Assembly (NCBI GenBank): GCA_036984305.1
Contig: BQWY01000001.1
Location: 992,001-1,056,000, forward strand
Length of the DNA: 64,000 bases
Direction: 5' to 3'
DNA from: Nitrospira sp.
Lineage (GTDB): Bacteria; Nitrospirota; Nitrospiria; Nitrospirales; Nitrospiraceae
Shown: positions 1-64,000 of the stretch, one piece after another
Layout of the letters: every line of letters begins with the position of its first letter
How positions within the stretch are numbered: position 1 is the first letter of the stretch
The notes under the pieces: model-generated
Databases searched by the model: none
What the model saw: the letters and a program-made list of their open reading frames with translations, nothing else
What the model was told of the DNA's origin: nothing
Made by a program: the position numbers and the translations under genes

Positions 1-218
1 GGAAGGGAGTCGCCAATCCGATCGCCACGATCGCATCCGTTGGAATGATGCTGTCGTATAGTTTTCAGCTGGAGAAGGAAGCCGCGGCGATCGAGACAGC
101 CATCGTTCGAACGCTGGATTTGGGCATCCGCACGAAAGATATCGTGGCGCCGGGTGGACGCGCCGTTGGGACGGTCGAGATGGGCGACGCGATCGTCCGT
201 AACCTCATGGCCTCGTAG
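1..218 (+). CDS. leuB: 3-isopropylmalate dehydrogenase, C-terminal end (partial)
   Basis: The window opens inside this gene; the frame begins at base 3 and ends with TAG at 216-218, leaving 71 residues. The visible stretch ANPIATIASVGMML, then a helix rich in Glu and Ala, then GTVEMGDAIV, is the normal C-terminus of the leucine-pathway dehydrogenase that oxidises and decarboxylates 3-isopropylmalate in the cytoplasm. The ANP.ATI segment and the closing T.EMGDAI motif are family hallmarks. It is the first visible gene of a tightly spaced plus-strand operon in which asd follows one gene later, a common amino-acid biosynthesis pairing. The N-terminal part and catalytic residues lie outside the window, so isocitrate or tartrate dehydrogenase relatives cannot be fully excluded. 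Confidence 0.88.
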   Translation, partial: KGVANPIATIASVGMMLSYSFQLEKEAAAIETAIVRTLDLGIRTKDIVAPGGRAVGTVEMGDAIVRNLMAS

Positions 219-228
219 CGGGGACACC

Positions 229-1449
229 GTGACCTCTTCGGTGCTTCAGTCCGGCTTCATCCTCACGGTCGCAGGAACCGGCGAGCCCGATTATGCCGGC
301 GATGGCGGCGTCGCTACCGCGGCTTGTCTCAACGAGCCGAAAGGGGTCGCCCTCGATCGAGCCGGGCATCTGTACATTGTCGACTCGGAGAACCACCTCA
401 TTCGAAAGGTAGAGGCAGAAACGGGACGGATCTCGACCGTCGCCGGAGTGCCACGCAGCGGAAGTAACGGCCCGCACGCCGAACCACAGGGCGCATCGTC
501 GCACGGTGCGCCGGCGGAGGATGATCCGTTCGGTGAGCCTACGGAACACAAGCCGGACCGGTATGCTCAGGTTTCGGACGTGACCGGGACGGTCCGTTTC
601 GTGACCGGAAAAATTGCAAAGGGACAGTTTCAGTTTCATGGCGATGGAGGCCCCGCGACCAAGGCGGCGCTCAATTTTCCATCCGCCGTCGTCGTGGCCA
701 GCGATGGGACGCTCTACATCGCCGACACGATGAACCATCGGGTGCGTCGTGTCGATGGACGGACCGGTGAGATCAGCACGCTGGCGGGCACGGGGTCTCC
801 CCGTTTCTCCGGCGATGGTGGGCCCGCACGGGCTGCGGCATTGAACGAGCCGAATGCCCTGGCACTCGATGACGCTCGCGGCTGTCTGTACATTGCCGAT
901 CAGAGCAACAATCGCGTACGCCGTGTGGATCTTGCCTCTGCCGTGATCTCGACCGTTGTGGGAACCGGGGAGGCCCTCTACAATGGGGACGGGCAACCCG
1001 CGGTGGAAGCCACAGTGGCTGGGCCCAGCGGTCTTGCCTGCGGGCCGGCCGGCACGCTCTATATTGCCGATACCTTCAACGGACGAATCCGGGCGGTGGA
1101 TCCGACCAGCGGTCTGATTCGCACGGTGACGGGGGATGGGAGTCAATATCAGTATCAGGGGCTCCCAAATGAGTGGTCGACCAGCGTGTCCCGCCCTTAC
1201 GCGATTGCACTTGATGAGGCCGGTCATCTCTACCTGACCGACTCGGATAGCCATCTGGTCCGACGGTGGGACTGTCGAAGGAAAATCGTCACGCGGATTG
1301 CGGGAACCGGGCGGGCGCAGTATGGTGGAGATGGCGCGGTGGCGCTTGAAGCGAGTCTCAGTTATCCCTTTGGGGTCGCCGTGGATGGACGAGGAAATCT
1401 CTATATCGCCGATACGTTCAACCATCGCATTCGCAAAGTGATGGCCTAA
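229..1449 (+). CDS. NHL-repeat beta-propeller protein
   Basis: I place the start at GTG 229, 10 bases after the leuB stop. An upstream ATG at 154 is in frame but would overlap leuB by 65 bases and add unlike sequence. The 406-residue product has six copies of the NHL unit, each with a LYIAD-type strand (LYIVD, LYIAD three times, LYLTD, LYIAD) followed by N.R.R(K)VD and often preceded by GDGGPA. Six units would close a six-bladed propeller. An insertion of roughly 50 residues separates the first and second units. No signal peptide or membrane segment is visible, so a cytoplasmic location is likely. NHL propellers usually bind protein, RNA or ligands; the ligand here is unknown. It lies between leuB and asd, which is unusual for a propeller protein. 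Confidence 0.8.
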   Translation: MTSSVLQSGFILTVAGTGEPDYAGDGGVATAACLNEPKGVALDRAGHLYIVDSENHLIRKVEAETGRISTVAGVPRSGSNGPHAEPQGASSHGAPAEDDPFGEPTEHKPDRYAQVSDVTGTVRFVTGKIAKGQFQFHGDGGPATKAALNFPSAVVVASDGTLYIADTMNHRVRRVDGRTGEISTLAGTGSPRFSGDGGPARAAALNEPNALALDDARGCLYIADQSNNRVRRVDLASAVISTVVGTGEALYNGDGQPAVEATVAGPSGLACGPAGTLYIADTFNGRIRAVDPTSGLIRTVTGDGSQYQYQGLPNEWSTSVSRPYAIALDEAGHLYLTDSDSHLVRRWDCRRKIVTRIAGTGRAQYGGDGAVALEASLSYPFGVAVDGRGNLYIADTFNHRIRKVMA

Positions 1450-1467
1450 TCGGGGGTGGAGCGAGTC

Positions 1468-2487
1468 ATGCTCAAGAAGAAGCCCGCCTATGTGGTGGCC
1501 GTGGTGGGGGCCACGGGTGCGGTGGGTACGGAAATGATCGAGGTATTGGAAGAGCGATCGTTTCCCGTGGGTCGATTGGTGCCGCTGGCCTCCAGCCGCT
1601 CGGCGGGTGGGGCTGTAGGCTTCAGGGGCGCTGACGTGCCAATCGAGGTTTTGAACAGGGGCTCGTTCGACGGGGTCGACATCGTCCTGTTTTCAGCCGG
1701 TAGCGATATCAGCAAAGAATATGCCCCGGTCGCGGTCCGGCAAGGTGCCGTGGTAATCGACAACAGCGCCGCCTGGCGGATGGACCCGGGTGTGCCCTTA
1801 GTGGTTCCCGAAGTCAACCCGCACGATGCGCTCGCGCATCGCGGCATTATCGCCAACCCGAATTGTTCGACGATCCAAATGGTCGTGGCGTTAAAGCCCC
1901 TGCACGACGCCGCCACGATTACTCGCATCGTGGTCACGACGTTTCAGTCCGTGTCAGGGACCGGCAAGGAGGCCATGGATGAGCTGTTGGCCGAATGTAA
2001 AGCGATTTTGAGTTTCAAGGAGGCGGAACCGAACGTCTATCCCTATCAGATTGCCTTCAACTGCCTGCCGCACATCGATGATTTCGTGCCGACGGGGTAC
2101 ACGAAGGAAGAAATGAAGATGGTGCATGAAACCCGGAAAATCATGGGCGATCCATCCATACGGTTGACGGCCACGACGGTGCGTGTGCCCGTGTATGTCG
2201 GTCATAGCGAGTCGGTCAACGTGGAAACGTCAAAGAAATTGACCGCCAATGAGGCGCGTGCGGTCCTCGCGGAGGCGCCGGGAGTGAGGGTCTACGACGA
2301 TCCGGCACACAAGCTCTATCCCATGCCGATCGATGTCGCTGGGAAAGATGATGTGTACGTCGGACGGATTCGTGAGGACGAGTCAATTCCCAATGGACTG
2401 AATCTGTGGGTGGTGGCCGATAACCTGCGCAAAGGCGCGGCCCTCAACGCCGTGCAGATTGCCGAGCTCCTGATCGCCAGAGCATGA
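1468..2487 (+). CDS. asd: Aspartate-semialdehyde dehydrogenase
   Basis: This 339-residue enzyme makes aspartate semialdehyde from aspartyl phosphate with NADPH, the branch point to lysine/diaminopimelate, threonine and methionine. The N-terminal VAVVGATGAVG is the Rossmann dinucleotide motif. The active-site cysteine is seen in IANPNCSTIQ (about residue 133). The SVSGTGKEAM stretch and the overall length fit the family. ATG 1468 is preferred over GTG 1456 because GGAG lies about six bases upstream and the shorter form starts directly at the Rossmann fold. It follows the NHL gene by 18 bases and precedes the DUF2905 gene by 4, so it is almost certainly co-transcribed with both. Confidence 0.95.
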   Translation: MLKKKPAYVVAVVGATGAVGTEMIEVLEERSFPVGRLVPLASSRSAGGAVGFRGADVPIEVLNRGSFDGVDIVLFSAGSDISKEYAPVAVRQGAVVIDNSAAWRMDPGVPLVVPEVNPHDALAHRGIIANPNCSTIQMVVALKPLHDAATITRIVVTTFQSVSGTGKEAMDELLAECKAILSFKEAEPNVYPYQIAFNCLPHIDDFVPTGYTKEEMKMVHETRKIMGDPSIRLTATTVRVPVYVGHSESVNVETSKKLTANEARAVLAEAPGVRVYDDPAHKLYPMPIDVAGKDDVYVGRIREDESIPNGLNLWVVADNLRKGAALNAVQIAELLIARA

Positions 2488-2491
2488 GACC

Positions 2492-2758
2492 ATGGATGGG
2501 TTCGGCGGAATCGGCCGGTTGCTGATTCTGGCCGGCGCAGTGCTGGCCTGCATCGGCGCGCTGCTGCTGGTAGCCGGCAGGGGTGGGGCTGGAGATGATG
2601 GACTATCCGATTGGTTCGGATGGCTCGGGCGGCTCCCGGGCGATATCTCCATCAAGCGAGACCATTACTCGTTTTATTTTCCGTTCACAACGAGCATCGT
2701 CATCAGTCTCGTGCTCAGTCTGTTGTGGTACTTCATGAACTTCCTCGGAAAGCGATGA
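2492..2758 (+). CDS. DUF2905 family small membrane protein
   Basis: An 88-residue protein with two hydrophobic helices (about residues 7-28 and 63-84) joined by a loop containing LGRLPGDISI and YFPFTTS. The GRLPGDI motif followed by an aromatic-rich FYFP and a final transmembrane helix is the DUF2905 signature. The function of the family is not known; it is usually found in small operons with envelope or RNA-modification genes. It starts 4 bases after asd and its stop overlaps the start of the SpoIID gene (ATGA), so translation of the two is likely coupled. A role at the inner membrane is an inference from the helices only. Confidence 0.85.
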   Translation: MDGFGGIGRLLILAGAVLACIGALLLVAGRGGAGDDGLSDWFGWLGRLPGDISIKRDHYSFYFPFTTSIVISLVLSLLWYFMNFLGKR

Positions 2759-3966
2759 CGCGCTTCCTACTCGCCGGTCTCTTGCTGGTCTCCATTGCCT
2801 CTACCGGCGGACAAGCGACCTGGGCCGGCGCCAGCGTACCCACGATCAGGGTGATGGTCGCGCAGAATGTCGCCCAAATCGAGATTCAAGGGGACGGTCG
2901 ACTTGCGGTGAAGACATTGGAAGGGCAATCCTTGGACGTTCCGTCGCCGGTTGTCCTGACGGTCACCCCCCGCGGCGTCATGCTGGGAAAAAGCAAGGTG
3001 GTGGTGAGCGAGCGACTGACCATCGAGGCATCGCCCGGTCCGATCCTCGTCTCGACGGTGGTCGGCAATGGGGGAACGGGGGCGGCTCCTGCCACGGCCA
3101 CATTTACTCGGTGGCAGGTGCGGGGTGGAGTGCACGTCTGGCAGCGTGATAAGGGACTTCTAGTGGTGAACGAGGTCGACGTCGAGGACTATGTGATGGG
3201 CGTCGTTCCGGGCGAGGTAAACGCCGGATGGCATCCGGAGGTGTTGAAAGCCCAAGCCGTGGCCGCCCGCACGTATGCCCTGTATCAACGCACGCTCAGC
3301 ACTGGACGTGAATATGACGTGGTGGCGGGCGTGCAGGATCAGGTGTATCAAGGAACACGTGGGGTCGACGAGCGGGTGGCCAAGGCCGTGCAGGCAACGA
3401 AGGGCGCCGTGGTCAGCCATCATGGGCGCCCGATCTATGCGGCTTTTTCCTCGACTGCTGCTGGGCCAACAGAGGATGCGCTGAACGTCTGGTCTAAAGA
3501 CCTGCCGTATTTGCGGGGTGTGGATTGCCCGTTTGATTCCGGTTCGCCCTATTATCGTTGGCGCGTCAGCGTGCCGTTCGATCGGCTCGAACAGAGCCTG
3601 AGGCAATCGGGGGTCTCGGTCGGGACGATCGCGAGCCTGACACCGTTTGCTTATAGTCGCGCCGGTCGCGTGACGCGCCTGCGCATTCTGCACTCCGGCG
3701 GAGAGCTGATTCTCCGTGGTGAAGACCTGCGAAAAGTCGTGGGTTACTCGACGCTCCCGAGTACTCGTTTCGAGGTTGAAGCGGCAGCCCAGGACCTCAT
3801 CTTCAGGGGCTTTGGATCTGGGCATGGGGTCGGGATGTGCCAATGGGGCGCTAAGCAACTGGCCGAACTCGGTTATTCGTTCCGAACAATCCTTGCGTAC
3901 TACTATCCAGGCACGGACCTTCGATCCATCGCAGAAGTCGACCTCTCGCCGCCTCCCCCCGCTTGA
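2755..3966 (+). CDS. SpoIID/LytB-domain protein, probable peptidoglycan lytic enzyme
   Basis: A 403-residue secreted protein starting at ATG 2755, overlapping the previous stop. A signal peptide is visible (RFLLAGLLLVSIASTGGQA). The central part has VEDYVMGVVPGEV, then HPEVLKAQAVAARTYAL, the conserved core of SpoIID domains whose Glu acts in glycan strand cleavage. The C-terminal GSGHGVGMCQWGA and ILAYYYPGT complete the family pattern. In spore formers SpoIID cleaves denuded glycan strands during engulfment. Here no sporulation genes are seen, so a general periplasmic cell-wall remodelling role is more likely. A frame opening at 2611 lies inside the DUF2905 gene and is not the start. It overlaps queA by one base. 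Confidence 0.88.
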   Translation: MTRFLLAGLLLVSIASTGGQATWAGASVPTIRVMVAQNVAQIEIQGDGRLAVKTLEGQSLDVPSPVVLTVTPRGVMLGKSKVVVSERLTIEASPGPILVSTVVGNGGTGAAPATATFTRWQVRGGVHVWQRDKGLLVVNEVDVEDYVMGVVPGEVNAGWHPEVLKAQAVAARTYALYQRTLSTGREYDVVAGVQDQVYQGTRGVDERVAKAVQATKGAVVSHHGRPIYAAFSSTAAGPTEDALNVWSKDLPYLRGVDCPFDSGSPYYRWRVSVPFDRLEQSLRQSGVSVGTIASLTPFAYSRAGRVTRLRILHSGGELILRGEDLRKVVGYSTLPSTRFEVEAAAQDLIFRGFGSGHGVGMCQWGAKQLAELGYSFRTILAYYYPGTDLRSIAEVDLSPPPPA

Positions 3967-4985
3967 TGCGACTGTCCGATTTCGACTTTCCCTTCGATCC
4001 CTCCCTCGTCGCCCTGCACCCGTTTGAGCCTCGAGATCAGGCGCGATTGCTGATCCTTCGGCGAGACACAGGCAAGATCCGGCACGGCCGTATCGCGGAT
4101 CTGCCTGCGTTGCTGGGCCGAGGCGATCTCTTGGTTGCCAACGACACCAAGGTACTTCCGGCCCGTCTGATGGCGCGACGAGTCGACACCGGGAAGCAGG
4201 TCGAAGTCTTGCTTGTCCGCCCCCTGGACGACACAGCATGGGAAATCATGGCGAAGGGGCGCTTCCGTGTGGGGCAACGGCTCGAATTCGCCCCGGACGC
4301 GATCGCGACTATTCTGAGACGTGACCAGACCGGCACGGTCATCCGTATCGACTCCATGCGGACGTTCCGGGAGATCATGGACGAACGCGGACGTATGCCG
4401 CTTCCCCCGTACATCAAACGGGCACCGATGCCGGAGGATCGCCACTGGTATCAGACAACCTTCGCAAGGGAGGACGGTGCGATCGCCGCTCCGACAGCAG
4501 GTCTGCATCTGACCGAGAGGCTGCGCACGCGGTTAAGCGAGCACGGCATCGAATGGGCCACCATCACATTGCACGTCGGCCCGGGCACCTTCAAACCGGT
4601 CACCACCTCCCGAATCGAGGAGCATCGAATGGAAGCCGAGCGATGCATTCTGTCAGAGGCAACGGCCCTCGTGGTGAATCGCGCCCGGGAGCGACACGGC
4701 CGCGTTGTCGCCATCGGCACGACCGCCGTGCGCACGTTGGAATCCTCGATCCGTGAGGACGGCCGGATTGGCGCCTACTCAGGAGAGACGGCCCTCTTTA
4801 TCACCCCGGGGTACAGGTTTCGCGTGATTAATGCCCTGTTGACCAATTTCCACCTTCCCAAAAGTACCTTGCTCATGCTTGTCTCGGCCTTTGCCGGCGT
4901 CGAACGCGTTCGCGAAGCGTACCGGGTCGCCGTACAGGAGCGATACCGCTTTTACAGCTATGGCGATGCCATGTTGATACTCTAA
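3966..4985 (+). CDS. queA: tRNA preQ1(34) S-adenosylmethionine ribosyltransferase-isomerase
   Basis: QueA transfers and isomerises the ribosyl part of S-adenosylmethionine onto preQ1 in the tRNA wobble position, giving epoxyqueuosine. The 339-residue length is typical. Family motifs seen are FDFPFDPSLVA and HP...RD.ARLL near the start, NDTKVLPARL, APTAGLHLTERL, HVGPGTFKPV and the C-terminal NFHLPKSTLLMLVSAFAG. ATG 3966 overlaps the SpoIID stop by one base (TGATG), so it is the last gene of the leuB-to-queA operon. The next gene is convergent, 68 bases away; no clear terminator is seen in that gap. Confidence 0.95.
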   Translation: MRLSDFDFPFDPSLVALHPFEPRDQARLLILRRDTGKIRHGRIADLPALLGRGDLLVANDTKVLPARLMARRVDTGKQVEVLLVRPLDDTAWEIMAKGRFRVGQRLEFAPDAIATILRRDQTGTVIRIDSMRTFREIMDERGRMPLPPYIKRAPMPEDRHWYQTTFAREDGAIAAPTAGLHLTERLRTRLSEHGIEWATITLHVGPGTFKPVTTSRIEEHRMEAERCILSEATALVVNRARERHGRVVAIGTTAVRTLESSIREDGRIGAYSGETALFITPGYRFRVINALLTNFHLPKSTLLMLVSAFAGVERVREAYRVAVQERYRFYSYGDAMLIL

Positions 4986-5053
4986 ACCGACGCAGGCCTT
5001 TGTCGGAGCTGCAGCATAGGGAACGACGCGGTGGGATCGGATCCGACGGTGTC

Positions 5054-5749
5054 CTACAGCAGATCTTTGCGGATCTTTACCGGGATAGTTGTGCGGAGTT
5101 CTTCGGCATAGGCCGCGAGCGCTCGCTGCTGCTTTTGCGCGAGGAAGTCACGGATCACCGTGTTGGACTGAGTTTTGGCCCCGTCACCTCCCTGCGTTTG
5201 ACGAGCCGCCAGGGACTCGGCTTCGGCCAATTCCGATGGTGTCAGTGCCACCGAATCTCGGACCATCAGCCGGGCCTTGTTGGCTAGAATCTCCGATGCA
5301 TGAGAGGCTTCAAACGCCCCGGGACTCAGGCGATTGGCAGCAAGTATCCGGCGATACAATTCGGGGTCGAATTGGCCGTCCCGCTGAAACTCAGTCCGAC
5401 GGACGATGGATTCGCGCAGATCCTCATCGGAGACGGTCAGACCCATGTCGCGGGCAACGAGCGTCCAGATGCGCATCTCGACCAGGTTGTCGATGACCAT
5501 CTGCTTGATGGTCTCTTCTTTGATCTCGCCCTGGACGTTGTCGCGATAGAATCGGTAAGCGTTCTCATAGCCGCGCCGGAATTCGTCCTGCCCGATACGA
5601 AGCTCGCCGACGGTCGCAATGGCGTCAGAGGACTGTTCGCCGAATCCCCACCACCCCATCGTAATGATAAAGGCGGCGGCCAGGACGACCATGATGGTCT
5701 TGAGGACCCAAGGATGATAGTGGCTGACGTCACGCAGTAATTTGATCAT
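5054..5749 (-). CDS. SurA/PpiD N-terminal-domain protein without a PPIase domain
   Basis: The start is ATG 5749, with GGAGG four bases upstream; the long open extension to 5977 looks unlike protein. The 231-residue product begins with a basic stretch and one membrane helix (WVLKTIMVVLAAAFIITMGWW), then IATVGELRIGQDEFRRGYENAY, the SurA_N/PpiD-type helical segment, with E...KQMVIDNLVEMRIW and SDEDLRESI further on. These match the chaperone part of periplasmic folding factors. PpiD proteins are usually about 600 residues with a parvulin domain after this segment; here the protein ends first. It is probably an inner-membrane-anchored periplasmic holdase. It is convergent with queA and divergent from the RDD gene. 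Confidence 0.75.
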   Translation of the reverse strand: MIKLLRDVSHYHPWVLKTIMVVLAAAFIITMGWWGFGEQSSDAIATVGELRIGQDEFRRGYENAYRFYRDNVQGEIKEETIKQMVIDNLVEMRIWTLVARDMGLTVSDEDLRESIVRRTEFQRDGQFDPELYRRILAANRLSPGAFEASHASEILANKARLMVRDSVALTPSELAEAESLAARQTQGGDGAKTQSNTVIRDFLAQKQQRALAAYAEELRTTIPVKIRKDLL

Positions 5750-5864
5750 GCCGCCTCCGGGCAAGAATAACAATAACAGAGGGCATTGTACTTGGACCGC
5801 CAGGGCAGGGCAAGACGATCCGTCCTTGGATGATCCGCGGCGATCCACGGATGTACAAGTTTGT

Positions 5865-5893
5865 TTGTGGTGGCTTAGGGGATTTGTTATACT
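5865..5893 (+). promoter_or_regulatory. Putative sigma70 promoter for the RDD gene
   Basis: TTGTGG (5865-5870) and TATACT (5888-5893) are separated by 17 bases. This is a good -10 and a fair -35. The predicted transcript start falls about at the TTG codon at 5903, so if the promoter is real the message has almost no leader or the RDD start lies slightly downstream. Confidence 0.45.
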
Positions 5894-5902
5894 GCCGGTG
5901 AG

Positions 5903-6382
5903 TTGCAAGTGCACGGCGTTCTTGAGGACGATCGGGGGAGGGACTCTGCATATTTTGGGGTCTATCCTAAGGCCCATGTTCTGAATCGTGCGCTTGCCAG
6001 GTGCGTGGACCTGCTGATCGCTGCGGCGGTTGACCAGGCGGTACCTCCAGTCGGTTTCTTGGCAGGTCTCACCTATCTGTTAGCCGCGGACGGTTTGTCG
6101 CAGGGAAGGAGCCTGGGCAAACGTCTGGTGGGGCTCCGGACGTGGAGCCTGAAGCGACGTGAGGCTGCCTCATTTTCAGAATCCATTATTCGAAATCTCC
6201 CATTCGCGGTACTCTTTTTACTCTTCCAGATCCCGTATGCCGGATGGCTGCTGGCATTGAGCGTTGCGGGATTTGAGGGGCTCTTGGTAATTGGCAACGA
6301 GCGCGGGCTGCGATTGGGCGATGAACTGGCGCACACCCAGGTATTGGACGGAGACCGACTCGATGCCCCCGGCGGGGACTAG
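5903..6382 (+). CDS. RDD family membrane protein
   Basis: Up to 159 residues. VLNRALARCVDLLIAAAV is the first RDD helix with its Arg and Asp, followed by a second helix, then GLSQGRSLGKRLVGLRTW, the typical loop after it, and another helix (LLFQIPYAGWLLALSVAGFEGLLVI). RDD proteins are small inner-membrane proteins; some have been tied to ion exchange, but most are unassigned. The start is uncertain: TTG 5903 and GTG 5909 are the only upstream in-frame choices that keep the first RDD helix, and neither has a strong ribosome site. It lies 52 bases before mreB and could be read through into it. Confidence 0.7.
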   Translation: MQVHGVLEDDRGRDSAYFGVYPKAHVLNRALARCVDLLIAAAVDQAVPPVGFLAGLTYLLAADGLSQGRSLGKRLVGLRTWSLKRREAASFSESIIRNLPFAVLFLLFQIPYAGWLLALSVAGFEGLLVIGNERGLRLGDELAHTQVLDGDRLDAPGGD

Positions 6383-6434
6383 GTGCTCGGCGGTCGCACG
6401 GTACTACTCCGGAGGTTGAGAAGGGAGCGCGACG

Positions 6435-7484
6435 GTGGGACTCGGAAGCGATTTGCTCGGGTGGTTTTCGAACGATTTGGCGATCGACCTGGGGACGGCA
6501 ACCACGCTGGTCTATGTGCGCGGCCGCGGTATCGTCCTTAACGAACCATCGGTGGTGGCCGTGGAGAAAAAGACCGAGAAGGTGCTGGCGGTCGGCGCCG
6601 ACGCCAAGAAAATGCTTGGCCGCACGCCGGGCAATATCACGGCGGTGCGTCCTATGAAGGAGGGCGTGATTGCGGATTTTGAAATGGCCGAGAGTATGCT
6701 CCGTCATTTCATTCAAAAGGCGCACAATCGTAGCGCATTCGTCCGCCCGCGGATCATCATCGGGGTGCCCTCACGAATTACGCAAGTAGAGCAACGCGCC
6801 GTGCGTGACTCGGCTGAACTGGCCGGCGCACGGGAGGTCTACCTGATCGAAGAACCCGTTGCGGCCGCCATCGGGGCCGGTCTGCCGATCACGGAACCGT
6901 CTGGCAATATGGTGGTCGACATTGGTGGCGGGACGACGGACATTGCGGTCATTTCGTTGGGCGGCATCGTGTACAGCGAATCGGTCAAGGTCGCGGGTGA
7001 TCGCATGGACGAAGCCGTCATGAATTACATCAAGAAGAAGTACAATCTGCTTGTCGGCGAGCACATGGCCGAGCGAGTCAAGGTCGAGATTGGCTCGGCC
7101 TATCCATTCGAGGAACGGAAGACGATGATGATCAAGGGCAGGGATTTGATCTCCGGAATCCCTCGCACGCTGGTGGTGGACGATGCGGAGATTCGTGAGG
7201 CGTTACAGGAACCGATCGGGACCATTGTCAACGCCATCAAGGTGGCGCTCGAAAACACGCCACCCGAACTGGCCGGGGACATCATCGATCGAGGTATTGT
7301 GCTGACGGGTGGCGGCTCGCTGCTGAAGGGAATGGACACGCGATTGCGCGAGGAGACAAACCTTCCCATTATTACGGTGGACGATCCTCTCACTTCGGTC
7401 GTGTTGGGCGTCGGCAAGATTTTGGACGAACTCGACCTGCTGCGCAAAGTCTCGGTGATGTCTCAGTACAGCAGTACCCGGTAA
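6435..7484 (+). CDS. mreB: Rod shape-determining protein MreB (actin homologue)
   Basis: 349 residues, the normal MreB size. [16 protein letters not shown] is phosphate loop 1, [18 protein letters not shown] is phosphate loop 2, and [15 protein letters not shown] is the adenosine motif, so nucleotide binding is intact. The start is GTG 6435, with AAGGGAG seven bases upstream. MreB forms membrane-bound filaments that guide side-wall peptidoglycan synthesis through MreC, MreD, RodA and PBP2, all of which follow in order. This suggests a rod, curved or helical cell rather than a coccus. Confidence 0.97.
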
Positions 7485-7506
7485 TCCGGTTCCATCCGGT
7501 GTGCGG

Positions 7507-8388
7507 ATGGCCATCGCGCGTTTGACATACGGCTCCCGACGATTCGTTCTGGGGCTGGTTGCGTTGCTCCTGCTCCTGCTGCTTCTTCTCCCGGCACAGA
7601 CACAAGGACTCCTGCTCCAATTCGGCGGTCCGGTCGGCCAGGTCATCGCATGGCCGATCGAGGCGCTCGCGGGGATTACCGGTTCGGCGCGCGAACTCTG
7701 GGATGGGTACGTCGCGCTGCAGAATGTCCACGAGGACAATCGTCGGCTCCAACGCGAGGCGGATCTGTTGAGGGAGGAAAACAACCGGTTGCGCGAGCAT
7801 GCCGTCACGGCACAGCGGTTGGCCGCCTTGCTGCAGTTCAAAGAGCAGCAATCCTTTCACAGTCTGCCAGCGCGGGTGATCGGCAAGGATGCGACGAACT
7901 GGTATCAGGCCGTCCTACTCGACAAAGGGGAATCCGACGGCGTGCAGCCCGAGATGGGCGTGATCACTCCATCCGGCGCCGTCGGCCGCATCGTCAAGAC
8001 GACCCTCTCCACGTCCGTCGTTCTCCTGCTGACTGATCCGAACAACGCGGTGGCCGGATTGGTGCAGCGCACGCGCGACGAAGGGATCGTTGAAGGCACG
8101 GCTCGACGCGGGATCCGAATCAAACACATTCCCCTTCTCTCGACCGTCGAAGATGGCGATTGGATTGTCACGTCGGGCCTCGTGGGAGGGTTCCCTCGCG
8201 GCCTGCCCATCGGTACCGTCACGAAGATCGAAATGGAAGAAGGGGAACTGTTCAAAGTGGCGGAGGTGGAACCGGCCGTCGATTTCTCTAAATTGGAGGA
8301 AGTGTTGATCATTACCGTGCTGCCAGACGCACCGGTTGCTGATGCGTTCCACTTATCGTCCCAAAAAGCTTCCACGGAGTCACCATGA
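7507..8388 (+). CDS. mreC: Rod shape-determining protein MreC
   Basis: About 293 residues. One N-terminal membrane helix (FVLGLVALLLLLLLLLP) is followed by a coiled coil near residues 75-110 (NRRLQREADLLREENNRL) and the beta-rich MreC core with VIGKDATNWYQAVLLDKG, VVLLLTDPNNAVAGLVQRT and GDWIVTSGLVGGFPRGLPIG, all characteristic. The periplasmic part links the MreB filament to PBP2. ATG 7507 is used; GTG 7501 is an equally possible start, and neither has a strong ribosome site. Its stop overlaps the mreD start (ATGA). Confidence 0.95.
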   Translation: MAIARLTYGSRRFVLGLVALLLLLLLLLPAQTQGLLLQFGGPVGQVIAWPIEALAGITGSARELWDGYVALQNVHEDNRRLQREADLLREENNRLREHAVTAQRLAALLQFKEQQSFHSLPARVIGKDATNWYQAVLLDKGESDGVQPEMGVITPSGAVGRIVKTTLSTSVVLLLTDPNNAVAGLVQRTRDEGIVEGTARRGIRIKHIPLLSTVEDGDWIVTSGLVGGFPRGLPIGTVTKIEMEEGELFKVAEVEPAVDFSKLEEVLIITVLPDAPVADAFHLSSQKASTESP

Positions 8389-8900
8389 AATCCTGGTTGT
8401 ACGCGGCCTTGATCTTGTTCGCGGTCCCGCTGCAAACGACTGTATTGGCCAATCTGAGTCTTCGCAATGTGGAACCAGACTTGGTTTTGGTGGCCGTCGT
8501 ATTGATTGGCCTGCTGGGTGGCGGCCTTGAAGGTGCCCTGATGGGCGTCGCGATGGGATTTGTGCAGGATTTGTTCTCCGCAGGGATAGCCTTCCCCAAC
8601 CTCGTGACCAAGGGGGCCATGGGCATCGCCGCAGGGCTCATCGGCCAGCAAGTGGTGCGGGTCACTCCCCTCGTGGTCTTGGTAAGCGGCCTCTTCTTAT
8701 CGGCCGGCAGCGGCATGGCCTTCCTTTCGCTGGCCCGAGGGCGAGCGCTTTGGGATGCCGTGCTTGCGGTGCCGACGTTGGTGTTGCCGCAGGCCATTCT
8801 CGATGGCATGCTTGCGGCCGCGGCATTCTGGGCGATGACGACCGTGCTGCCGGTGATGGGCGGGCCCGTGATTCCCGTTCGACGGCTCGGTCGATTATAG
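8385..8900 (+). CDS. mreD: Rod shape-determining protein MreD
   Basis: A 171-residue inner-membrane protein with about five hydrophobic helices. LRNVEPDLVLVAVVLIGLL and the GLEGALMGVAMGFVQDLFS segment are the MreD pattern. Sequence conservation in this family is weak, so the placement between mreC and the PBP2 gene, with a 4-base ATGA overlap with mreC, is part of the evidence. It is a structural part of the elongasome. Confidence 0.92.
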   Translation: MKSWLYAALILFAVPLQTTVLANLSLRNVEPDLVLVAVVLIGLLGGGLEGALMGVAMGFVQDLFSAGIAFPNLVTKGAMGIAAGLIGQQVVRVTPLVVLVSGLFLSAGSGMAFLSLARGRALWDAVLAVPTLVLPQAILDGMLAAAAFWAMTTVLPVMGGPVIPVRRLGRL

Positions 8901-8978
8901 GTCTCGACATGGACCGGCTTCGGCAACACATGCCTCAGCGATGCCAAGCGGGCGGCGGCGCGTGCACGACATGAAACG

Positions 8979-10856
8979 ATGAGTTACGGGGTTTCCGACG
9001 CGGAGTTAGGGGAAGTTCAGCGGCGACTCGCCATTCTTCGGCTTGGATTGTTGTTGGTCGTGGCCCTCCTGGGAGTCCGTCTCTGGTATCTCCAAGTACG
9101 TGATGGTCCCTACTACCGAGATCTTTCGGAAAATAACCGCATGCGCGGAGTCTTGCTCGAGCCGGCACGCGGACTGATCTACGATCGCCATGGAGTTCTC
9201 ATGGCCAACAACGTACCTTCGTTCTCACTGTATGTATCTATGGAGGACGTCAAGGATCGTCCAGCCTTGGTCGCGAAACTAAACGGACTCCTCGGATTGG
9301 ATCCGGAGTTGATCGAAAAGAAGCTCTCGGTGAGAGCTCCGCGTCAATTGCCGAGAAAGATTAAGGATCGCCTGACGCTTCGCGAGGCGACGCTGATCGA
9401 GTCGCACCGATTGGATTTGCCCGGGGTGATGATCGAGGTCGAGTCGCAGCGCAATTACATCCACGGTCAGGTGGCCGGGCATCTAATCGGGTATGTCGGG
9501 GAAATTTCGGCCGAACAACTCGAGCGGTCCGATGCCGAAGAACTGCACCAGGGGAGCCTGGTCGGGCAGTACGGAGTGGAGAAGACGTTCGATCGTGTCT
9601 TGCGGGGAGCCGCCGGCCAGAAACGAGTCGAAGTCGACGCCCTGGGTCATGCCAAACGGACCACTGTCATTGAAAAGCCGCGGGCCGGGAACGATCTGTA
9701 TCTGACGATTGACGTCCGCCTCCAACGACTGGCGGAAGACTTGTTGGGCGAGGAGTCCGGGGCGATCGTGGCCCTGGATCCGACGAATGGAGAGGTGCTC
9801 GCGCTGGCCAGCCGGCCCGCGTTCGATCCGAACATGATGTCGCGTGAATTGACCGGCAAACAGTGGGAGGAAATAGTGCAGAACGAACGACGGCCACTGA
9901 CTAATCGTGCCTTGCAAGGCCAGTATCCTCCGGGTTCTACCTTCAAGATCGTCATGGCCGCCGCGGCGTTGGAAACACACACGGTGACCCCGTCCACCCC
10001 CATCCATTGCTCCGGAGGGTACCTGTTTGGGAGACGTTTGTATCGAGATTGGAAGGCGGGGGGCCACGGATATGTCGATCTGGACGAAGCCTTGGTGCAT
10101 TCCTGCGACGTGTACTTCTATACCGTGGGTCAACGTTTGGGGATCGAGACCATCGCGTCGTTTGCAAAGATGTTCGGGTTGGGACGCGAAACGGGGATCG
10201 AATTGCCGTCCGAGCGCACCGGCATCGTCCCTTCGCCGGCCTGGAAAGAGCGTGTGCGGAGAGAGCAGTGGTATCCTGGTGAGACGATTTCCGTTTCCAT
10301 TGGGCAGGGCTATGTGACGGTCACGCCGTTACAGATGGCGTCGCTGATCGGGACAGTGGCAAATAATGGGGTCGCGTATCGCCCGCACCTGCTCCGAGCG
10401 GTTATGGACCGGACGACAGGTCACTTACAGGATGTTCCGACCGTGCCACGGGAGACACTCGCGGTGAAACCGGACACCTTGAAGGCGATTCAAAAGGGCT
10501 TAGCTGGTGTCGTGTCTCGCGGCACGGCTGCGCGATCGCAGTCCACGGTCGTGTCGATTGCAGGAAAGACCGGGACGGCCCAAACGGCGGCATTGCGGAC
10601 TGGTCCGGAGAAAGACATCCCGAAGAAGTTCCGGGACCATGCCTGGTTCGTCGCCTATGCGCCGGTGGAGTCGCCGAAGATCGCCGTGGCCGTGTTGGCC
10701 GAACACATGGGGCACGGCGGCTCGGCTGCCGCGCCTCTCGCCAAGTCCGTGATCGAAGCCTACTACACACTGAGCCCGAAAACGCCGATCGTGGCAGTAG
10801 GGACGTTACCGCCTCCCCCGCCGCTCCCGTCGGGGTCTGCGGAGGCTCCTCTATGA
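8979..10856 (+). CDS. mrdA: Penicillin-binding protein 2 (elongation transpeptidase)
   Basis: 625 residues. A single N-terminal membrane helix (LAILRLGLLLVVALLGVRLW) anchors the protein. The dimerisation domain has RGLIYDRHGVLMANN. The transpeptidase domain has the catalytic Ser in PPGSTFK (about residue 320), then HSCDVYFY as the SxN-type motif and AGKTGTAQ as the KTG motif. It crosslinks peptidoglycan during side-wall growth, paired with RodA. Residues 600-625 form a short Pro/Ser-rich tail. It follows mreD by 78 bases, and its stop overlaps rodA by 4 bases (ATGA), so coupled translation with its glycosyltransferase partner is likely. Confidence 0.96.
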   Translation: MSYGVSDAELGEVQRRLAILRLGLLLVVALLGVRLWYLQVRDGPYYRDLSENNRMRGVLLEPARGLIYDRHGVLMANNVPSFSLYVSMEDVKDRPALVAKLNGLLGLDPELIEKKLSVRAPRQLPRKIKDRLTLREATLIESHRLDLPGVMIEVESQRNYIHGQVAGHLIGYVGEISAEQLERSDAEELHQGSLVGQYGVEKTFDRVLRGAAGQKRVEVDALGHAKRTTVIEKPRAGNDLYLTIDVRLQRLAEDLLGEESGAIVALDPTNGEVLALASRPAFDPNMMSRELTGKQWEEIVQNERRPLTNRALQGQYPPGSTFKIVMAAAALETHTVTPSTPIHCSGGYLFGRRLYRDWKAGGHGYVDLDEALVHSCDVYFYTVGQRLGIETIASFAKMFGLGRETGIELPSERTGIVPSPAWKERVRREQWYPGETISVSIGQGYVTVTPLQMASLIGTVANNGVAYRPHLLRAVMDRTTGHLQDVPTVPRETLAVKPDTLKAIQKGLAGVVSRGTAARSQSTVVSIAGKTGTAQTAALRTGPEKDIPKKFRDHAWFVAYAPVESPKIAVAVLAEHMGHGGSAAAPLAKSVIEAYYTLSPKTPIVAVGTLPPPPPLPSGSAEAPL

Positions 10857-11971
10857 TCGATCGTGTGCTGGACGAGCGTCGACTAGACGGCTTCGACGTC
10901 CAATTCATTGCCATCGTGGCCGCGATCCTCGGATTAGGTGTTCTGTCGATCTACAGCGTGACATATACCCAGTCCGGGAGCCTGCCGTTCTACGCGAAAC
11001 AGCTCATCTGGATTGGGTTAGGGTGCGCCGCGTTCGTCACCACGTGGATGGTCGACTACCACAAAATCGCGAGGCTCTCGTACGTGCTGTACGCGATCAT
11101 CCTGATTTTGCTGGTCGTCGTCCTGATAACAGGCAAGACCAGCCGGGGCGCGCAACGATGGATTCCGATCGGACCATTTGCCTTCCAGCCGTCGGAATTC
11201 GCCAAGCTGGTGTTGATCCTGGTCTTGGCCACCTATTATGCTGCGGCGCCACGCACGGGGTGGATGCAACGTGTGTTGATCCCGGGGGCGATTATGTTGC
11301 CGGGGTTGCTCCTTATTTTGAAGCAGCCCGACCTCGGGAGCGGACTCAGCTTCCTTGCGGTGTATGCCGCCATGCTGCTCGTCGTGGGCATGCGCTCGAA
11401 AGCCATCGGAATAATATTCCTGTTTTCACTCATGTTGTTTCCCTTCGTGTGGGAGATTACCTGGACGTCGTTGCACGATTATCAGCGCCAACGCGTGCTC
11501 ACGTTCGTCGATCCGAATTACGATCCGGCCGGAAAGGGCTACCACGCGCTCCAGTCTCGGATCGCCATCGGGTCAGGTGAGTTATTGGGGAAAGGGCTAT
11601 ACGGTGGCACCCAGAGCCAATTGAAGTTTCTTCCGGAGGGGCACACGGATTTCGTCTTTGCGGTCTTCGCCGAGGAATGGGGATTTGCCGGGGTGATGCT
11701 GCTCTTGATCTTGTTCGTCATTCTGATCACGCTCTCCGTCGAAGTGGCTCTCCGGGCCAAGGATCTCCTGGGGTCACTGCTGGCGGCTGGGGTCGTGGCC
11801 ATGCTGTGCTTTTGCGCGGTCGTCAACATTGGGATGACGGCTGGCATGTTCCCAATCGTCGGTATTCCCCTTCCTCTCATGAGCTATGGTGGCAGTGCAA
11901 CGGTCATGACCCTGGCGTCGTTAGGGCTTCTATTAAACGTGAAGCGACGACGGCTTTCATTGTTTTACTGA
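10853..11971 (+). CDS. rodA: SEDS-family peptidoglycan glycosyltransferase RodA
   Basis: 372 residues with about ten membrane helices. Family motifs: GAQRWIPIGPFAFQPSEFAK, where the SEF.K segment is conserved in SEDS enzymes, ILKQPDLGSGLSF, PEGHTDFVFAVFAEEWGF with the catalytic Asp region, and GIPLPLMSYGGSA at the end. RodA polymerises lipid II into glycan strands with PBP2. ATG 10853 overlaps the PBP2 stop. It ends the mre cluster; the following 196 bases hold no gene and no clear hairpin. Confidence 0.96.
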   Translation: MIDRVLDERRLDGFDVQFIAIVAAILGLGVLSIYSVTYTQSGSLPFYAKQLIWIGLGCAAFVTTWMVDYHKIARLSYVLYAIILILLVVVLITGKTSRGAQRWIPIGPFAFQPSEFAKLVLILVLATYYAAAPRTGWMQRVLIPGAIMLPGLLLILKQPDLGSGLSFLAVYAAMLLVVGMRSKAIGIIFLFSLMLFPFVWEITWTSLHDYQRQRVLTFVDPNYDPAGKGYHALQSRIAIGSGELLGKGLYGGTQSQLKFLPEGHTDFVFAVFAEEWGFAGVMLLLILFVILITLSVEVALRAKDLLGSLLAAGVVAMLCFCAVVNIGMTAGMFPIVGIPLPLMSYGGSATVMTLASLGLLLNVKRRRLSLFY

Positions 11972-12167
11972 TGTGCCGGCCGGCCTGCAGCCGCCTCGGC
12001 TCACCGAGATGGCGCGGCAGTGATATTGGGCGATCGAGTGTAGGCAGTTGAACCGTGTCGACGGCGAAGAGGCTGGAGCATGCGCTGGGCTCGTCTGTGT
12101 CATGACAGTCGTGCGATCCCACGTACGGTTACCGAGCGTCCGTCGAGACAGATGAGGAGTGTGATGC

Positions 12168-13676
12168 ATGGGAGTGGAGATAGCCATCAATGTCGCCCGC
12201 GAGGAAACCCGTGTTGCGGTGATCGACAACGGGATTGTCACGGATTTATTCAGCGATCGAGCCAAACACAAGGATTTTGTCGGTAACATCTACAAGGGAC
12301 GCGTCGCCAAAGTCCTGCCCGGAATGCAGGCCGCGTTCGTGGATCTGGGCCTCGACAAATCGGCGTTCATGCATGCTTCCGATGTCTGCACCGAGGAGGC
12401 GCCTGCAGAGACCCTGTTCGAGAGCGACGACGACGATCAAGGGCCTGAGCTCCCCAAGCCGAAGCGCCAAGGCGTCAAGCCCATCGAACAGCTGCTTTCC
12501 GAGGGGCAGGAAATCGTCGTGCAGATTTCCAAGGGACCGATTGGGACAAAGGGCCCGCGCGTGACTGGCTATGTCTCCCTCCCGGGGCGCTATTTAGTGT
12601 TCATGCCGGGCGTCGATCACATTGGTGTCTCGCGTCGGATCTCGAAGGACGAGGAGCGTGCACGGCTTAAAGACATCATGCGCCAACTGCGCAAGCCGGG
12701 CTATGGCTACATCGTTCGGACGGTTAGTGAAGGAGTCCGCGAAGAAGATTTGCGGGCCGACGTCGACTTTTTGCACGTCCTCTGGCAAGACATTCTGGCG
12801 AAGCGGGAACGCCCGGACGTACCGGTCTTGCTGCATTCCGATCTGTCGCTCAGCTTTCGTGTGGTGCGGGATATGTTTTCCCGCAAGGTCGACCGCTTGT
12901 GGATCGACTCACGCTCCGAATTCGAAGCCATCCGAGACTTCGTCAATCGATTTCTTCCGGAGCTTGTGTCCCGCATCCACCTCTACGAAAAGCCGGAGCC
13001 GCTGTTCAGCCACCTTGGTGTCGAACAAGAAATTTCCCGGGCGCTCAGCCGGAAGGTCTGGCTGAAGTCTGGCGGCCACATCGTGATCGACCACACCGAG
13101 GCCATGACGGTCATTGACGTCAATACGGGGCGATTTGTGGGCAAGCGCGATCAGGAAGAAACCATTCTGCGAAACAATCTCGAGGCGGCGAAAGAGATCG
13201 CCTATCAGGTGAAGCTACGCGGGATCGGCGGCATCATCATTGTCGACTTCATCGACATGGAGCGGGAACGCAATCGAGACAAAGTGTACCATGCGCTTGT
13301 GGACGCCATGGCGGCGGATAAAGCCAGGACACGGATCTCTCGGATTTCCGATCTCGGCCTGATCGAAATTTCTCGCGAACGGGTTCGTGAGGACATTCTG
13401 CGGGCCATGTCCGAGCCCTGCCATTACTGCGAAGGGCGAGGATATACCAAGTCCCCCACTACCGTGGCGTACGACATCTTCAGGGAACTTCGACGCCTGG
13501 GGCGAGGACAGGAAGCCAAGCAGATCGTGGTGGGCGCACATCCCGGAGTTGCCGCCGTGCTACAGGACGAAGAGCGCCATGGACTGGAAGAATTGGAGCG
13601 GTACGCTGGCGCCAAGATCATTGTCGCAGGCGATCCCTCCCTTCATATCGAGCAATACGACATTGCCCTGCTCTAG
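12168..13676 (+). CDS. rng: Ribonuclease G (RNase E/G family)
   Basis: 502 residues, the size of RNase G rather than RNase E. The S1-like domain begins with FVGNIYKGRVAKVLPGMQAA and SAFMHASDV. The catalytic part shows TVIDVNTGRFVG and GGIIIVDFIDM, the two Asp-containing metal-binding segments. The zinc link is CHYCEGRGY, with His in place of the usual Pro in CP.C. The enzyme trims 16S rRNA 5' ends and takes part in mRNA decay. No degradosome scaffold tail is present. An acidic insertion within the S1 domain (near residue 90) is a small oddity. It is probably transcribed independently of rodA, given the 196-base gap. Confidence 0.94.
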   Translation: MGVEIAINVAREETRVAVIDNGIVTDLFSDRAKHKDFVGNIYKGRVAKVLPGMQAAFVDLGLDKSAFMHASDVCTEEAPAETLFESDDDDQGPELPKPKRQGVKPIEQLLSEGQEIVVQISKGPIGTKGPRVTGYVSLPGRYLVFMPGVDHIGVSRRISKDEERARLKDIMRQLRKPGYGYIVRTVSEGVREEDLRADVDFLHVLWQDILAKRERPDVPVLLHSDLSLSFRVVRDMFSRKVDRLWIDSRSEFEAIRDFVNRFLPELVSRIHLYEKPEPLFSHLGVEQEISRALSRKVWLKSGGHIVIDHTEAMTVIDVNTGRFVGKRDQEETILRNNLEAAKEIAYQVKLRGIGGIIIVDFIDMERERNRDKVYHALVDAMAADKARTRISRISDLGLIEISRERVREDILRAMSEPCHYCEGRGYTKSPTTVAYDIFRELRRLGRGQEAKQIVVGAHPGVAAVLQDEERHGLEELERYAGAKIIVAGDPSLHIEQYDIALL

Positions 13677-13742
13677 CGGCACTGCACCCAACAGGGCGCA
13701 CCGTCTCACGATAAGCGAGCAACGATCTGGGCCGGGGCGTTT

Positions 13743-14876
13743 GTGAACGAACTTGATCTGCGGGCATGGCTCACGCTCCGCTCGGTCGACGGCGTTGGAT
13801 CCGCGACCATCTGGACGTTGGTCCAGGCTTGGGGTTCACCGACAGCAGTGCTGTCGGCCTCGATCGCCGACTTGCGCGATCGCGGATGCAGCCCGGCGCT
13901 GGCGGATGCGATACGCCGTCCGCTGGAGACGGTTCGGCAAAAGCAGATCGACCGAGAAGTCAAGGTTCTCTCCCGCCGCGGGGTGTCGATTCTGTCATGC
14001 TTGGATGCCGCCTATCCCGCCGCTTTGCGGAGCCTTCCCGACCCACCGACTCTGCTCTATTGTATGGGACAATGGCATCCGGATGACGCATGTGCCATCG
14101 CAGTCGTTGGATCGCGTCGAGCCACACCTGCCGGTCGGGCCTTCACGGAACGGTTAAGCCAGGAGTTGGCTCAAGCAGGCTGGACGGTTGTGAGCGGGCT
14201 GGCGAGAGGCATCGACGGGGCCGCGCATCGCGGGGCTCTTGCGGCGGGGGGGCGTACGATCGCCGTCTTGGGGTGCGGAATCGACCGAACCTATCCACCC
14301 GAACACGCGGCACTTCGTCGTGAGATAGAGGCGCGCGGTGTTGTTGTTTCTGAATTCTCGCTTGGGGCGGCGCCGCATAGTTATCACTTTCCTCAGCGCA
14401 ATCGGATCATCAGTGGGCTGTCTCGAGGCGTGGTCGTGACGGAGGCGACGTTGGAATCCGGATCGCTGATTACCGCACGGTTGGCCGCTGATCAGGGACG
14501 AGAGGTCTTTGCCGTGCCGGGGTCCATTCGTGACGACACAAGCCGAGGTCCACACAAGCTTCTAAGAGACGGCGCAAAGCTCGTGGAGAGAGCGGAGGAC
14601 ATTATTCTCGAGTTGTGGCCTCAACTGGAGGAATCGGCGCGGCAACGGCTAACCGCTCGTGCTGCCGCTGGGGGGACGGAGCCCGCACCGAGAACACAAA
14701 CACTCAATTCAGAAGAGGCGGAAATTCTTGGTGCATTGGGAGTTGATCCGTTGCACATCGACGTGTTGGCGGAGCGAACTCACTTGCCGGCGTCCTCGCT
14801 GGCGGCGACGCTGCTGACACTGGAACTGAGAGGACTGGTCCGGCAGTTGCCGGGGCAATTGTATCTTCGGCTGTAG
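13743..14876 (+). CDS. dprA: DNA-processing protein DprA
   Basis: 377 residues starting at GTG 13743. The N-terminal helix-hairpin region (RSVDGVGSATIWTLVQ) is followed by the Rossmann-like DprA domain with VGSRRATPAGRAF, GWTVVSGLARGIDGAAHRGA, TIAVLGCGIDRTYPPEH and FPQRNRIISGLSRGVVVTEA. The last 70 residues form a DML1-type winged helix (SEEAEILGALG...). DprA loads RecA on incoming single-stranded DNA during natural transformation. With the comF fragment at the end of the window and the ComEA-like HhH lipoprotein at 58226, competence is possible, though dprA and comF are common in non-competent species too. Confidence 0.95.
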   Translation: MNELDLRAWLTLRSVDGVGSATIWTLVQAWGSPTAVLSASIADLRDRGCSPALADAIRRPLETVRQKQIDREVKVLSRRGVSILSCLDAAYPAALRSLPDPPTLLYCMGQWHPDDACAIAVVGSRRATPAGRAFTERLSQELAQAGWTVVSGLARGIDGAAHRGALAAGGRTIAVLGCGIDRTYPPEHAALRREIEARGVVVSEFSLGAAPHSYHFPQRNRIISGLSRGVVVTEATLESGSLITARLAADQGREVFAVPGSIRDDTSRGPHKLLRDGAKLVERAEDIILELWPQLEESARQRLTARAAAGGTEPAPRTQTLNSEEAEILGALGVDPLHIDVLAERTHLPASSLAATLLTLELRGLVRQLPGQLYLRL

Positions 14877-14998
14877 GTCGTGGTATGGTACTGAGAGCCG
14901 ACGTTTACCGGTATTGCTTGCAACAAATGGGAGTCGTAGGGTAGAAAGCAAGCAAGGCGTAAGGTTTGCGAGCGATCTCGAAAGGTCGAACGATATCA

Positions 14999-17332
14999 AT
15001 GGCCAAGTCTCTCATCATAGTCGAGTCACCGGCGAAGGCGCGTACCATTACGAAGTATCTGGGACGCGGCTATACCGTCATGGCGTCGGTCGGCCACGTC
15101 AAGGACCTGCCGCCCAGCAAGCTCGGCGTCGATATCGAGCACGAGTTTCAGCCACAGTATGTCACGATCAAAGGCAAGTCCAAGGTTCTGTCGGATATCA
15201 AGAAGAAGGCGCAGGAGGTGGACAAGGTGTACCTGGCGCCGGACCCCGATCGAGAAGGAGAAGCCATCGCCTGGCACATCGCTCAGGAATTGAACGGCAA
15301 ATCCAAGAAAAAGAGCGACAACAAAGTCTTCCGGGTCCTGTTCAACGAAATTACGGAGTCTGCGATCAAGCGTGCTCTTCAGTCGCCCGGGCAAATTGAT
15401 ATGAAATTGGTAAATGCCCAGCAGGCCCGTCGCGTGTTGGATCGGATCGTCGGGTATCAGGGGAGCCAGCTCCTGTGGAAAAAGGTTCGCCGCGGATTAA
15501 GCATGGGGCGCGTACAATCGGTCGCGGTCAAGATGATTTGTGAGCGGGAGGCGGAGCGGGAAGCCTTTCGATCCGAAGAATACTGGTCCATCACCGCCGT
15601 GCTGCAGGGGCGCACGCCTCCGCAGTTTGAGGCTAAGCTGCATTCCATGAACGGGCAGGAGGCCGTGATTGGAAACGCGGCCGATGCCGAACGGATCGTG
15701 CAGGACCTCCAGCATAAATCGTTCGTCGTGCATGCAATCGAGCGCAAGGAGCGAAAACGCAATCCGGTGGCGCCATTCATCACGAGCCGCCTGCAGCAGG
15801 AGGCGGCTCGTAAGCTTCGGTTTACGCCGAAGAAGACGATGACCTTGGCCCAGCACCTGTATGAGGGCGTAGAAATCGGCGTGGAGGGTCCAGTCGGCCT
15901 GATCACCTACATGCGCACCGATTCGACCAGGATTTCGCAGGAGGCTACGGAAGCGGCACGAGACCTCATCCGAGAGCGGTTCGGTCCGGAGTATCTGCCG
16001 TCGTCTCCGAACGTCTACAAAACGCAAAAGGCCGCGCAGGAGGCGCACGAGGCGATCCGTCCAACATCCGTCGCGCGTGATCCTGAATCCGTCCGGCAAT
16101 ACTTAGAGCCGGACTCCTATCAGCTGTACAAGTTGATCTGGAATCGATTTGTCGCCTCGCAGATGACACCCGCGATCCTGGATGTCACCCGGGTCGACAG
16201 CAAGCCGGTAGGAACCAAAGACGACTACATTTTCCGGACGACCGGAACGATCGTCAAATTTCCAGGTCACACGGCCGTCTACCTGGAGGGCAAAGACAAC
16301 GAATCCCAGGATTCCGCCCCGAAGACTACTGAAGAGTCCGAAGACGCGAGCGAGCGCCAACTGCCGAGTCTGGAGGAAGGTGAGTCGCTTCGCCTTATCG
16401 AGCAGGAAGCCGCCCCTCACGGGCTTGCTTCCAAGCAGCACTTCACGCAGCCTCCTCCGCGTTATAACGAAGCACTCTTGATTCGGGAACTCGAAGAGAA
16501 AGGTATCGGCCGCCCATCCACCTATGCGACGATTATCTCCACGATCCAGGACCGCAAGTACGTCGAGAAGATCGAGGGCCGTTTCGTGCCGACGGAAACG
16601 GGACGTACCGTGAACGACTTTCTCGTGAAGGGCTTTCCCGAACTTTTGAACCTCGATTTCACTTCACAGATGGAGCAGGAACTGGACGAGGTTGAGGAGG
16701 GAAACAAAGAATGGGTGGCGGCCGTTCGCGATTTCTACAATCCCTTCACTCGGGATATGGCGGTGGCCGAGACGATTCCCGGGCCGAAGGACATTGTGGA
16801 GCCACCGACGAACCTACCCTGTGACCGATGCGGACGCATGATGATCATCAAGTGGGGACGAAACGGGAAGTTTCTGGCCTGCCCAGGCTACAATGAGGAT
16901 CCCCCTTGCAAGAATACCCAGAATTTCGAGCGACTCCCCGATGGCACAGTCAAGGTCGTCCCCAAAGAGGAAATCACCACTGATGAGAAGTGCGAGAAGT
17001 GCGGCAGCCCGATGGTCATCAAGACCGGACGATTTGGCAAGTTTCTCGCCTGTTCCGCCTATCCCGCATGCAAGACCACCCGCGCGCTGTCGGTAGGGGT
17101 TAAGTGTCCCTCCCCGGGATGCGATGGCGACCTGGTGCAGAAAAGGACTCGCAAGGGACGGGTATTTTACGCGTGTTCCCGGTACCCCACGTGCGAATAT
17201 GCGCTGTGGGATCGTCCCGTCAAAAAACCCTGCCCGAGTTGCAGTGCGCCCTTTCTCGTTGAAAAGGTCAGCAAGCAGGCCACAACGGTCCGTTGCGTGA
17301 ATGCCCATTGCGGATACAAGGAAGCCAGTTAG
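14999..17332 (+). CDS. topA: DNA topoisomerase I (type IA)
   Basis: 777 residues from ATG 14999; an upstream extension of 11 codons is unlike the family. The TOPRIM domain opens with KSLIIVESPAKARTITKYLG, followed by LAPDPDREGEAIAWHI. The active-site Tyr lies in LITYMRTDSTRIS. The C-terminus carries four zinc-ribbon-type units starting CDRCGRMM, CEKCGSPM, CPSPGCDGDL and CPSCSAPF, each with a second Cys pair, which bind single-stranded DNA and assist strand passage. It relaxes negative supercoils. It follows dprA by 122 bases, a pairing (dprA-topA) found widely in bacteria. Confidence 0.97.
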   Translation: MAKSLIIVESPAKARTITKYLGRGYTVMASVGHVKDLPPSKLGVDIEHEFQPQYVTIKGKSKVLSDIKKKAQEVDKVYLAPDPDREGEAIAWHIAQELNGKSKKKSDNKVFRVLFNEITESAIKRALQSPGQIDMKLVNAQQARRVLDRIVGYQGSQLLWKKVRRGLSMGRVQSVAVKMICEREAEREAFRSEEYWSITAVLQGRTPPQFEAKLHSMNGQEAVIGNAADAERIVQDLQHKSFVVHAIERKERKRNPVAPFITSRLQQEAARKLRFTPKKTMTLAQHLYEGVEIGVEGPVGLITYMRTDSTRISQEATEAARDLIRERFGPEYLPSSPNVYKTQKAAQEAHEAIRPTSVARDPESVRQYLEPDSYQLYKLIWNRFVASQMTPAILDVTRVDSKPVGTKDDYIFRTTGTIVKFPGHTAVYLEGKDNESQDSAPKTTEESEDASERQLPSLEEGESLRLIEQEAAPHGLASKQHFTQPPPRYNEALLIRELEEKGIGRPSTYATIISTIQDRKYVEKIEGRFVPTETGRTVNDFLVKGFPELLNLDFTSQMEQELDEVEEGNKEWVAAVRDFYNPFTRDMAVAETIPGPKDIVEPPTNLPCDRCGRMMIIKWGRNGKFLACPGYNEDPPCKNTQNFERLPDGTVKVVPKEEITTDEKCEKCGSPMVIKTGRFGKFLACSAYPACKTTRALSVGVKCPSPGCDGDLVQKRTRKGRVFYACSRYPTCEYALWDRPVKKPCPSCSAPFLVEKVSKQATTVRCVNAHCGYKEAS

Positions 17333-17488
17333 CCGGTCCATTCCGAACCTTTCCGCTCATCGTATCTCTCCTCCAATTACCGGTGGTTTCTGCTGCAATG
17401 ACGTCGCGTTCCTGCCATCGACGAATACTGCTCGTACCGTGATCTTGAGAACAATTTTCAGTGTTAGAGTGTTCTACCTAGAAGGTGG

Positions 17489-17517
17489 TTGACCTGTCTT
17501 GAGAAAGTAGAGATAAT
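17489..17517 (+). promoter_or_regulatory. Sigma70 promoter of the bacterioferritin pair
   Basis: TTGACC (17489-17494) and GATAAT (17512-17517) are spaced by exactly 17 bases, 47 bases before the first bacterioferritin start. Directly upstream is a perfect inverted repeat TTCTA-CC-TAGAA (17472-17483), placed where an operator or activator site could lie. I see no convincing Fur box here. Confidence 0.65.
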
Positions 17518-17564
17518 GAATCGCAACGCCGATTGTCTGTTTTGATCGAAGGAGGCCGACGACT

Positions 17565-18041
17565 ATGAAAGCCAAAGAAGGGGTGATCAATCTCCTCAAC
17601 AAGATCTTGACCGCCGACTTGACCGCCATTAATCAATATTTCGTGCATGCGAAGATGTGTGACAACTGGGGGTATGAGCGACTCCATCATAAGGTGCGTG
17701 AGCGCAGCATAGACGAGATGAAGGACGCCGACGAGCTCATCGGCCATATCCTCTATCTTGAGGGGGTGCCCAATGTTCAACGCATGAACACGGTTCACGT
17801 TGGTGAGACGGTTCCCGAGCAGCTGAAGGCGGACCTCAAGGCCGAGCAGGAGATGTTGGCACTGTTGAGCGAGGGGGTGGTGCACTGCGCCAAGGTTGGT
17901 GATTTCACGACGCGACATATGCTGGAGGATATGGCGAAGGATGTCGACGAGCACATCGACTGGATCGAAACGCAACAGGAGACCATCGAACAGGTGGGGC
18001 TTGAAAATTACCTGGCCGAACAGATCAAGAAGGACAGCTAA
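17565..18041 (+). CDS. bfr: Bacterioferritin, haem-binding type with altered ferroxidase site
   Basis: 158 residues, the same length as E. coli Bfr and aligning to it from memory without gaps. Met52, the haem axial ligand, is kept (SIDEMKDAD). Ferroxidase ligands differ: position 18 is Asp instead of Glu, position 54 is Asp instead of His and position 127 is Val instead of Glu, while Glu51, Glu94 and His130 are kept. This is the pattern of a haem-carrying structural subunit with a weak or absent diiron site. It starts after GAAGGAGG and is followed 48 bases later by a partner with the opposite pattern. The two probably form a mixed 24-subunit iron store. Confidence 0.92.
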   Translation: MKAKEGVINLLNKILTADLTAINQYFVHAKMCDNWGYERLHHKVRERSIDEMKDADELIGHILYLEGVPNVQRMNTVHVGETVPEQLKADLKAEQEMLALLSEGVVHCAKVGDFTTRHMLEDMAKDVDEHIDWIETQQETIEQVGLENYLAEQIKKDS

Positions 18042-18089
18042 TTGCATTCAAGCGGGCAAATAATTCACCAAGCATAGGATTGAAATGAG

Positions 18090-18560
18090 ATGAAAGCCAA
18101 AGAGGGAGTTGTCGAGCGGCTCAATAAGGTCTTGATGGCGGAATTGACGGCGGTTCACCAATATCTTCTGCACGCCGCCAACTGCAAAAATTGGGGCTAT
18201 GAAGCACTACACGAGCACTTCAGCCATTTGGCGCAGGAAGAAGTCGGTCACGCCTCTGGTCTGATGGATCATATCCTGTATCTAAACGGCACTCCGGACG
18301 TACAGCGCCTCGATGAGGTGGCCGGAGGCAAAACGGTGGAGGAATTGCTTAAGGCCGACCTAAAATTTGAAGTCGAAGACCTGGAGCTCTTGCGGGAGTG
18401 TGTCGCCCACTGTGCCAAAGTCGGCGACTTCACGTCACGCCATTTGCTGGAGCACATGCTGATCGATACGGAAGAGCACATCGATTGGTTCGAAACGCAG
18501 CTCCGGGCGGTCAAACAGGTGGGCCTCGACAATTATCTCAGCGAGCAGATCAAGAAGTGA
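18090..18560 (+). CDS. bfr: Bacterioferritin, ferroxidase type lacking the haem ligand
   Basis: 156 residues, close in sequence to the preceding gene. Here Glu18, Glu51, His54, Glu94 and His130 of the diiron centre are present (QEEVGHA around 51-54), with Thr at 127 beside Glu128. The haem-ligand position 52 is Val, so it should not bind haem as E. coli Bfr does. In several Proteobacteria two Bfr subunits divide these tasks in the same shell; the pair here looks like that arrangement. It is co-transcribed with the first gene. Cys residues at 32, 104 and 108 are shared or nearly shared by both proteins. Confidence 0.92.
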   Translation: MKAKEGVVERLNKVLMAELTAVHQYLLHAANCKNWGYEALHEHFSHLAQEEVGHASGLMDHILYLNGTPDVQRLDEVAGGKTVEELLKADLKFEVEDLELLRECVAHCAKVGDFTSRHLLEHMLIDTEEHIDWFETQLRAVKQVGLDNYLSEQIKK

Positions 18561-18695
18561 GCATTCTGCAAGATAGTTAGGGGTAAGTTTTTTGTGCAGT
18601 AGGCGAACATGTCGCGCGTGGGTCGTATAGCACGCTCCCTGAATCCCTTGGCGTAGCCTTCTCACCGGATAGCCCTCACGGTTTCGGCTAGATCA

Positions 18696-18729
18696 CCACA
18701 CGACCGTAGAACTATCCACGGTCGTGTGG
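18696..18729. terminator. Strong hairpin between convergent genes
   Basis: A 12-base-pair perfect stem (CCACACGACCGT pairing with ACGGTCGTGTGG) and a 10-base loop lie between the second bacterioferritin gene and the convergent cytochrome gene. There is no T-run on either side, so it is not a classic intrinsic terminator. It may still stop transcription or protect mRNA ends in both directions. Confidence 0.5.
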
Positions 18730-18758
18730 CTCATTTCGCGGTCAAAGTCCGCAGGTAA

Positions 18759-20510
18759 TCACTGATAGTCCTCATTGAGAGACCGTAGAAACGCGGCGAG
18801 TTGCGAAACGTCCCCGGGTGTCAGCGCGATGCCTTGGAGTTGGGGCGCCCCGTTGCGCAAGGTGGCGGCGCGGGCCTGATCCGACGTGCCGCGGTAGAAG
18901 CCGAGCACTGCCTCGAGCGTGTCGAACTGTCCGGTGTGCATGTAGGGAGCAGAGTGGCCGAGATCTCGAAGTCCCGGCGTCTTGAAGCGTGCGACCGCGC
19001 GATCCAGCAGAGTCGAATCCATTACCGGACAAGGGGTCACGTTATCGCACAGGAGTGCGCGCAGCTTGTTCTGTGGACCAGGTATGTCGGGGTTAGCGAA
19101 GGTGTTCCACACGCCGAGATCCGTATGGCCCGGAGTGCCAGCGGAAGGGATGGCTCGAAAGGGCTCCATAGCCGAGGGATGTGCTTCGGTCGCGGGCAGG
19201 TATTGATCATAATCGGAATTGCGGGCCGCGAGACCAGGGATGGCCAGCCCCGCAAATTGGCCCGCGCCGTGAATGTCATCATATTCCTTCTGGGCCGTCC
19301 CGGTGTTGTGAACATTAAAGTCCGTAAAGTTCGGCGCCATATGACACGCGATGCAATTGCCGATCTTTCCAGCAGCGAGTTCGCCTGGGGTCGGCGGGAC
19401 CATAGACGGCTCCTCGAAGAAGGTTTTGAACCCCGCCAGTTCATCCGTACCGAAGACGAAGGGTTGCGTATGAAATTGGAATTGTCCGTCGGGTCGGTTC
19501 GGATTGAATGACACGAATTGAAGGCCTCCAGCAGTTTCACGTGCAACCACGAGCTGCAAGAGACGCCGGCTGTATTCCAAGTCAGTCTCGTTCGGATCTG
19601 GTTGCTGCGGCAGATTATTGACCTCGAGAAAGACGTCGAAGGGCGAACGGATCGGGATCCCGGCCTCGTCGGTTTGCGAAAACAGCAGCCCGTTGACATA
19701 CGCGGCGACAACTTTGACAACGGCATCAAAGACCTCCTGATCTGTCGCAGAAAGCACCTGAGCACGAAACTCAGGAGGAAGCCGAAACTCATCCGGGATG
19801 TCAGGATTCGCTCCAGTAAACAGCTTCCGGTAGGGGAGCCCGTCCAAGTCCTGGGCCAAATCACCGCTCCCATCGTCGTTGCGGACGACGTACGCAACGT
19901 GTGCAATCGCCTGCGCGCGTTCACCTGGGAGCCATCCGAAGTTCCGTCCCGTGAACGTGGCAGCCACGAGGTCTTCCATGGAGTTGAACTCTCCATCGAA
20001 GTGAAACAACACGCCACCGGGACGGTCGAGCGTGGAATTGACGAGAGGCGGGGAATTGCGCGGTGCATGTGTTTTCCCATCCGCTCGCGCGGGGATGGGG
20101 CTGCGCCGGGCTAAATCGGTATACGTCCGCATGCCGCCTCCGGGCGCGCCGAGGACGTCATCGACCATGTGACAGGCTCGGCAGCTCATCGACAGCCCCT
20201 GGAACGGACCGGGAGCAATTGGTGTGCCTGGAGCCATGGTTTCGACCGAGTCCACCACCGGGTCTGCGACCTTTGCGTTGTTGACGTCACCTCCTGCGGC
20301 CAGGAAGGTACTGAACGACTGAGCGAATCTGGATTCGAGAAAAAGACGTTCACCAACGGCTTCTTGGGCGGCTGGTGTACCTGTCTGCTGGACCGTTGGC
20401 GGGGACTCTGTCCCCCCTGAACAGCTGGCCGCCAAGGCAAGGACAGTAATGAAACGTAGAATATGAAAAGGGGATGCGAGGACCTGCTCTTTGACCGTTC
20501 GAGCACCCAT
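18759..20510 (-). CDS. Dihaem cytochrome c peroxidase/MauG-family lipoprotein
   Basis: 583 residues from ATG 20510, with AAAGGAAGG upstream; the open frame reaching 20648 adds unlike sequence. The N-terminus has a hydrophobic stretch ending LAASC, a lipobox, so the mature protein is lipid-anchored outside the cytoplasm. Two haem c sites are seen: SCRACH and NCIACH. The C-terminal FKTPGLRDLGHSAPYMHTG is the usual end of dihaem peroxidases. The family reduces H2O2 with electrons from a small cytochrome or carries out long-range oxidation of partners. At 583 residues it is longer than standard CcpA (about 330), so the substrate is uncertain. It lies 161 bases downstream of the HD-GYP gene. Confidence 0.85.
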   Translation of the reverse strand: MGARTVKEQVLASPFHILRFITVLALAASCSGGTESPPTVQQTGTPAAQEAVGERLFLESRFAQSFSTFLAAGGDVNNAKVADPVVDSVETMAPGTPIAPGPFQGLSMSCRACHMVDDVLGAPGGGMRTYTDLARRSPIPARADGKTHAPRNSPPLVNSTLDRPGGVLFHFDGEFNSMEDLVAATFTGRNFGWLPGERAQAIAHVAYVVRNDDGSGDLAQDLDGLPYRKLFTGANPDIPDEFRLPPEFRAQVLSATDQEVFDAVVKVVAAYVNGLLFSQTDEAGIPIRSPFDVFLEVNNLPQQPDPNETDLEYSRRLLQLVVARETAGGLQFVSFNPNRPDGQFQFHTQPFVFGTDELAGFKTFFEEPSMVPPTPGELAAGKIGNCIACHMAPNFTDFNVHNTGTAQKEYDDIHGAGQFAGLAIPGLAARNSDYDQYLPATEAHPSAMEPFRAIPSAGTPGHTDLGVWNTFANPDIPGPQNKLRALLCDNVTPCPVMDSTLLDRAVARFKTPGLRDLGHSAPYMHTGQFDTLEAVLGFYRGTSDQARAATLRNGAPQLQGIALTPGDVSQLAAFLRSLNEDYQ

Positions 20511-20671
20511 GACGAACCTTCCTTTGTTGAAATTAAAAATACAAGTTCGGCGCCTCTTGTGCTGACTATGGCGGCGTAGGGGCAGGGGGTCTGCGGAGTG
20601 CAGACGCCCTGCCCGGCGAGACAGAGTGGGCACAACCCTGCCTCGCATGAAACGGAACTACACGGGACGGG

Positions 20672-21358
20672 TCACATCACTCCATCGATCTGATCGACAC
20701 ACAAAACCATTGACGCGCAAGACTCGACCAAATCAGGGTCGAGCTGCGTTCCCCCAACCACACGCAAAAGGCCTATCGCCGCTGGGACGTCGGCTGTCGC
20801 GCCCTGATGGGCGGCCGGAAAGAGAAAGGCGTCGAAGGTGTCAGCCACGGCGAGAATTCTCGCGCCCTGTGGAATGAAAGAGCCCCGGAGTCCATACGGA
20901 TATCCGCAGCCGTCCCAACGCTCGTGATGGTGTGCGATCCAAAGCGCTGGACGACGTAGAAAGGAAATAGACTGCAACAACTCGGCGCCGGCTCGCGGGT
21001 GACTTTGGTACAGAGCGAGTTCACGGGGTGAAAGTTGATGGGACTCACTCAGCAGAGCAGCGGGAAGCGTCAAGAGACCGATGTCGTGAAGAAGGCCTGC
21101 CAAGGTGAGGTCGAATAACTCGTCCGGAGACAGTCCTGCTACCGATCCAATGTGATGCGACAGATCGGCTGTCCGTCGTCCATGACCGAGTTGCCGTGGT
21201 GACATCGACTCGATCAGCAACACGAGCTTGCGGAGGGACTGAAGGATCGCCGCCCGATGAGCTCCGGCCATGGGTTCGCCGAAATCCAGCGCCGTGAGTT
21301 CATTCAGGATGTATCGAAGATTACCGTTGGTACAGTTGTCCACTGTGCGAATGGCCAT
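20672..21358 (-). CDS. HD-GYP domain protein, probable cyclic-di-GMP phosphodiesterase
   Basis: 228 residues. A helical N-terminal region of about 60 residues is followed by the HD domain: LAGLLHDIGLL gives the HD pair, HHERWDGCGYPYGLRG is the full HHExxDGxGYPxGLxG signature, and ILAVADTFDAF follows. Intact metal ligands suggest an active cyclic-di-GMP hydrolase. There is no receiver, PAS or membrane segment, so it is soluble and input may come through the N-terminus. Start ATG 21358 has GAGG six bases upstream. A strong terminator just upstream separates it from the flavoprotein operon. Confidence 0.85.
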   Translation of the reverse strand: MAIRTVDNCTNGNLRYILNELTALDFGEPMAGAHRAAILQSLRKLVLLIESMSPRQLGHGRRTADLSHHIGSVAGLSPDELFDLTLAGLLHDIGLLTLPAALLSESHQLSPRELALYQSHPRAGAELLQSISFLRRPALWIAHHHERWDGCGYPYGLRGSFIPQGARILAVADTFDAFLFPAAHQGATADVPAAIGLLRVVGGTQLDPDLVESCASMVLCVDQIDGVM

Positions 21359-21386
21359 CAGTTGCCTCTTTCGAGCCCAGTCGAAA

Positions 21387-21422
21387 CAAAAAAGCCCAAG
21401 ATCATCATCGTGATCCTGGGCT
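21387..21422 (-). terminator. Rho-independent terminator of the flavoprotein operon
   Basis: On the minus strand an imperfect stem (AGCCCAGGATCA pairing with TGATCTTGGGCT, one mismatch) and a six-base loop are followed by six Ts. It lies 58 bases after the stop of the membrane protein gene at 21480 and so ends the operon that begins near 25030. Confidence 0.85.
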
Positions 21423-21479
21423 CTGGGTGAAAAACCGCTGGCCTCTCGTGCAGACGATTCTGTTGGGGATGCGCGCTGG

Positions 21480-21992
21480 CTAGGTCGCTCCCTTCCCTGC
21501 CAAAAACGGTTCCTTCAAGATCCACATCTCATAGAGTGGGATGGCGAAGAGACCAATGAAACTGATGAACATCAGCATGTCCCCGGCCAGCATCGTGAGC
21601 GCAAAGACAGGGGACACGTAGGTGATCAACCAGGGAGAGACCAGATCCAAAACAACTCCCACAAATGAGCCATAGGTCAACCCGGTTTTTATTCGATGGC
21701 TGGTCCCGGTCAGGTAGAGCACATGCACGAGAATCATGAAGACCACCGGCATCGTGAATAAATGAAAGTGCGTGATCTCGGCCAACTCTCGAAACGACAT
21801 GGGTTCGCCGAACGTTCGGTCGTTTCCTCGGTAATGATCCGCCACCCCTTGTAGTGACAAGCTGGTCATGCTGTGCGCCCAGAAGAAGGAAAATAAAAAC
21901 CCCGCCAACATCAGCAGCAAGAACAGCGTATACAACAGTCGAATATGACGATCGGTATCGCGGAGACGAAACTTCGCATTGAAGTTGCGCAT
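21480..21992 (-). CDS. Four-helix inner-membrane protein of the flavoprotein operon
   Basis: 170 residues with four predicted membrane helices (about 19-42, 76-97, 102-124 and 126-150). Histidines sit at helix ends or inside: FFWAHS in helix 1, THFHLF and ILVHVLY in helix 2. Such placement would allow b-type haem binding or quinone contact, but no established family is recognised. It lies 14 bases after the FMN-binding gene and is the last gene before a terminator. The simplest inference is that it is the membrane partner passing electrons to, or taking them from, the periplasmic flavoprotein. This is a guess from context. Confidence 0.6.
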   Translation of the reverse strand: MRNFNAKFRLRDTDRHIRLLYTLFLLLMLAGFLFSFFWAHSMTSLSLQGVADHYRGNDRTFGEPMSFRELAEITHFHLFTMPVVFMILVHVLYLTGTSHRIKTGLTYGSFVGVVLDLVSPWLITYVSPVFALTMLAGDMLMFISFIGLFAIPLYEMWILKEPFLAGKGAT

Positions 21993-22006
21993 AGTGAGTC
22001 GCGGGA

Positions 22007-22699
22007 TCAGAACCCGAACAAGGACTCCAAAAAGCCCTTGTCTCTCTGTTGCGCCGCGATCTGGTCGCTCCCGATCCCCTGGGGCTTCAAATAGAATTCA
22101 TCGATCAAAACCAGAACTCGTTTGACTCCGGCGCTCATGGAGCGGACCGACATGGTGGCCCCGCTGATATTGATGATATCTTTATTGATGCGAATGGGAT
22201 CAAATACCGTCTTTCCCTCGTATTGGACATTGAACCGCTTCGTCCGCACTTCACTGCCGCGTGCTTCGCGGAATACCAATAATTCAACCGCCAAGCATTC
22301 GCCTTGTGCATCGGCCGCGACCATGTAGGTCATCGGCTTATGCTTCCCGATGGTATTTTGGATCACGGCGTAACCGTCGATCCGATTGCCAGTCTGCGCA
22401 ATGAAGATTTCGAATCCTTGCTCGGGGAATTTCCAGCCGATCCGCTCTTCAATCTGGTGCTTCTGCTCAGGGTTGAGCCGAATGGTTTCGGTTCGAATGC
22501 GATCGGAGTTCTTAAAGATGAGATGGAGCGCATCCTCCTCAGTCAGGTATACCTCCGCGTGCATCATTTCCTGTTCCGTCAAATATCGCCTGAGCTCGGT
22601 GTCCCAAATTCGCTCGGCCCGAGCATCCGGAGGCACAGAACTCGCGAACATGAACATAATTCCACAGAGACCAATGGCGATGGTTAGGTAACGGAACAT
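22007..22699 (-). CDS. Exported FMN-binding-domain protein with flavinylation motif
   Basis: 230 residues from ATG 22699, with AGGGA upstream. A signal peptide or N-terminal anchor (FRYLTIAIGLCGIMFMFASSV) is visible. Residues 85-190 fit the FMN-binding domain of RnfG/NqrC type, ending with NISGATMS. Thr182 in SGAT is the position to which ApbE transfers FMN through a phosphoester bond. An apbE gene lies 3 kb away, facing the other way from a shared control region, which fits this being its target. It overlaps the preceding lipoprotein gene by 16 bases. Likely role: one-electron carrier in the periplasm, perhaps in ferric reduction; the substrate is unknown. Confidence 0.82.
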   Translation of the reverse strand: MFRYLTIAIGLCGIMFMFASSVPPDARAERIWDTELRRYLTEQEMMHAEVYLTEEDALHLIFKNSDRIRTETIRLNPEQKHQIEERIGWKFPEQGFEIFIAQTGNRIDGYAVIQNTIGKHKPMTYMVAADAQGECLAVELLVFREARGSEVRTKRFNVQYEGKTVFDPIRINKDIINISGATMSVRSMSAGVKRVLVLIDEFYLKPQGIGSDQIAAQQRDKGFLESLFGF

Positions 22700-23145
22700 C
22701 CGTGATCCCTCAGCTTTGTTTTGATTCGGCCGAGCGCTTCGGCCGTAGCCTCCTCGGAAGGGTCGATCGGCCACCATTTGGTGGCCTGTTGACTGACGCC
22801 TCCACGGGCGTGCCAGCGTTGGCGATTTTCTAAGACACTGATCGAAGACGTGTCTCCCAGTTGCCTGACTGCCACCGTCATCCTGGCCCGCTCATAATTA
22901 CCAAAGCCCTCGCGGCTGAAAACTCCAAATGAGCGATCTGCGGCGGGCACTTCCAACCAAGCCGTCTCGATACGACCGCTGATCTTGTCTTGGGACGTGA
23001 TGGAGTACCCTTTCATGGCCTCGACCGTGGATTCCCATGCGGTATCATAAGGACAGACGACATATTGCTCGCGGGAGCCGCTCAAGGAGGCGCAGCCGGC
23101 AACAGCGAACATCAAGACGACAAGTACCCAATGCTGCATTCTCAT
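22684..23145 (-). CDS. Hypothetical lipoprotein
   Basis: 153 residues from ATG 23145; an open extension to 23196 looks unlike a signal sequence. HWVLVVLMFAVAGC is a lipoprotein signal with Cys as the acylation site. The mature part has alternating strands (TAWESTVEAMKGYSI, GRIETAWLEV, RARMTVAVRQ) resembling small outer-membrane-associated lipoproteins, but I cannot name a family. It sits 71 bases after the porin and overlaps the FMN-binding gene by 16 bases, so it belongs to the same transcript. It may help place the redox protein at the envelope. Confidence 0.65.
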   Translation of the reverse strand: MRMQHWVLVVLMFAVAGCASLSGSREQYVVCPYDTAWESTVEAMKGYSITSQDKISGRIETAWLEVPAADRSFGVFSREGFGNYERARMTVAVRQLGDTSSISVLENRQRWHARGGVSQQATKWWPIDPSEEATAEALGRIKTKLRDHGCSVT

Positions 23146-23216
23146 GTGTCGCTTAAACAGGATAGCCGGAGTAGTTCCAGGCAGAGGAGGAGCCACTCCG
23201 GCCTCCCGACTTCCGT

Positions 23217-24704
23217 TTAAAAATAAGTGGCAGCGGATATCACGAGTGCTTGGTCGTGAATCTGCTGCCCCGTATTAGGATTAAACGACTTCGGCAAATA
23301 CTGATAGCTGATTTTAAAGACGGCATCCTCGATCGGACGGTAATTGAGTCCGAAAGAAATCTGCTCCAGATTGCCTTCGCTTTCTCCCCGATTATCCATA
23401 TTGAGATTGACACGATCGTAGCGGATGACCGCCGTAAACGTGGATCCCTCTCCAAACCGCTTGGGCGACCAATTGGCCAGGAACTTCGGCATGAAATGAT
23501 AGTTGCCTTGGATGTAAAAGCCCGCCATGCGCTGAGGTGGGGCTGCGTTCGGATTCAACGTGTTCACGCCGGTGAGGAGCGTGCCAGGCGCGGCGCCGAA
23601 GGTATTCCCAGTAATCGCACGGGAATTACCGCGTGCATAGGCCCATGCGGCTTCCCCGATCAGTTCGAACGGACCGCGTTGGAAAGTCCAATCCACGGCC
23701 ATGATGCTGAGGGGGTTGTAGCTGGTCGCTGATCCGTTCCCGAAGTAGCCTGAACCGCCCACTTCTGCGCCCAGCCAGGGGCTGAACGCGAGACGTCCCG
23801 AAACGGCTTTTCCATTATTGATGTCCAGGCCGTCATCAGAGGGACATTTGCGCTGGCGCGAATTCCGTGTGCCGCTTTCCTCATTCATACGAGGACTGCC
23901 GTCCGTGTTGAATCCGCACGGGCCGGTGGTCACGTAGAATTCATAGTCCAGTTTACTGGTGCGCCCTGGGTAGAATGTCCCATAGAAACCCGCACCAGTT
24001 TCCGCCATGGTGGTTGGAATGACAAACCGGTCGACGAGCGGCCGATCGGTCAAGTCATTCAGCGGCGAATCGTGCAAGAGGTTGAATTTGCCGATCGGTA
24101 TCAGGACGATTCCGGCTCGAATGTTGAACGGCTCGTTCACCAGGTAGTCAATCATGGCGAACTCAAGCCCGATTTCGGCTCCCTGCGTTGCATCTTCTCG
24201 GATACCATGTTCGATCTCGAGCTCAGAGGCAAACTTCACGTGCTCGGTGATGTCCGCATAGATGAAGGGCACAAACCGTTGTTGATCGAACCCGTTGGTC
24301 GTGCCGTTCCCAAAGCCGCCCGTCTCAAGAACCGCGTTCTTCTGGGTACGATACTGGATGTCTGCGTATCCGCCCACGACGGCCTTCGGAGCCGAGACGA
24401 AGGGCTTGGCATATACGAGACGTCCTGAACCAGTGGATCCGAAAGAGAGGTGTGCCTTTTCTTCGCCGGGACGCTCCACTGCGATCTCCGTCATTGGGCC
24501 GGTCGCTTTAGGATATTGCTCGGCCGCTGCATCCGGTTCACCAGGCTGCATCGGCCCTTCTCGACGCTGACGCTCTTGCAATCGTTTCTCCACGGCCTCG
24601 TCTACCATCTTTCGTATTTCTTCGGGGGTCATCTCTTCCGCCAACGCCGGCATGACCGGCAGGCTAGCGATCACCAGGGTCCCGAGGATTGACCGAATCC
24701 TCAT
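23217..24704 (-). CDS. Outer-membrane porin, phosphate-selective-porin (OprO/OprP)-like
   Basis: 495 residues with a cleavable signal peptide (RSILGTLVIASLPVMPALA), then a charged helical segment (MTPEEIRKMVDEAVEKRLQE) typical of trimeric porin N-termini. The rest is beta-rich: YADIQYRTQ, VKFASELEIEHGI, TSKLDYEFYVTTGP, GSTFTAVIRYDRVNL, and it ends in ATYF with a terminal Phe, the outer-membrane assembly signal. It is most like O/P-type porins; the solute cannot be told from sequence. GCGGAGG precedes the ATG. It is transcribed from the Fur-box promoter region, with the 58-residue zinc protein upstream by 128 bases. Presence in a flavoprotein operon is unusual. Confidence 0.8.
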   Translation of the reverse strand: MRIRSILGTLVIASLPVMPALAEEMTPEEIRKMVDEAVEKRLQERQRREGPMQPGEPDAAAEQYPKATGPMTEIAVERPGEEKAHLSFGSTGSGRLVYAKPFVSAPKAVVGGYADIQYRTQKNAVLETGGFGNGTTNGFDQQRFVPFIYADITEHVKFASELEIEHGIREDATQGAEIGLEFAMIDYLVNEPFNIRAGIVLIPIGKFNLLHDSPLNDLTDRPLVDRFVIPTTMAETGAGFYGTFYPGRTSKLDYEFYVTTGPCGFNTDGSPRMNEESGTRNSRQRKCPSDDGLDINNGKAVSGRLAFSPWLGAEVGGSGYFGNGSATSYNPLSIMAVDWTFQRGPFELIGEAAWAYARGNSRAITGNTFGAAPGTLLTGVNTLNPNAAPPQRMAGFYIQGNYHFMPKFLANWSPKRFGEGSTFTAVIRYDRVNLNMDNRGESEGNLEQISFGLNYRPIEDAVFKISYQYLPKSFNPNTGQQIHDQALVISAATYF

Positions 24705-24832
24705 GATCTGCCTCCGCTAAGCAAGAAAGTTATTGGTCTGACTCGGGACTCGCTGGTCTCTGGTCTGCTTCGTTTTGACAACGAGCGTGATCGTTGTGTG
24801 ACCAAACCTCCTTTCTGAATACGGTTAGTAGA

Positions 24833-25009
24833 CTAATTTGTTCCGGACGACCATCCTTCGATCGCGCTGAAGGGGATAATCACGATGCGCTTGCATCGTT
24901 TGCATTTCAATTCGAGCCCGGTTGAGCAAATTTTTGCGATCAACTGACCGCATTCGCAGCGGGTTTCACTCGGCTGGGACACGGTCTGTTGCGTAATGGT
25001 TTGATTCAT
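24833..25009 (-). CDS. 58-residue zinc-ribbon (Com-like) protein
   Basis: A short frame running from ATG 25009 to TAG. The product has CECGQLIAKIC and then LELKCKRCKRIVIIP, i.e. two CxC/CxxC knuckles around a short strand pair. This resembles the phage Mu Com-type zinc finger family (RC..CG.LLAK...LE.KCPRCK). Com proteins bind mRNA or DNA; small chromosomal relatives are mostly unstudied. It is the first gene after the Fur-box promoter (16 bases from box to start) and precedes the porin, so it should respond to iron. A regulatory role for this operon is possible. Confidence 0.65.
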   Translation of the reverse strand: MNQTITQQTVSQPSETRCECGQLIAKICSTGLELKCKRCKRIVIIPFSAIEGWSSGTN

Positions 25010-25024
25010 GATCGGTTCTGAAAT

Positions 25025-25039
25025 TGAGAACGATTATTA
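25025..25039. promoter_or_regulatory. Fur box
   Basis: TGAGAAC-G-ATTATTA compares with the 7-1-7 Fur consensus TGATAAT-N-ATTATCA with 11 of 14 positions matching. It overlaps the -10 element of the minus-strand promoter, so Fur with iron would block transcription of the zinc-ribbon, porin and flavoprotein operon. It lies 125 bases before the plus-strand lipoprotein gene and may control both directions. A fur gene is in the same island. Confidence 0.65.
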
Positions 25040-25066
25040 ATATCTCGCATGTCGCAGAAATGTCAA
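25037..25066 (-). promoter_or_regulatory. Sigma70 promoter of the flavoprotein operon
   Basis: On the minus strand a perfect TTGACA (25061-25066) is followed after 18 bases by TATTAA (25037-25042). The predicted start is near 25030, about 20 bases before the first codon at 25009. The -10 element lies partly in the Fur box. Confidence 0.65.
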
Positions 25067-25163
25067 GTAGAAGATTTCCAGTCGACTTGATAGAAAACAA
25101 ATTGAGAGTCAGCGCTCCCCCTATGTCTGGACAAGCGTTTGAATGTCCTGATTAAATGGCTAC

Positions 25164-25799
25164 ATGTTGGGGGGGGAACGGTGGAGTTTGAGGTGGAGTC
25201 TGTTTGGGCTTGTGGTGCTCCAGTTCCTCTCTCTTGTCTCCTGTGCGTCCAGCGTTGGCATGAGCCCCGACGACTCTGGCGGTCCGAATACAGGCGAGTC
25301 TCTCGTGGCGGCTCGAGTCATTACGGTCCTGCTCGAGCGTCCCGGGCGCATGTACGATCCATCACTTATTTTCTTTGAACTGCAACATGAGGCGACTGGC
25401 GAACGCTTTCGTGTCGATGTTGAGAATGCCGACAAGGTCGTGGTTTTTCAGGTTCCCCCCGGTTCTTATCAAGTGACCCGTGTGCAGATCGGGGAAGGGC
25501 CGTTTCGGTCGATGGCGAACCTCGCACTTGAATTTCAGGTGGAAGGAGGGCGGCCTGTCTATTTGGGCACGTGGCGCATTGGCGTGGAGAGTCCACGATC
25601 AGATCGGAAGGTGTTGATCTCGACCGTCAATGGGTCGCCGGAACAAGACAAGGATCTGGGCGTTGTTATGACCGAATATCCCGAGGTGACGGCGCAGGAT
25701 TTCCGAGTCGCGGCGTTGACTCCCCCCGAGACTGAAGCTCGTCTATACGAAGTCATGCCGTATCCACGATATCAACCGTATTTCCGCAGGCATTGGTAG
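25164..25799 (+). CDS. Hypothetical lipoprotein preceding apbE
   Basis: 211 residues. The N-terminus FGLVVLQFLSLVSC is a lipoprotein signal with Cys about 27 residues in. The mature part has a compact beta-type domain (SLIFFELQHEATGERFRVDV, FQVPPGSYQVTRVQIG, YLGTWRIGVES) suggestive of a carboxypeptidase-regulatory or transthyretin-like fold, but no family is certain. It ends YPRYQPYFRRHW. Start ATG 25164 has no clear ribosome site, though a G-run follows it. It is immediately followed by apbE (10 bases), so both form a divergent unit from the Fur-box region. A role in the flavoprotein system is inferred from position. Confidence 0.65.
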   Translation: MLGGERWSLRWSLFGLVVLQFLSLVSCASSVGMSPDDSGGPNTGESLVAARVITVLLERPGRMYDPSLIFFELQHEATGERFRVDVENADKVVVFQVPPGSYQVTRVQIGEGPFRSMANLALEFQVEGGRPVYLGTWRIGVESPRSDRKVLISTVNGSPEQDKDLGVVMTEYPEVTAQDFRVAALTPPETEARLYEVMPYPRYQPYFRRHW

Positions 25800-25809
25800 G
25801 GTGGTGTCC

Positions 25810-26850
25810 ATGCTGATACGGCGCATGGGCGTCTGGGCCATCGCCGCCCTGAGTCTTGTGCAGGTCGGTGCGCTGGATGGGTGTCGCAGCGAACGATCCT
25901 TGTTTCGTCCGTCGTCCCACGCGCTCGTCAAACGGGCCCAAATGCACATGGGCACGCTGGTCACGCTGACGGTCGTGGCGCCCACGCATGCGATTGCTCA
26001 GGAAGCCGTTGCCGAAGGGTTCACAGAGATTCGCCGGCTGGAGGCTTTGTGGAGCGCGTGGATTCCAACCAGCGAAATATCTCAAGTCAACGCATCGGCT
26101 GGTCGCGCTCCCGTTTCCGTCAGCGAGGAAACGATGATACTTTTGAGACGATCGATGGAGGTCTTCCAGGTTACGGAAGGCGGTTTCAATATCGCCCTCG
26201 GGCCCGTCGTCGATGCATGGGGGATCAGTCGTGAGCCACGAGTGCCAGGGGCACAGGAGCTGGATCGGCTCCGGTCGCTGATCGAGCTTTCGAGTATGCA
26301 ATTGGATCCCAAGGCAGGCACCGTGTATCTCCCGGAGCCAGGCATGCGGATCGATATTGGTGGAATCGGAAAGGGCTACGCAGCGGATCTGACGGCAGCG
26401 GTGCTCCGCAATCGCGGCGCGACGGCCGGCGTCGTGGCGTTGGCGGGCGATATCAAGACATTCGGAGACCTTCCCGATGAGGCGGGGTTTTCATTCGCAA
26501 TACAGCATCCGAGAAAGTCAGGAGCGGTGCTGGCCAGACTGAATTTGAAAGATGACGCCGTGTCGACCGCGGGAGACTACGAGCGTTTTTTCGAGCAGGA
26601 TGGTGTCGTGTACCACCACATCTTGGACCCGAACACGTTGCGTCCTGCGCGAGGATGTCAGAGCGTGACGATCGTGGCGAAAGAGGGTGTATGGGCAGAT
26701 GGACTCGATACCGGCATTTTCGTTCTTGGGCCCGAGCGCGGAATGGCGCTAATCGAGTCACTCCCAGATGTCGAAGGTGTGATCGTTGATGCGGAGGGGC
26801 GTGTGTCGATCTCGAGCGGTCTCCAGGGACGCGTCCAGTTGGAACCGTGA
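25810..26850 (+). CDS. apbE: FAD:protein FMN transferase
   Basis: 346 residues. Lipoprotein-like N-terminus with GALDGC (the Asp before Gly-Cys is unusual for a lipobox). ApbE motifs: QMHMGTLVTLTV, DIGGIGKGYAAD, ALAGDIKTFG, VSTAGDYERFF, HHILDPNTLRPA and ADGLDTGIFVLG, covering the FAD and metal sites. ApbE moves FMN from FAD onto Thr or Ser in SGAT-type motifs outside the cytoplasm. The matching target is the protein at 22007-22699. ATG 25810 is preferred over GTG 25801, which directly follows the previous stop. It converges on tonB with only 5 bases between stops. Confidence 0.93.
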   Translation: MLIRRMGVWAIAALSLVQVGALDGCRSERSLFRPSSHALVKRAQMHMGTLVTLTVVAPTHAIAQEAVAEGFTEIRRLEALWSAWIPTSEISQVNASAGRAPVSVSEETMILLRRSMEVFQVTEGGFNIALGPVVDAWGISREPRVPGAQELDRLRSLIELSSMQLDPKAGTVYLPEPGMRIDIGGIGKGYAADLTAAVLRNRGATAGVVALAGDIKTFGDLPDEAGFSFAIQHPRKSGAVLARLNLKDDAVSTAGDYERFFEQDGVVYHHILDPNTLRPARGCQSVTIVAKEGVWADGLDTGIFVLGPERGMALIESLPDVEGVIVDAEGRVSISSGLQGRVQLEP

Positions 26851-26855
26851 CTCGA

Positions 26856-28118
26856 TTATGAGCGTTTCTTCAGCGAATATCGGATGGGAACTTGCAGGGA
26901 AATGCGCTCCTTGCCTAGCGGGCGTTCGAGCTTGAGTGGAGAGAGCCGTTGCAACAGCGCAACGGCTTCCTCGTCGAGAATCGGATAACCCGATGACTTG
27001 ACGATGGTCAGATCTTCGATGGTGCCGTTGTTCGTGACCACTAGTTTCACCACAACCTTGCCCTGCCAATCCTTCAGTCGGGCTTCCGCCGGGTAGCGAA
27101 TCGTTTCCGATATTCTTCCCATGAGACCTTGTGCCAGCCACGAGTAGTCGACTTTCTCAGGTGCCGGAGAGGAGGTCGGGGCAGATGCCGGTGAGGACGG
27201 CGGTGAAAGGCTCGCAACCTGAGGAGGAGGCGAGGGTGCTGGTGCTGTTTCGACGGGAGGCGTCGATTCCGACAACGAAGAGGGCTGTTCTGGCATGATG
27301 GGCGATTCCGTATTCGTCGGTTCCAGACTGGGAGCGTTGTTGGTTGAATTCGCCTGCGTCGGCTCAACCGATTGGTCGTCTGGGGTTGTGGCCGATGGTC
27401 CCATAAATTCATCATGCAAAGTGGGTGAAGCGAGAGGTGGTGGCACCTCGGTAGCCGTCGACGGTTCCGTCACGGCCTGTCGTGAGGCCTGCAATTCCGC
27501 CAATGGGGTGTTCGGAGCAGCCTTCGGTGTGGTCGATGCGGAAGGGAGGTCGCTGGCATCCGGTATGGACGTGGACATCTCCAGCGACGCCGGAGGGGCA
27601 ACTTCGCTTGGGGCTTCCGGAGGAGCGACTCGGGCCACAAGCGGGGTCGGGTTGGGTTCAGTTCGGGCACCTGCCGTGGCTGGATCGGTCAGCGGGGTGG
27701 GCCGCAGTTCGACCGGAGGTCTTGCAGCCTCAGCGCCCGCGAGTGGCTGGGGTGTGGGAGGTTGATGTTCAAAAGGTGGAACATTGGTTTCTGTCTGGGT
27801 CACGGACTGTAGGGGCTGTGAAGAGGATGCCTCTCGGTAATGACGAGCAGTAGGCTCCGAAGCATCCGGAGGCGGACTTGCGTGATGAGGAACGCTGTCA
27901 CCAATCTTGGACGAGTCTGGAGTTCGAGGTGCAGCCGAATCTGGAGAATGCACGACCGCGACCTCCCATCGGAAGGGCTCTGGCTGAGGGGCCAGGCGCA
28001 GGGATGTCACAAAGAGAACCGACAACCCCACCAGAACACCGTGTAGAGCGCATGACAGGAGCCAGCCTTGAAGTCGGCCGTACGCATACACTGGCGTGTG
28101 GGCCGACGGTGAAATCAC
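26856..28118 (-). CDS. tonB: TonB energy-transducing protein
   Basis: 420 residues, long for TonB. One N-terminal helix (GWLLSCALHGVLVGLSVLF) contains the conserved Ser-His face that contacts ExbD. About 250 residues of Pro/Ala/Ser/Thr-rich linker can span the periplasm. The C-terminal domain has ISETIRYPAEARLKDWQGKV, VVKLVVTNNGTIEDLTIVKS and GYPILDEEAV, the classic TonB fold. It overlaps exbD by 4 bases and ends the iron-uptake run. It would energise TonB-dependent receptors, but none is encoded in this window, so the partner receptor is elsewhere. Confidence 0.92.
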   Translation of the reverse strand: MISPSAHTPVYAYGRLQGWLLSCALHGVLVGLSVLFVTSLRLAPQPEPFRWEVAVVHSPDSAAPRTPDSSKIGDSVPHHASPPPDASEPTARHYREASSSQPLQSVTQTETNVPPFEHQPPTPQPLAGAEAARPPVELRPTPLTDPATAGARTEPNPTPLVARVAPPEAPSEVAPPASLEMSTSIPDASDLPSASTTPKAAPNTPLAELQASRQAVTEPSTATEVPPPLASPTLHDEFMGPSATTPDDQSVEPTQANSTNNAPSLEPTNTESPIMPEQPSSLSESTPPVETAPAPSPPPQVASLSPPSSPASAPTSSPAPEKVDYSWLAQGLMGRISETIRYPAEARLKDWQGKVVVKLVVTNNGTIEDLTIVKSSGYPILDEEAVALLQRLSPLKLERPLGKERISLQVPIRYSLKKRS

Positions 28119-28489
28119 GATCGCACCACCTCCAGGCTGACCTGGTGAAACCCCAGTCCTCGCACTTCGTCGACCACTCCAACGAACCGTTCTAATCGCG
28201 TCACACGATCCGCTCTCACGAGGACTGACGAATCGCGTGAGTGAGGGGTCAACCCTGTCTTTAAACCTTCGGTCGTCACCGGATGATCGTTGAGGTATAG
28301 GTCGCCCTCTGCGGTCAACGTGATGACCAGCGGGACGTCCCGGCGGTCGCCTGCTTCCTTTGCTTTGGCGAGGTCAACGGGGATTTGCCCGGTCGTGATA
28401 AAGGTGGCGGTGGTCATGACGATGACCAATAGCACCAGCATCACATCCACCAAGGGGATGACATTGATCTGGTTCAGTTCACGATCCAT
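28115..28489 (-). CDS. exbD: Biopolymer transport protein ExbD
   Basis: 124 residues. NQINVIPLVDVMLVLLVIVM is the single membrane helix with the proton-conducting Asp, followed by TGQIPVDLAKAKEA and a periplasmic domain ending with VRADRVTRLERFVGVVDEVRGLGF, all matching ExbD/TolR. With ExbB it forms the proton-driven motor for TonB. Overlaps exbB by 11 bases and tonB by 4, so the three are translationally coupled. A Tol role is less likely because tonB is adjacent and no tolB or pal is near. Confidence 0.94.
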   Translation of the reverse strand: MDRELNQINVIPLVDVMLVLLVIVMTTATFITTGQIPVDLAKAKEAGDRRDVPLVITLTAEGDLYLNDHPVTTEGLKTGLTPHSRDSSVLVRADRVTRLERFVGVVDEVRGLGFHQVSLEVVRS

Positions 28490-28904
28490 GTTGCACCCGA
28501 TGCAAGGTGAGCAGCTCTGCGACCCGACGGCGGAGCACGTTGTTCATGACGACACAGGGGATCGCCACCAGGAGGCCCACAGCCGTGGCTTTCAGAGCGA
28601 GGCTGAGTCCGATCATAATGGTACTCACGGCCATCTGGCCCGAGGTACCCATCGTATGGAAAGTCAGCATAATCCCGAGCACGGTTCCCAGAAGTCCGAT
28701 ATAGGGGGCATTGGCAGCGACGGTTCCGATCACAACCAGGCGCTTCGTAAGCTCGACCTCGAACACCTGCTGATTGGGAAACGATCGCGGATCCACCCGA
28801 CGGTAGAACAACCACCGCTCGACGGCGACGGCGACCGACCAGAGACTCAGTAGCAGCAGCAGGCCAATGATCCCGTAATCAACGGCTTCTTTAAGTAGAT
28901 CCAT
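28479..28904 (-). CDS. exbB: Biopolymer transport protein ExbB
   Basis: 141 residues from ATG 28904, with GGAG six bases upstream. An open extension to 29072 overlaps the preceding ABC ATPase gene and is not supported. There are three membrane helices, with NAPYIGLLGTVLGIMLTFHT and ALKATAVGLLVAIPCVVMNN, the conserved MotA/TolQ/ExbB core. It is short for ExbB (commonly 200 or more), lacking a large cytoplasmic loop extension, but the motor core is complete. Confidence 0.92.
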   Translation of the reverse strand: MDLLKEAVDYGIIGLLLLLSLWSVAVAVERWLFYRRVDPRSFPNQQVFEVELTKRLVVIGTVAANAPYIGLLGTVLGIMLTFHTMGTSGQMAVSTIMIGLSLALKATAVGLLVAIPCVVMNNVLRRRVAELLTLHRVQHGS

Positions 28905-28968
28905 GCGGAACTCCCGGTCCAGGACAATAGGGCCAACCCATACCGATAGCTGAACCTGGAAAGACCTG

Positions 28969-30204
28969 TCAACCTTCGGGCGGAGGGGACGGAAACCGGT
29001 GCGGTTTGGCTGGCTCCTGTTCCGGAGTGGGGCGGGTCGGAACCGCCCCCGGCTGTGTCTCCAACCGCGCATCTGGGAATACGACTGTGTGAGAGACGAA
29101 GGTTGACAGTGTCACCTTAGCGCCGATCGGGTAGACGGCCGTCGAGGCCTCGCTGCTGTGAACGACGCGGCCGGACCGTAACCGAATGCGGTAGAGGTTC
29201 TCGGAACCCCTGAATTGACGCGCCAAGATCGTGGCATCTCCCGCCCCAGCCGAGGAGATACACACGTCGTCAGGACGGATCATGACGACCACGGAGGTGC
29301 CGGCGGGGATGGATTTCTGATGGACGAATTCGCCCAGTTCGGTGACGACCTTGTCGTGTTGGGCCACGCCTGGAATGAAATCGGCCTGGCCCACGAAATC
29401 AGCTACGAAGGGAGTGGCGGGCAGGTGATAGATCATCTCGGGCGTATCGAGCTGCTCCAAGCGGCCGTGATTTAAGACGGCGATACGGTCGGCGATGGCG
29501 AAGGCCTCATCGTGATCGTGCGTCACGAGAACCGTCGTGGTATTGGTCCGCTTCAGGAGACTGTGCAGTTCCTGCCGCATATGCGTGGCCATGTCGGGAT
29601 CGAGATTGCTGAACGGTTCGTCCAGCAGCAGGATCACGGGATTGTGCGCGAGCGCACGGGCAAGAGCCACGCGTTGCTGCTGCCCACCCGAAAGCTCATG
29701 CGGGTAACGCCGTTCCATCCCCGTGAGACCGGTGAGGGCCAGCATGGCGGTAATGCGTGCATTCCGCTGTGGTTCGGCCATGCCTCGCAGACCGAACCCG
29801 ATGTTCTCGGCGACCCGAAGATGGGGAAACAGCGCATACTCCTGGAAAACCATCCCGACACTCCGTTGCTCGGTGGGCACTTGAGTATCCGTCGATGACA
29901 CAAGGCGGCCGCCTAACCGAATGTCGCCCGTCGTTACCGGCTCAAAGCCGGCAATGGCCCGGAGGACGGTCGTCTTCCCACAGCCTGACGGGCCCAGCAG
30001 GCAGACGATTTCCCCGGATCGCACGGCGAGGGAAATGTCTTGGACGGCAGGGCGAAGTGGGTCGTAGGCGCAGCTCACCTGTCGAAGCTCGAGAACCACG
30101 GGCGTATCCAATCGCACGCGTCCCGAACCTGGCTCATGCAACACGTCCGCGCCGCCGACTGCGGAATGTTTGCTCCCGGTGCGCGAAGACCCGTCCGACT
30201 TCAT
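28969..30204 (-). CDS. fbpC: Ferric iron ABC transporter, ATP-binding protein
   Basis: 411 residues from ATG 30204. It contains Walker A GPSGCGKTT, Q-loop FQEYALFPHL, signature LSGGQQQRVALARAL, Walker B ILLLDEPFSNLD and H-loop VTHDHDEAFAIAD. The C-terminal TOBE-like part (VMIRPDDVCIS...) is typical of FbpC/PotA-type ATPases. A 30-residue N-terminal extension is less conserved and the true start could be further in. It overlaps fbpB by 4 bases. Together with fbpA and fbpB it forms an importer, most likely for Fe3+. Confidence 0.9.
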   Translation of the reverse strand: MKSDGSSRTGSKHSAVGGADVLHEPGSGRVRLDTPVVLELRQVSCAYDPLRPAVQDISLAVRSGEIVCLLGPSGCGKTTVLRAIAGFEPVTTGDIRLGGRLVSSTDTQVPTEQRSVGMVFQEYALFPHLRVAENIGFGLRGMAEPQRNARITAMLALTGLTGMERRYPHELSGGQQQRVALARALAHNPVILLLDEPFSNLDPDMATHMRQELHSLLKRTNTTTVLVTHDHDEAFAIADRIAVLNHGRLEQLDTPEMIYHLPATPFVADFVGQADFIPGVAQHDKVVTELGEFVHQKSIPAGTSVVVMIRPDDVCISSAGAGDATILARQFRGSENLYRIRLRSGRVVHSSEASTAVYPIGAKVTLSTFVSHTVVFPDARLETQPGAVPTRPTPEQEPAKPHRFPSPPPEG

Positions 30205-31802
30205 GTCGCGATCTCCGTATTCTTCCAATCTCTGGCTACCAGCAGCGCCAGCGCAGGGAGACTCAGCACTACGATCAATAAGGCCGGTGCCGCTGCCGAC
30301 GTGTACAGTTCTTCACTTGCTTCCAACCAGACGCGCACGGCCAGCGTGTCGAACCCGACAGGTCGCAGGAGCAGAGTCGCCGGGAGTTCCTTCATGCATT
30401 GCAGAAACATCAGGGTCCATGCGCTCACGAACCCATTCCAAATCAAGGGAATGGTCACGCGGCGCAGGGCCCCCCCAATGTTGCACCCCAATGTGCGCGC
30501 CGCTTCCTCGACGTTCGGGGTGACCTGTTGAATCGCGGGCTCAAGCGACTGGAGCCCGACGGGCAGATAATGCACCACATACGCCAAAATCAACAAGTAC
30601 ACCGTGCCGTACACGCCGGGGACCACAGCGATGGCCAACACAAGCAGGGCCAGCGCTGCGACCGGACCAGGCAGCACGTAGCCGGCATACGTCGCGTGCA
30701 GGCACACGTGGTTCAGCCATGTCGGCTGTCGAGTTGCCAGGTAGGCGACGGGAATGCCCAATAGGACCGCCGACGAGGCCGCCATACCCGACAACAGGAT
30801 GGTGTTCCAGGTGAACTCGATGAATCGGTGATCGAGGAGGCCTTCCTGGAAGGCATCCGTGCTCCACCACATCAAGAGGCCGGCTGGGATGCCGAACGAG
30901 AGGAGAAACGTCGATGCCGTGATCACCAGCGCGCCCATTCGTCCCGCCAGGGAGAGAGGTTGAGGCGTGGGCCGTCGAAACCGTCCACCCGTTTGGTAGA
31001 AACGGCTGCGGTTCCTGAACCAGCGCTCGCTGGCGAAGAACACGATGGCAAACACGACGAGCAATACGCTTAGGACACTAGCCGCGGCATAATCATAACG
31101 TCCGGTCATCTGCTGGTACACCGCGTAAGTGAGTGTCTGATAGCGCAAGAGTGAGACGGCACCGAAGTCAGACACCACGTACAAGACGACCAGCGAAACC
31201 CCGGCAAAAATGGACGGGCGAAGCAGAGGCAGCGTGACCCGGAGAAACGTCTGCCAGGGGCGAATCCCGCAGGAGCGCGCCACTTCCTCGAACGAGACGT
31301 TCATGCTTAATAACGCGGTTCGTGTCAGCAGATACACGAAGGGAAACGTGTCCAATGCCATGACCACCGTGACGCCCCAGAACGATTGAGGTGCAAAGAT
31401 ATGGGTCCCTGGTCCGGCGATGGCTTGCCAAAACCGATCGACCGGCCCGTGCGTTCCGAGCAAGTAGGAGTACACGTACGCCAGGACATACGTGGGCATT
31501 GCCAGCGGCAGCACGAGCGCCCATTCCCAGATCCGGCGGCCCGGGAAATCCAGTCGAGTCACCAGCCAAGCGAGCGACACGCCCAAAGCGAACGTCAGCA
31601 GCCCAACGCTGCATGCCAGCGAAAAGGTGTTCCACAGCAGCTCGGGAAGGCGGGTTCGCCACAGGCGGCCCCAGATGGCCGTGTCCGCGGTGAGGGCCCG
31701 ATACATGACGTAGAGGAGGGGGAGGGAAAGGAGTCCGGCGATACCCACCACGAGCACTTGCATGGGCGAGAGCGCATGGTGGCGAAGTACCGAGGCGGTC
31801 AT
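30201..31802 (-). CDS. fbpB: Ferric iron ABC transporter, permease
   Basis: 533 residues; ATG 31802 is used (TTG 31811 is also in frame). About twelve membrane helices in two homologous halves, each with an EAA-type loop: EEVARSCGIRPWQTFLRVTLP in the first and EEAARTLGCNIGGALRRVTIP in the second. This fused two-domain permease is the FbpB/CysTW-like form used for iron import. It lies 16 bases after fbpA and overlaps fbpC by 4. Confidence 0.92.
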   Translation of the reverse strand: MTASVLRHHALSPMQVLVVGIAGLLSLPLLYVMYRALTADTAIWGRLWRTRLPELLWNTFSLACSVGLLTFALGVSLAWLVTRLDFPGRRIWEWALVLPLAMPTYVLAYVYSYLLGTHGPVDRFWQAIAGPGTHIFAPQSFWGVTVVMALDTFPFVYLLTRTALLSMNVSFEEVARSCGIRPWQTFLRVTLPLLRPSIFAGVSLVVLYVVSDFGAVSLLRYQTLTYAVYQQMTGRYDYAAASVLSVLLVVFAIVFFASERWFRNRSRFYQTGGRFRRPTPQPLSLAGRMGALVITASTFLLSFGIPAGLLMWWSTDAFQEGLLDHRFIEFTWNTILLSGMAASSAVLLGIPVAYLATRQPTWLNHVCLHATYAGYVLPGPVAALALLVLAIAVVPGVYGTVYLLILAYVVHYLPVGLQSLEPAIQQVTPNVEEAARTLGCNIGGALRRVTIPLIWNGFVSAWTLMFLQCMKELPATLLLRPVGFDTLAVRVWLEASEELYTSAAAPALLIVVLSLPALALLVARDWKNTEIAT

Positions 31803-31818
31803 GGGCGGCAACGCGTCG

Positions 31819-32883
31819 TCAGCGGAGGCCAGCGTCTTCGATGAGCATCATCGTGGGCTCACGTAGTTCGGCCAACCTGGCGAGCGGAACGAGCGCGGCT
31901 CGAAAGGAGTCGCGTGGTGGCAGGGCAGGATCAGCCTGGACTTCGGGGTGTAGCGGATACTCCTTGTTAAGCTCGGCAAACATTTTCTGCCCGGCCTGGG
32001 CCACAAGAAATTCCACGAGAAGTTTGGCGCTGTCGAGGTGCGCGGTGCCTTTGAGCACGCCGATGCCGGCCACGTTCATGATGGCGCCCATACCGCCCTC
32101 CTGCTGGTCTGGCATCAGCGCGGCGATGGGAGCGTTTGGGTCTTGGGCCAGTTGTCGGTACACATAATAGTGGTTCACGATGCCTACTCCGACCTCGCCT
32201 TTCGACACGGCATCCACGATTTGCGAGCTCTTTCCGTATACGCGGTTGCCGGCATTGTTTTTCAACCCCTTCAAGAACGCGGTCGTGCGGTCATGTCCCT
32301 GTGCGGCCTTGATGACCGATATGCCGGCCTGGAGATATTCGCTTCCCGCGTTGGGGATCGCAATCTTCCCTTTCCATTTGGGATTGGCCAGATCGAGCAA
32401 CGAGGTGATCTCCTCGGGTTTGACCTGCTTGGTGTTGTACACGACGATCCAAAATCGACCCGACAGTCCGATCCAACTGTTGTCGGCCGCACGGAACTGC
32501 GACGGGATCGCCCGGTCGACTTCACGCAGATTCATCGGGCGAAACAATCCCAGTTCGCGCGCACGCTCAAGGCTTCCGGCGTCATTGGTGATCAGCACGT
32601 CGGCAGGCGTCCGGTCGCCTTCCACCTGCAGGCGATTGACGAGCTCGGTGGTCCCGGAGGATAGCAATTCCACCTGAATTCCCGTTTTGGTCTGGAAGGC
32701 GTCGAGGACAGGCTTGATCAACCGCTCGGCTCGCCCCGAATAGACCACGAGCGTGTCGGCCGCCTCCGACGGCACGACGGAGAGTAGCAACGTCATGAAC
32801 CCCAGAAAGAGCACGGTCCAATATGTCGAGCGACGGGGGGTGTAGCCGTCTTGAGCTGGAACATGTTGAAATTGAAACATCAT
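31819..32883 (-). CDS. fbpA: Ferric iron ABC transporter, periplasmic binding protein
   Basis: 354 residues from ATG 32883 (a second ATG follows directly). Signal peptide: TVLFLGFMTLLLSVVPSEA. The mature protein begins TLVVYSGRAERLIKPVLDAF, the FbpA start, and has FWIVVYNTKQV, NPKWKGKIAIPN and GIVNHYYVYRQLA, in which the Tyr-Tyr pair matches the iron-coordinating dityrosine of FbpA proteins. It ends with NKEYPLHPEV. It starts 29 bases after fur; the gap has a 9-base T-run on this strand (32898-32906), but the stem before it is weak. Confidence 0.9.
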   Translation of the reverse strand: MMFQFQHVPAQDGYTPRRSTYWTVLFLGFMTLLLSVVPSEAADTLVVYSGRAERLIKPVLDAFQTKTGIQVELLSSGTTELVNRLQVEGDRTPADVLITNDAGSLERARELGLFRPMNLREVDRAIPSQFRAADNSWIGLSGRFWIVVYNTKQVKPEEITSLLDLANPKWKGKIAIPNAGSEYLQAGISVIKAAQGHDRTTAFLKGLKNNAGNRVYGKSSQIVDAVSKGEVGVGIVNHYYVYRQLAQDPNAPIAALMPDQQEGGMGAIMNVAGIGVLKGTAHLDSAKLLVEFLVAQAGQKMFAELNKEYPLHPEVQADPALPPRDSFRAALVPLARLAELREPTMMLIEDAGLR

Positions 32884-32912
32884 CTCAATACGACACCAAA
32901 AAAAAGCGCCCC

Positions 32913-33374
32913 TCAATTCCGGCACTTGGAGCAGAGGCCATACAACTCCAATTTGTGGGTTGTGATCGTAAAGCCGTGTTTCGATGCGACTTCATCCTGA
33001 AGCCGTTCAATATCCTCGTTCTCGAACTCGACAATCCGATTGCATCCTGTGCAGATCAAATGATCGTGATGCCCCTTATGCGAGACGTTGTCGTACTGGG
33101 TTTGCGATCCAAAGTGACGGGCTTGCGCCAAACCCACGTCGCAAAACAGATTGAGGGTACGATAGATCGTGGCCAAACCCAAGTGTGGATCCTTACGAGC
33201 TAACTCGTGATACATCTGCTCGGCCGTGATGTGTTCCTTTTTCAGAAACTCGACCAAGATCAGTTCGCGTTGGCGGGTGAGCTTGAGATTGTTCTTAGCC
33301 AGATGGCTGCGAAGCGCGTCCATCTCCTTGGGGGATTTCACTGCATGGGTCTTGCCCGGCATAGCAATGCTCAT
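32913..33374 (-). CDS. fur: Ferric uptake regulator Fur
   Basis: 153 residues. The winged-helix domain has KLTRQRELILVEFLKKEHITAE and LGLATIYRTLNLFCDVGLA. The metal region has HKGHHDHLICTGCNRIVEF and a C-terminal ELYGLCSKC, so both metal sites and the zinc Cys pairs are present. This fits Fur better than PerR or Zur. Start may be ATG 33374 or ATG 33362: a possible promoter (TTGACC at 33397-33402 and CTTTAA at 33374-33379, spacing 17) runs into the first ATG and would favour 33362. Fur probably acts at the box at 25025 and on the fbp-exb-tonB genes behind it. Confidence 0.93.
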   Translation of the reverse strand: MSIAMPGKTHAVKSPKEMDALRSHLAKNNLKLTRQRELILVEFLKKEHITAEQMYHELARKDPHLGLATIYRTLNLFCDVGLAQARHFGSQTQYDNVSHKGHHDHLICTGCNRIVEFENEDIERLQDEVASKHGFTITTHKLELYGLCSKCRN

Positions 33375-33476
33375 TAAAGAACGAAATGCCGATTCTGGTC
33401 AAGTGGGTTCTACGGTGGCTTGAGTCGCTCGACTCGAAGCAAAGGGTGCATGCGTGGAAATGGGGTGTGTAGCGCG

Positions 33477-33506
33477 TTGACCGTCTGCAAACCCGCTCGC
33501 TATAGT
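33477..33506 (+). promoter_or_regulatory. Sigma70 promoter for the Panacea-like gene
   Basis: TTGACC (33477-33482), 18-base spacer, TATAGT (33501-33506), 31 bases before the ATG at 33538. Good match to consensus on both elements. Confidence 0.6.
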
Positions 33507-33537
33507 GCACGGCCATGCGTGACTTAAAGGGAGGACC

Positions 33538-34101
33538 ATGCGTCAAGCACATCACATGACCATTGATCGGGCACTGTTGCTGTACATTTTGCATCTGATG
33601 GAGCCCCATGGGCTGTTGAACGACGTGAGACTGCAGCAGTTGGCCTTTCTTTGTGAATTGCAACTGTTCAGCAAGGGATACCGGACGTTGCATTTCGAGT
33701 TTTTCCGATTTGCCTATGGAGCGTTCAGCAAGGACTTGGACAACGACCTGCTCTCACTGAGACGCAAGGACAAGATCGAAAATTTTTCCGTCACCGAGCA
33801 GGTGGTGGAGGACGTCATCCCGTTGGTGACGGGCGGAGGCGGCGGGCACGATGCCAATCAAAAGAGCTTGGAGATTATCCAGGCCGTCGTAGGCACCTAT
33901 GGGCCGCAGGATACGACCGAGATCACAAAATCCGTCGAGGCCGTGGAGTTGACGACTCCAGAGAAGCCCGACTTCAAGATACCCATACGAGACATTGTGT
34001 TTCACACCACGATGCTGGTGCCGCATCGGATCGAGGTGAAGGAAGAATTCACTTTCTCTTCTCAGGAATTGGCCAAGCTGAACAAGCTCATGGGCTACTA
34101 A
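33538..34101 (+). CDS. Panacea-like (SocA/DUF4065-type) protein, hypothetical
   Basis: 187 residues with GGGAGG before the ATG and its own promoter. Residues 10-80 (LLLYILHLM...RLQQLAFLCELQLFSKGY and FEFFRFAYGAFSKDLDNDL) resemble the Panacea/YwgA-type helical domain, in which a LQKL.YL segment is followed by F..YGPFS..L.NDL. Such domains occur in antitoxins of varied toxin pairs and as phage-associated proteins. Here no small toxin partner is seen next to it: fur is divergent and a carboxypeptidase converges. The C-terminal 80 residues are not recognised. Resemblance is moderate, so the family call is tentative. Confidence 0.6.
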   Translation: MRQAHHMTIDRALLLYILHLMEPHGLLNDVRLQQLAFLCELQLFSKGYRTLHFEFFRFAYGAFSKDLDNDLLSLRRKDKIENFSVTEQVVEDVIPLVTGGGGGHDANQKSLEIIQAVVGTYGPQDTTEITKSVEAVELTTPEKPDFKIPIRDIVFHTTMLVPHRIEVKEEFTFSSQELAKLNKLMGY

Positions 34102-34129
34102 TCAGAGGAAGGTCCGAATCGCCTCCGAT

Positions 34130-35680
34130 TTATCCTTGCATCGCACTCTCCAACCGGTACAGCTCCGCGTACTTCCCCTCGACATAGGTCAGCCACGGAT
34201 CCGGGCTCAGTGGTCCGCCTGTGACTCGTTCAACGAGTTTGTCCGCCGTGAACATCCGACCCCAGTGGTGAATTTTCTGATGCAGCCACTGGCGGAGCAC
34301 CATGAGCCGGCCGGCCTCGATTTCTGCCTCCAAGCCGGACAGTTCTAGCCTCGCCTGATTGTAAAATTGGACGGAATAGAGATTGCCGAGCGTATAGGTC
34401 GGGAAATAGCCGAACGATCCCATGGACCAATGGATGTCCTGAAGGACGCCATCGGCATCTCGCTCGGGCACGACATGAAGGTAGGCGCGCATCTTCTCCC
34501 GCCAGAGCTCGGGCAAGTCCTCAACGCGTGTGCGCCCTTCGATCAGATCCTGTTCGATCTCGAAGCGCAACATAATGTGCAGATTGTAGGTCAATTCGTC
34601 GGCCTCGACGCGGATCAGCGAGGGCTGCACGCGGTTGATCGCGGCATAAAACTGTTCCATGCTCACCGCCTTGAGCTGGTCGGGAAACGTCTGCTGTATG
34701 AGCGGGAAGAAGCAGCGCCAGAACGATTTCCCACGACCGACACAATTCTCCCATAGACGCGATTGACTCTCGTGAATTCCCAGGGAAATTGAATCGCCCA
34801 GGGGTGTGCCGTAGTGCTGCGAGTTCAGGCCCTGATCGTAGAGCCCGTGTCCGCCCTCATGGATACAACTGAAGAGGCACGAGGGGAGGTCTTGTTCGAA
34901 GACCCGCGTGGTCACTCGTACGTCGGTAGGATGAAATGACGTCGTAAATGGGTGCGCCGAGACGTCCAGGCGCCCATGCTCGAAGTTGTAGCCCATCGCG
35001 GTCAGTACGAGTCGGCCGAACTCCAACTGGCGCGAGGCGTCGTACGCGGCGTGCAGACATGTGTCGTCGATCGCAACGGAGCTCCCCAGGACCCGTTGGA
35101 GCAGGGGGACTAATCGGGACTTGAGTTGAGCGAAAAGGGGCGACAATTGTTCCACGGTCGATCCTGGTTCATAGAGGTCGAGCAGGGCATCATACGGCGA
35201 TCTCGCATAGCCGAGGTAGTCGGCCTCTTCACGTTTCAGGCTCAAAATCGTCTTGAGATTGGGAAGAAAGCGTTTGAACTCGTTTTTCGAGCGGGCTTCC
35301 ACCCAGATCTGCTGCGCAAGGGAGCATTCCCGACCCGTCCGGATGACGAACTCTGAAGGTAGCTTCTTGGCTCGATTATAGTCCCGCCAAACTTCGCGAA
35401 GCAGCGCGCGCGCCGATTCGTCCCAGGCATCGCCGGGGCGCTCCAGCGGCGTGCCGGATGGAAGGTCGAGCCATTGTCCCAACAATTGTTCCGTTTCCGG
35501 GGCGACCAGGCGGTCATGGGCGAGTCCTTGTAGTGTGGCGATTTGGTCCGCGCGGGCCGCCCCGCCCCCGGCCGGCATGTACGTTTCCATGTCCCAAGAC
35601 AGCAACGACGAGGCGCTATTGATGTGCTGTATATCACGCAACCGCGCGATGAGGGGTTTCAGTGTCGTGAGTGTTGCCAC
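34130..35680 (-). CDS. Metallocarboxypeptidase, M32 (Taq) family
   Basis: 516 residues, the standard M32 length. HINSASSLLSWDMETYMPAGG is the N-terminal family motif. HPFTTSFHPTDVRVTTR precedes CIHEGGHGLYDQGL, whose HEGGH is the zinc-binding HExxH near residue 275, and GIHESQSRLWEN follows as the HES motif. Start is GTG 35680 with AAGGAGG upstream. The enzyme removes C-terminal amino acids from peptides in the cytoplasm. It stands alone between convergent and divergent neighbours. Confidence 0.94.
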   Translation of the reverse strand: MATLTTLKPLIARLRDIQHINSASSLLSWDMETYMPAGGGAARADQIATLQGLAHDRLVAPETEQLLGQWLDLPSGTPLERPGDAWDESARALLREVWRDYNRAKKLPSEFVIRTGRECSLAQQIWVEARSKNEFKRFLPNLKTILSLKREEADYLGYARSPYDALLDLYEPGSTVEQLSPLFAQLKSRLVPLLQRVLGSSVAIDDTCLHAAYDASRQLEFGRLVLTAMGYNFEHGRLDVSAHPFTTSFHPTDVRVTTRVFEQDLPSCLFSCIHEGGHGLYDQGLNSQHYGTPLGDSISLGIHESQSRLWENCVGRGKSFWRCFFPLIQQTFPDQLKAVSMEQFYAAINRVQPSLIRVEADELTYNLHIMLRFEIEQDLIEGRTRVEDLPELWREKMRAYLHVVPERDADGVLQDIHWSMGSFGYFPTYTLGNLYSVQFYNQARLELSGLEAEIEAGRLMVLRQWLHQKIHHWGRMFTADKLVERVTGGPLSPDPWLTYVEGKYAELYRLESAMQG

Positions 35681-35800
35681 AAACGGCCTCCTTCGGCATG
35701 ATACGGACGCAAGTCAGGATCGGACTCATCCTAGACAAGGCCGAAGGCGTTTTCAATTCGGCGAAATGGCATTGCCAGAACAGAAACAAGGAGTAGCAGG

Positions 35801-36454
35801 ATGGAAGATTTTATTGTTCCCGAGATCGAAGACTATGCCGAACGGCATTCCATACCCGAGTCGGCGGTTTGCCGCGAGTTGCGGGACGAAACAGAACGGA
35901 CGATGGAGTTAGCCCGCATGCTGGTGGGACCCTACGAAGCGGCGTTCCTCAAGATGATGGTCCTTCTCGTTCGGGCTCGGCGCGTGTTAGAGATCGGTAT
36001 GTTCACGGGGTACAGCGCACTGTCGATGGCCGAAATGCTGCCGGACGATGGCGAGTTGGTCACCTGCGAATTGGATCTCGAGCCCATTGCGGTTGCCCGC
36101 CGGCATTTTGCCAAGAGTCCACACGGCCGGAAGATTGAGATCAAGCCGGGACCCGCTCTGGACACCCTGCGGGATCTCCGTGGACCGTTCGACGTGGTGT
36201 TCATCGACGCGGACAAACAGAATTATCTCAACTACTATCGGCGTGCACTGGAGCTTGTGGCGGCGACGGGTGTGATTCTCATCGATAACGTGCTGTGGGC
36301 GGGTGAGGTCCTCAAGCCATCCCCGTCCGATGAGCGTGCGGCCGCCATTCAAGAGCTGAATCGGACGGTAGCCGCGGATCCACGGGTCCGCACGGTACTG
36401 GCTCCCATTCGGGACGGCGTGTTGATTGTCGCTCCAGTCGGAAAAACTCCTTGA
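35801..36454 (+). CDS. SAM-dependent O-methyltransferase (caffeoyl-CoA type)
   Basis: 217 residues, AAGGAGT before the ATG. Motif I is VLEIGMFTGYSALSMAEML; the catalytic/metal segment is FDVVFIDADKQNYLNYY; then GVILIDNVLWAGEV. These define the cation-dependent class of small catechol-type O-methyltransferases (Methyltransf_3). The natural acceptor in bacteria is usually unknown. The DMT transporter 34 bases downstream may be co-transcribed. Confidence 0.9.
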   Translation: MEDFIVPEIEDYAERHSIPESAVCRELRDETERTMELARMLVGPYEAAFLKMMVLLVRARRVLEIGMFTGYSALSMAEMLPDDGELVTCELDLEPIAVARRHFAKSPHGRKIEIKPGPALDTLRDLRGPFDVVFIDADKQNYLNYYRRALELVAATGVILIDNVLWAGEVLKPSPSDERAAAIQELNRTVAADPRVRTVLAPIRDGVLIVAPVGKTP

Positions 36455-36488
36455 CGGTCCTGGTGGCTGATTGTTATGCCCACTCCTG

Positions 36489-37391
36489 ATGGGTGCTCCC
36501 ACTGCCGCGTTTGCCTATGCCGCCCTGACCCTAGCGGCCGTTGTATGGGGTGGCTCAATCGTCGGACAAAAATACGCGCTCGGCTCGTTTTCGGCCGTCG
36601 AGGTGTCAGTTCTGAGGGGACTCGGCGCCCTTGCCATCTTGGTCCCGCTCTGGTGGATGCAAGAAAGGAAGGCGGTTCCACTGAGTCGGCGCGATCTTGC
36701 TGTACTGGTCCTGCTCGGTCTGGCCGTCCTTGGTAACCACCTGTTGACGTTGCTCGGCTTGCGGTATATTGGGGCGGCCCGCGCCGGCGTCATCATTGGT
36801 TCGAGCCCCGTCATCACGGCCTTACTATCGTCGCTCCTCATTCGGGATGTCCCTTTCAGTAAGGTGGCGGCAGGGTGCGGATTGTCCTTCGCCGGCGTGG
36901 CGTTGGTCTCTGGGGGGGGGAGTAGCCAAGACGGCGATAATCCCTGGCTGGGTGGGGCTCTAGTCCTGCTGGGGTTGATCAGTTGGGCACTTTATACAAT
37001 CGGCAGCGGATCGATCATGCACCGTCTGTCGGCGCTGACCGTGAATTGGACGACGCTCCTCATCTCCATCGTGTTCCAAATCCCATTGCTGTGGACCGAT
37101 CGACAGGAGCTGGAGAGCGGTTTCTCGGCCGTGCCGGCTGGCGGTTGGCTGGCCCTCGTATATTTGATCGTCTTCGCCACAGCCCTCGGGCAACAGGCGT
37201 GGCTCTACGGCGTGCAAGGCGTCGGACCCTCGCGTGCCGGTGTATTTGTCAACTTGATTCCGGTGTCCGCACTGCTGCTGTCAGCCGCGGTATTGGGAGA
37301 AGTGATCGGCGTCAAGGAAATGGCGGGTATTGTATTGATCCTGGCCGGCGTGTGGCTCGTCGGCTATCAAACGAAAGAAGACGAGCGGTAG
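36489..37391 (+). CDS. EamA/DMT-family transporter
   Basis: About 300 residues with ten hydrophobic helices in two repeats, the drug/metabolite transporter arrangement (two EamA units, each beginning with a VWGGS or ISWALYTIGSG type segment). ARAGVIIGSSPVITALLSSLL and SRAGVFVNLIPVSALLLSAAVLGE are the paired repeat motifs. It is an inner-membrane exporter with unknown substrate. ATG 36489 is used; TTG 36471 is an alternative. Confidence 0.88.
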   Translation: MGAPTAAFAYAALTLAAVVWGGSIVGQKYALGSFSAVEVSVLRGLGALAILVPLWWMQERKAVPLSRRDLAVLVLLGLAVLGNHLLTLLGLRYIGAARAGVIIGSSPVITALLSSLLIRDVPFSKVAAGCGLSFAGVALVSGGGSSQDGDNPWLGGALVLLGLISWALYTIGSGSIMHRLSALTVNWTTLLISIVFQIPLLWTDRQELESGFSAVPAGGWLALVYLIVFATALGQQAWLYGVQGVGPSRAGVFVNLIPVSALLLSAAVLGEVIGVKEMAGIVLILAGVWLVGYQTKEDER

Positions 37392-37522
37392 GGTTCTACC
37401 TACAGGTAACACATCACGTAAAAAATATTTTCACGGCAGGAATGCTTTTGATGCGCTAATGCTGGTCGATTTTCAATCGGCTGCTATACTTTCCTGTAGC
37501 ACTTCACCCGATTGGAATCCTC

Positions 37523-37822
37523 ATGCGCAGGCTCAGCGGTCTCGTTGTCTCCACGGTCGCGGTGTTCGGATCGCTCGCACCGCTGCCAGGTTCATCTGCT
37601 GGAATTTCTCGGCCCAAATTTGAGAACGAGCGCGAGGGTCGCCTTTCCGGTGTCGCGCGTGGGTATGCATGCGACAAGGGCCCTCTGGCGGGCAAGGGGT
37701 TCGCCTCTCGCAAGGCGCTCCTTATGGCATTGCGTCAGGTGGTGTCCTCCAGACCCGTCGGCACGAATCCGGGAGGGTCACCCGTACGGAAGCTTGGCAA
37801 GATCAAAGCCCTGTCGCGGTAG
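37523..37822 (+). CDS. Small secreted basic protein, hypothetical
   Basis: 99 residues. RRLSGLVVSTVAVFGSLAPLPGSSAG looks like a signal peptide with cleavage near residue 26. The remainder is basic with two Gly-Lys-rich patches and a single Cys. A TATACT element at 37485-37490 lies at promoter distance, though no good -35 is seen. No family recognised. The opposite strand also has an open frame here, so coding status is not certain. Confidence 0.4.
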   Translation: MRRLSGLVVSTVAVFGSLAPLPGSSAGISRPKFENEREGRLSGVARGYACDKGPLAGKGFASRKALLMALRQVVSSRPVGTNPGGSPVRKLGKIKALSR

Positions 37823-37981
37823 GCCGCTGGGCCTCCGTATGGTCGCATCCGCCGTTCTGCAATGCGCTCGTGCGTTGCGACAGATCCTGTCCTCCGAAGT
37901 GCCCTTCCAAAAAGTCCCCCGCTTGCACCGCTGACCGGTAATCGCGCATGATGGCCCCCGAATACACTTGCGGGGCTTCAC

Positions 37982-38380
37982 ATGATCGAGCAGCGGATCG
38001 ACGAACTCACACGCGCCAACCAGGCCTTCTACGACGCTTTCGAAAGTCTGGATATCGGCAAGATGGATACCGTGTGGGCGCATCAGGAGTATGTCACGTG
38101 CATTCACCCGGGTTGGGCTCTTCGCGAAGGTTGGCCGGCCGTTCGAGATTCCTGGGTGCTGATCTTCAACCACACGTTCACGATGAAATTTCGCCTCAGC
38201 GAAGTCTTCGTCCAGGTTGCCGGTGACATGGGCTGGGTGATCTGTACAGAGAATCTCACCACCGAGCAGGACGGCAGCACCATCGAAACGCGTGTGCTAG
38301 CGACCAACCTGTACGAGCGGGTGGGAGATGAATGGTTGATGATTCATCATCATGGAAGCCCAGTGATGGGCGGAGGCTGA
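37982..38380 (+). CDS. SnoaL-like/DUF4440-type protein
   Basis: 132 residues. ANQAFYDAFESLDIGKMDTVW, HPGWALREGWPAVRDSWV and ETRVLATNLYERVGDEWLMIHHHGSP follow the NTF2-like fold of the SnoaL_3/DUF4440 group: N-terminal helices, then a curved sheet. Members include isomerases, binding proteins and calcium/calmodulin kinase association domains; the function here cannot be told. A final His cluster and a Gly-rich end are typical. No strong ribosome site is visible before the ATG. Confidence 0.78.
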   Translation: MIEQRIDELTRANQAFYDAFESLDIGKMDTVWAHQEYVTCIHPGWALREGWPAVRDSWVLIFNHTFTMKFRLSEVFVQVAGDMGWVICTENLTTEQDGSTIETRVLATNLYERVGDEWLMIHHHGSPVMGGG

Positions 38381-38466
38381 AGGTACGGCAGGGTGAAATG
38401 CCTTACTGCGCTGGGTGGCCGTTGCAAGGTTTCGGATAGCGTTCGGCATAAACAAGTGGCCTGAGG

Positions 38467-39336
38467 GTGACCTTGAGGAAAAGACCAGGAATCCGCGCAG
38501 CCATTGTCTATGATTTCAACGGAACCTTAGCTCGCGGCAATATACAGGAGCATGGGTTTCTTCCCGACGTTGGGGTTAGCAAGGAAAGGTTCTGGAAGGA
38601 TGTCCGTCGTGCGGCCAAGAAGTATGATGCAGATGAAATCTTGGTGTACATGTTCAAAATGATCGAGTGGGCCAAGAAGAAGCAAAAGCCGGTAACCAAA
38701 AAGGATTTGAGTGGGCATGGTGAGAAGATACCTTTCTTTAATGGCGTGGAGGATTGGTTCAAGCGAATAGACAAGTTTGCGAGGGAGAAGGGGCTCACTC
38801 TAGAGCACTATGTCGTTTCGTCCGCCAACCATGAGATCATCAATGGATGTCCGCTGTTCAAGAAGTTCAAAAAGGTATTTGCATCTTCTTTTATTTACGA
38901 CTCAAAGGGGCGAGCAGTTTGGCCGGGCATTGCTATCAACTACACAACGAAGACTCAATTTCTATTCCGAATAAACAAGGGGGTCAACAATTGCTGGGAC
39001 AATGAACCGGTAAACCGTTTTCGTCCCATGGACAAACGGCGGATACCGTTTACACGAATGATTTTTATCGGAGACGGGGAGACCGACATCCCCTCGATGA
39101 AGATGGTTCGGGTACAGGGTGGACACTCTATTGCCGTGTTCGATCCAAAAGAATTCCCAAAGCCGAATTTTCAGAAGAAGGTCTATCGGCTCATCGAGGA
39201 GGATCGCGTTCACTTCGTTGCGCCGGCCGACTACACCCAAGGCAGCCAACTAGATCTGACTGTCAAGGGCATCATTGGTCGGGTTGCTCCAGATCACGGC
39301 TCTCCGAAGAAACGAAATGCCAACAAAGTTGGGTAA
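38467..39336 (+). CDS. HAD-superfamily hydrolase, probably acquired
   Basis: 289 residues from GTG 38467. Motif I is IVYDFNGTLARG: the nucleophile Asp is present, but the usual second Asp (DxD) is Asn, which may weaken or change phosphatase chemistry. Motif II lies in YVVSSAN, and the C-terminal motif is FIGDGETDIPSMKMV with acidic metal ligands. The gene is visibly poorer in GC and uses AAG/AAA and AT-ending codons more than its neighbours, which suggests transfer. The substrate is unknown. Confidence 0.82.
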   Translation: MTLRKRPGIRAAIVYDFNGTLARGNIQEHGFLPDVGVSKERFWKDVRRAAKKYDADEILVYMFKMIEWAKKKQKPVTKKDLSGHGEKIPFFNGVEDWFKRIDKFAREKGLTLEHYVVSSANHEIINGCPLFKKFKKVFASSFIYDSKGRAVWPGIAINYTTKTQFLFRINKGVNNCWDNEPVNRFRPMDKRRIPFTRMIFIGDGETDIPSMKMVRVQGGHSIAVFDPKEFPKPNFQKKVYRLIEEDRVHFVAPADYTQGSQLDLTVKGIIGRVAPDHGSPKKRNANKVG

Positions 39337-39429
39337 TCGAATATTGTAGCTGGCATTCCCTTAATCTCATAAGTTCCTACGGGATGCTGCTGGCGAGAAG
39401 CATCAATTTTTTAATCTGCAATCGATACC

Positions 39430-40191
39430 ATGCAAGCTGAAACATACACGCCCGGGTATTCGCGCGTCGCCGTGGAATACATGTTGCAGCGATCCATCGA
39501 ATCGCATGGACAATTTTTCTGTCCCTATCTTGTTCCTGGTGTGTCTGTCCTGGATTGTGGATGCGGGCCAGGTTCCATCACGTTGGGAATCGGGGCGCTC
39601 GTTGCACCCGGCCGAGTCGTTGGAATCGATGCTGAGCTTTCTCAGGCGAGAGAGGCTTCCACAGCAGCGATACAAGGCAATGCCGCCAATGTCAAATTCT
39701 GTGCGGCTGGTGTCTACTCGCTGCCGTTCACGGACGCGGGTTTTGACCGTGTGTTCAGCCATGCCCTGTTCGAGCACCTCGCCGATCCACTCCGCGCTCT
39801 GCGGGAGCTGTTCCGAGTCTTGACGCCGGGTGGAATCATCGGGGTCTGCACTCCCGACTGGGGTGGACGCATTGTGTCCCCGCCGTCCGAACCGATGGAA
39901 CAGGCCATCCGCACGGTGAATAGGGTGCAAACACAAAACGGCGGAGATGTGCAGGTGGGGCGCAAGCTGTCGCGCTACTTGTCAGCCGCCGGGTTTGTGG
40001 GTGTGCAGCCATCCGCGAGATACGAGTGTTATCCATCGGCGGACATTTTCGGTGAATTGCTCGCATCGGTGCTGGAACGTGCTGGGGAGGACGGCGCGGC
40101 CAAGACCGTTCGCGAGTGGAACGAAGCCGAGGGAGGCATGTTTGCCATGGCGTGGGTTTCCTGTGTGGGCCGCAAGCCAGACCAAGCCTGA
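39430..40191 (+). CDS. Class I SAM-dependent methyltransferase
   Basis: 253 residues. VSVLDCGCGPGSITLGIGAL is motif I (SAM binding), GRVVGIDAELSQ motif II, and FDRVFSHALFEHLADPLRALRELFRVLTPGG contains motif III and post-III, the Methyltransf_11 (UbiE/small-molecule) layout. The C-terminal half varies and determines the substrate, which is unknown. It lies in a region of mixed single genes; neighbours give no pathway. Confidence 0.88.
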   Translation: MQAETYTPGYSRVAVEYMLQRSIESHGQFFCPYLVPGVSVLDCGCGPGSITLGIGALVAPGRVVGIDAELSQAREASTAAIQGNAANVKFCAAGVYSLPFTDAGFDRVFSHALFEHLADPLRALRELFRVLTPGGIIGVCTPDWGGRIVSPPSEPMEQAIRTVNRVQTQNGGDVQVGRKLSRYLSAAGFVGVQPSARYECYPSADIFGELLASVLERAGEDGAAKTVREWNEAEGGMFAMAWVSCVGRKPDQA

Positions 40192-40285
40192 GCACAACGG
40201 CGCCAATCGAACAGCCCTACAAAATCCAGCCGCGATGATTCGCCGTGAGGGATCGTCACGCGAGGCCCCCACGGCTGGAACCGTG

Positions 40286-40864
40286 TTACCGCGTATACGC
40301 CGGCGCGTTGCCGGGCTTCCATTTGATGCTACAGCCGACGCTCGGTTGCTGCGACGTGTCGACTTGCCGGCTGGCTAGGACGGCCTCGATGGCGGTCCGG
40401 AGATCGCGGCCCGTGACCGGCTTGCCGTTGCCGGGCCGGCTATCATCGAGCTGCCCACGATAGACCAGGCGATGCTCGGCGTCGAAGAGATAGAAATCGG
40501 GTGTGCACGCCGCCTTGTAGGCTTTGGCCACTTCCTGGCTTTCGTCGAAACAGAAGGGGAATGACCAATTCAGCCGTAAGGCGAGTTCCTTGAGTCGATC
40601 GGGCGCATCGTCCCTATAGCTCGCGGGGTCGTTGCTGCTGATGGCGATGATGCCGAGCTTCCTGCTTGCATAATCTCTGCCGATTCTGCCGACCTCCTCC
40701 TCCACGTGCTTCACATAGGGACAGTGCCGGCAGAGAAACATGACCAGGAGCGCAGTCTTTCCATGGAATGAATCCAGCGAATAGGTCTGGCCGCCGACTA
40801 CGTCACGAAGCGAAAACGCGGGAGCCGATGTGCCGAGCGGAAGCATGACCGATTCAACTGCCAT
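40286..40864 (-). CDS. Thioredoxin-fold (AhpC/TSA-like) protein
   Basis: 192 residues with GGAGG before the ATG. APAFSLRDVVGGQTYSLDSF opens the fold, and FLCRHCPYVKHVEEE has a CxxC in place of the single peroxiredoxin Cys. IIAISSNDPASYRDDAP and CTPDFYLFDAEHRLVYRGQLDDSRP complete the pattern of the redoxin-type family often called thioredoxin family protein. The cytosolic location follows from the absence of a signal peptide. It probably reduces or senses peroxides or disulphides. Confidence 0.88.
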   Translation of the reverse strand: MAVESVMLPLGTSAPAFSLRDVVGGQTYSLDSFHGKTALLVMFLCRHCPYVKHVEEEVGRIGRDYASRKLGIIAISSNDPASYRDDAPDRLKELALRLNWSFPFCFDESQEVAKAYKAACTPDFYLFDAEHRLVYRGQLDDSRPGNGKPVTGRDLRTAIEAVLASRQVDTSQQPSVGCSIKWKPGNAPAYTR

Positions 40865-40972
40865 GAGACCTCCATGCGGTAATGAGCAGAATATCGGAAG
40901 GGAGCCACGATTGTTTCGTCCACTGTATCAGTCCCGTGGAAAGCGACTCAAGGGCGAGGCTGGTACCTGCAC

Positions 40973-42256
40973 CTAGGACTTCGTGGAGTGGTGTGCGGTC
41001 AGTCGCCGGCGGGCGCTGCCCTGGACGATGAGAAATTCATAGAGTCGGCATTCCAGGTCACCATTAAAGAGAGGGGTGCGTTTGGTTGGGGCCAAGCCGA
41101 TGAGTTTGGGAACACGTGCATCCGCCGAGAGCACATACACGCGCCACCCGGCGAACCGCTGCTTGAGCCAGTGTCCGAGTTTTGGATAGAAGGTCTCCAA
41201 TTCTTCCGGACGACTCAGCCGCACGCCGTAGGGTGGGTTCATCACGATCACGCCCTCGGTGGCCGGAGCTTCCAGATTGAACAAGTCTTGCTGCATAAAG
41301 CGAATGTCACGAGCTACGCCGGCTCGCTGGGCAGCCTGATACGCGACGTTCATGGCGGATGCGTCGAGGTCCGACGCGTACATGGTCGCTGAAGCGAGGG
41401 CCAGTTGTTCGGCTCCGGCAGCATTCCGCTGCCGTTCCCATAAGGTTCGATCGTGCATCAGTAGGTGCTCGAATCCGAAGTGGCGGAAGAGGCCTGGCGC
41501 GATCCGCCTCGCCATCAGTGCGGCTTCGATGGGCACCGTTCCGCTCCCGCACATGGGGTCGAGGAGCACGGTTGTCGGTACCCAACCCGAAAGATGCAGA
41601 ATCCCTGCAGCAAGATTTTCTCGTAACGGCGCTTTGAGGGTCTCACCGCGATAGCCACGCTTGAACAACGGCTCGCCCGACGTGTCCACATAAAAGGTCA
41701 CGGTCTGCGGATCGAGAAACGCATCGAGACGGACGTGAGGGCGTGCGGTGTCGACGGTCGGGCGCCGGTGTCGAAGGGACCGGAACTTATCACACACCGC
41801 GTCCTTAATTCGAAGGGTCAGAAAGTCAAGGCTCGGAAGCGGACAACGACGCGCGCTGACCTTCACCTTAAAGGTGGTCGTGGGTGTAAACCAGTCGGGC
41901 CAGGGGAGGGCAAATGCCGCCCGGTAGACATCAGCTTCCGACCGATAGGAACATTCTCCGACCTGCCAGAGCACCCGGCTGGCGATCCGGCCGTGAAGGT
42001 TGGCCCGATACATGGATGCCCACGAGTCTTGGAAGCCGACGCCGCCTTCCGTTGGAGTCGTGTCTGTGACGCCGAGCGTTCGCAATTCGGAGTCCAGCAC
42101 GTCTTCCAAGCCGCGCGGACAAGGGGCGAAGAAGCGGAACGTGCTGCACGCGTCTCTGCTCGGGTCTAACGACCGGGGTCGCTGTCGATGATTCCGGGGG
42201 ATACGGAACACCCGCCGCGAATTCGGCTGGTCCTGTGGAAGGTGGCAAGGGGGCAT
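40973..42256 (-). CDS. THUMP-domain RNA (guanine-N2)-methyltransferase, RlmL-N-like
   Basis: 427 residues; ATG 42256 has GAGAGGAG eight bases upstream and is preferred over earlier in-frame codons. STFRFFAPCPRGLEDVLDSEL is the start of the THUMP-type module, followed by VGFQDSWASMYRANLHGRIA. The methyltransferase has DPMCGSGTVPIEAALMA as SAM motif I and VIVMNPPYGVRLS as the NPPY catalytic motif. These belong to the RlmL/YcbY/TrmN group, which methylates N2 of guanosines in 23S rRNA or tRNA. The RlmK-like second half of fused RlmKL is absent. Confidence 0.88.
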   Translation of the reverse strand: MPPCHLPQDQPNSRRVFRIPRNHRQRPRSLDPSRDACSTFRFFAPCPRGLEDVLDSELRTLGVTDTTPTEGGVGFQDSWASMYRANLHGRIASRVLWQVGECSYRSEADVYRAAFALPWPDWFTPTTTFKVKVSARRCPLPSLDFLTLRIKDAVCDKFRSLRHRRPTVDTARPHVRLDAFLDPQTVTFYVDTSGEPLFKRGYRGETLKAPLRENLAAGILHLSGWVPTTVLLDPMCGSGTVPIEAALMARRIAPGLFRHFGFEHLLMHDRTLWERQRNAAGAEQLALASATMYASDLDASAMNVAYQAAQRAGVARDIRFMQQDLFNLEAPATEGVIVMNPPYGVRLSRPEELETFYPKLGHWLKQRFAGWRVYVLSADARVPKLIGLAPTKRTPLFNGDLECRLYEFLIVQGSARRRLTAHHSTKS

Positions 42257-42448
42257 ATCGAAGGCTCCTCTCGACGCGCAACGGCGGAACTTCGGGATCA
42301 CGAGCATAAGCCGAGATCCCTGACACTGCCAAGCGAGATTTGCTGCGCGCCAATAGGCTGGGTCGTCTCATTGCCGGCCGACGTGCCTGATTCGAAGGAT
42401 ATGGGCAGGGAGAACAGCCGAGTGAACGGGGCCGAACAGTCGCGCGTT

Positions 42449-43837
42449 TCAGCGTCGCGATGCGCGGAAGACGTCGAGTTGACCGTTCGTGTCCGCCGGG
42501 ACGAGATCCGATGCAAAGGAATCGAAGGATACAACCGTGCCGTTGCCGCTGATAACGGCGTCGGCGCTGGCGCCGCCGGTCGCTTGAGTACCGCCGCTCG
42601 TGACTGACTGCCGGGTGGTTCGACCGGTGGTCCGGTCATGAGCGAAGACGTCTCTGACACCGTTGGTATCGTCAGCGACGAGATTGGTGGCCGAGCTTTC
42701 AAAGACCACCACACTCCCGTCGCTGCTCAGTCCGCCGTTACGCATCGCGCTTGGCCCGAGTACTTGTGCCCCATCGCTATCCACGGACGCTCGGATTGTT
42801 GCCCCGCCGATAAGGTCACGCAAGAAAATGTCATCTGCGCCATTGGTATCGCCGGTCACCAGATTCGTGGCGCTGGATCGGAATGCCACGATGCTGCCGT
42901 CTCCGCTGATCGATGGACTATCGCTCGCTCCGCCAATCGCTTGGCCGCCGGTGCTGGTCACCGAGACACGGGTGGTGGCACCGCTGAGACGGTCGTGTAC
43001 AAAGACGTCGTATTCGTTGTTGGTATCGTCGCCGACCAGATCGTTCATCGCCGAGGCGAAGGCCACAAATTGGCCGTCGGCACTCAATGACGGGTTCGTG
43101 CTTCCTGCCGGGCCGGTGCCTTGTGTGCCGCCCGTCGAGACCGACACGCGCGAGGTAATATTCGCGACGCGGTCCCGGATGAAAATATCGGGGAGATTGT
43201 TGGTATCACCCAGGACAAGGTTGGAAGCACCCGAGACATACGCGACATGCTGTCCGTCCGCGCTGACGGCCGGACCGAAGCTGGCGACGCCGGTGGCCTG
43301 GTTGCCGCTATTATCGACCGACATGCGTGTGGTTTCGCCGCTCGTCCGGTCGTGGAGAAAGATATCCGTGACGGTATTCGTATCCGCATCGACCAGGTTG
43401 GTCGCGTCGGACTCAAAGGCGACATAACGACCGTCGGCACTCATGGAGGGATTGCGGCTTCCCCCGCCTGTCGCTTCCGATCCAGCGCTGGAGACCGAGA
43501 CGCGGGTGGTCTGGCCGGTCGCGCTATCGTACACGAACACGTCGGTCGTGCCATTCCCATCGGCGGGAACCAGATTGGCCGCGTCGGAGGCGAAGGCTAT
43601 ATATCGTCCGTCGGCGCTTGCCGCGGGCACACCGCTGGGTCCTCCGACGGCTTCCGTCCCGCCCGTCGCGACCGACACCCGGGTGGTGAACGGAACCGGT
43701 GCTCCGGAGTCATCGTGTCCACAGGCGACCGGCAGCGTGGCCACGAGGACAGCCACGGAACATACGGAGCCGAACGAGGCGAGCGAGAAGGAGTGACGGT
43801 GCGGTCGGGGGTGCGTCGTGGTCGGGGAAGATGCCAC
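42449..43837 (-). CDS. PD40/TolB-like beta-propeller lipoprotein
   Basis: 462 residues from GTG 43837, chosen because it gives a signal region ending LVATLPVAC (lipobox). The rest is about seven copies of a roughly 55-residue repeat with TRVSV..GG.A.G, SADGRYVAF.S.A.NLV and D.FVHDR.TG, typical of WD40-like/PD40 propellers. The nucleotide sequence is repetitive as well. These secreted propellers are mostly uncharacterised and may bind partners or glycans at the cell surface. An extension upstream to 44071 would cross the next gene and is rejected. Confidence 0.8.
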   Translation of the reverse strand: MASSPTTTHPRPHRHSFSLASFGSVCSVAVLVATLPVACGHDDSGAPVPFTTRVSVATGGTEAVGGPSGVPAASADGRYIAFASDAANLVPADGNGTTDVFVYDSATGQTTRVSVSSAGSEATGGGSRNPSMSADGRYVAFESDATNLVDADTNTVTDIFLHDRTSGETTRMSVDNSGNQATGVASFGPAVSADGQHVAYVSGASNLVLGDTNNLPDIFIRDRVANITSRVSVSTGGTQGTGPAGSTNPSLSADGQFVAFASAMNDLVGDDTNNEYDVFVHDRLSGATTRVSVTSTGGQAIGGASDSPSISGDGSIVAFRSSATNLVTGDTNGADDIFLRDLIGGATIRASVDSDGAQVLGPSAMRNGGLSSDGSVVVFESSATNLVADDTNGVRDVFAHDRTTGRTTRQSVTSGGTQATGGASADAVISGNGTVVSFDSFASDLVPADTNGQLDVFRASRR

Positions 43838-43860
43838 GAGTCGGTCGCGAGATACGTTCG

Positions 43861-44097
43861 TTACTTTTTGGGCTGGCCCGCGACGGCGGGCTCTTCGACC
43901 TTGACGGTTTTCTTCCATTCCTCGACGACGCCATCGCGTTCCGGCATCGTCATGCCGGCGTACTTCATAAACATCTGCATGCCGCGTTTGCGTCGCCAAG
44001 TAAGATAATCCATGAAATGGTGCCGACAGACGTGCCCGGTACCTGCCGGGGCATACACGGATTGACGGCAATATTGGATGATGCAGCTCTCGGCCAT
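43861..44097 (-). CDS. Small Cys/His-rich hypothetical protein
   Basis: 78 residues from ATG 44097, with GGAGG eight bases upstream. AESCIIQYC, then GHVCRHHFMDYLTWRRKRG give three Cys and two His that could bind zinc or another metal. A charged C-terminal tail (PERDGVVEEWKKTVKVEE) follows. No family recognised. It precedes the propeller gene by 23 bases and is likely co-transcribed with it. Confidence 0.6.
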   Translation of the reverse strand: MAESCIIQYCRQSVYAPAGTGHVCRHHFMDYLTWRRKRGMQMFMKYAGMTMPERDGVVEEWKKTVKVEEPAVAGQPKK

Positions 44098-44255
44098 ACA
44101 GGAGTCCTCCGACGTATGAGTATGCCCAATGGGCGACGATCTTTGCAACCTCTGGCTTGACCTCGTCCTTACCGTCCTGATAAGGGCTGCTTGTGAGCCC
44201 CTTCCTCTCGCGTTCGGATGATCGGCCCGCGTGAGTGAAATAGGAGTCTCGACGT

Positions 44256-45812
44256 ATGCATCTAATATTCTACCGATTCCTCCTTCCTATAGGACATGGG
44301 CGCGAGGAAGTCCGGTCAGGAAAGCGCTCGCTGTGCGGGTATGGGTGCGTATTGGCCATACTGCTCGGGGCGGCCTGCTCTTCGACCCCAAGGCCGGACC
44401 TTCCGGAAAATAGTCCGTTTCGAGATGTCGACGAACCGTCAGCTCCGGCGCTACAACAGGGTGTTGCCAGTGGGGATGTCACCCATCGATCGGCCGTGAT
44501 TTGGGCACGGACGGAAGGTCCTGCCCTCCTGCAAGTAGAGTGGTGGCCCGCCTCGATGACGGAGGATGGTCAAGCGCGTACGACGACGACGGTGGAACAT
44601 CGGTCTCCCATCCGACCGACTCTCGAACAGGATGATTTCACACTGAAGATGACAATCGAGGGCTTGCAGTCAAACACTGAGTATCGCTTCCGCGTATGGA
44701 CGGCCCCCATGATGGCGCCTCACGAGTTCCCTCAGGTGGCGGCTGCAGGGGGTGAGGGACATTTCCACACTGCCCCGTTGCCGGACGAACATCGGGAAGT
44801 GTCCTTTATCTGGAGTGGTGATTTGGGTGGCCAGAGCCGTTGCCGGCAGGGCCCGCGGGGCTATCCGATCCTCGATCGAATTCGTGCCATGCGACCCCAG
44901 TTCCTGTTGTTCCTGGGTGATCTGGTGTACGCGGACGAGCCCTGCGACGTCCCCCCTAACGAACCGGGAAGCGATTATCGTGCGACCACCCTCGACGAGT
45001 TTCGCGGGAAGCACCGCTATCAGCGGGAGGCAAGATCACTCCAGGACTTGCTGGCGGACGTGCCGGTCTGGGCCATGTGGGACGATCACGAGGTGAGGAA
45101 CAATTTTTCGGGGCCGACCGATCCGCAGATGCCTGCGGGACGGCAGGCCTTGCTCGACTATTGGCCTATCGGGACTTCGGCCACGGATCCGACGCGACTG
45201 TACCGCTCCCTGCGCTATGGGGCCGATCTGGAAGTGTTTATCCTGGACACGCGTCAATACCGTAGTCCGAACCCTGAACGGGATGGACCGGGAAAGACCA
45301 TGTTAGGCCAGGCACAGCTGTCCTGGCTCATTGAGCGTCTGACACGGTCTACGGCGACGTGGAAAGTCGTCGCCACGACGGTTCCCCTCGCCAATAGTCG
45401 AAAATCGTCACGTGCCGGTATACCCGGCAACGATTCATGGGCTCGAGCCGATGACGGAACCGGATTCGAGACCGAATTGGCGGCCATTCTTCAAGCATGT
45501 CGAGCCCGCGGAGTTCAGAATCTGATCTGGCTGGCGGCAGACGTACATTACGTGCAAGGAACGGCGTTCGATCCGGACGATGATGGCGTGGTGGACTTTC
45601 ATGAGTTCATTGCGGGTCCGCTATCGGCGTATTATGGGAGGCCGGTCACGCCACCTCCCACGTTTCGTCCGACCGTTCTGTTCTCGGGAACCGATCTGTC
45701 CAACTTCGGGGTGGTCACTGTCAGCAGTCAGGCTTTTCGGGTCGATATTGTTGACGCCGACGGCATAGTCCGATACAGCCATCGTATCCCAGCTCGGTCG
45801 TTGCAAAGGTAA
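44256..45812 (+). CDS. phoD: PhoD-type alkaline phosphatase/phosphodiesterase lipoprotein
   Basis: 518 residues, GGAG before the ATG. A 41-residue N-terminal segment ends in AILLGAAC, a lipobox. The PhoD N-domain has GVASGDVTHRSAVIWAR and NTEYRFRVW, followed by the metal-binding core: IWSGDLGGQSRC, FLLFLGDLVYADEPC and AMWDDHEVRNNF, then LAADVHYVQG and DFHEFIAGPLSA. PhoD enzymes use Ca2+ and Fe3+ and release phosphate from diesters and monoesters outside the cell. The call is firm for the family; the substrate is not certain. Confidence 0.9.
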   Translation: MHLIFYRFLLPIGHGREEVRSGKRSLCGYGCVLAILLGAACSSTPRPDLPENSPFRDVDEPSAPALQQGVASGDVTHRSAVIWARTEGPALLQVEWWPASMTEDGQARTTTTVEHRSPIRPTLEQDDFTLKMTIEGLQSNTEYRFRVWTAPMMAPHEFPQVAAAGGEGHFHTAPLPDEHREVSFIWSGDLGGQSRCRQGPRGYPILDRIRAMRPQFLLFLGDLVYADEPCDVPPNEPGSDYRATTLDEFRGKHRYQREARSLQDLLADVPVWAMWDDHEVRNNFSGPTDPQMPAGRQALLDYWPIGTSATDPTRLYRSLRYGADLEVFILDTRQYRSPNPERDGPGKTMLGQAQLSWLIERLTRSTATWKVVATTVPLANSRKSSRAGIPGNDSWARADDGTGFETELAAILQACRARGVQNLIWLAADVHYVQGTAFDPDDDGVVDFHEFIAGPLSAYYGRPVTPPPTFRPTVLFSGTDLSNFGVVTVSSQAFRVDIVDADGIVRYSHRIPARSLQR

Positions 45813-46216
45813 AGGCCGTTGGTGGCCCTCCTCCTATGACGGGCTGACGTCGCCAAGCGCGTGGCTGCTACCGCTTGCATTCCGGCTTCCCTACCGGGTA
45901 CGGTAACCCTCCGTCTCTTGTTGCGAGAGCTGGCCGACGAGCTTCCCGCAAGCATGCCAAACCTTCCCGTTCCTGGCTGGACGAAAGGGGTACGCTGTTG
46001 GAGTTTGTCGTGCCGTGGAGCGGCCGTCGTTCCCGTGGGCTCTGTCAAAATCCGGAACGGGCGTTGTTGCCACTTCGGCACGCTGTATCTTGCCTTGAAT
46101 AGTGCGGAAGTGAGAATTTCCCAGTGTGGGCCGGCTCCATGGGACGGTGGGCGCGAGGCACTTGAGCCCAGGTTTGATTCTAGAATCGCGAATGGCGAAG
46201 AAAGGGGAACAGTCAC
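45813..46216. other. Intergenic stretch without a recognised gene
   Basis: Open frames occur on both strands but have no family features, no good ribosome sites and atypical composition (many Cys, Arg and Pro). I see a perfect 12-base palindrome GATTCTAGAATC at 46176-46187, 30 bases before the next gene, and a weak hairpin (AGGCC...GGCCC) just after the PhoD stop. Neither a promoter nor a structured RNA is convincing. Confidence 0.5.
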
Positions 46217-46708
46217 ATGGCAGGGTTGTTAACGGCGAACGAGATTTTTGAGCGGGCAAGGGATGCGGCGGCGGCGGCCACCGGACCGGACGAGAAGGCG
46301 CTTCAGATTGACTACAACTCGCTGAAAGACAATATTCAGGCTGCTCTGGGTGATCGTAAGGTGGCCCACCTGCATGTCAACCGGTATGTGCCGGAGGGCT
46401 ACGAGGATCAAGGGCGATTCAACATGCTGGTGCTGACCGCCGGTGGGGTCGTCTTCGATATGGTCATCGGCGACACCTATTTTCGGTACGATTTGGTCTC
46501 AGTCAGCGAACTGGACAAAGTTCAGGTCATCGACGCGGTCTGGAACAATCGAGAAAAGCGACGCGAAGATCCCTTCTTAAGCCTCCGCCTGATGCATGGA
46601 GAGGAAGCGCACTTGTTGTTGGCGCTGGACCCGGAGGAGCGGAAGAGCGTCCTCGCTTTTGCAGATGCGGTCAAGGCGGCGAGGAATCCGGAGCGGTCGC
46701 CTCGTTAA
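46217..46708 (+). CDS. Conserved-looking hypothetical cytoplasmic protein
   Basis: 163 residues with AAAGGGG upstream of ATG 46217. No signal peptide or membrane helix. The N-terminal part is helical and Ala-rich (FERARDAAAAATGPDE); the middle has regular strands (VAHLHVNRYVP, RFNMLVLTAGGVVFDMVIG, YFRYDLVSVSELDKVQV) and a final helix. It resembles a PH- or GRAM-like small domain in layout, but I cannot assign a family. Its stop codon overlaps the convergent ygfZ stop by three bases. Confidence 0.7.
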   Translation: MAGLLTANEIFERARDAAAAATGPDEKALQIDYNSLKDNIQAALGDRKVAHLHVNRYVPEGYEDQGRFNMLVLTAGGVVFDMVIGDTYFRYDLVSVSELDKVQVIDAVWNNREKRREDPFLSLRLMHGEEAHLLLALDPEERKSVLAFADAVKAARNPERSPR

Positions 46709-47796
46709 GCTCGTCGATAAAACGGCAGGGCATGAACGGTCGCCGCGATACGGCGGCCGTCCTGTTCGATCTGCAAGGTCGTATCGGGTGTACTGAAGTC
46801 GCGGAGGGGGTACCCCAACGCGATCACCTTCCCCACTTGCGGTGATGTCACGGCGCTGCTCACCCATCCAACTTCCCGTTCACCGCTGAATAATTTTGCA
46901 CCGGTCCTGGGCAGTGTGGCTTCTGCCAGCACCAGTCCCACGAGGTGGCGCCGCACGCTGCCGTAGGTGTCCATTCTCGCGACCACCTCCTGGCCCGGAT
47001 AGCAACCCTTACTGAGACTGAAAGCTTTAGTCTCGAGATTGGCCTCTGGAGGCACAATAGCCTCGTTGAGGTCCGGTCCGGCTAGGGGAAGGCCGGCCTC
47101 GATCCTGAGTGCCTCCCGAGCGGCTCCGCCGAAAGGACGAATCCCCAGCGAGGCGCCAACGGTCATGAGGTGTTCCCATACCGCCGCCAGATTGTCTGAA
47201 GGCGTCAGAATCTCGATATCACACTCGCCGGTTTCCTCGGTTCGAAGGAAGTAGCTGGGGGCGCCTGCCGCCTCGCCCTCCGTCAGAGACGGGACCTTGG
47301 TGGACGCGAGGTCCGCATGGCATGCGGATTTCACCAACTCAGCGGCCTTGGGCCCGCTGAGCAGCAAGATTCCCCAGCTCTCTGAGAGATTCTCCATCTT
47401 GGCCTTCGTGCCGTACATGAGAAACTTCTTGAGCGTCTGCAGGGTTGTGTCGCCGATCTCTCCGACATCTTCGATCAGCACGGCGTCGTTCATGAGGTAC
47501 GCGCGGAAGTACGTCAACATCTTGCCCTTATGCGAGAGCAGGCTGGAGTAGAGACCTTGTCCCGGTTTCAAGGGCAGCAAGTCGTTACTGAGGATGCTCT
47601 GCAGCCACTTGACGCGATCCTCACCGGAAACGCGGAGCCTCCCCCGATGCGATAGATCGGCGAGACCGACTGCGGTGCGGACGGCTCGGTGTTCCTCCGC
47701 AACGTCGCCGTAGTGCAGCGGCACGGACCATCCCCCGAGGTCCTGCATGACGGCACCGAGCTTGACATGATGGTCGTTGAGACGGGACTGTTTCAT
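46705..47796 (-). CDS. ygfZ: YgfZ/GcvT-domain folate-binding protein
   Basis: 363 residues from ATG 47796; TTG 47841 upstream is in frame but adds sequence not seen in the family. HHVKLGAVMQDLGGWSVPLHYGD is like the GcvT aminomethyltransferase start. The diagnostic YgfZ segment SLSKGCYPGQEVVARM, with the conserved Cys, lies near residue 264. YgfZ uses folate to help assemble or repair certain Fe-S clusters, for example in MiaB-type radical-SAM enzymes. Full GcvT is less likely because of the KGCYxGQE motif and the absence of other glycine-cleavage genes. Confidence 0.88.
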   Translation of the reverse strand: MKQSRLNDHHVKLGAVMQDLGGWSVPLHYGDVAEEHRAVRTAVGLADLSHRGRLRVSGEDRVKWLQSILSNDLLPLKPGQGLYSSLLSHKGKMLTYFRAYLMNDAVLIEDVGEIGDTTLQTLKKFLMYGTKAKMENLSESWGILLLSGPKAAELVKSACHADLASTKVPSLTEGEAAGAPSYFLRTEETGECDIEILTPSDNLAAVWEHLMTVGASLGIRPFGGAAREALRIEAGLPLAGPDLNEAIVPPEANLETKAFSLSKGCYPGQEVVARMDTYGSVRRHLVGLVLAEATLPRTGAKLFSGEREVGWVSSAVTSPQVGKVIALGYPLRDFSTPDTTLQIEQDGRRIAATVHALPFYRRA

Positions 47797-47837
47797 CGCT
47801 AATTCAAAGCCTTCTGGTGAAAGATCACAGATACTGA

Positions 47838-48212
47838 TCAACCGGGCGACAGGATTTCTTCGACCAGCTCTTTGGTTCGCGCCGAGAATTCATTGCGCGA
47901 GACGATTTTCGAGACGCCCAACGCTTTGGCCCGTTGCCAGGTGTCGACCTCTTCATGATTGGCGAACACGAGGATCGGGGTCTTGGCCAATGCCGCGTCC
48001 GCTTTCAGCATCCCCAACGCTTTGAACGGGTCCAGATTCATGTCGTTCATGTTCATGACGACCGCACTGGGTCTGGTCGATATGGCCTTCGTGGAAAAAT
48101 CCTCTTGCGTCCGAGCCCGTTCGAGTTTGTATCCGTGGGGCAACAGCGCGTCGCGCAATTTCGTGTAAAAGAAAATGTCGTTGACGGCGACGAGAATCGT
48201 TTTATCGGGCAT
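47838..48212 (-). CDS. Degenerate response-regulator receiver domain
   Basis: 124 residues (ATG 48212; TTG 48224 also possible). The fold pattern is that of CheY: TILVAVNDIFFYTKLRDAL, then RPSAVVMNMNDMNLDPFKAL, TPILVFANH and ALGVSKIVSRNEF. The phospho-acceptor position is Asn54 rather than Asp, one of the two N-terminal acidic residues is Asn11, the conserved Thr/Ser in strand 4 is Ala, and Lys in strand 5 is replaced. It therefore should not be phosphorylated normally; it may act as a protein-binding module. It lies 8 bases after the TPR gene. Confidence 0.78.
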   Translation of the reverse strand: MPDKTILVAVNDIFFYTKLRDALLPHGYKLERARTQEDFSTKAISTRPSAVVMNMNDMNLDPFKALGMLKADAALAKTPILVFANHEEVDTWQRAKALGVSKIVSRNEFSARTKELVEEILSPG

Positions 48213-48220
48213 GAGTCGGC

Positions 48221-48736
48221 TCAATTCATGCTGCTGATGAGGCGTCCCAGCGAGCGTTTGGCAAGCGCGTAGTTCGGGTTGAGCGCCAGCGCCTGCTTAT
48301 AACACTCAATCGCTTTTTCCCATTCGGATTTCTTTTCGTACACCCGTCCCAAATTCAGATGCGGAAACGCGGGGCTCTCATAACGTTTGGCGCGCATCGC
48401 CTGTTCGAACCAGGGGATCGCCTCGTCGTATTGGCCCTTTTCGATCAGATACGCGCCAATGTCGTTATAGGGGTTGCCGAACTCGGGATCCTGTACGATG
48501 GCATGGTGACACTCCTCGATCGCGTCGTCCAGCCGTCCCATAAAGCTGTAGGTCCAGCCAAGAAACGTATACCCTTCGGCCGTGGGATGCGTCTTGATCG
48601 ACTCTTGATAGAGCCGGGCGGCTTCCTCCAACTCTCCCTTCATCTGTAGCTCGTAGGCCTTTTGGAAGAGCAGCCACGCTTCGCGCTTGTCTTCCTCTCG
48701 GCCTTCGCCCTGCTCTAGAAAATCTTTGATTTCCAT
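48221..48736 (-). CDS. Tetratricopeptide-repeat protein
   Basis: 171 residues with about four TPR units: LFQKAYELQMKGELEEAARL, GYTFLGWTYSFMGRLDDAIE, PYNDIGAYLIEKGQYDEAIP and HLNLGRVYEKKSEWEKAIEC, each with the W/L-G-Y-A-P style packing. No signal peptide, so cytoplasmic. TPRs mediate protein contacts. It is followed closely by the pseudo-receiver and ygfZ and preceded by thi4 (112 bases), so it may be read from the thiamine promoter at a low level. Confidence 0.85.
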   Translation of the reverse strand: MEIKDFLEQGEGREEDKREAWLLFQKAYELQMKGELEEAARLYQESIKTHPTAEGYTFLGWTYSFMGRLDDAIEECHHAIVQDPEFGNPYNDIGAYLIEKGQYDEAIPWFEQAMRAKRYESPAFPHLNLGRVYEKKSEWEKAIECYKQALALNPNYALAKRSLGRLISSMN

Positions 48737-48848
48737 ATCAACACCAAGCCCCGTGACGTCCGGGTCGGCTGAGATTCCCCCCGACCAGTTAGCGGTTCCA
48801 ATGATACGGCCGGGCCACTTGCATCATGCCAATACGCACGGCTGGATG

Positions 48849-49649
48849 CTACTCTTGTTTGAGTTTCTTTTTGATCAACTCCGCCCCGTATCGGCCGGAG
48901 AGGAGCATCGAGCCGAAGGCCGGCCCCATGCGCGGGGTCCCGTGTACTGCCGAGACGGCAAGCCCGATCACGAAACAATTCGGATAGACCTCGCCGGTGC
49001 CCTCCATCACGTCCTCTTCCGATCGGGCAACCCACATGGCTCCGTTCCCCGGCACGGCCTTGTAGAGATTGCGCTTGTGCAGCAGGTCGACCACGATGGC
49101 ATCGTGCCCCGTCGCATCGACCACGATCTTACTTTCCAGTGCAATCGGGTCGACGTGAATGATGTCATGCCCGGCCATCTCGGCCGTGGTGTTGTTGACC
49201 ACGACGCCTTCAAGCACGCCGTCCCGTCGCAGAATCAAATCCACGACCTTGGTCAGATTGAGCACTTTGGCCCCGGCCCGATAGGCCGCGGTGATCAGGG
49301 CGCCTGTGGCATGCGGGGGATCGACGATGAACATGCCCTCGCATTCCTTGACCTTCTTGCACGGCACACCGATCTCTTCCAGGATTTCATTGGCGGGCGC
49401 ACAGATCGTGGCCTTGTTCATCAAGTAGCCCCCGTGCCAAAAACCGCCGCCGAGCGCGAGCGACTGTTCGACGATCAGCGTCCGAAATCCCATGGCGGCG
49501 AGGTCGTGCGCGCAGAGGAGTCCCGAAGGGCCGGCGCCCACGATGATGATATCGCTCTCGATGAGCTGGTCGAACTCTTTATAGTACTCCCTGGCGATCT
49601 GCCTGGTGATGTCTCGTTCCTGCAATGGCGCTGGCCGTGGTTTGCCCAT
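48849..49649 (-). CDS. thi4: Thiazole synthase Thi4, His-type (sulfide-dependent)
   Basis: 266 residues with GAGGAGG before the ATG. DIIIVGAGPSGLLCAHDLA is the FAD/NAD Rossmann motif, then LALGGGFWHGGYLMN and DATGHDAIVVDLL, all Thi4 family. In yeast Thi4 the sulfur donor is Cys205 within SCMDP; here the same place reads IIHVDP, with His165. Archaeal Thi4 enzymes with His there use free sulfide with iron and turn over many times, so this protein is predicted to be catalytic. It makes the thiazole part of thiamine from NAD and glycine. It follows thiC by 37 bases, under a TPP riboswitch. Confidence 0.92.
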   Translation of the reverse strand: MGKPRPAPLQERDITRQIAREYYKEFDQLIESDIIIVGAGPSGLLCAHDLAAMGFRTLIVEQSLALGGGFWHGGYLMNKATICAPANEILEEIGVPCKKVKECEGMFIVDPPHATGALITAAYRAGAKVLNLTKVVDLILRRDGVLEGVVVNNTTAEMAGHDIIHVDPIALESKIVVDATGHDAIVVDLLHKRNLYKAVPGNGAMWVARSEEDVMEGTGEVYPNCFVIGLAVSAVHGTPRMGPAFGSMLLSGRYGAELIKKKLKQE

Positions 49650-49686
49650 GACCGTCCTCCTCGCGAATACTGGCGGCCTCTACTTC

Positions 49687-51639
<1,953 letters not shown>

Positions 51640-51707
51640 CTATGAGAATGAATGGGAAACGAGTGCGACGGCCGAGGCCGCGTTGTCGTCAGTGGATGGC
51701 TAAACAC

Positions 51708-51737
51708 AAAAAAAGCCGCGCCAGGATCGGGGCGGCT
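51708..51737 (-). terminator. Riboswitch-linked intrinsic terminator
   Basis: On the minus strand AGCCGC pairs with GCGGCT, extended by CC/GG across one mismatch, followed by seven Ts. It lies between the TPP aptamer and thiC, so it is probably the expression platform: bound TPP would let it form and stop transcription. Confidence 0.82.
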
Positions 51738-51766
51738 TCACTCATGGAAGATTTGAGGCCTACCGC

Positions 51767-51845
51767 TTCCCTACGCTGGCATTATCCAGGTCAGGTTCCA
51801 AGGGTCGTCCGAGGAATCGGACTCTCAGCCAAAGGGCTCCCCTAG
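51767..51845 (-). promoter_or_regulatory. TPP (THI-element) riboswitch
   Basis: Read on the minus strand the leader contains GGGGAGCCC near its 5' side, CTGAGAGT as the conserved pyrimidine-sensor CUGAGA, then GAACCTGACCTGGATAATGC and CAGCGTAGGGAA, the THI-box 3' half. Stem P1 is formed by the two ends. It sits about 30 bases before a terminator and 146 bases before the thiC start. Confidence 0.93.
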
Positions 51846-51864
51846 CTGTAACTATGTCACCGGT

Positions 51865-51894
51865 ATCGTACACCTCGAGTTTTTCCACTGTCAA
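51865..51894 (-). promoter_or_regulatory. Sigma70 promoter of the thiC-thi4 operon
   Basis: TTGACA (51889-51894), an 18-base spacer and TACGAT (51865-51870) on the minus strand place the start near 51858, about a dozen bases before the riboswitch aptamer. Confidence 0.65.
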
Positions 51895-52056
51895 CCGCTT
51901 GACTGCTGACCGGGCGGTACTCTGGGTGCGGATCGATGCGGTCCTCTATCGTGCCGGACACCTAGACCTACGACACGCATAGAGAGGCCTAGAGACTTGA
52001 AATGAACGTCCATGAGACCTATCTCAATCATATAGTTCTTCGAGGGTCGTTGATTG

Positions 52057-52087
52057 TTGACGGACCGTGACGTAGAATTCCTAATAC
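52057..52087 (+). promoter_or_regulatory. Possible promoter of nadA
   Basis: TTGACG (52057-52062) and TAATAC (52082-52087) with a 19-base spacer, slightly long. If used, the transcript would begin near 52094, inside or after the ATG at 52092, which supports ATG 52110 as the real nadA start. Confidence 0.4.
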
Positions 52088-52109
52088 TTTCATGGGAATC
52101 GAGGTATCG

Positions 52110-53255
52110 ATGGCCATTTCTCTTCCAGTGCTGCAAGCCGAACCGACGACCACGGATCGTGGCCGCGTGGGGTTCTATCCGATCCAGGACTATCGGGGTT
52201 TATCGACGACCGAACTTGCCGATCGAATCTCGGCCGCCCGTCGAACGCTGGGAGAGAGGGTGTTGATCCTGGGACACAACTATCAGCGCGACGAGGTCAT
52301 CGAGCATGCGGATCTCCGCGGCGACTCCCTTCTACTGGCGAAGTATGCGCAGCAATATGCAGATCGTCCCTATGTCGTCTTCTGCGGAGTGCATTTCATG
52401 GCGGAGACGGCGGATGTGCTCAGTCGCTCGAGTCAAACAGTCATACTCCCCGATCTGGCCGCTGGCTGTTCAATGGCCGACATGGCCGCCATCGAACAGG
52501 TGGAGGAATGTTGGGAAGCGCTCGGACGGGTGGTGCCGGTCGAAGAGGCGGTCATGCCGGTGGTGTACGTGAATTCCGCCGCCATTCTCAAAGCGTTTTG
52601 CGGTGAGCATGGCGGGCTGACCTGCACCTCGTCCAATGCGAAAACGATTATGGAATGGTCGTGGGCCCGCCGCGAAAAAATTCTCTTCTTCCCGGATGAG
52701 CATTTGGGACGGAACACCGCCAACAAGATGGGGTTGCCTGCCGACCAGATGATCGTGTGGGATCCATCATTGCCGAACGGGGGGAATTCGCCGGAGGCGA
52801 TCCGTCAGGCCAGCCTGATCCTCTGGAAAGGGCATTGTAGCGTTCATCAGATGTTCCAGCCCGCGCACGTGGATTATTTTCGACGGCAATACCCTGATGG
52901 CACCGTTGTCGTGCACCCCGAGTGCCACGAGAACGTGGTGAACAAGGCCGACCTCGTTGGGTCGACCGAATACATTATTCGGACGGTCTCCGCGGCATCT
53001 CCCGGCACGACGTGGGCGGTGGGCACCGAGTTGAATTTGGTCAATCGTCTGAAACGTGAATTGACGGACAAACAGGTGTTCTTCCTCTCTTCGACCGTGT
53101 GCCAATGTGCGACGATGTATCGTATCGACGCGCCACACCTGTGCTGGGCGCTCGACAACCTCGTCGACGGGCATGTCGTCAATCGTATCGTGGTGCCGGA
53201 CGATGAGAAGCAGTGGGCCAAGGTGGCCCTTGATCGCATGATGGCTCTCAGCTAG
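52110..53255 (+). CDS. nadA: Quinolinate synthase A
   Basis: 381 residues from ATG 52110, with GAGG six bases upstream; ATG 52092 is in frame. VLILGHNYQRDEVIEHADLRGDS is the first domain motif. Conserved Cys residues are seen in VVFCGVHFMAE, LTCTSSNA and STVCQCATM; three such Cys hold the 4Fe-4S cluster that acts on iminoaspartate and dihydroxyacetone phosphate to make quinolinate for NAD. FFPDEHLGRNTANKMG and VHPECHENVVNKADLVGST are further family motifs. It stands alone; nadB and nadC are not nearby. Confidence 0.95.
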   Translation: MAISLPVLQAEPTTTDRGRVGFYPIQDYRGLSTTELADRISAARRTLGERVLILGHNYQRDEVIEHADLRGDSLLLAKYAQQYADRPYVVFCGVHFMAETADVLSRSSQTVILPDLAAGCSMADMAAIEQVEECWEALGRVVPVEEAVMPVVYVNSAAILKAFCGEHGGLTCTSSNAKTIMEWSWARREKILFFPDEHLGRNTANKMGLPADQMIVWDPSLPNGGNSPEAIRQASLILWKGHCSVHQMFQPAHVDYFRRQYPDGTVVVHPECHENVVNKADLVGSTEYIIRTVSAASPGTTWAVGTELNLVNRLKRELTDKQVFFLSSTVCQCATMYRIDAPHLCWALDNLVDGHVVNRIVVPDDEKQWAKVALDRMMALS

Positions 53256-53410
53256 CCGTCGGCGTCTGCTCAACGTGCCTGCCCAACCCACCTGATCTCA
53301 CAATTTCCGCCCTCCGCCTGCGGCCGACCGATGCTGGTTCCCGGCTCCAGATTTCGGTATAGTTGCCCTCTTATGCGCTCACGTTCGTGAAGAACAGCAG
53401 AGAATCTCGC

Positions 53411-56251
53411 ATGGACTACAAGGCCACGCTCAATCTGCCTCGGACGGACTTTCCGATGAAGGCGAATCTGCCGCAACGGGAGCCCGAGTTGCTTGCCTGG
53501 TGGGATCAGCATCAGCTCTATGCCAAGATCCAGGAATCCGGGAAGGGGCGTCCGCTGTACGTCCTGCACGACGGGCCGCCCTATGCCAACGGGCGCATCC
53601 ATATCGGACACGCGCTCAACAAGATTCTGAAAGACATTATCGTCAAATCCAAAACCATGGCCGGGTTTCTGGTTCCCTACGTACCCGGGTGGGATTGTCA
53701 TGGTCTGCCCATCGAGCATCAGGTGATGAAGGAACTGGGCAGTCAGAAGCAGTCGCTGGATATACTCGGGATTCGCCAGTTGTGTCGCCACTATGCCGAA
53801 AAGTTCGTCGGTGTTCAGCGGGAGGAGTTTCGCCGGTTAGGTGTCTTGGGCGATTGGGCGCATCCGTACCTGACGATGACGCCTGACTATGAGGCCGCGA
53901 TCGTCAGGGAGTTCGGAAAGTTCGTCGAGCGTGGTGGCGTGTACAAGGGACTGAAGCCGGTCTTGTGGTGCACGTCGGACCGGACGGCTCTGGCCGAGGC
54001 CGAGGTCGAATACGACGACCATACCTCGCCATCGATCTATGTCAAATTTCCGCTTGTCACTCCACCCAAGGTGTTGGCCGAGTCCTCGCAACTCGGGTTC
54101 TCCTTTCCGGCCGATGTGGCGACCGTCTCGGTTGTGATTTGGACGACGACGCCATGGACTCTACCGGCAAACCAAGCCGTCTGCCTGCACCCCGACTTTG
54201 ACTACGCATTCGTGCAGGTCGGCAGCGAAGTGTTCATCATCGCGAAGGAAATGGTGGCGAATGTCGCCAAAGCGTGCAAGCTGGCGGATCCGGTGATCCT
54301 CGGCAGTCGAAAAGGGAAGGAGGGTTTTGCCGGTCTTGAAACGCAACGGCCATTGGGACCGGGATTGTCTCCGATCCTATTGGGCGATTTTGTGACCCTC
54401 GATCAGGGGACGGGATGCGTGCACATCGCCCCCGGCCACGGCATGGAAGACTACGTGCTGGTCATGCAACACAATGCATCGGCTTCGCCAGGTGAAAAGC
54501 TGGAAGTGTTGGCACCTGTCGACGATGCGGGGTGTTTTACGCCGGTGGTGGCTGAGTTCGCGGGGCAGCACGTCTTCAAGGCAAATCCCGCCATCGTCGA
54601 GAAACTTAGTGTCACCGGCCGATTGCTGGGCCACGCCGCTCTGAGCCATTCCTACCCGCACTGCTGGCGCTGTAAGAATCCGGTCATTTTTCGGGCGACC
54701 GAGCAGTGGTTCGTTTCAATGGAAACGAACGCCTTGCGCCAGGAAGCACTGGGCGAAATCCAGCGAGTGCGATGGATACCTCCCTGGGGGCAGGATCGCA
54801 TCGAAGGCATGATCGGCAATCGTCCGGACTGGTGCCTGTCAAGGCAACGTGGATGGGGAGTGCCCATCGTCGGGTTCACCTGCGCGGGGTGCAAAGCGCT
54901 TTTAGTCACGCCGACCATCATCGATCACGTCGCGGAGCAGGTGGCGGAGCGTGGAACGGACGTCTGGTTCCAAAAAACGGCAGAGGAGTTGCTCCCGGCC
55001 GGAACGGTCTGCGGTGCGTGCGGCGGCAGCCAATTTCACAAGGAGAAAGACATCCTGGATGTCTGGTTTGAGTCGGGGGTCAGCTTTGCCGCCGTGTTGA
55101 AACCCCATAAGTGGTGGCCTGCGGATTTGTACCTCGAAGGTTCCGATCAGCATCGGGGGTGGTTTCACAGTGCGCTGCTCGCAGGCGTGACCACAGACCG
55201 CCGAGCGCCATACAAGTCCGTGTTAACTCATGGATTCGTCGTGGACGGAGCGGGGAAGAAAATGTCGAAGTCTGCGGGCAACGTCGTCGCGCCGCAGGAC
55301 GTCATCAAGCAGTCCGGAGCGGAGATTCTCCGCCTCTGGGTCTCGGCGCAGGACTACCGGGAGGACGTTCGGATCTCACCGGAAATTCTCGGTCAGCTGG
55401 TGGAGGCCTATCGCAAGATCCGTAATACGTGCCGGTTTCTCTTGAGTAACTTGTACGATTTTGATCCGCGGCGCGATCGGATCGCCCTCGATCAGTTGCC
55501 GGAGTTGGATCGATGGGCCCTGTTGCGCGTGAACGAGCTGATCCCACGCGTACGGCAGGCCTATGAGGACTTCGAGTTTCATGCGATCTTTCATCTCCTG
55601 AACAATATCTGTTCGGTCGATTTGAGTTCCGTCTATCTCGACATTCTCAAGGACCGGCTCTATACGTGTCGCACGGATTCTCCACTGCGTCGCGGATCGC
55701 AGACGGTCTTGTATGATGTATTGGTCGTCCTGACCAAACTGATGGCCCCGATCTTGAGTTTCACAGCCGAGGAGATTTGGCGCATGTTACCGAAGACGGG
55801 CCCCTTGGATGAAGGTGAGTGGAGCGTGCATCTCTCGCGCTTTCCCGAACCCGTGCCGGCATGGACTGACACCGCTCTCGGAGAGCGCTGGGAAAAGCTG
55901 CTCGAGATACGGACGGCCGTGCAATCGGCGATGGAGGAGAGGCGGCGAGAAAAAGTGATCGGTTCTTCTTTGGAGGCACACGTTGTGATCGAGGCCAATC
56001 CAGAGCAGTATCAGTTCTTGAGCGCATATGTGCCCGATCTCCCGGGCCTTTTCATTGTATCGACAGTGGAGCTTCGTCGATCATCGGCGCTGCGTATCAA
56101 CCAGGGAGTGGGCTTTTCGGCGGGGATGCACTGTACAGTTCAAAAATCAGCAGAGCGTAAATGCGAGCGATGCTGGAACTATCGCACATCGGTCGGATCC
56201 GAGCCGGCACATCCCACATTGTGCGACCGTTGTATCGAGGCCATTCGGTGA
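53411..56251 (+). CDS. ileS: Isoleucyl-tRNA synthetase
   Basis: 946 residues from ATG 53411 ([10 protein letters not shown] is the usual IleRS start; an upstream extension is rejected). HIGH lies at residues 64-67 ([10 protein letters not shown]) and the second signature is [10 protein letters not shown]. The editing domain has [19 protein letters not shown]. The C-terminal [12 protein letters not shown]...LCDRCIEAI is the zinc ribbon of the bacterial IleRS type. It charges tRNA-Ile and edits valine. Its stop overlaps the lspA start (GTGA), a classic ileS-lspA pairing. Confidence 0.98.
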
Positions 56252-56772
56252 CGGCCGCTCCGATGCGCTACTTTCTCCTGTCGCTGGTCACCGGGGCCGT
56301 CGTGCTAGTGGATCAAGTGACGAAACTGGAGATCATGCAGACCATGCATCTGCATGAATCCATTCCGGTCGTCGAGAATCTATTCAGTCTGACCTACATT
56401 CGCAATCCGGGGGCGGCGTTCGGGCTGTTGGCCGGAAGCAGTTCCGCGTTTCGACTCATCTTTTTTGCCGTGACGTCTCTGTTCGCGTTAGGCCTGCTGG
56501 GGACGATTCTGATGCGGATGCCCGAGTCCGATTGGATCGGGCAGTACAGCATCGCGGGCATTCTCGGCGGGGCGATCGGGAACCTGCTCGATCGCGTCCG
56601 TTACGGCGAAGTCATCGACTTCCTTGACTTCTACGTCAAGGACTACCACTGGCCTGCGTTCAACGTTGCCGATGCCGCCATCACCGTGGGCGTCTTCTTC
56701 CTAATCCTGCACTACATGCTGGAAAAAAAGGAGTCGGAACCGGCCGTACAGGGGCAGTCCCAGCATCTCTAA
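56248..56772 (+). CDS. lspA: Lipoprotein signal peptidase (signal peptidase II)
   Basis: 174 residues. GTG 56248 overlaps the ileS stop by three bases and gives a normal length; longer in-frame extensions lie inside ileS. Four membrane helices. [51 protein letters not shown] and [11 protein letters not shown] contain the catalytic Asp pair and the conserved NxxG..F motif. It cleaves prolipoprotein signals after lipidation, acting on the many lipoproteins in this window. Confidence 0.97.
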
Positions 56773-57096
56773 CCTCTCCGTATCGTGACCGGCCCGGCGG
56801 TAGGGTGCGGGATTAGATGCCAAGCTCCACATGTCACCCGCCTCGCCCGCGAAGTCCGCGGTAATGGTCGGTGCGGAAGAACGCCAGGGGCTCCGTGTGA
56901 TGGGACTTGCACCGCGCGCCGCGCTGAACCAACGAGGGTGACGGCAGCTAGCCGCAAGATGTGTGTGTCGATCCTTGCTCCTCCCATCGAAGTGGATCGG
57001 CTCCATCTCGTCCCGCATCTGCGCGTCGATCACCTGCACCGAATCGGAGGGATTGAAGTCATGGGAACTCGCGGCGCCCAGCGAACGAGACGGGCG
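56773..57096. other. Intergenic stretch without a recognised gene
   Basis: 324 bases between lspA and the convergent uppP. Frames are open on both strands because of high GC, but none shows a family motif, a good ribosome site or hydrophobic pattern. No intrinsic terminator is visible for either gene. One minus-strand frame reads short His- and Arg-rich peptide sequence that could be a decayed remnant, but this is not supportable. Confidence 0.5.
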
Positions 57097-57972
57097 CTAG
57101 GTCGCAACGAAGAGCACGACAATGCCGACGAGGATCCGATAGTAGGCGAAAGCTCGTAGGGTATGTCGTTTCACGAAGCTGAGAAAGAGCGCGATGACCG
57201 CCCAGGCAGTAAAAAAGGACACGATCGTCCCCAGACCGAGCGCGGCCAGGTCGGCCTGCGACATGGTCTCGTGCGACTTGAGCAGCTGATAGACGGTGGC
57301 GGCGATCAGGGTCGGGAGCGCCAGGAAAAATGAGTACTCCGTCGCCACCTTCCGATCCATTCCCGCCAAGAGTCCCCCGACGATGGTCGCTCCGGATCGC
57401 GAAATCCCCGGGATAAGAGAGGCGCACTGGGCGACACCTACCCACAAAGCGGTCATCGGACTTACCCGATCGAGCTCCTTGATGGCGGGCGGTCGCCTCA
57501 TGGCTTCCACAGCCAGCAGGATGACGCCGCCGACGATCAAAGAGAGCGCCACGGTCGGCGGATTGAACAGTTGTGCCTTGATCCATCCATGCGCGACGAG
57601 ACCGACCACGGCCGCCGGCAGAAAGGCGACACCGACGCCGGCCAGGAACCACAGGTTAGGATGCAGACCGAAGGACCGCATGAGGATCGAGGTCCAGGGG
57701 GGGGATGGATGGGTTGTCGCGAGGCGTACGAAGTCCCGCTGCTCACGAAGCGCCCCGTTGACGAGCTGCTTGATTTTGTCCCACTCGTACACGATGACCG
57801 CCAGGATGGCGCCGAATTGGATGGAAATTTCCACACTCGAGGCCACGTCGCCCGTGAATCCCAGCGCATGGCCGACCAGGATGAGATGACCCGTCGAGGA
57901 GACGGGGAGATATTCCGTCAGACCCTCGACGATGCCCAGAATGATCGCAAGCTGCGGCCCCCACTCGTTCAC
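57097..57972 (-). CDS. uppP: Undecaprenyl-diphosphatase UppP (BacA)
   Basis: 291 residues from GTG 57972, with AAGGA six bases upstream. LGIVEGLTEYLPVSSTGHLIL contains the catalytic Glu residues and the first family motif; SLIPGISRSGATIVGGLL holds the Ser-Arg motif; then eight or so membrane helices overall. It recycles the lipid carrier for peptidoglycan and other wall polymers and gives bacitracin tolerance. It is monocistronic, with divergent neighbour at 58226. Confidence 0.97.
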   Translation of the reverse strand: MNEWGPQLAIILGIVEGLTEYLPVSSTGHLILVGHALGFTGDVASSVEISIQFGAILAVIVYEWDKIKQLVNGALREQRDFVRLATTHPSPPWTSILMRSFGLHPNLWFLAGVGVAFLPAAVVGLVAHGWIKAQLFNPPTVALSLIVGGVILLAVEAMRRPPAIKELDRVSPMTALWVGVAQCASLIPGISRSGATIVGGLLAGMDRKVATEYSFFLALPTLIAATVYQLLKSHETMSQADLAALGLGTIVSFFTAWAVIALFLSFVKRHTLRAFAYYRILVGIVVLFVAT

Positions 57973-58122
57973 GCGGCGTCCTTTGTCGGTGTGATGAAAG
58001 ACTCTTCAGAGGCTGGACAAGTCGTGGTAGCATCATCACAGAGGTCATGAACGGCGTCAAGCATGAGTACCCTTTTGGGAGATCGGGTACCCAGCTGGAT
58101 CCTGCACGATCCGGCAATTAAA

Positions 58123-58151
58123 TTGACAAAGCGAGGGCTATGCACTACACC
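58123..58151 (+). promoter_or_regulatory. Possible promoter of the HhH lipoprotein gene
   Basis: A perfect TTGACA (58123-58128), 17-base spacer and a weak TACACC (58146-58151). The -10 match is poor, so the call rests mainly on the -35 and spacing. Confidence 0.4.
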
Positions 58152-58225
58152 ATGTCAGAGAGTGACCCTCGCGAGCTGACGACCCAACTTCCCGCACGAT
58201 CGAGTGGAGTGAAAGGAGACTGTAC

Positions 58226-58981
58226 ATGAAGTCCTACGCAGCTTTGTGTGGAATGCTGACGGCGGCATTGCTGGCCGGCGGCTGTGTCAGTACCGGAAAA
58301 TACAACGAAGCGATGGCTGATGCTGAGGCCGCGAAGGCGGAGCTGGAACGGGCACGCGCGCAGAAGAGCGCCCTGGAGCAACAGGTGAAAACGATGAAAG
58401 AGCTGAACGTCAAGTTCAGCAACGAGGCTCAGACCGCGCGCGATGAATTGTCCCGGATCGAGCACGGTCGTGAGAAGGAGCGCTCCAGCCTGGAAGTGAA
58501 GTCCAAGGAGCTGGAGCAGAAAGTGACGCAGTTGACCGCTCAGCAACGGAGTCTTCGACACGACTATGAGGATGTCAAGCGCCATAACGATACGCTCAAA
58601 TCGTTGGTGGCGCGATATCAGAAGGAATTGAAGGACCGGCCATTATCGGGAGGAATGGCCGGGGCGTCCGCTGCGCCATCAGCCCCCGCACCGCTGGCGC
58701 TTCCCGGAGCCACGGCCCCAAAGAGTATGGCTCCTTCCAGCCCGGCCGCCAAAATCAAGCCGGGCATGACGCCCACGATGGCGCCCTCCGGCGCACCACT
58801 GTTGAACCTCAACAAAGCATCGGCCGGTGAATTGATCGAGCAGTTGGGAGTCACCAAAGAGGTGGCTGATAAGATTGTGGAGAATCGGCCCTATCGGCTC
58901 AAAGGGGAATTGGTGGCGAAGAATCTCGTGCCGAAGGACACCTACGACATGATTAAGGATCGCGTCACCGTCTCTCCATAG
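58226..58981 (+). CDS. Coiled-coil lipoprotein with C-terminal helix-hairpin-helix domain
   Basis: 251 residues, AAAGGAG before the ATG. MLTAALLAGGC is a lipoprotein signal. Residues 25-140 form a long coiled coil rich in Lys, Glu and Gln. A Pro/Ala/Ser linker (about 145-195) leads to LNLNKASAGELIEQLGVTKE and the following RPYRLKGELVAKNLVPKDTY, a ComEA-like HhH_3 unit. HhH domains bind DNA without sequence specificity; in ComEA this is the periplasmic DNA receptor. The coiled-coil lipoprotein arrangement is different from ComEA. It ends in a strong terminator. Confidence 0.82.
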   Translation: MKSYAALCGMLTAALLAGGCVSTGKYNEAMADAEAAKAELERARAQKSALEQQVKTMKELNVKFSNEAQTARDELSRIEHGREKERSSLEVKSKELEQKVTQLTAQQRSLRHDYEDVKRHNDTLKSLVARYQKELKDRPLSGGMAGASAAPSAPAPLALPGATAPKSMAPSSPAAKIKPGMTPTMAPSGAPLLNLNKASAGELIEQLGVTKEVADKIVENRPYRLKGELVAKNLVPKDTYDMIKDRVTVSP

Positions 58982-59008
58982 TCGTTCGAAAAACAGTCGT
59001 ACCATGAG

Positions 59009-59044
59009 AAAGGGGCCGTTTGCCGTCACGCAAACGGCCCCTTT
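59009..59044 (+). terminator. Strong intrinsic terminator hairpin
   Basis: AAAGGGGCCGTTTG pairs perfectly with CAAACGGCCCCTTT (14 bp) around an 8-base loop, followed by a mixed GTGCTTT tail. It lies 28 bases after the HhH lipoprotein stop and separates it from the transporter operon. Confidence 0.85.
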
Positions 59045-59115
59045 GTGCTTTGTCAGCACGGGTAGGTGGCTCCCATAGGTGGCTCCTGATACAATGCCAC
59101 CACGAGGCTGCTGCT

Positions 59116-60381
59116 ATGCGTCGCCGCACCATCTGGACCGTCGGGGGGCTCATCGTTGGAGTGACAGTGTTGGGGTACGTCTTTTTATCGGGCGACCCGC
59201 AACCCCTCTTCAAATATCGAACGGCCTCGGTGGAGCGCGGGCCGGTGGTCTCCATCGTCACGGCTACGGGGACGGTCAATCCCGTGGTGGCGGTGCAGGT
59301 GGGGAGCCAGGTGTCCGGCTACATCAAGAACCTCAGCGCCGATTTCAATTCCGTCGTGACAAAGGGCCAGGTGATCGCGCAGATCGACCCAGCGCCGTTC
59401 CAGGCCCGTCGCGAGCAGGCCTGGAGCAATTTGCTGATGGCGCGAGCCGCAGTCGAGAAAGCCCGCGTGGACTTGGCGCAGAAAAGACGCGAGCTCGTTC
59501 GCATGAAGCGCTTGCTAGGCCAGCAATTTGTCTCGCAAAACGACGTTGATTTGGCCTTGACCAACCAGGAAAATGCCGAAGCGCAACTGCAGCTGACCCA
59601 GGCGCAGGTCAAGCAGGCGGAAGCCACACTAAGTGCAGCGGAGCTCGACCTGAAGTATACGACGATCCGTTCTCCTGTCGATGGGGTGGTCATCGCCAGA
59701 AATGTGGAGGTTGGACAGACGGTGGCGGCCAGTTTCGCGACGCCAAATTTTTTCCTCATCGCGCTGGATTTAACGCAGATGCAGGTCGACACCAATGTCA
59801 GCGAAGCCGACATCGGCGGAATTGCCGAGGGAGGGGAGGCGAGCTTCACCGTCGATGCCTACCCGAATCAACTGTTTCACGGCAAAATCCAGCAGGTGCG
59901 GAATGCCCCCCTGGCGGTACAAAATGTTGTGACGTACAACGTCGTGGTTGGCGTACAAAATGACGATCTCCGCCTCAAACCTGGGATGACGGCCAATGTC
60001 TCGATTGTCGTCGCGCACCGGGATCAGGCTCTGCGGGTCCCAAACGCTGCGCTTCGATTCGTTCCTCCGCCGACGGCGCTCGGTGGTAACGGTCGAGCTG
60101 ACGCCGCCGCTCCGAAAATGGGACTCGCGTCTTCGGATGCCGAGCAAGGGGCAGGTTCCGTCAAGACGATCTGGCGGCTTGGTGCGGGTGATATTCCGGA
60201 GCCGGTCACGGTTCGGTCTGGCATCTCCGACGGCACGGTCACGGAGATTTCCACGAGCGACCTCCAAGAAGGTGATCGGGTCATTGTCGGGTTGGACTCC
60301 CGTGGTGCCAGACCATCGAGATCGTCCTTGCCTCCTGGCTTTGGCGGAGGGCAGCGACGCAGCCGCGACCGCGGCATGTAG
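59116..60381 (+). CDS. macA: MacA-like periplasmic adaptor (membrane fusion protein)
   Basis: 421 residues from ATG 59116, with GAGG nine bases upstream; an extension to 59020 would cross the terminator. One N-terminal helix (WTVGGLIVGVTVLGYVFL), then the lipoyl half VVAVQVGSQVSGYIKNLSAD, a coiled-coil hairpin (residues about 105-180), the second lipoyl half TTIRSPVDGVVIARNVEVGQ and beta-barrel domain. The Gly/Arg/Ser-rich C-terminus is unusual. It links the inner-membrane ABC transporter to an outer-membrane channel, which is not in the window. It is 16 bases from the ATPase gene. Confidence 0.9.
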   Translation: MRRRTIWTVGGLIVGVTVLGYVFLSGDPQPLFKYRTASVERGPVVSIVTATGTVNPVVAVQVGSQVSGYIKNLSADFNSVVTKGQVIAQIDPAPFQARREQAWSNLLMARAAVEKARVDLAQKRRELVRMKRLLGQQFVSQNDVDLALTNQENAEAQLQLTQAQVKQAEATLSAAELDLKYTTIRSPVDGVVIARNVEVGQTVAASFATPNFFLIALDLTQMQVDTNVSEADIGGIAEGGEASFTVDAYPNQLFHGKIQQVRNAPLAVQNVVTYNVVVGVQNDDLRLKPGMTANVSIVVAHRDQALRVPNAALRFVPPPTALGGNGRADAAAPKMGLASSDAEQGAGSVKTIWRLGAGDIPEPVTVRSGISDGTVTEISTSDLQEGDRVIVGLDSRGARPSRSSLPPGFGGGQRRSRDRGM

Positions 60382-60397
60382 GTCCCGACCTTTGTTC

Positions 60398-61117
60398 ATG
60401 ACCGAACTCATCGTCTGCGAAGACCTCTGGAAGATCTACCGGGTCGGCGACGTTCAGGTACACGCGCTCCGCGGCGTCAACCTGACGATCCGGGAAGGCG
60501 AGTTCATTGCGATCCTTGGCGCGTCCGGTTCCGGCAAGTCCACCCTCATGTACATTCTCGGCTGTTTGGACAAACCGTCGCGTGGGGCGTATCGGTTGAA
60601 CGGACGTGATATCGGCTCGGCTAGCGCCAATGAACTCGCGGACGTACGCAATCAAGAAATCGGATTCGTGTTCCAGAGTTTCAACCTGATCCCTCGTACG
60701 AGCGCGCTCGAGAACGCGCAGTTACCGCTCTTCTATCGCGGCCTTTCCATTCGGGAACAGAAGCAGCGTGCCGCGGCGGCCCTAGCCAGGGTGGGGCTCC
60801 GAGGGCGCGAGCATCACACGCCGACGCAATTGTCTGGTGGACAGCAGCAGCGTGTCGCCATCGCTCGTGCGTTGGTCACCGAGCCGTCCATCGTATTGGC
60901 CGACGAGCCCACCGGCAACCTGGATACGGAGTCGAGCCGTGAAATCATGGGTATTCTGGAGACCTTGAATCGGCAGGATGGGATGACCGTTATCGTCGTC
61001 ACGCACGAAGCCGATATCGCCGCGTATGCCTCGCGCCAGTTGGTCGTGAAAGACGGCGAAATTGTCAGTGATCGAGTAACGACAGGCGATCCTCCGCATC
61101 CGGTGTTTCCGTCCTAA
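60398..61117 (+). CDS. MacB-type ABC transporter ATP-binding protein
   Basis: 239 residues. Walker A is LGASGSGKSTLMYILGCLD, Q-loop FVFQSFNLIPRTSALENAQL, signature LSGGQQQRVAIARALV, Walker B IVLADEPTGNLD, H-loop VVTHEADIAAYA. These match the MacB/LolD/FtsE subfamily. The ATPase and permease are separate genes, unlike the fused E. coli MacB. The ATG of the permease overlaps this stop by one base (TAATG). Confidence 0.94.
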   Translation: MTELIVCEDLWKIYRVGDVQVHALRGVNLTIREGEFIAILGASGSGKSTLMYILGCLDKPSRGAYRLNGRDIGSASANELADVRNQEIGFVFQSFNLIPRTSALENAQLPLFYRGLSIREQKQRAAAALARVGLRGREHHTPTQLSGGQQQRVAIARALVTEPSIVLADEPTGNLDTESSREIMGILETLNRQDGMTVIVVTHEADIAAYASRQLVVKDGEIVSDRVTTGDPPHPVFPS

Positions 61118-62352
61118 TGTACGCGTATCTCATTCTCACTCTGACGACGGCGTTGCGCATTCTGGCACGCAATCGATTGCGTGCCGGCTTGACGATGCTC
61201 GGCATCATCATCGGCGTCGGCGCCGTCATCGCGATGGTGGGCATTGGTCAAGGAGCACGAAATGCGATCCATGCGCAGATCGCCAGCATGGGCACCAACG
61301 TCATTATTATTCTTCCCGGCGCCACGACGGTTGGCGGCGTGCGGGGAGGGCAGGGGGGGGCCATAACCCTGACCGTGGCCGATGCGCTGGATATGAAAAA
61401 GCGAGTGCCGCAGCTCACGGAGACCGGATGGGCGAAGCGCGACGTCATGCAGATTGTCTATGGTAACAAGAACTGGAATGGTCCGGTGACGGGCATCTCT
61501 CCGTCGTATCTGAGAATACGAGACTGGTATTTCACCAGCGGAGGGCCGTTCACGCATGTCGACTTAGAGACGGCGTCTCGAGTGGCACTGATCGGAGAAA
61601 CCGTCGTAGAAAATCTGTTCGATCCGGGCGAGGAGCCGGTCGGCGCCACCATTCGGCTCAAAAATGTGCCGTTCAAGATCGTGGGTGTCCTCGCACCAAA
61701 AGGGCAGTCTGCGGGTGGCTCGGATCAGGACGACGTGATTTTTATCCCGTTTACCACGGCCGAACGAAAAGTACTGGGCACTTCCTTTCTCGGTTCGGTC
61801 GGAGCGCTCTTCGCGTCGACGGCACGGGAGGACGATCTGCCTGAAGCCGTGGAATACATTCGGGAAGTCCTACGAAGCCGGCATCGGCTATCGGGCGACC
61901 AGCCCGACGACTTTACGATACGCACCCAGGTCGATATCGGGCAGATGCGTGAAGGCGTGACGGCGACGATCACAAACATGCTCTTTGCCGTCGCGTCAAT
62001 TTCGTTGCTCGTGGGGGGTATCGGTATCATGAATATCTTGCTTGTGTCGGTGACGGAACGCACCCGGGAAATCGGCGTACGGATGGCCGTTGGCGCAAAG
62101 CGACGGCATATCTTGTTGCAGTTCCTGATCGAAGCCATGACGCTGAGTCTGTGTGGAGGGGTCGTCGGGATCGTCCTCGGTGTGACCGTCTCACGTCTCA
62201 CCACGACCCTGGCAGGATGGCCGACGGTGATCTCGGGACAAGCGATCCTCCTCGCGTTTGTCTTCTCCCTTGCCATCGGTCTATTCTTTGGTTTGTACCC
62301 GGCCAACAAGGCGTCACAACTCAATCCCATAGAGGCGCTCCGATACGAGTAA
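61117..62352 (+). CDS. MacB-type ABC transporter permease
   Basis: 411 residues with four membrane helices: one N-terminal (about 16-40), a large periplasmic MacB_PCD domain, and three C-terminal helices (LLVGGIGIMNILLVSVTERTREIGVRMAVGAK is the FtsX signature region). It works by mechanotransmission on substrates delivered from the periplasm. With the adaptor and ATPase it forms a macrolide, peptide or siderophore exporter; the cargo is unknown. Confidence 0.93.
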   Translation: MYAYLILTLTTALRILARNRLRAGLTMLGIIIGVGAVIAMVGIGQGARNAIHAQIASMGTNVIIILPGATTVGGVRGGQGGAITLTVADALDMKKRVPQLTETGWAKRDVMQIVYGNKNWNGPVTGISPSYLRIRDWYFTSGGPFTHVDLETASRVALIGETVVENLFDPGEEPVGATIRLKNVPFKIVGVLAPKGQSAGGSDQDDVIFIPFTTAERKVLGTSFLGSVGALFASTAREDDLPEAVEYIREVLRSRHRLSGDQPDDFTIRTQVDIGQMREGVTATITNMLFAVASISLLVGGIGIMNILLVSVTERTREIGVRMAVGAKRRHILLQFLIEAMTLSLCGGVVGIVLGVTVSRLTTTLAGWPTVISGQAILLAFVFSLAIGLFFGLYPANKASQLNPIEALRYE

Positions 62353-62481
62353 GGAGAGCGGTCTGGGAATCCACCGCCCTGCGGCTGGTTCCGGTGTGCG
62401 CGGCACACGGTGACGCTACGATCAGTGCTTCCGGTGGGAATCGCGACAGGATGTATCGAAGCCGTGGTAGGCGAGCGTGAC

Positions 62482-63081
62482 TTAGGAAGGCTGCGCACAC
62501 AAGCAGAGGGAAACGTCGATGCGGGGATTTTCGGGGTCCTGCCGTTTGTAGAGGTGGATTTCCACGACCCGATTGTCGTTCAATCCCAATCCGTCGCAGA
62601 GGGCATCCTGAGCGATCTTCAAGCCGCCATCGACATCCCGCCGCAGGGCAGATGCAAAGAAAAATGTGATCGTCAGCGAGAGTGGCGATGCCCGCAACCT
62701 GGCAAGGAACTCCGCTCGATGCGGCGCCGTCGAGAGCGTCATCATCAGGAGGTGGCCGACCTCGGCCTTATAGGCCCGTCCTCGTGCCGTCATCACGCGC
62801 CTCCCCTGGACCGTGGCGTATTGGTGATTGATGCTGGGAGGAACTGGAAGGGCAAGGGTCAGCCGATCCGGATCGACCCGAGCCGGGGGCGACGTGGCGG
62901 TCCGCGAAGCGGATATGAGCAGACGATCCCGAACGCGAAGTTCAAGTGGCCGGCCGTTCCGTCGCCCGGTCGCAACGGGGAACAACAGCGGCTGGGGTTT
63001 TATGTGCGAAGACGGCTGGCGCGGCGCTCGATACGAAATCAGGCGAACGGCCTGAGGCTGTGCGGGGCCTTTGCGTCTCAC
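62482..63081 (-). CDS. RusA-family crossover junction endonuclease
   Basis: Up to 199 residues; the C-terminal 120 carry the RusA pattern: LALPVPPSINHQYATVQGRR, TARGRAYKAEVGHLL, RDVDGGLKIAQDALCDGLG and NDNRVVEIHLYKRQDP. The Asp residues in DVDGGLK and the LND motif are the metal ligands that cut Holliday junctions. The first 70 residues are low-complexity and unlike the family, so GTG 63081 may be too far upstream; TTG near residue 33 is another choice. RusA is usually phage-borne; here it follows mraZ by 21 bases with no other phage gene. Confidence 0.8.
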   Translation of the reverse strand: MRRKGPAQPQAVRLISYRAPRQPSSHIKPQPLLFPVATGRRNGRPLELRVRDRLLISASRTATSPPARVDPDRLTLALPVPPSINHQYATVQGRRVMTARGRAYKAEVGHLLMMTLSTAPHRAEFLARLRASPLSLTITFFFASALRRDVDGGLKIAQDALCDGLGLNDNRVVEIHLYKRQDPENPRIDVSLCLCAQPS

Positions 63082-63102
63082 CGGGATGCGTGGATGAACG
63101 AG

Positions 63103-63546
63103 CTACAGCAGATTGAGGATCTTGCCAATATTCTGTTCGTAGTGGTCTTCCGACTTGCTGACATAGCGCCGCCACTCCGACGGATTCCAGACCTCAAGCC
63201 GGTGGTACATGCCGACAAGAATGATTTCCTGATCCTCGTCCAAAGGGATCAATTTCCGGAGTCTGCCGGGAATGAGAACGCGGCCCGCCTTGTCGATTTC
63301 GGACGTGCCGGCCTCGGACACGACGAAGTGCATGAACAGCCGACTCTGGTCGTCATCCAGCTTGGTCTTCAGGCGATCCAGCACCTTTTCCCATTCGCTA
63401 TTGGTATAGATCCATAGCGATTGCTCCGGACCCTTGAGGAAGACGACGCTTTGATTCGTGGCCTCGACCTGGTCACGGACTGTCGGAGGGACGATGAAAC
63501 GCCCCTTTTCGTCGACCTTACAGAGATACTCGCCGGCGAACAGCAT
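63103..63546 (-). CDS. mraZ: Transcriptional regulator MraZ
   Basis: 147 residues with GAGGAGG before the ATG. Two AbrB-like repeats: GEYLCKVDEKGRFIVPPTVR at the start and AGTSEIDKAGRVLIPGRLRK in the middle, both with the DxxGRxxxP motif. It ends with YHRLEVWNPSEWRRYV. MraZ normally heads the dcw cluster and represses it together with rsmH. Here the next gene is a RusA-like nuclease and not rsmH, so it is separated from its usual partners, or the cluster was split. Confidence 0.95.
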   Translation of the reverse strand: MLFAGEYLCKVDEKGRFIVPPTVRDQVEATNQSVVFLKGPEQSLWIYTNSEWEKVLDRLKTKLDDDQSRLFMHFVVSEAGTSEIDKAGRVLIPGRLRKLIPLDEDQEIILVGMYHRLEVWNPSEWRRYVSKSEDHYEQNIGKILNLL

Positions 63547-63676
63547 GAGCGGCCTCCTCTGGACGTCCGTCTATGATCGTCAGGCGACTGAGCCAGGTGT
63601 ACGACATGGGGGTGAGTCCGTGGTGCGACTCGATGGAAAGGCCCATGTTGAAACGGAACAGGAAAGTTACCCGCTG

Positions 63677-63705
63677 ATCGTATGGAGAATCACCCATATT
63701 GTCAA
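63677..63705 (-). promoter_or_regulatory. Sigma70 promoter of mraZ
   Basis: TTGACA (63700-63705), exactly 17 bases, TACGAT (63677-63682) on the minus strand, with about 120 bases of leader. A TGGGT lies in the spacer and another TGGGC further on; MraZ binds TGGGN repeats, but the copies are not evenly spaced. Confidence 0.65.
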
Positions 63706-63766
63706 GTGCTTGGCGTGATTCGGCGGAGAAGGCGGAGGGAGAGACCGGTTCGTGTCAAGGTGAGGA

Positions 63767-64000
63767 CTAATCAGAAAGTGTACGAGCCAGGGTGACGACT
63801 GTGATGTCCCCGCTGCCGGCTCTTCGCAGCGCCTTAGCGCATTCATTGACGGTCGTCCCTGTCGTGAGGACGTCGTCGATCAGCAAAATCCGTCGACCCT
63901 GAAGCGCTTCTGCTGCGTGGACGGTGAAGGAGCGGCGCAAGTTGAGCAGGCGGGCCTGTCGAGGTAGCGAAGTTTGCGGAGTCCCGCCTGAGCGCCGTTG
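63767..64000 (-). CDS. comF: ComF-family phosphoribosyltransferase, C-terminal end (partial)
   Basis: The gene runs off the window; 77 residues remain before TAG (63767-63769). RILLIDDVLTTGTTVNECAK is the phosphoribosyltransferase PRPP loop, preceded by TPQTSLPRQARLLNLRRSF and followed by VTVVTLART, as in ComF. ComF proteins are linked to DNA uptake in competent species but are widespread; their exact substrate is unsettled. It ends 62 bases before the mraZ -35. Confidence 0.88.
   Translation of the reverse strand, partial: QRRSGGTPQTSLPRQARLLNLRRSFTVHAAEALQGRRILLIDDVLTTGTTVNECAKALRRAGSGDITVVTLARTLSD

Follow-up and report, generated by a model that had tools for sequence, protein, structure and literature searches.

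A candidate flavinylated electron-transfer cluster with an unnamed membrane protein beside the iron-uptake genes of Nitrospira

Genes and control region of the locus

The cluster lies in a 64,000-nucleotide stretch of Nitrospira DNA, the window of this analysis. All seven open reading frames of the first-pass annotation are present where it had placed them. The minus strand carries ZNR (24833-25009), the first gene of an operon, which encodes 58 residues with a CxC...CxxC arrangement, then POR (23217-24704), an outer-membrane porin (Porin_O_P, PF07396 above cut-off), LP1 (22684-23145), a lipoprotein, FMN (22007-22699), an exported FMN_bind protein and predicted ApbE substrate (PF04205 above cut-off), and TM4 (21480-21992), a four-helix membrane protein of an unnamed family. 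An intrinsic-terminator-like stem-loop with a 14-pair stem and a T run (21391-21424, minus strand) ends this unit. On the plus strand are the divergent lipoprotein gene LP2 (25164-25799), without a Pfam or NCBIfam family match, and apbE (25801-26850), encoding an FAD:protein FMN transferase (PF02424, E 2.4e-78).

FMN and apbE are 3.1 kb apart. The genome contains a single FMN_bind gene, a single ApbE gene and a single porin gene of the POR type, and all three are in this cluster; their co-location is therefore not a chance pick among many paralogues. The SGAT motif of the FMN protein occupies residues 179-182, so that Thr182 had been correctly named as the acceptor, and the N-terminus reads as signal-like. 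The closest solved structure to ApbE is 7esa (E 8.9e-49), and the alignment includes the D-x-G-G-x-G-K-G and HHxLDP motifs. In all 12 Planctomycetota loci the two proteins are fused into one polypeptide in the order FMN-ApbE, and locus L054 has the opposite order, ApbE-FMN. The fusions recovered by motif search in Planctomycetota keep TGAT and the ApbE motif DLG(G/A)IGKG. The two fusion orders support the proposal that ApbE acts on the exported FMN protein, and from the known families its flavinylation is predicted with near certainty. The proposed route would explain the role of the only ApbE of this Nitrospira.

ZNR has a motif that is conserved in Nitrospirota, RCxCGxLIAKxxxxxxELKCKRCKR. 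The suggestion that this zinc ribbon is Com-like was not borne out, as no match was found in Pfam (to E 10), NCBIfam, the PDB or among phage proteins, Mu Com included (best phage E 8). Between ZNR and POR no conserved RNA fold was seen in 64 sequences, and a search of Rfam gave no match. The LP1 model (AlphaFold2, pLDDT 85.9) resembles BamC 2yh6 (Foldseek E 3e-7; Z 11.3). As modelled, LP1 has the BamC N-domain fold in a lipoprotein, a comparison that concerns the fold alone.

The ZNR promoter is TTGACA-16-GATATT, in which TTGACA starts at 25066 and the -10 element ends at 25039. A Fur-box-like operator (25026-25044, minus strand) overlaps the -10 element, and the ZNR-POR-LP1-FMN-TM4 transcription unit spans from this promoter to the terminator. 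The 19-mer matches the Fur box at 15 of 19 positions and is the top score in the 64 kb, where shuffled sequences give an expectation of 0.03 per strand. It is nearly unchanged in 49 Nitrospira loci, and in 47 of these the -35 hexamer stands 16 bp away as it does here. A search for the operator as a repeated regulon motif, with up to three mismatches allowed, found only one genomic site. The fur gene (32913-33374, minus strand; PF01475; Fur structures E 9e-32), which the first-pass annotation had missed, is directly upstream of fbpA and heads the adjacent fur-fbpABC unit; it is the better scoring of two Fur-family genes in a PF01475 search of the genome. Its orthologues are at the cluster in L054, L059, L084, L102 and L105. 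The promoter site together with the nearby fur gene predicts that the operon is Fur-controlled, in agreement with the iron control proposed earlier.

The other neighbours on this side are on the minus strand too. Adjoining apbE are tonB (26856-28118; PF03544, E 4.8e-18), exbD (28115-28489; TIGR02804, E 1.7e-25, below its cut-off) and exbB (28479-29072, start uncertain; TIGR02805 above cut-off), all conserved neighbours. They are followed by genes for an FbpC-type ABC ATPase (28969-30228), an FbpB-type ABC permease (30201-31811) and the periplasmic protein FbpA (31819-32880). FbpC is below the cut-offs of all NCBIfam matches listed (PhnT2, PotA and ferric FbpC) and is assigned because of its fbpA neighbour. 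FbpA aligns with the Fe(3+)-binding protein 7li0 (E 3e-53) and with FutA1 2pt1 (E 6e-51), the YY pair being matched, and from these families FbpABC is predicted to be a ferric importer with an FbpA/FutA-type ferric-binding protein. Two bacterioferritin genes flank the island on its other side (17565-18560, plus strand; TIGR00754 above cut-off for both).

Conservation of the cluster

The distribution was studied in a sample of 148 Nitrospirota genomes. The FMN subtype is present in 37 of them, and TM4 adjoins it in every case (37/37). Nearly all nitrite-oxidising Nitrospira examined have the cluster, and the core is also found in anammox Planctomycetota and in Dadabacteria; the core-gene FMN proteins of the three phyla are well separated. 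LP1 is retained in 61 of 62 Nitrospirota and 11 of 11 Planctomycetota loci, and POR in 54 of 55 Nitrospirota loci. Recurrence of the cluster with apbE had been put forward as support for a single system. The core does recur, but LP2 is missing from many otherwise complete loci; LP2 is dispensable and lies outside the core. There are exceptions. Genome G105 (99% completeness) has neither FMN nor TM4, and the absence of the cluster from G121 is probably an assembly gap because apbE is near a contig end. The core genes being kept together in Nitrospirota, Planctomycetota and Dadabacteria supports one conserved unit.

The link of the cluster to iron is strong. A same-strand run of fur-fbpA-fbpB-fbpC-POR-LP1-FMN-TM4 occurs in L084, L102 and L105, and L081, L101 and L124 have the same gene order where the contig allows. 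This contiguity supports the suggested connection to FbpABC. In L059 fur and feoB are upstream and feoB replaces fbp, and in L054 fur is adjacent. Ferritins adjoin the cluster here and in L133, a locus from Latescibacterota in which a PepSY_TM cytochrome takes the place of TM4. The boundaries first drawn for the unit were too narrow, as fur, fbpABC and exbBD-tonB have to be added on one side and the bacterioferritins on the other.

The four-helix membrane protein

The TM4 model (AlphaFold2, pLDDT 84.9) has helices at residues 15-43, 67-93, 99-125 and 128-157. The only residues that are invariant, in all TM4 classes, are Y54, H75, H77 and W157, with the HxH within one helix. No relative was found in Pfam, NCBIfam or the PDB. 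The best Foldseek match had E 2.2, and the best Z, 8.7, was to cytochrome c oxidase subunit I and is within the noise for helical bundles, so no relative is claimed. Comparison with DUF4405 gave no PF14358 match and an hhalign probability of 0.6% (three-row alignment). Pfam and NCBIfam matches to NapH-, MsrQ-, PepSY-, DsbD- or NQR-like components were likewise not found in TM4, PepSY occurring in L133 only. The view that TM4 is a haem protein of a known kind was not upheld, as it has two invariant His residues, not four ligands, and no DUF4405 match.

Flavinylated systems of a related kind are already known; what underlies this one is the unnamed TM4 family. As had been suspected, none of the systems described in the literature searched has this set of genes. 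The PepSY class has been tied to iron reduction and Fur (PMC8238504, PMC13001220). Flavinylated iron reductase clusters of the PepSY-like type (Meheust 2021, PMC8238504) and the FoxB-type siderophore reductases share with the present cluster a membrane partner and ties to iron uptake and, as predicted here, an ApbE-modified periplasmic protein and Fur control. However, TM4 is unrelated to their membrane partners in sequence, with four helices and two invariant His residues, the substrate here is FMN_bind and not DUF2271, and a porin and a BamC-like lipoprotein are added. DUF4405/FezC cytochromes (Huang 2024, PMC11334425) are also small His-containing membrane proteins associated with apbE and iron, but they have six helices and four central His residues where TM4 has four helices and the HxH only. 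The P19/FTR1 iron assimilation clusters (PMC8238504) likewise have an FMN_bind protein beside an iron importer; here the importer is FbpABC or FeoB, and no P19/FTR1 was identified among the genes examined. RNF/NQR subunits G/C have an FMN_bind domain with [ST]GA[ST], whereas the exported protein described here stands without its complex, no other RNF/NQR subunit having been identified in the cluster.

TM4 falls into three classes. Class a is found with the FMN proteins, class b is accompanied by a degenerate FMN-like protein without SGAT, and class c has a CxxCH cytochrome c motif in the periplasmic loop. One class b locus, L069, has a cobalt/nickel ECF transporter, CbiM/CbiQ/CbiO, alongside. 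It is tempting, if still tentative, to regard TM4 as the founder of a new class of membrane redox proteins that feeds periplasmic partners, namely FMN proteins (a), a flavin-free relative beside a nickel/cobalt importer (b) or a built-in cytochrome c (c), so that in several phyla a single family would use redox reactions in the envelope to serve the uptake of metals. Alternatively, the SGAT-less partner of class b and the transporter of L069 suggest that TM4 may handle metal at the HxH site and not electrons, which the FMN protein would obtain from elsewhere. The invariance of the Tyr, HxH and Trp in all classes and the lack of a haem family match fit this alternative. We consider it unlikely, given the cytochrome c motif of class c and the PepSY cytochrome that stands in for TM4 in L133.

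Proposed role in iron acquisition

The nitrogen cycle depends centrally on Nitrospira and anammox bacteria, for which the supply of iron is probably important because many of their enzymes are rich in it. With the cluster locked beside fur and iron-uptake genes, it probably represents an undescribed form of envelope iron reduction before uptake. At a probability of about 0.6, we interpret it as a module that acquires iron by flavinylated electron transfer, most likely a ferric-chelate reductase of the periplasm that is served by a porin of its own. At low iron, Fur would leave the operator and ZNR-POR-LP1-FMN-TM4 would be expressed, the role of ZNR itself being conjectural. LP1 may aid the assembly of the porin or hold it in place, and the porin would let in small ferric complexes. 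ApbE would place FMN on Thr182 of the exported protein. We infer that TM4, in the inner membrane, takes electrons from a donor in the membrane, quinol or another, and hands them to this FMN on the periplasmic side, and that the FMN reduces ferric chelates. The iron freed would be captured by the FutA-like FbpA and imported by FbpBC, or by FeoB where Fbp is replaced. Such a module would extend the range of membrane partners known for flavinylated electron transfer. It would also connect the flavin chemistry of the envelope with Fur, Fbp and Feo, in organisms that allow a direct test.

Several observations count against the module. TM4 lacks the four histidines that hold haem in the flavin-linked cytochromes known so far and is not nearby in six Planctomycetota loci, no cytosolic NAD(P)H partner was seen in the cluster, and FbpABC imports Fe3+, which has no obvious need of reduction. 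This last point would suit a flow in reverse, possible in principle (PMC8238504), in which the FMN protein and TM4 oxidise Fe2+ from the porin, pass the electrons to the membrane and supply Fe3+ to FbpA. The replacement of fbp by feoB, a ferrous importer, in L059 and of TM4 by PepSY, tied to iron reduction, in L133 makes this direction improbable. Moreover, the flavinylated periplasmic proteins characterised to date mostly act as reductants.

The porin is a constant partner of the FMN protein, and outer-membrane electron conduits exist in other systems, so that the two could also be thought to carry electrons across the outer membrane in respiratory or extracellular electron transfer. This is very unlikely, since the Fur-box-like operator and the fur, fbp, feoB and ferritin neighbours suggest assimilation, no multihaem cytochrome was seen in the cluster, and a single FMN domain is probably not large enough to reach across the outer membrane. 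Least probable is that unrelated genes lie side by side by chance in Nitrospira; LP2, an HD-domain gene, the tonB block and a dihaem gene do vary among loci, but the distribution of the core in three phyla already contradicts it.

Composition and conservation of the cluster

On the minus strand, ZNR (24833-25009), a 58-residue protein with conserved CxC and CxxC motifs, is followed by the porin POR (23217-24704), the lipoprotein LP1 (22684-23145), the exported protein FMN (22007-22699) and the four-helix membrane protein TM4 (21480-21992). A second lipoprotein, LP2 (25164-25799), and the FMN transferase gene apbE (25801-26850) lie on the plus strand. POR, FMN and ApbE match Porin_O_P, FMN_bind and ApbE above the Pfam cut-offs; ZNR, LP1, TM4 and LP2 have no family in Pfam or NCBIfam. 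The first-pass annotation called ZNR Com-like, a label not borne out by Pfam or phage protein searches, which gave no link to phage Com. No RNA structure was found upstream of the porin gene. The predicted structure of LP1 has the fold of the BamC N-domain (Foldseek), and LP1 may serve the porin. Two further genes that recur next to the cluster in Nitrospira encode a MauG/MbnH-like dihaem protein (18759-20648, minus strand) and an HD-domain protein (20672-21358).

The SGAT motif of the FMN protein occupies residues 179-182, and Thr182 was thus correctly named as its threonine. FMN_bind, ApbE and the POR-type porin are each present once in the source genome, a 99.97% complete assembly of 4.35 Mb in 11 contigs. 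Since FMN_bind and ApbE are both single, the FMN protein is the target of this ApbE, provided a target of FMN_bind type exists here. It is very probably flavinylated by this enzyme.

Among 148 Nitrospirota genomes, TM4 occurs in 30 of 32 of the source family and in 5/5 from the remainder of the order. The FMN subtype is found at E <1e-60 in exactly 37 of the 148 (next score 7e-18), namely the 35 TM4-positive Nitrospirales genomes, G119 and G006. The family members lacking TM4 and FMN are G121, with apbE close to a contig end, and G105, a 2.0-Mb genome. The TM4-FMN-LP1-POR order is kept in the 21 Nitrospirales loci compared; ZNR and divergent apbE are present in all but one of those with a long enough contig, and tonB/exbD/exbB and fbpCBA usually lie behind the cluster. 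An FMN profile was also run against 84,980 species genomes and the loci were annotated by profiles. Counting only loci with enough flank, those from Nitrospirota (L127 is Nitrospira defluvii) have TM4 in 62/62, LP1 in 61/62, POR in 54/55, ZNR in 44/49, apbE in 39/43 and FbpC in 35/41. Locus L043 (G108) is without ZNR, LP2 and apbE, and its FMN protein still has SGAT; a genome search found no ApbE in G108.

Predicted iron control and the ferric importer

A Fur box had been proposed in the control region, and the operator GATATTAATAATCGTTCTC (25026-25044, minus strand) agrees with this, matching the Fur consensus at 15/19 and overlying the -10 of a TTGACA-16-GATATT promoter. By chance, 0.03 matches of at least 15/19 are expected per strand of the window. 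A second, overlapping Fur-like frame lies at 25020 (13/19). In 49 Nitrospira loci, chosen for having the operator, it is nearly invariant, the spacer is variable and the -35 at 16 bp is kept in 47; other genera have different Fur-like sequences at roughly the same position.

A fur gene (32913-33374) is directly upstream of fbpA, the first of the importer genes (28969-32880); the genome has just one other gene of the Fur family. The best matches of FbpA are ferric-binding proteins (E 3e-53). The suggested tie to FbpABC is strengthened by L084, L102 and L105, where fur-fbpA-fbpB-fbpC-POR-LP1-FMN-TM4 form a contiguous run on one strand; L081, L101 and L124 agree with this order up to the end of the contig. 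L059 has fur and feoB ahead of ZNR-POR-FMN-TM4, L054 has fur ahead of ZNR, and bacterioferritin genes border the island in the window. Operator, fur, fbp/feoB and bacterioferritin linkage are together the strongest new evidence and extend the first-pass annotation, and the unit is predicted to be under iron control and to serve iron acquisition (probability about 0.85). That it reduces ferric complexes is predicted with less assurance, the balance leaning slightly in favour.

A Fur-like 19-mer (13/19; 17441-17459) precedes the first bacterioferritin gene by about 100 bp, and 5/6 loci tested have similar sites. In L059, a short ORF (4269-4424) between feoB and ZNR matches the FbpC C-terminus and is likely a relic of a lost fbp operon.

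The TM4 membrane protein

In its AlphaFold2 model (pLDDT 84.9), TM4 has four membrane helices, the first of which is followed by a short interfacial helix. No sequence relatives were found in Pfam, NCBIfam or the PDB, and no fold search match was convincing. Nitrospirota TM4 proteins form three classes, in all of which only Y54, H75, H77 and W157 are invariant. The two histidines would be near the periplasmic side if the basic N-terminus is cytoplasmic, as the positive-inside rule suggests.

Class a is accompanied by an FMN protein of the predicted flavinylated type. Class b (L069:1519-7406; also L064, L067, L068, L070 and L072) has a degenerate FMN-like protein with an HKGHAG-like start and no SGAT. 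The L069 locus adjoins a cobalt/nickel ECF transporter (CbiM/CbiQ/CbiO) and a DUF4198-like gene, and is possibly a flavin-free metal-uptake cousin. In class c (L055-L058, L060-L063 and L065), the first periplasmic loop, which joins helices 1 and 2, contains a CxxCH cytochrome c motif; L058 has the FMN-like gene with class b on one side and class c on the other. Because the partner of the TM4 site is flavin in one class and apparently c-haem in another, redox work is suggested, and class b suggests that TM4 handles metal. A haem in TM4 itself, for which the first-pass annotation proposed a test, is not supported by the sequence, since it has two invariant His only, fewer than the His ligands of known flavin-linked cytochromes; a TM4 dimer could still hold one. 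Whether TM4 is the electron donor is an even call.

Meheust 2021 (PMC8238504) described five membrane partners and iron links via VIT1, P19 and Fur-controlled PepSY clusters, and its main text does not mention a porin or Nitrospira; Huang 2024 (PMC11334425) added DUF4405 and FezC. The Nitrospira cluster would work like these systems but differs by a membrane partner of its own. Text searches of the literature gave no paper linking ApbE with Nitrospira, and none with a description of it in anammox bacteria. The passages found in a Nitrospira genome paper report an iron ABC transporter, AfuABC, and nothing further on iron uptake.

Gene fusions and other phyla

In Planctomycetota (anammox and related bacteria, including Scalindua and Kuenenia), LP1 is followed by a single polypeptide with N-terminal FMN_bind and C-terminal ApbE in 12/12 loci, and TM4 is adjacent in six of these. 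Those of the fusions that a motif search recovered have kept TGAT and the ApbE motif. L054, from a different Nitrospirota family, has the opposite order, ApbE then FMN. Two fusions with opposite domain orders are strong evidence that ApbE is the enzyme and the FMN protein its substrate. Dadabacteria L074 has POR-FMN-ApbE-TM4 as one run, and in Latescibacterota L133 POR-FMN is followed by a gene for a PepSY_TM protein and by two genes of ferritin-like type, of which one was confirmed by a scan.

In the FMN-domain tree, where L059, L133 and L067 are long branches of unsure placement, the Planctomycetota and Nitrospirota clades are apart with strong support for each, and the tree thus gives no indication of a recent transfer from one to the other. 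L108, on a contig labelled uncultured Nitrosospira, has a Nitrospira-type cluster, groups with Nitrospira in this tree and is probably a mislabelled bin. Among Nitrospira, L155 (G036), L128 and L130 have a second copy, partial or full, of FMN, ApbE, LP1 or POR near the first.

Follow-up and report, generated by a model that had tools for sequence, protein, structure and literature searches.

A near-invariant candidate Fur operator in the promoter of a zinc-ribbon and porin gene unit of Nitrospira

A short conserved block at 25019-25045 of the window (the whole 64,000-nucleotide stretch of Nitrospira DNA analyzed here) is very probably a Fur operator lying within a sigma-70-type promoter, where it is predicted to bind Fur and repress the leftward gene unit. 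That Fur binds here and acts as a repressor is well supported by inference from sequence, because the box is near-invariant and is also found at fur in sister family f2 and at bfd, and because the genome encodes one Fur-type and one PerR-like regulator.

The core of the element, TGAGAACGATTATTA at 25025-25039, is a box of the 7-1-7 type that matches the Fur consensus (TGATAATNATTATCA) at 11 of 14 positions, as the initial annotation had read it. A second 7-1-7 repeat, shifted by 6 bp (25031-25045), matches at 10 of 14 in consensus scoring, and in the 19-bp consensus reading 25026-25044 gives the top score of the window (15/19, the runner-up at 53623 scoring 14). The left half-site carries TGA, while the right half-site ends in TTA rather than TCA. 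The box straddles the -10 of a leftward promoter, which, with TTGACA and GATATT, matches at 10 of 12 positions overall and was the only promoter-like match that a promoter scan returned in 24705-25200. Either GATATT or TATTAA is possible as the -10. The annotation had placed the box over the -10 of a promoter with a perfect TTGACA, and we found the same, with GATATT sharing bases with the box. The zinc-ribbon start codon is 15 bases from the box. Repeats near the box amount to one short palindrome, at 25077-25090. The elements of the site are as follows.

25019-25045: conserved operator block, containing both 7-1-7 repeats and the 19-mer; the minus strand reads GATATTAATAATCGTTCTCAATTTCA over 25044-25019
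25066-25061, minus strand: perfect -35 element TTGACA; its TTGAC is invariant across the 30-locus footprint, at a set distance from the box
25044-25039, minus strand: candidate -10 region GATATT, 16-bp spacer, from the promoter scan
25042-25037, minus strand: candidate -10 region TATTAA, 18-bp spacer, from reading the sequence by eye

The setting of the box is one of iron genes, with TonB-ExbBD, bacterioferritins, an ApbE and an FMN-binding protein, an ABC importer and fur. The annotation had put a fur gene 8 kb away, and a Fur-family gene does lie at about that distance.

17446-17460: TGAGAACAATTTTCA, another Fur-like box, located 104 bases upstream of the first bacterioferritin gene
17565-18560, plus strand: two tandem bacterioferritin genes
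21480-21992, minus strand: 170-aa protein without a Pfam match, membrane-like by eye, with a relative in the same order in loci L139 and L140
22007-22777, minus strand: FMN-binding-domain protein (FMN_bind 26.6 bits, cut-off 22)
22684-23196, minus strand: 170-aa protein without a Pfam match, judged lipoprotein-like by eye
23217-24704, minus strand: outer-membrane porin (Pfam Porin_O_P 24.1 bits, cut-off 20.9)
24833-25009, minus strand: zinc-ribbon protein of 58 aa (CxC-CxxC), weakly Com-like, first gene of the leftward unit
25164-25799, plus strand: divergent 211-aa protein without a Pfam match, lipoprotein-like by eye
25801-26850, plus strand: ApbE, FMN transferase family
26856-29072, minus strand: tonB, exbD and exbB
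28969-32925, minus strand: ABC transporter (ATPase, permease, binding protein)
32913-33374, minus strand: fur, with E, not D, at the PerR-type position (by eye, from alignments)

Given ApbE, TonB-ExbBD and the ABC importer nearby, the locus resembles one for iron uptake that includes a flavin redox step. The nearest NCBIfam models of the importer are mostly aminoethylphosphonate transporters, and since every transporter match falls below its cut-off, iron as the cargo is suggested by context. Ten proteins of the locus were searched against Pfam, and none matched PepSY. Between the bacterioferritins and the porin unit, 18759-20648 encodes a large MauG/cytochrome c peroxidase-like protein (weak model matches), a relative of which is found near a motif site without a zinc ribbon in locus L136.

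A consensus match of this quality proves nothing by itself, since the genome as a whole shows no enrichment of raw consensus sites. Sixty dinucleotide shuffles of the window gave a mean of 0.98 sites at 11/14 or better, or about one per 64 kb, and in intergenic shuffles (n = 2000) an equally good site arose in 1.7% (for 25010-25163) to 2.6% (for 24705-25163). The whole genome (4.35 Mb) holds 56 sites at 11/14 or better, against about 67 from the scaled-up window shuffle rate. As chance yields as many, we rejected the 11/14 match as stand-alone evidence. The annotation's statement that this was the only good Fur box did not hold up, because TGAGAACAATTTTCA at 17446-17460 ties with it at 11/14. 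The claim of a Fur box is carried by conservation and gene context.

We examined conservation using footprints at the zinc-ribbon, bfr, fur and bfd genes, each built from the 30 best loci of its search with our own genome included; the sequences in them are related by descent. All 30 top-ranked zinc-ribbon loci carry the block CTTGACA-N-GATATTAATAATCGTTCTCAATTTCA in a gap-free alignment, between flanks that mostly hold less than 0.5 bits; 26 of them share the same 15-bp core and the other 4 deviate from it by a single base. Mean pairwise identity over 30 loci is 0.954 for the box, 0.72 for the DNA of seven codons of the zinc-ribbon gene and 0.266 for a nearby flank. An AATTTCA extension beyond the core is conserved as well.

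More widely, 94 of the 147 relatives contain the 21-mer TAATAATCGTTCTCAATTTCA with at most 3 mismatches, compared with 2 hits for a reversed-motif control, and 86 of 103 motif sites are upstream of a zinc-ribbon gene. Eight of the 17 sites away from zinc ribbons have neighbors without a recognizable iron link (G136 left out). Zinc-ribbon relatives themselves are present in 117 of the 147 genomes. We compared gene and motif over 120 rows from 111 of these 117 genomes, the weakest rows being omitted: the motif (at most 3 mismatches) accompanies the gene in 66 of the 71 genomes of our own family and in 20 of the 40 from outside it, and is absent at that threshold in the remaining 5 and 20, respectively. 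Among the motif-less zinc-ribbon genomes that we inspected, four (G007, G019, G030 and G105) have nothing at 15/21 or better, four from family f3 (G092, G108, G123 and G134) have 16 or 17 matches out of 21, and in G062 the sequence ends at the zinc-ribbon gene.

Named loci gave the same picture. Among the best 80 of the 136 found (almost all with Nitrospira or Nitrospirae in the title, and one of them the complete genome of N. defluvii), the box matches at 18/21 or better in 79 (59 loci at 21/21, 13 at 20, 5 at 19 and 2 at 18), the outlier being L185 at 10/21. Within these same best 80, the distance from TTGAC to the box is constant in 76, a porin follows directly after the zinc ribbon in 73 and a divergent ApbE or lipoprotein-like gene is present in 76.

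The box is also found at other promoters. In our own genome, a strong Fur-like box, TGATAACGGTTCTCA at C1:2766125, directly follows TTGACA-17-TAAAAT and stands ahead of an ORF (MYICLCKG...CCGRC) for a putative Bfd, judged by its CxC and CxxC motifs and by below-cut-off model matches (Fer2_BFD, 24.1 bits, E 4.7e-5, cut-off 26; NCBIfam Bfd, E 0.0005). This bfd-like gene adjoins bfr in some relatives, such as G021 and G031. Matches to bfd were found in 67 of 89 genomes and to bfr in 64 of 89, and the 30 best loci were used for each. For bfd, which was found via a Fur-consensus search and whose boxes were placed by best match, an upstream box of at least 10 bits is present in 30/30 loci (0.7% of mononucleotide shuffles) and one of at least 15 bits in 18/30 (0.07% of shuffles). 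These boxes run TGA...TCA in all 30 loci, with a mean pairwise identity of 0.849 versus 0.954 for the zinc-ribbon box, and TGATAACGGTTATCATAATCG and TGAGAATGCTTCTCATAATCG are among them, so the half-site TGAGAAY is in use. The motif of the lineage would be roughly TGAKAAY-N-RTTMTCA.

At bfr, a box of at least 10 bits is present in just 3/30 loci and the exact sequence of 17446-17460 recurs in 2/30, our own genome included; we therefore rejected the bfr box as a conserved element. Both bfr and BFD are named in figure legends of PMC12903955.

We inspected 38 consensus sites of our own genome, 7 of them picked by eye from part of the genome-wide list, with ORFs called crudely as the longest of at least 70 aa. 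Seven of the 38 are not wholly within an ORF, a count made on the searched sites (an earlier scoring took the best site of each locus), and three of these seven lie upstream of bfd, of a BFD-like gene and of a TonB gene, respectively. The seven sites are listed below.

L264: site at the bfd-like gene (bacterioferritin-associated ferredoxin), L264:1488-1774, equal to G000:C1:2766087-2766373
L009, C1:296283: Fur-like box before a TonB_C gene
L010, C1:301735: Fur-like box before a BFD-like ORF (model match below cut-off)
L008: site at a DUF481 gene
L265: site between an ORF without a match and a lactate/malate dehydrogenase gene
L011 and L086: the remaining two sites

A TonB receptor is encoded at C1:308866, no more than about 13 kb from the L009 and L010 boxes. 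At the loci of 5 TonB receptors, matrix scoring returned no strong box, the best reaching 7.0 bits.

Outside the family of the window, the box changes partners. No zinc ribbon was found in the 8 genomes of f2, and in 5 of them (G088, G094, G097, G100 and G102) the same box is at or just before fur; in G088 and G100 it is additionally before a porin. In locus L139, the order runs fur, binding protein, permease, ATPase, porin, 170-aa protein, FMN protein and membrane-like protein. In f3 the motif takes forms such as TAATAATGGTTATCA and TAATAACAATTCTCA, drifting from TTCTCA to TTATCA; read as sequence, these changes are ones that a Fur box allows. The best 30 fur loci, including our own, have a good box in 0/30, and fur autoregulation in our own family was rejected on that count. 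A weaker site (16/21) is near the fur start in G011, which is outside those 30. Loci with a box at fur comprise L140:18002, L130, L131 and L139 (f2 and, weaker, G011). Within the order, autoregulation of fur may have arisen or disappeared.

The annotation had further forecast that a position-weight-matrix scan would rank the site first in the window, and two matrices did so. The first was built from 13 distinct sequences among the 30 bfd boxes and holds no sequence from a zinc-ribbon promoter; as a 15-mer it scored 25025 at 18.7 bits versus 18.3 for the bfr box, and as a 21-mer at 21.0 versus 14.9 for the next place. The second, drawn mostly from other families (24 distinct 21-mers, 23 from f2 and f3, including some unpaired sites, and 1 own-family fur site), gave 39.3 versus 17.9, although it is not independent because some members have a 15-mer identical to that of the window site.

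Our genome encodes two Fur-family proteins, one from the window fur and one from C1:3624756. The best solved relatives of the window protein are 6d57 and 4ets, which we take to be Campylobacter Fur proteins, and it has E in the segment IVEFEN. The second regulator has as its best solved relative 2fe3, presumably the peroxide regulator PerR of Bacillus, and by eye shares its D. We take D at this position to be the PerR-type mark, present in the second regulator and replaced by E in the window Fur. All NCBIfam Fur/PerR model matches of both proteins are below cut-offs; from sequence, the window regulator looks Fur-type and the other PerR-like. Of 147 genomes, 136 encode a relative of the window Fur at E of 2e-57 or better and 5 have weaker ones only (7e-19 to 9e-16); in the other 6 none was found. 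In relatives such as G005, G009 and G016, and in the whole locus L140, fur and the zinc-ribbon gene lie 7-8 kb apart.

The presence of a PerR-like protein raises the question of whether the block could be its operator, or one common to both regulators, with the locus answering mainly to peroxide. The PerR box consensus is TTATAATNATTATAA, with outer bases TTA...TAA. The TTA of our right half-site resembles these outer bases, but the box as a whole departs from them in reading TGA on the left and TTA on the right, and the bfd boxes with the same core read TGA...TCA throughout. Given also that fur is in the locus, at a maintained distance in relatives, and that the f2 box is at fur itself, we consider a PerR operator very unlikely. 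The chance-match explanation draws on the expectation of about one such site per 64 kb and on the lack of genome-wide enrichment. However, chance would not preserve at least 18/21 positions in 79 of the best 80 of 136 named loci beside a flank of just 0.266 identity, and we give this reading a vanishingly small probability.

A different cause, for example a second regulator, a leader RNA or promoter strength, might also keep the block conserved, its Fur-like look being secondary. The greater uniformity of the zinc-ribbon box over the bfd boxes and the conservation of the AATTTCA extension would fit this. Yet the same core is found in other iron-gene promoters, the f3 drift follows positions that Fur allows, and the overlap of operator and -10 would account for much of the constraint on the box, making this explanation highly improbable.

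We therefore return to the Fur operator and propose the following. When iron is sufficient, metal-bound Fur would sit on approximately 25019-25045 as one or two overlapping dimers, the two-dimer geometry being suggested by the 7-1-7 repeats at 25025 and 25031, 6 bp apart. Bound Fur would cover the -10 and the start region and thereby block RNA polymerase. When iron is short, Fur would depart and the leftward unit, encoding the zinc-ribbon protein and the porin, would be transcribed; the following leftward genes, including that for the FMN-binding protein, are probably co-transcribed. Fur binding, iron dependence, operon extent and iron as cargo are all points that we infer.

The annotation had described a divergent control region. 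Its leftward half stands, with a promoter under the box; for the rightward half, the scan of 24705-25200 gave the leftward promoter alone. Across 77 loci, a promoter-like match in the divergent direction was present in 23, versus 10.1 expected from mononucleotide shuffles, and 15 of these overlap the box. The distance from box to divergent gene ranges from -255 to 696 (median 111). Control of 25164-25799 and ApbE by the box is undecided.

A passage of PMC7536154 presents the Fur operator as two 7-1-7 repeats offset by 6 nucleotides, modelled on PDB 4rb1. The window element resembles such operators (19-bp Fur boxes) in its 7-1-7 form, the repeat shifted by 6 bp, the -10 overlap, the iron genes and the nearby Fur; it differs in its TGAGAAC and TTA half-sites, its AATTTCA extension and its tighter conservation than the bfd boxes. 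Passages of PMC8238504 tie ApbE/FMN-binding gene clusters to iron assimilation and cite Fur repression for PepSY-like clusters. Our locus is like the clusters described there in having ApbE and an FMN-binding protein beside transport genes, but its unit is led by a zinc-ribbon protein and a porin, and the word "porin" occurs 0 times in the main text of that paper.

The bfd promoter offers a further comparison. At these promoters the core motif is likewise present, here in all 30 bfd loci, but the bfd box of our own genome is just behind the -10 and is more variable between species than the zinc-ribbon box. In other bacteria, bfd is under Fur control.

The zinc-ribbon protein itself has no Pfam family of its own. 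It resembles Com, the translational regulator of phage Mu, in being a small CxC/CxxC ribbon and in its PHROG matches ("translational regulator", E 0.0017; "gpCom", E 0.0029). In contrast to Com, the window protein does not match Pfam Zn_ribbon_Com, which 3 of 20 aligned members match weakly (best E 0.041). Its predicted fold (mean pLDDT 77.9, three short strands) has no PDB match at E of 0.001 or better, the best being at E 2.3. Some genomes carry several zinc-ribbon copies and several porins. As a speculative proposal, which we hold to be rather doubtful, the protein could be a regulator of the Com-like kind, itself under Fur control, adjusting how the porin behind it is translated or transcribed. 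The unit would form a Nitrospira route for iron uptake in which the metal enters through a porin and is handled by a covalent-flavin protein, and its near-invariant operator would in that case be the master iron switch of these nitrifiers.

Nitrite oxidizers of the genus Nitrospira have a high iron demand for haem and iron-sulfur enzymes. The Fur of Nitrosomonas europaea has reportedly been the subject of an earlier study; in the literature that we searched for Nitrospira with Fur or iron, we found no description of Fur sites in Nitrospira. The Fur operator is a known kind of element, and its Nitrospira member is new so far as that literature goes. The predicted Fur targets are the zinc ribbon-porin unit, bfd and perhaps bfr and a tonB gene. 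What is distinctive is the zinc ribbon itself and the unusual uniformity of its operator compared with that of bfd. The conserved unit of porin and flavin protein is a likely iron-uptake route, headed by an unstudied zinc-ribbon protein.
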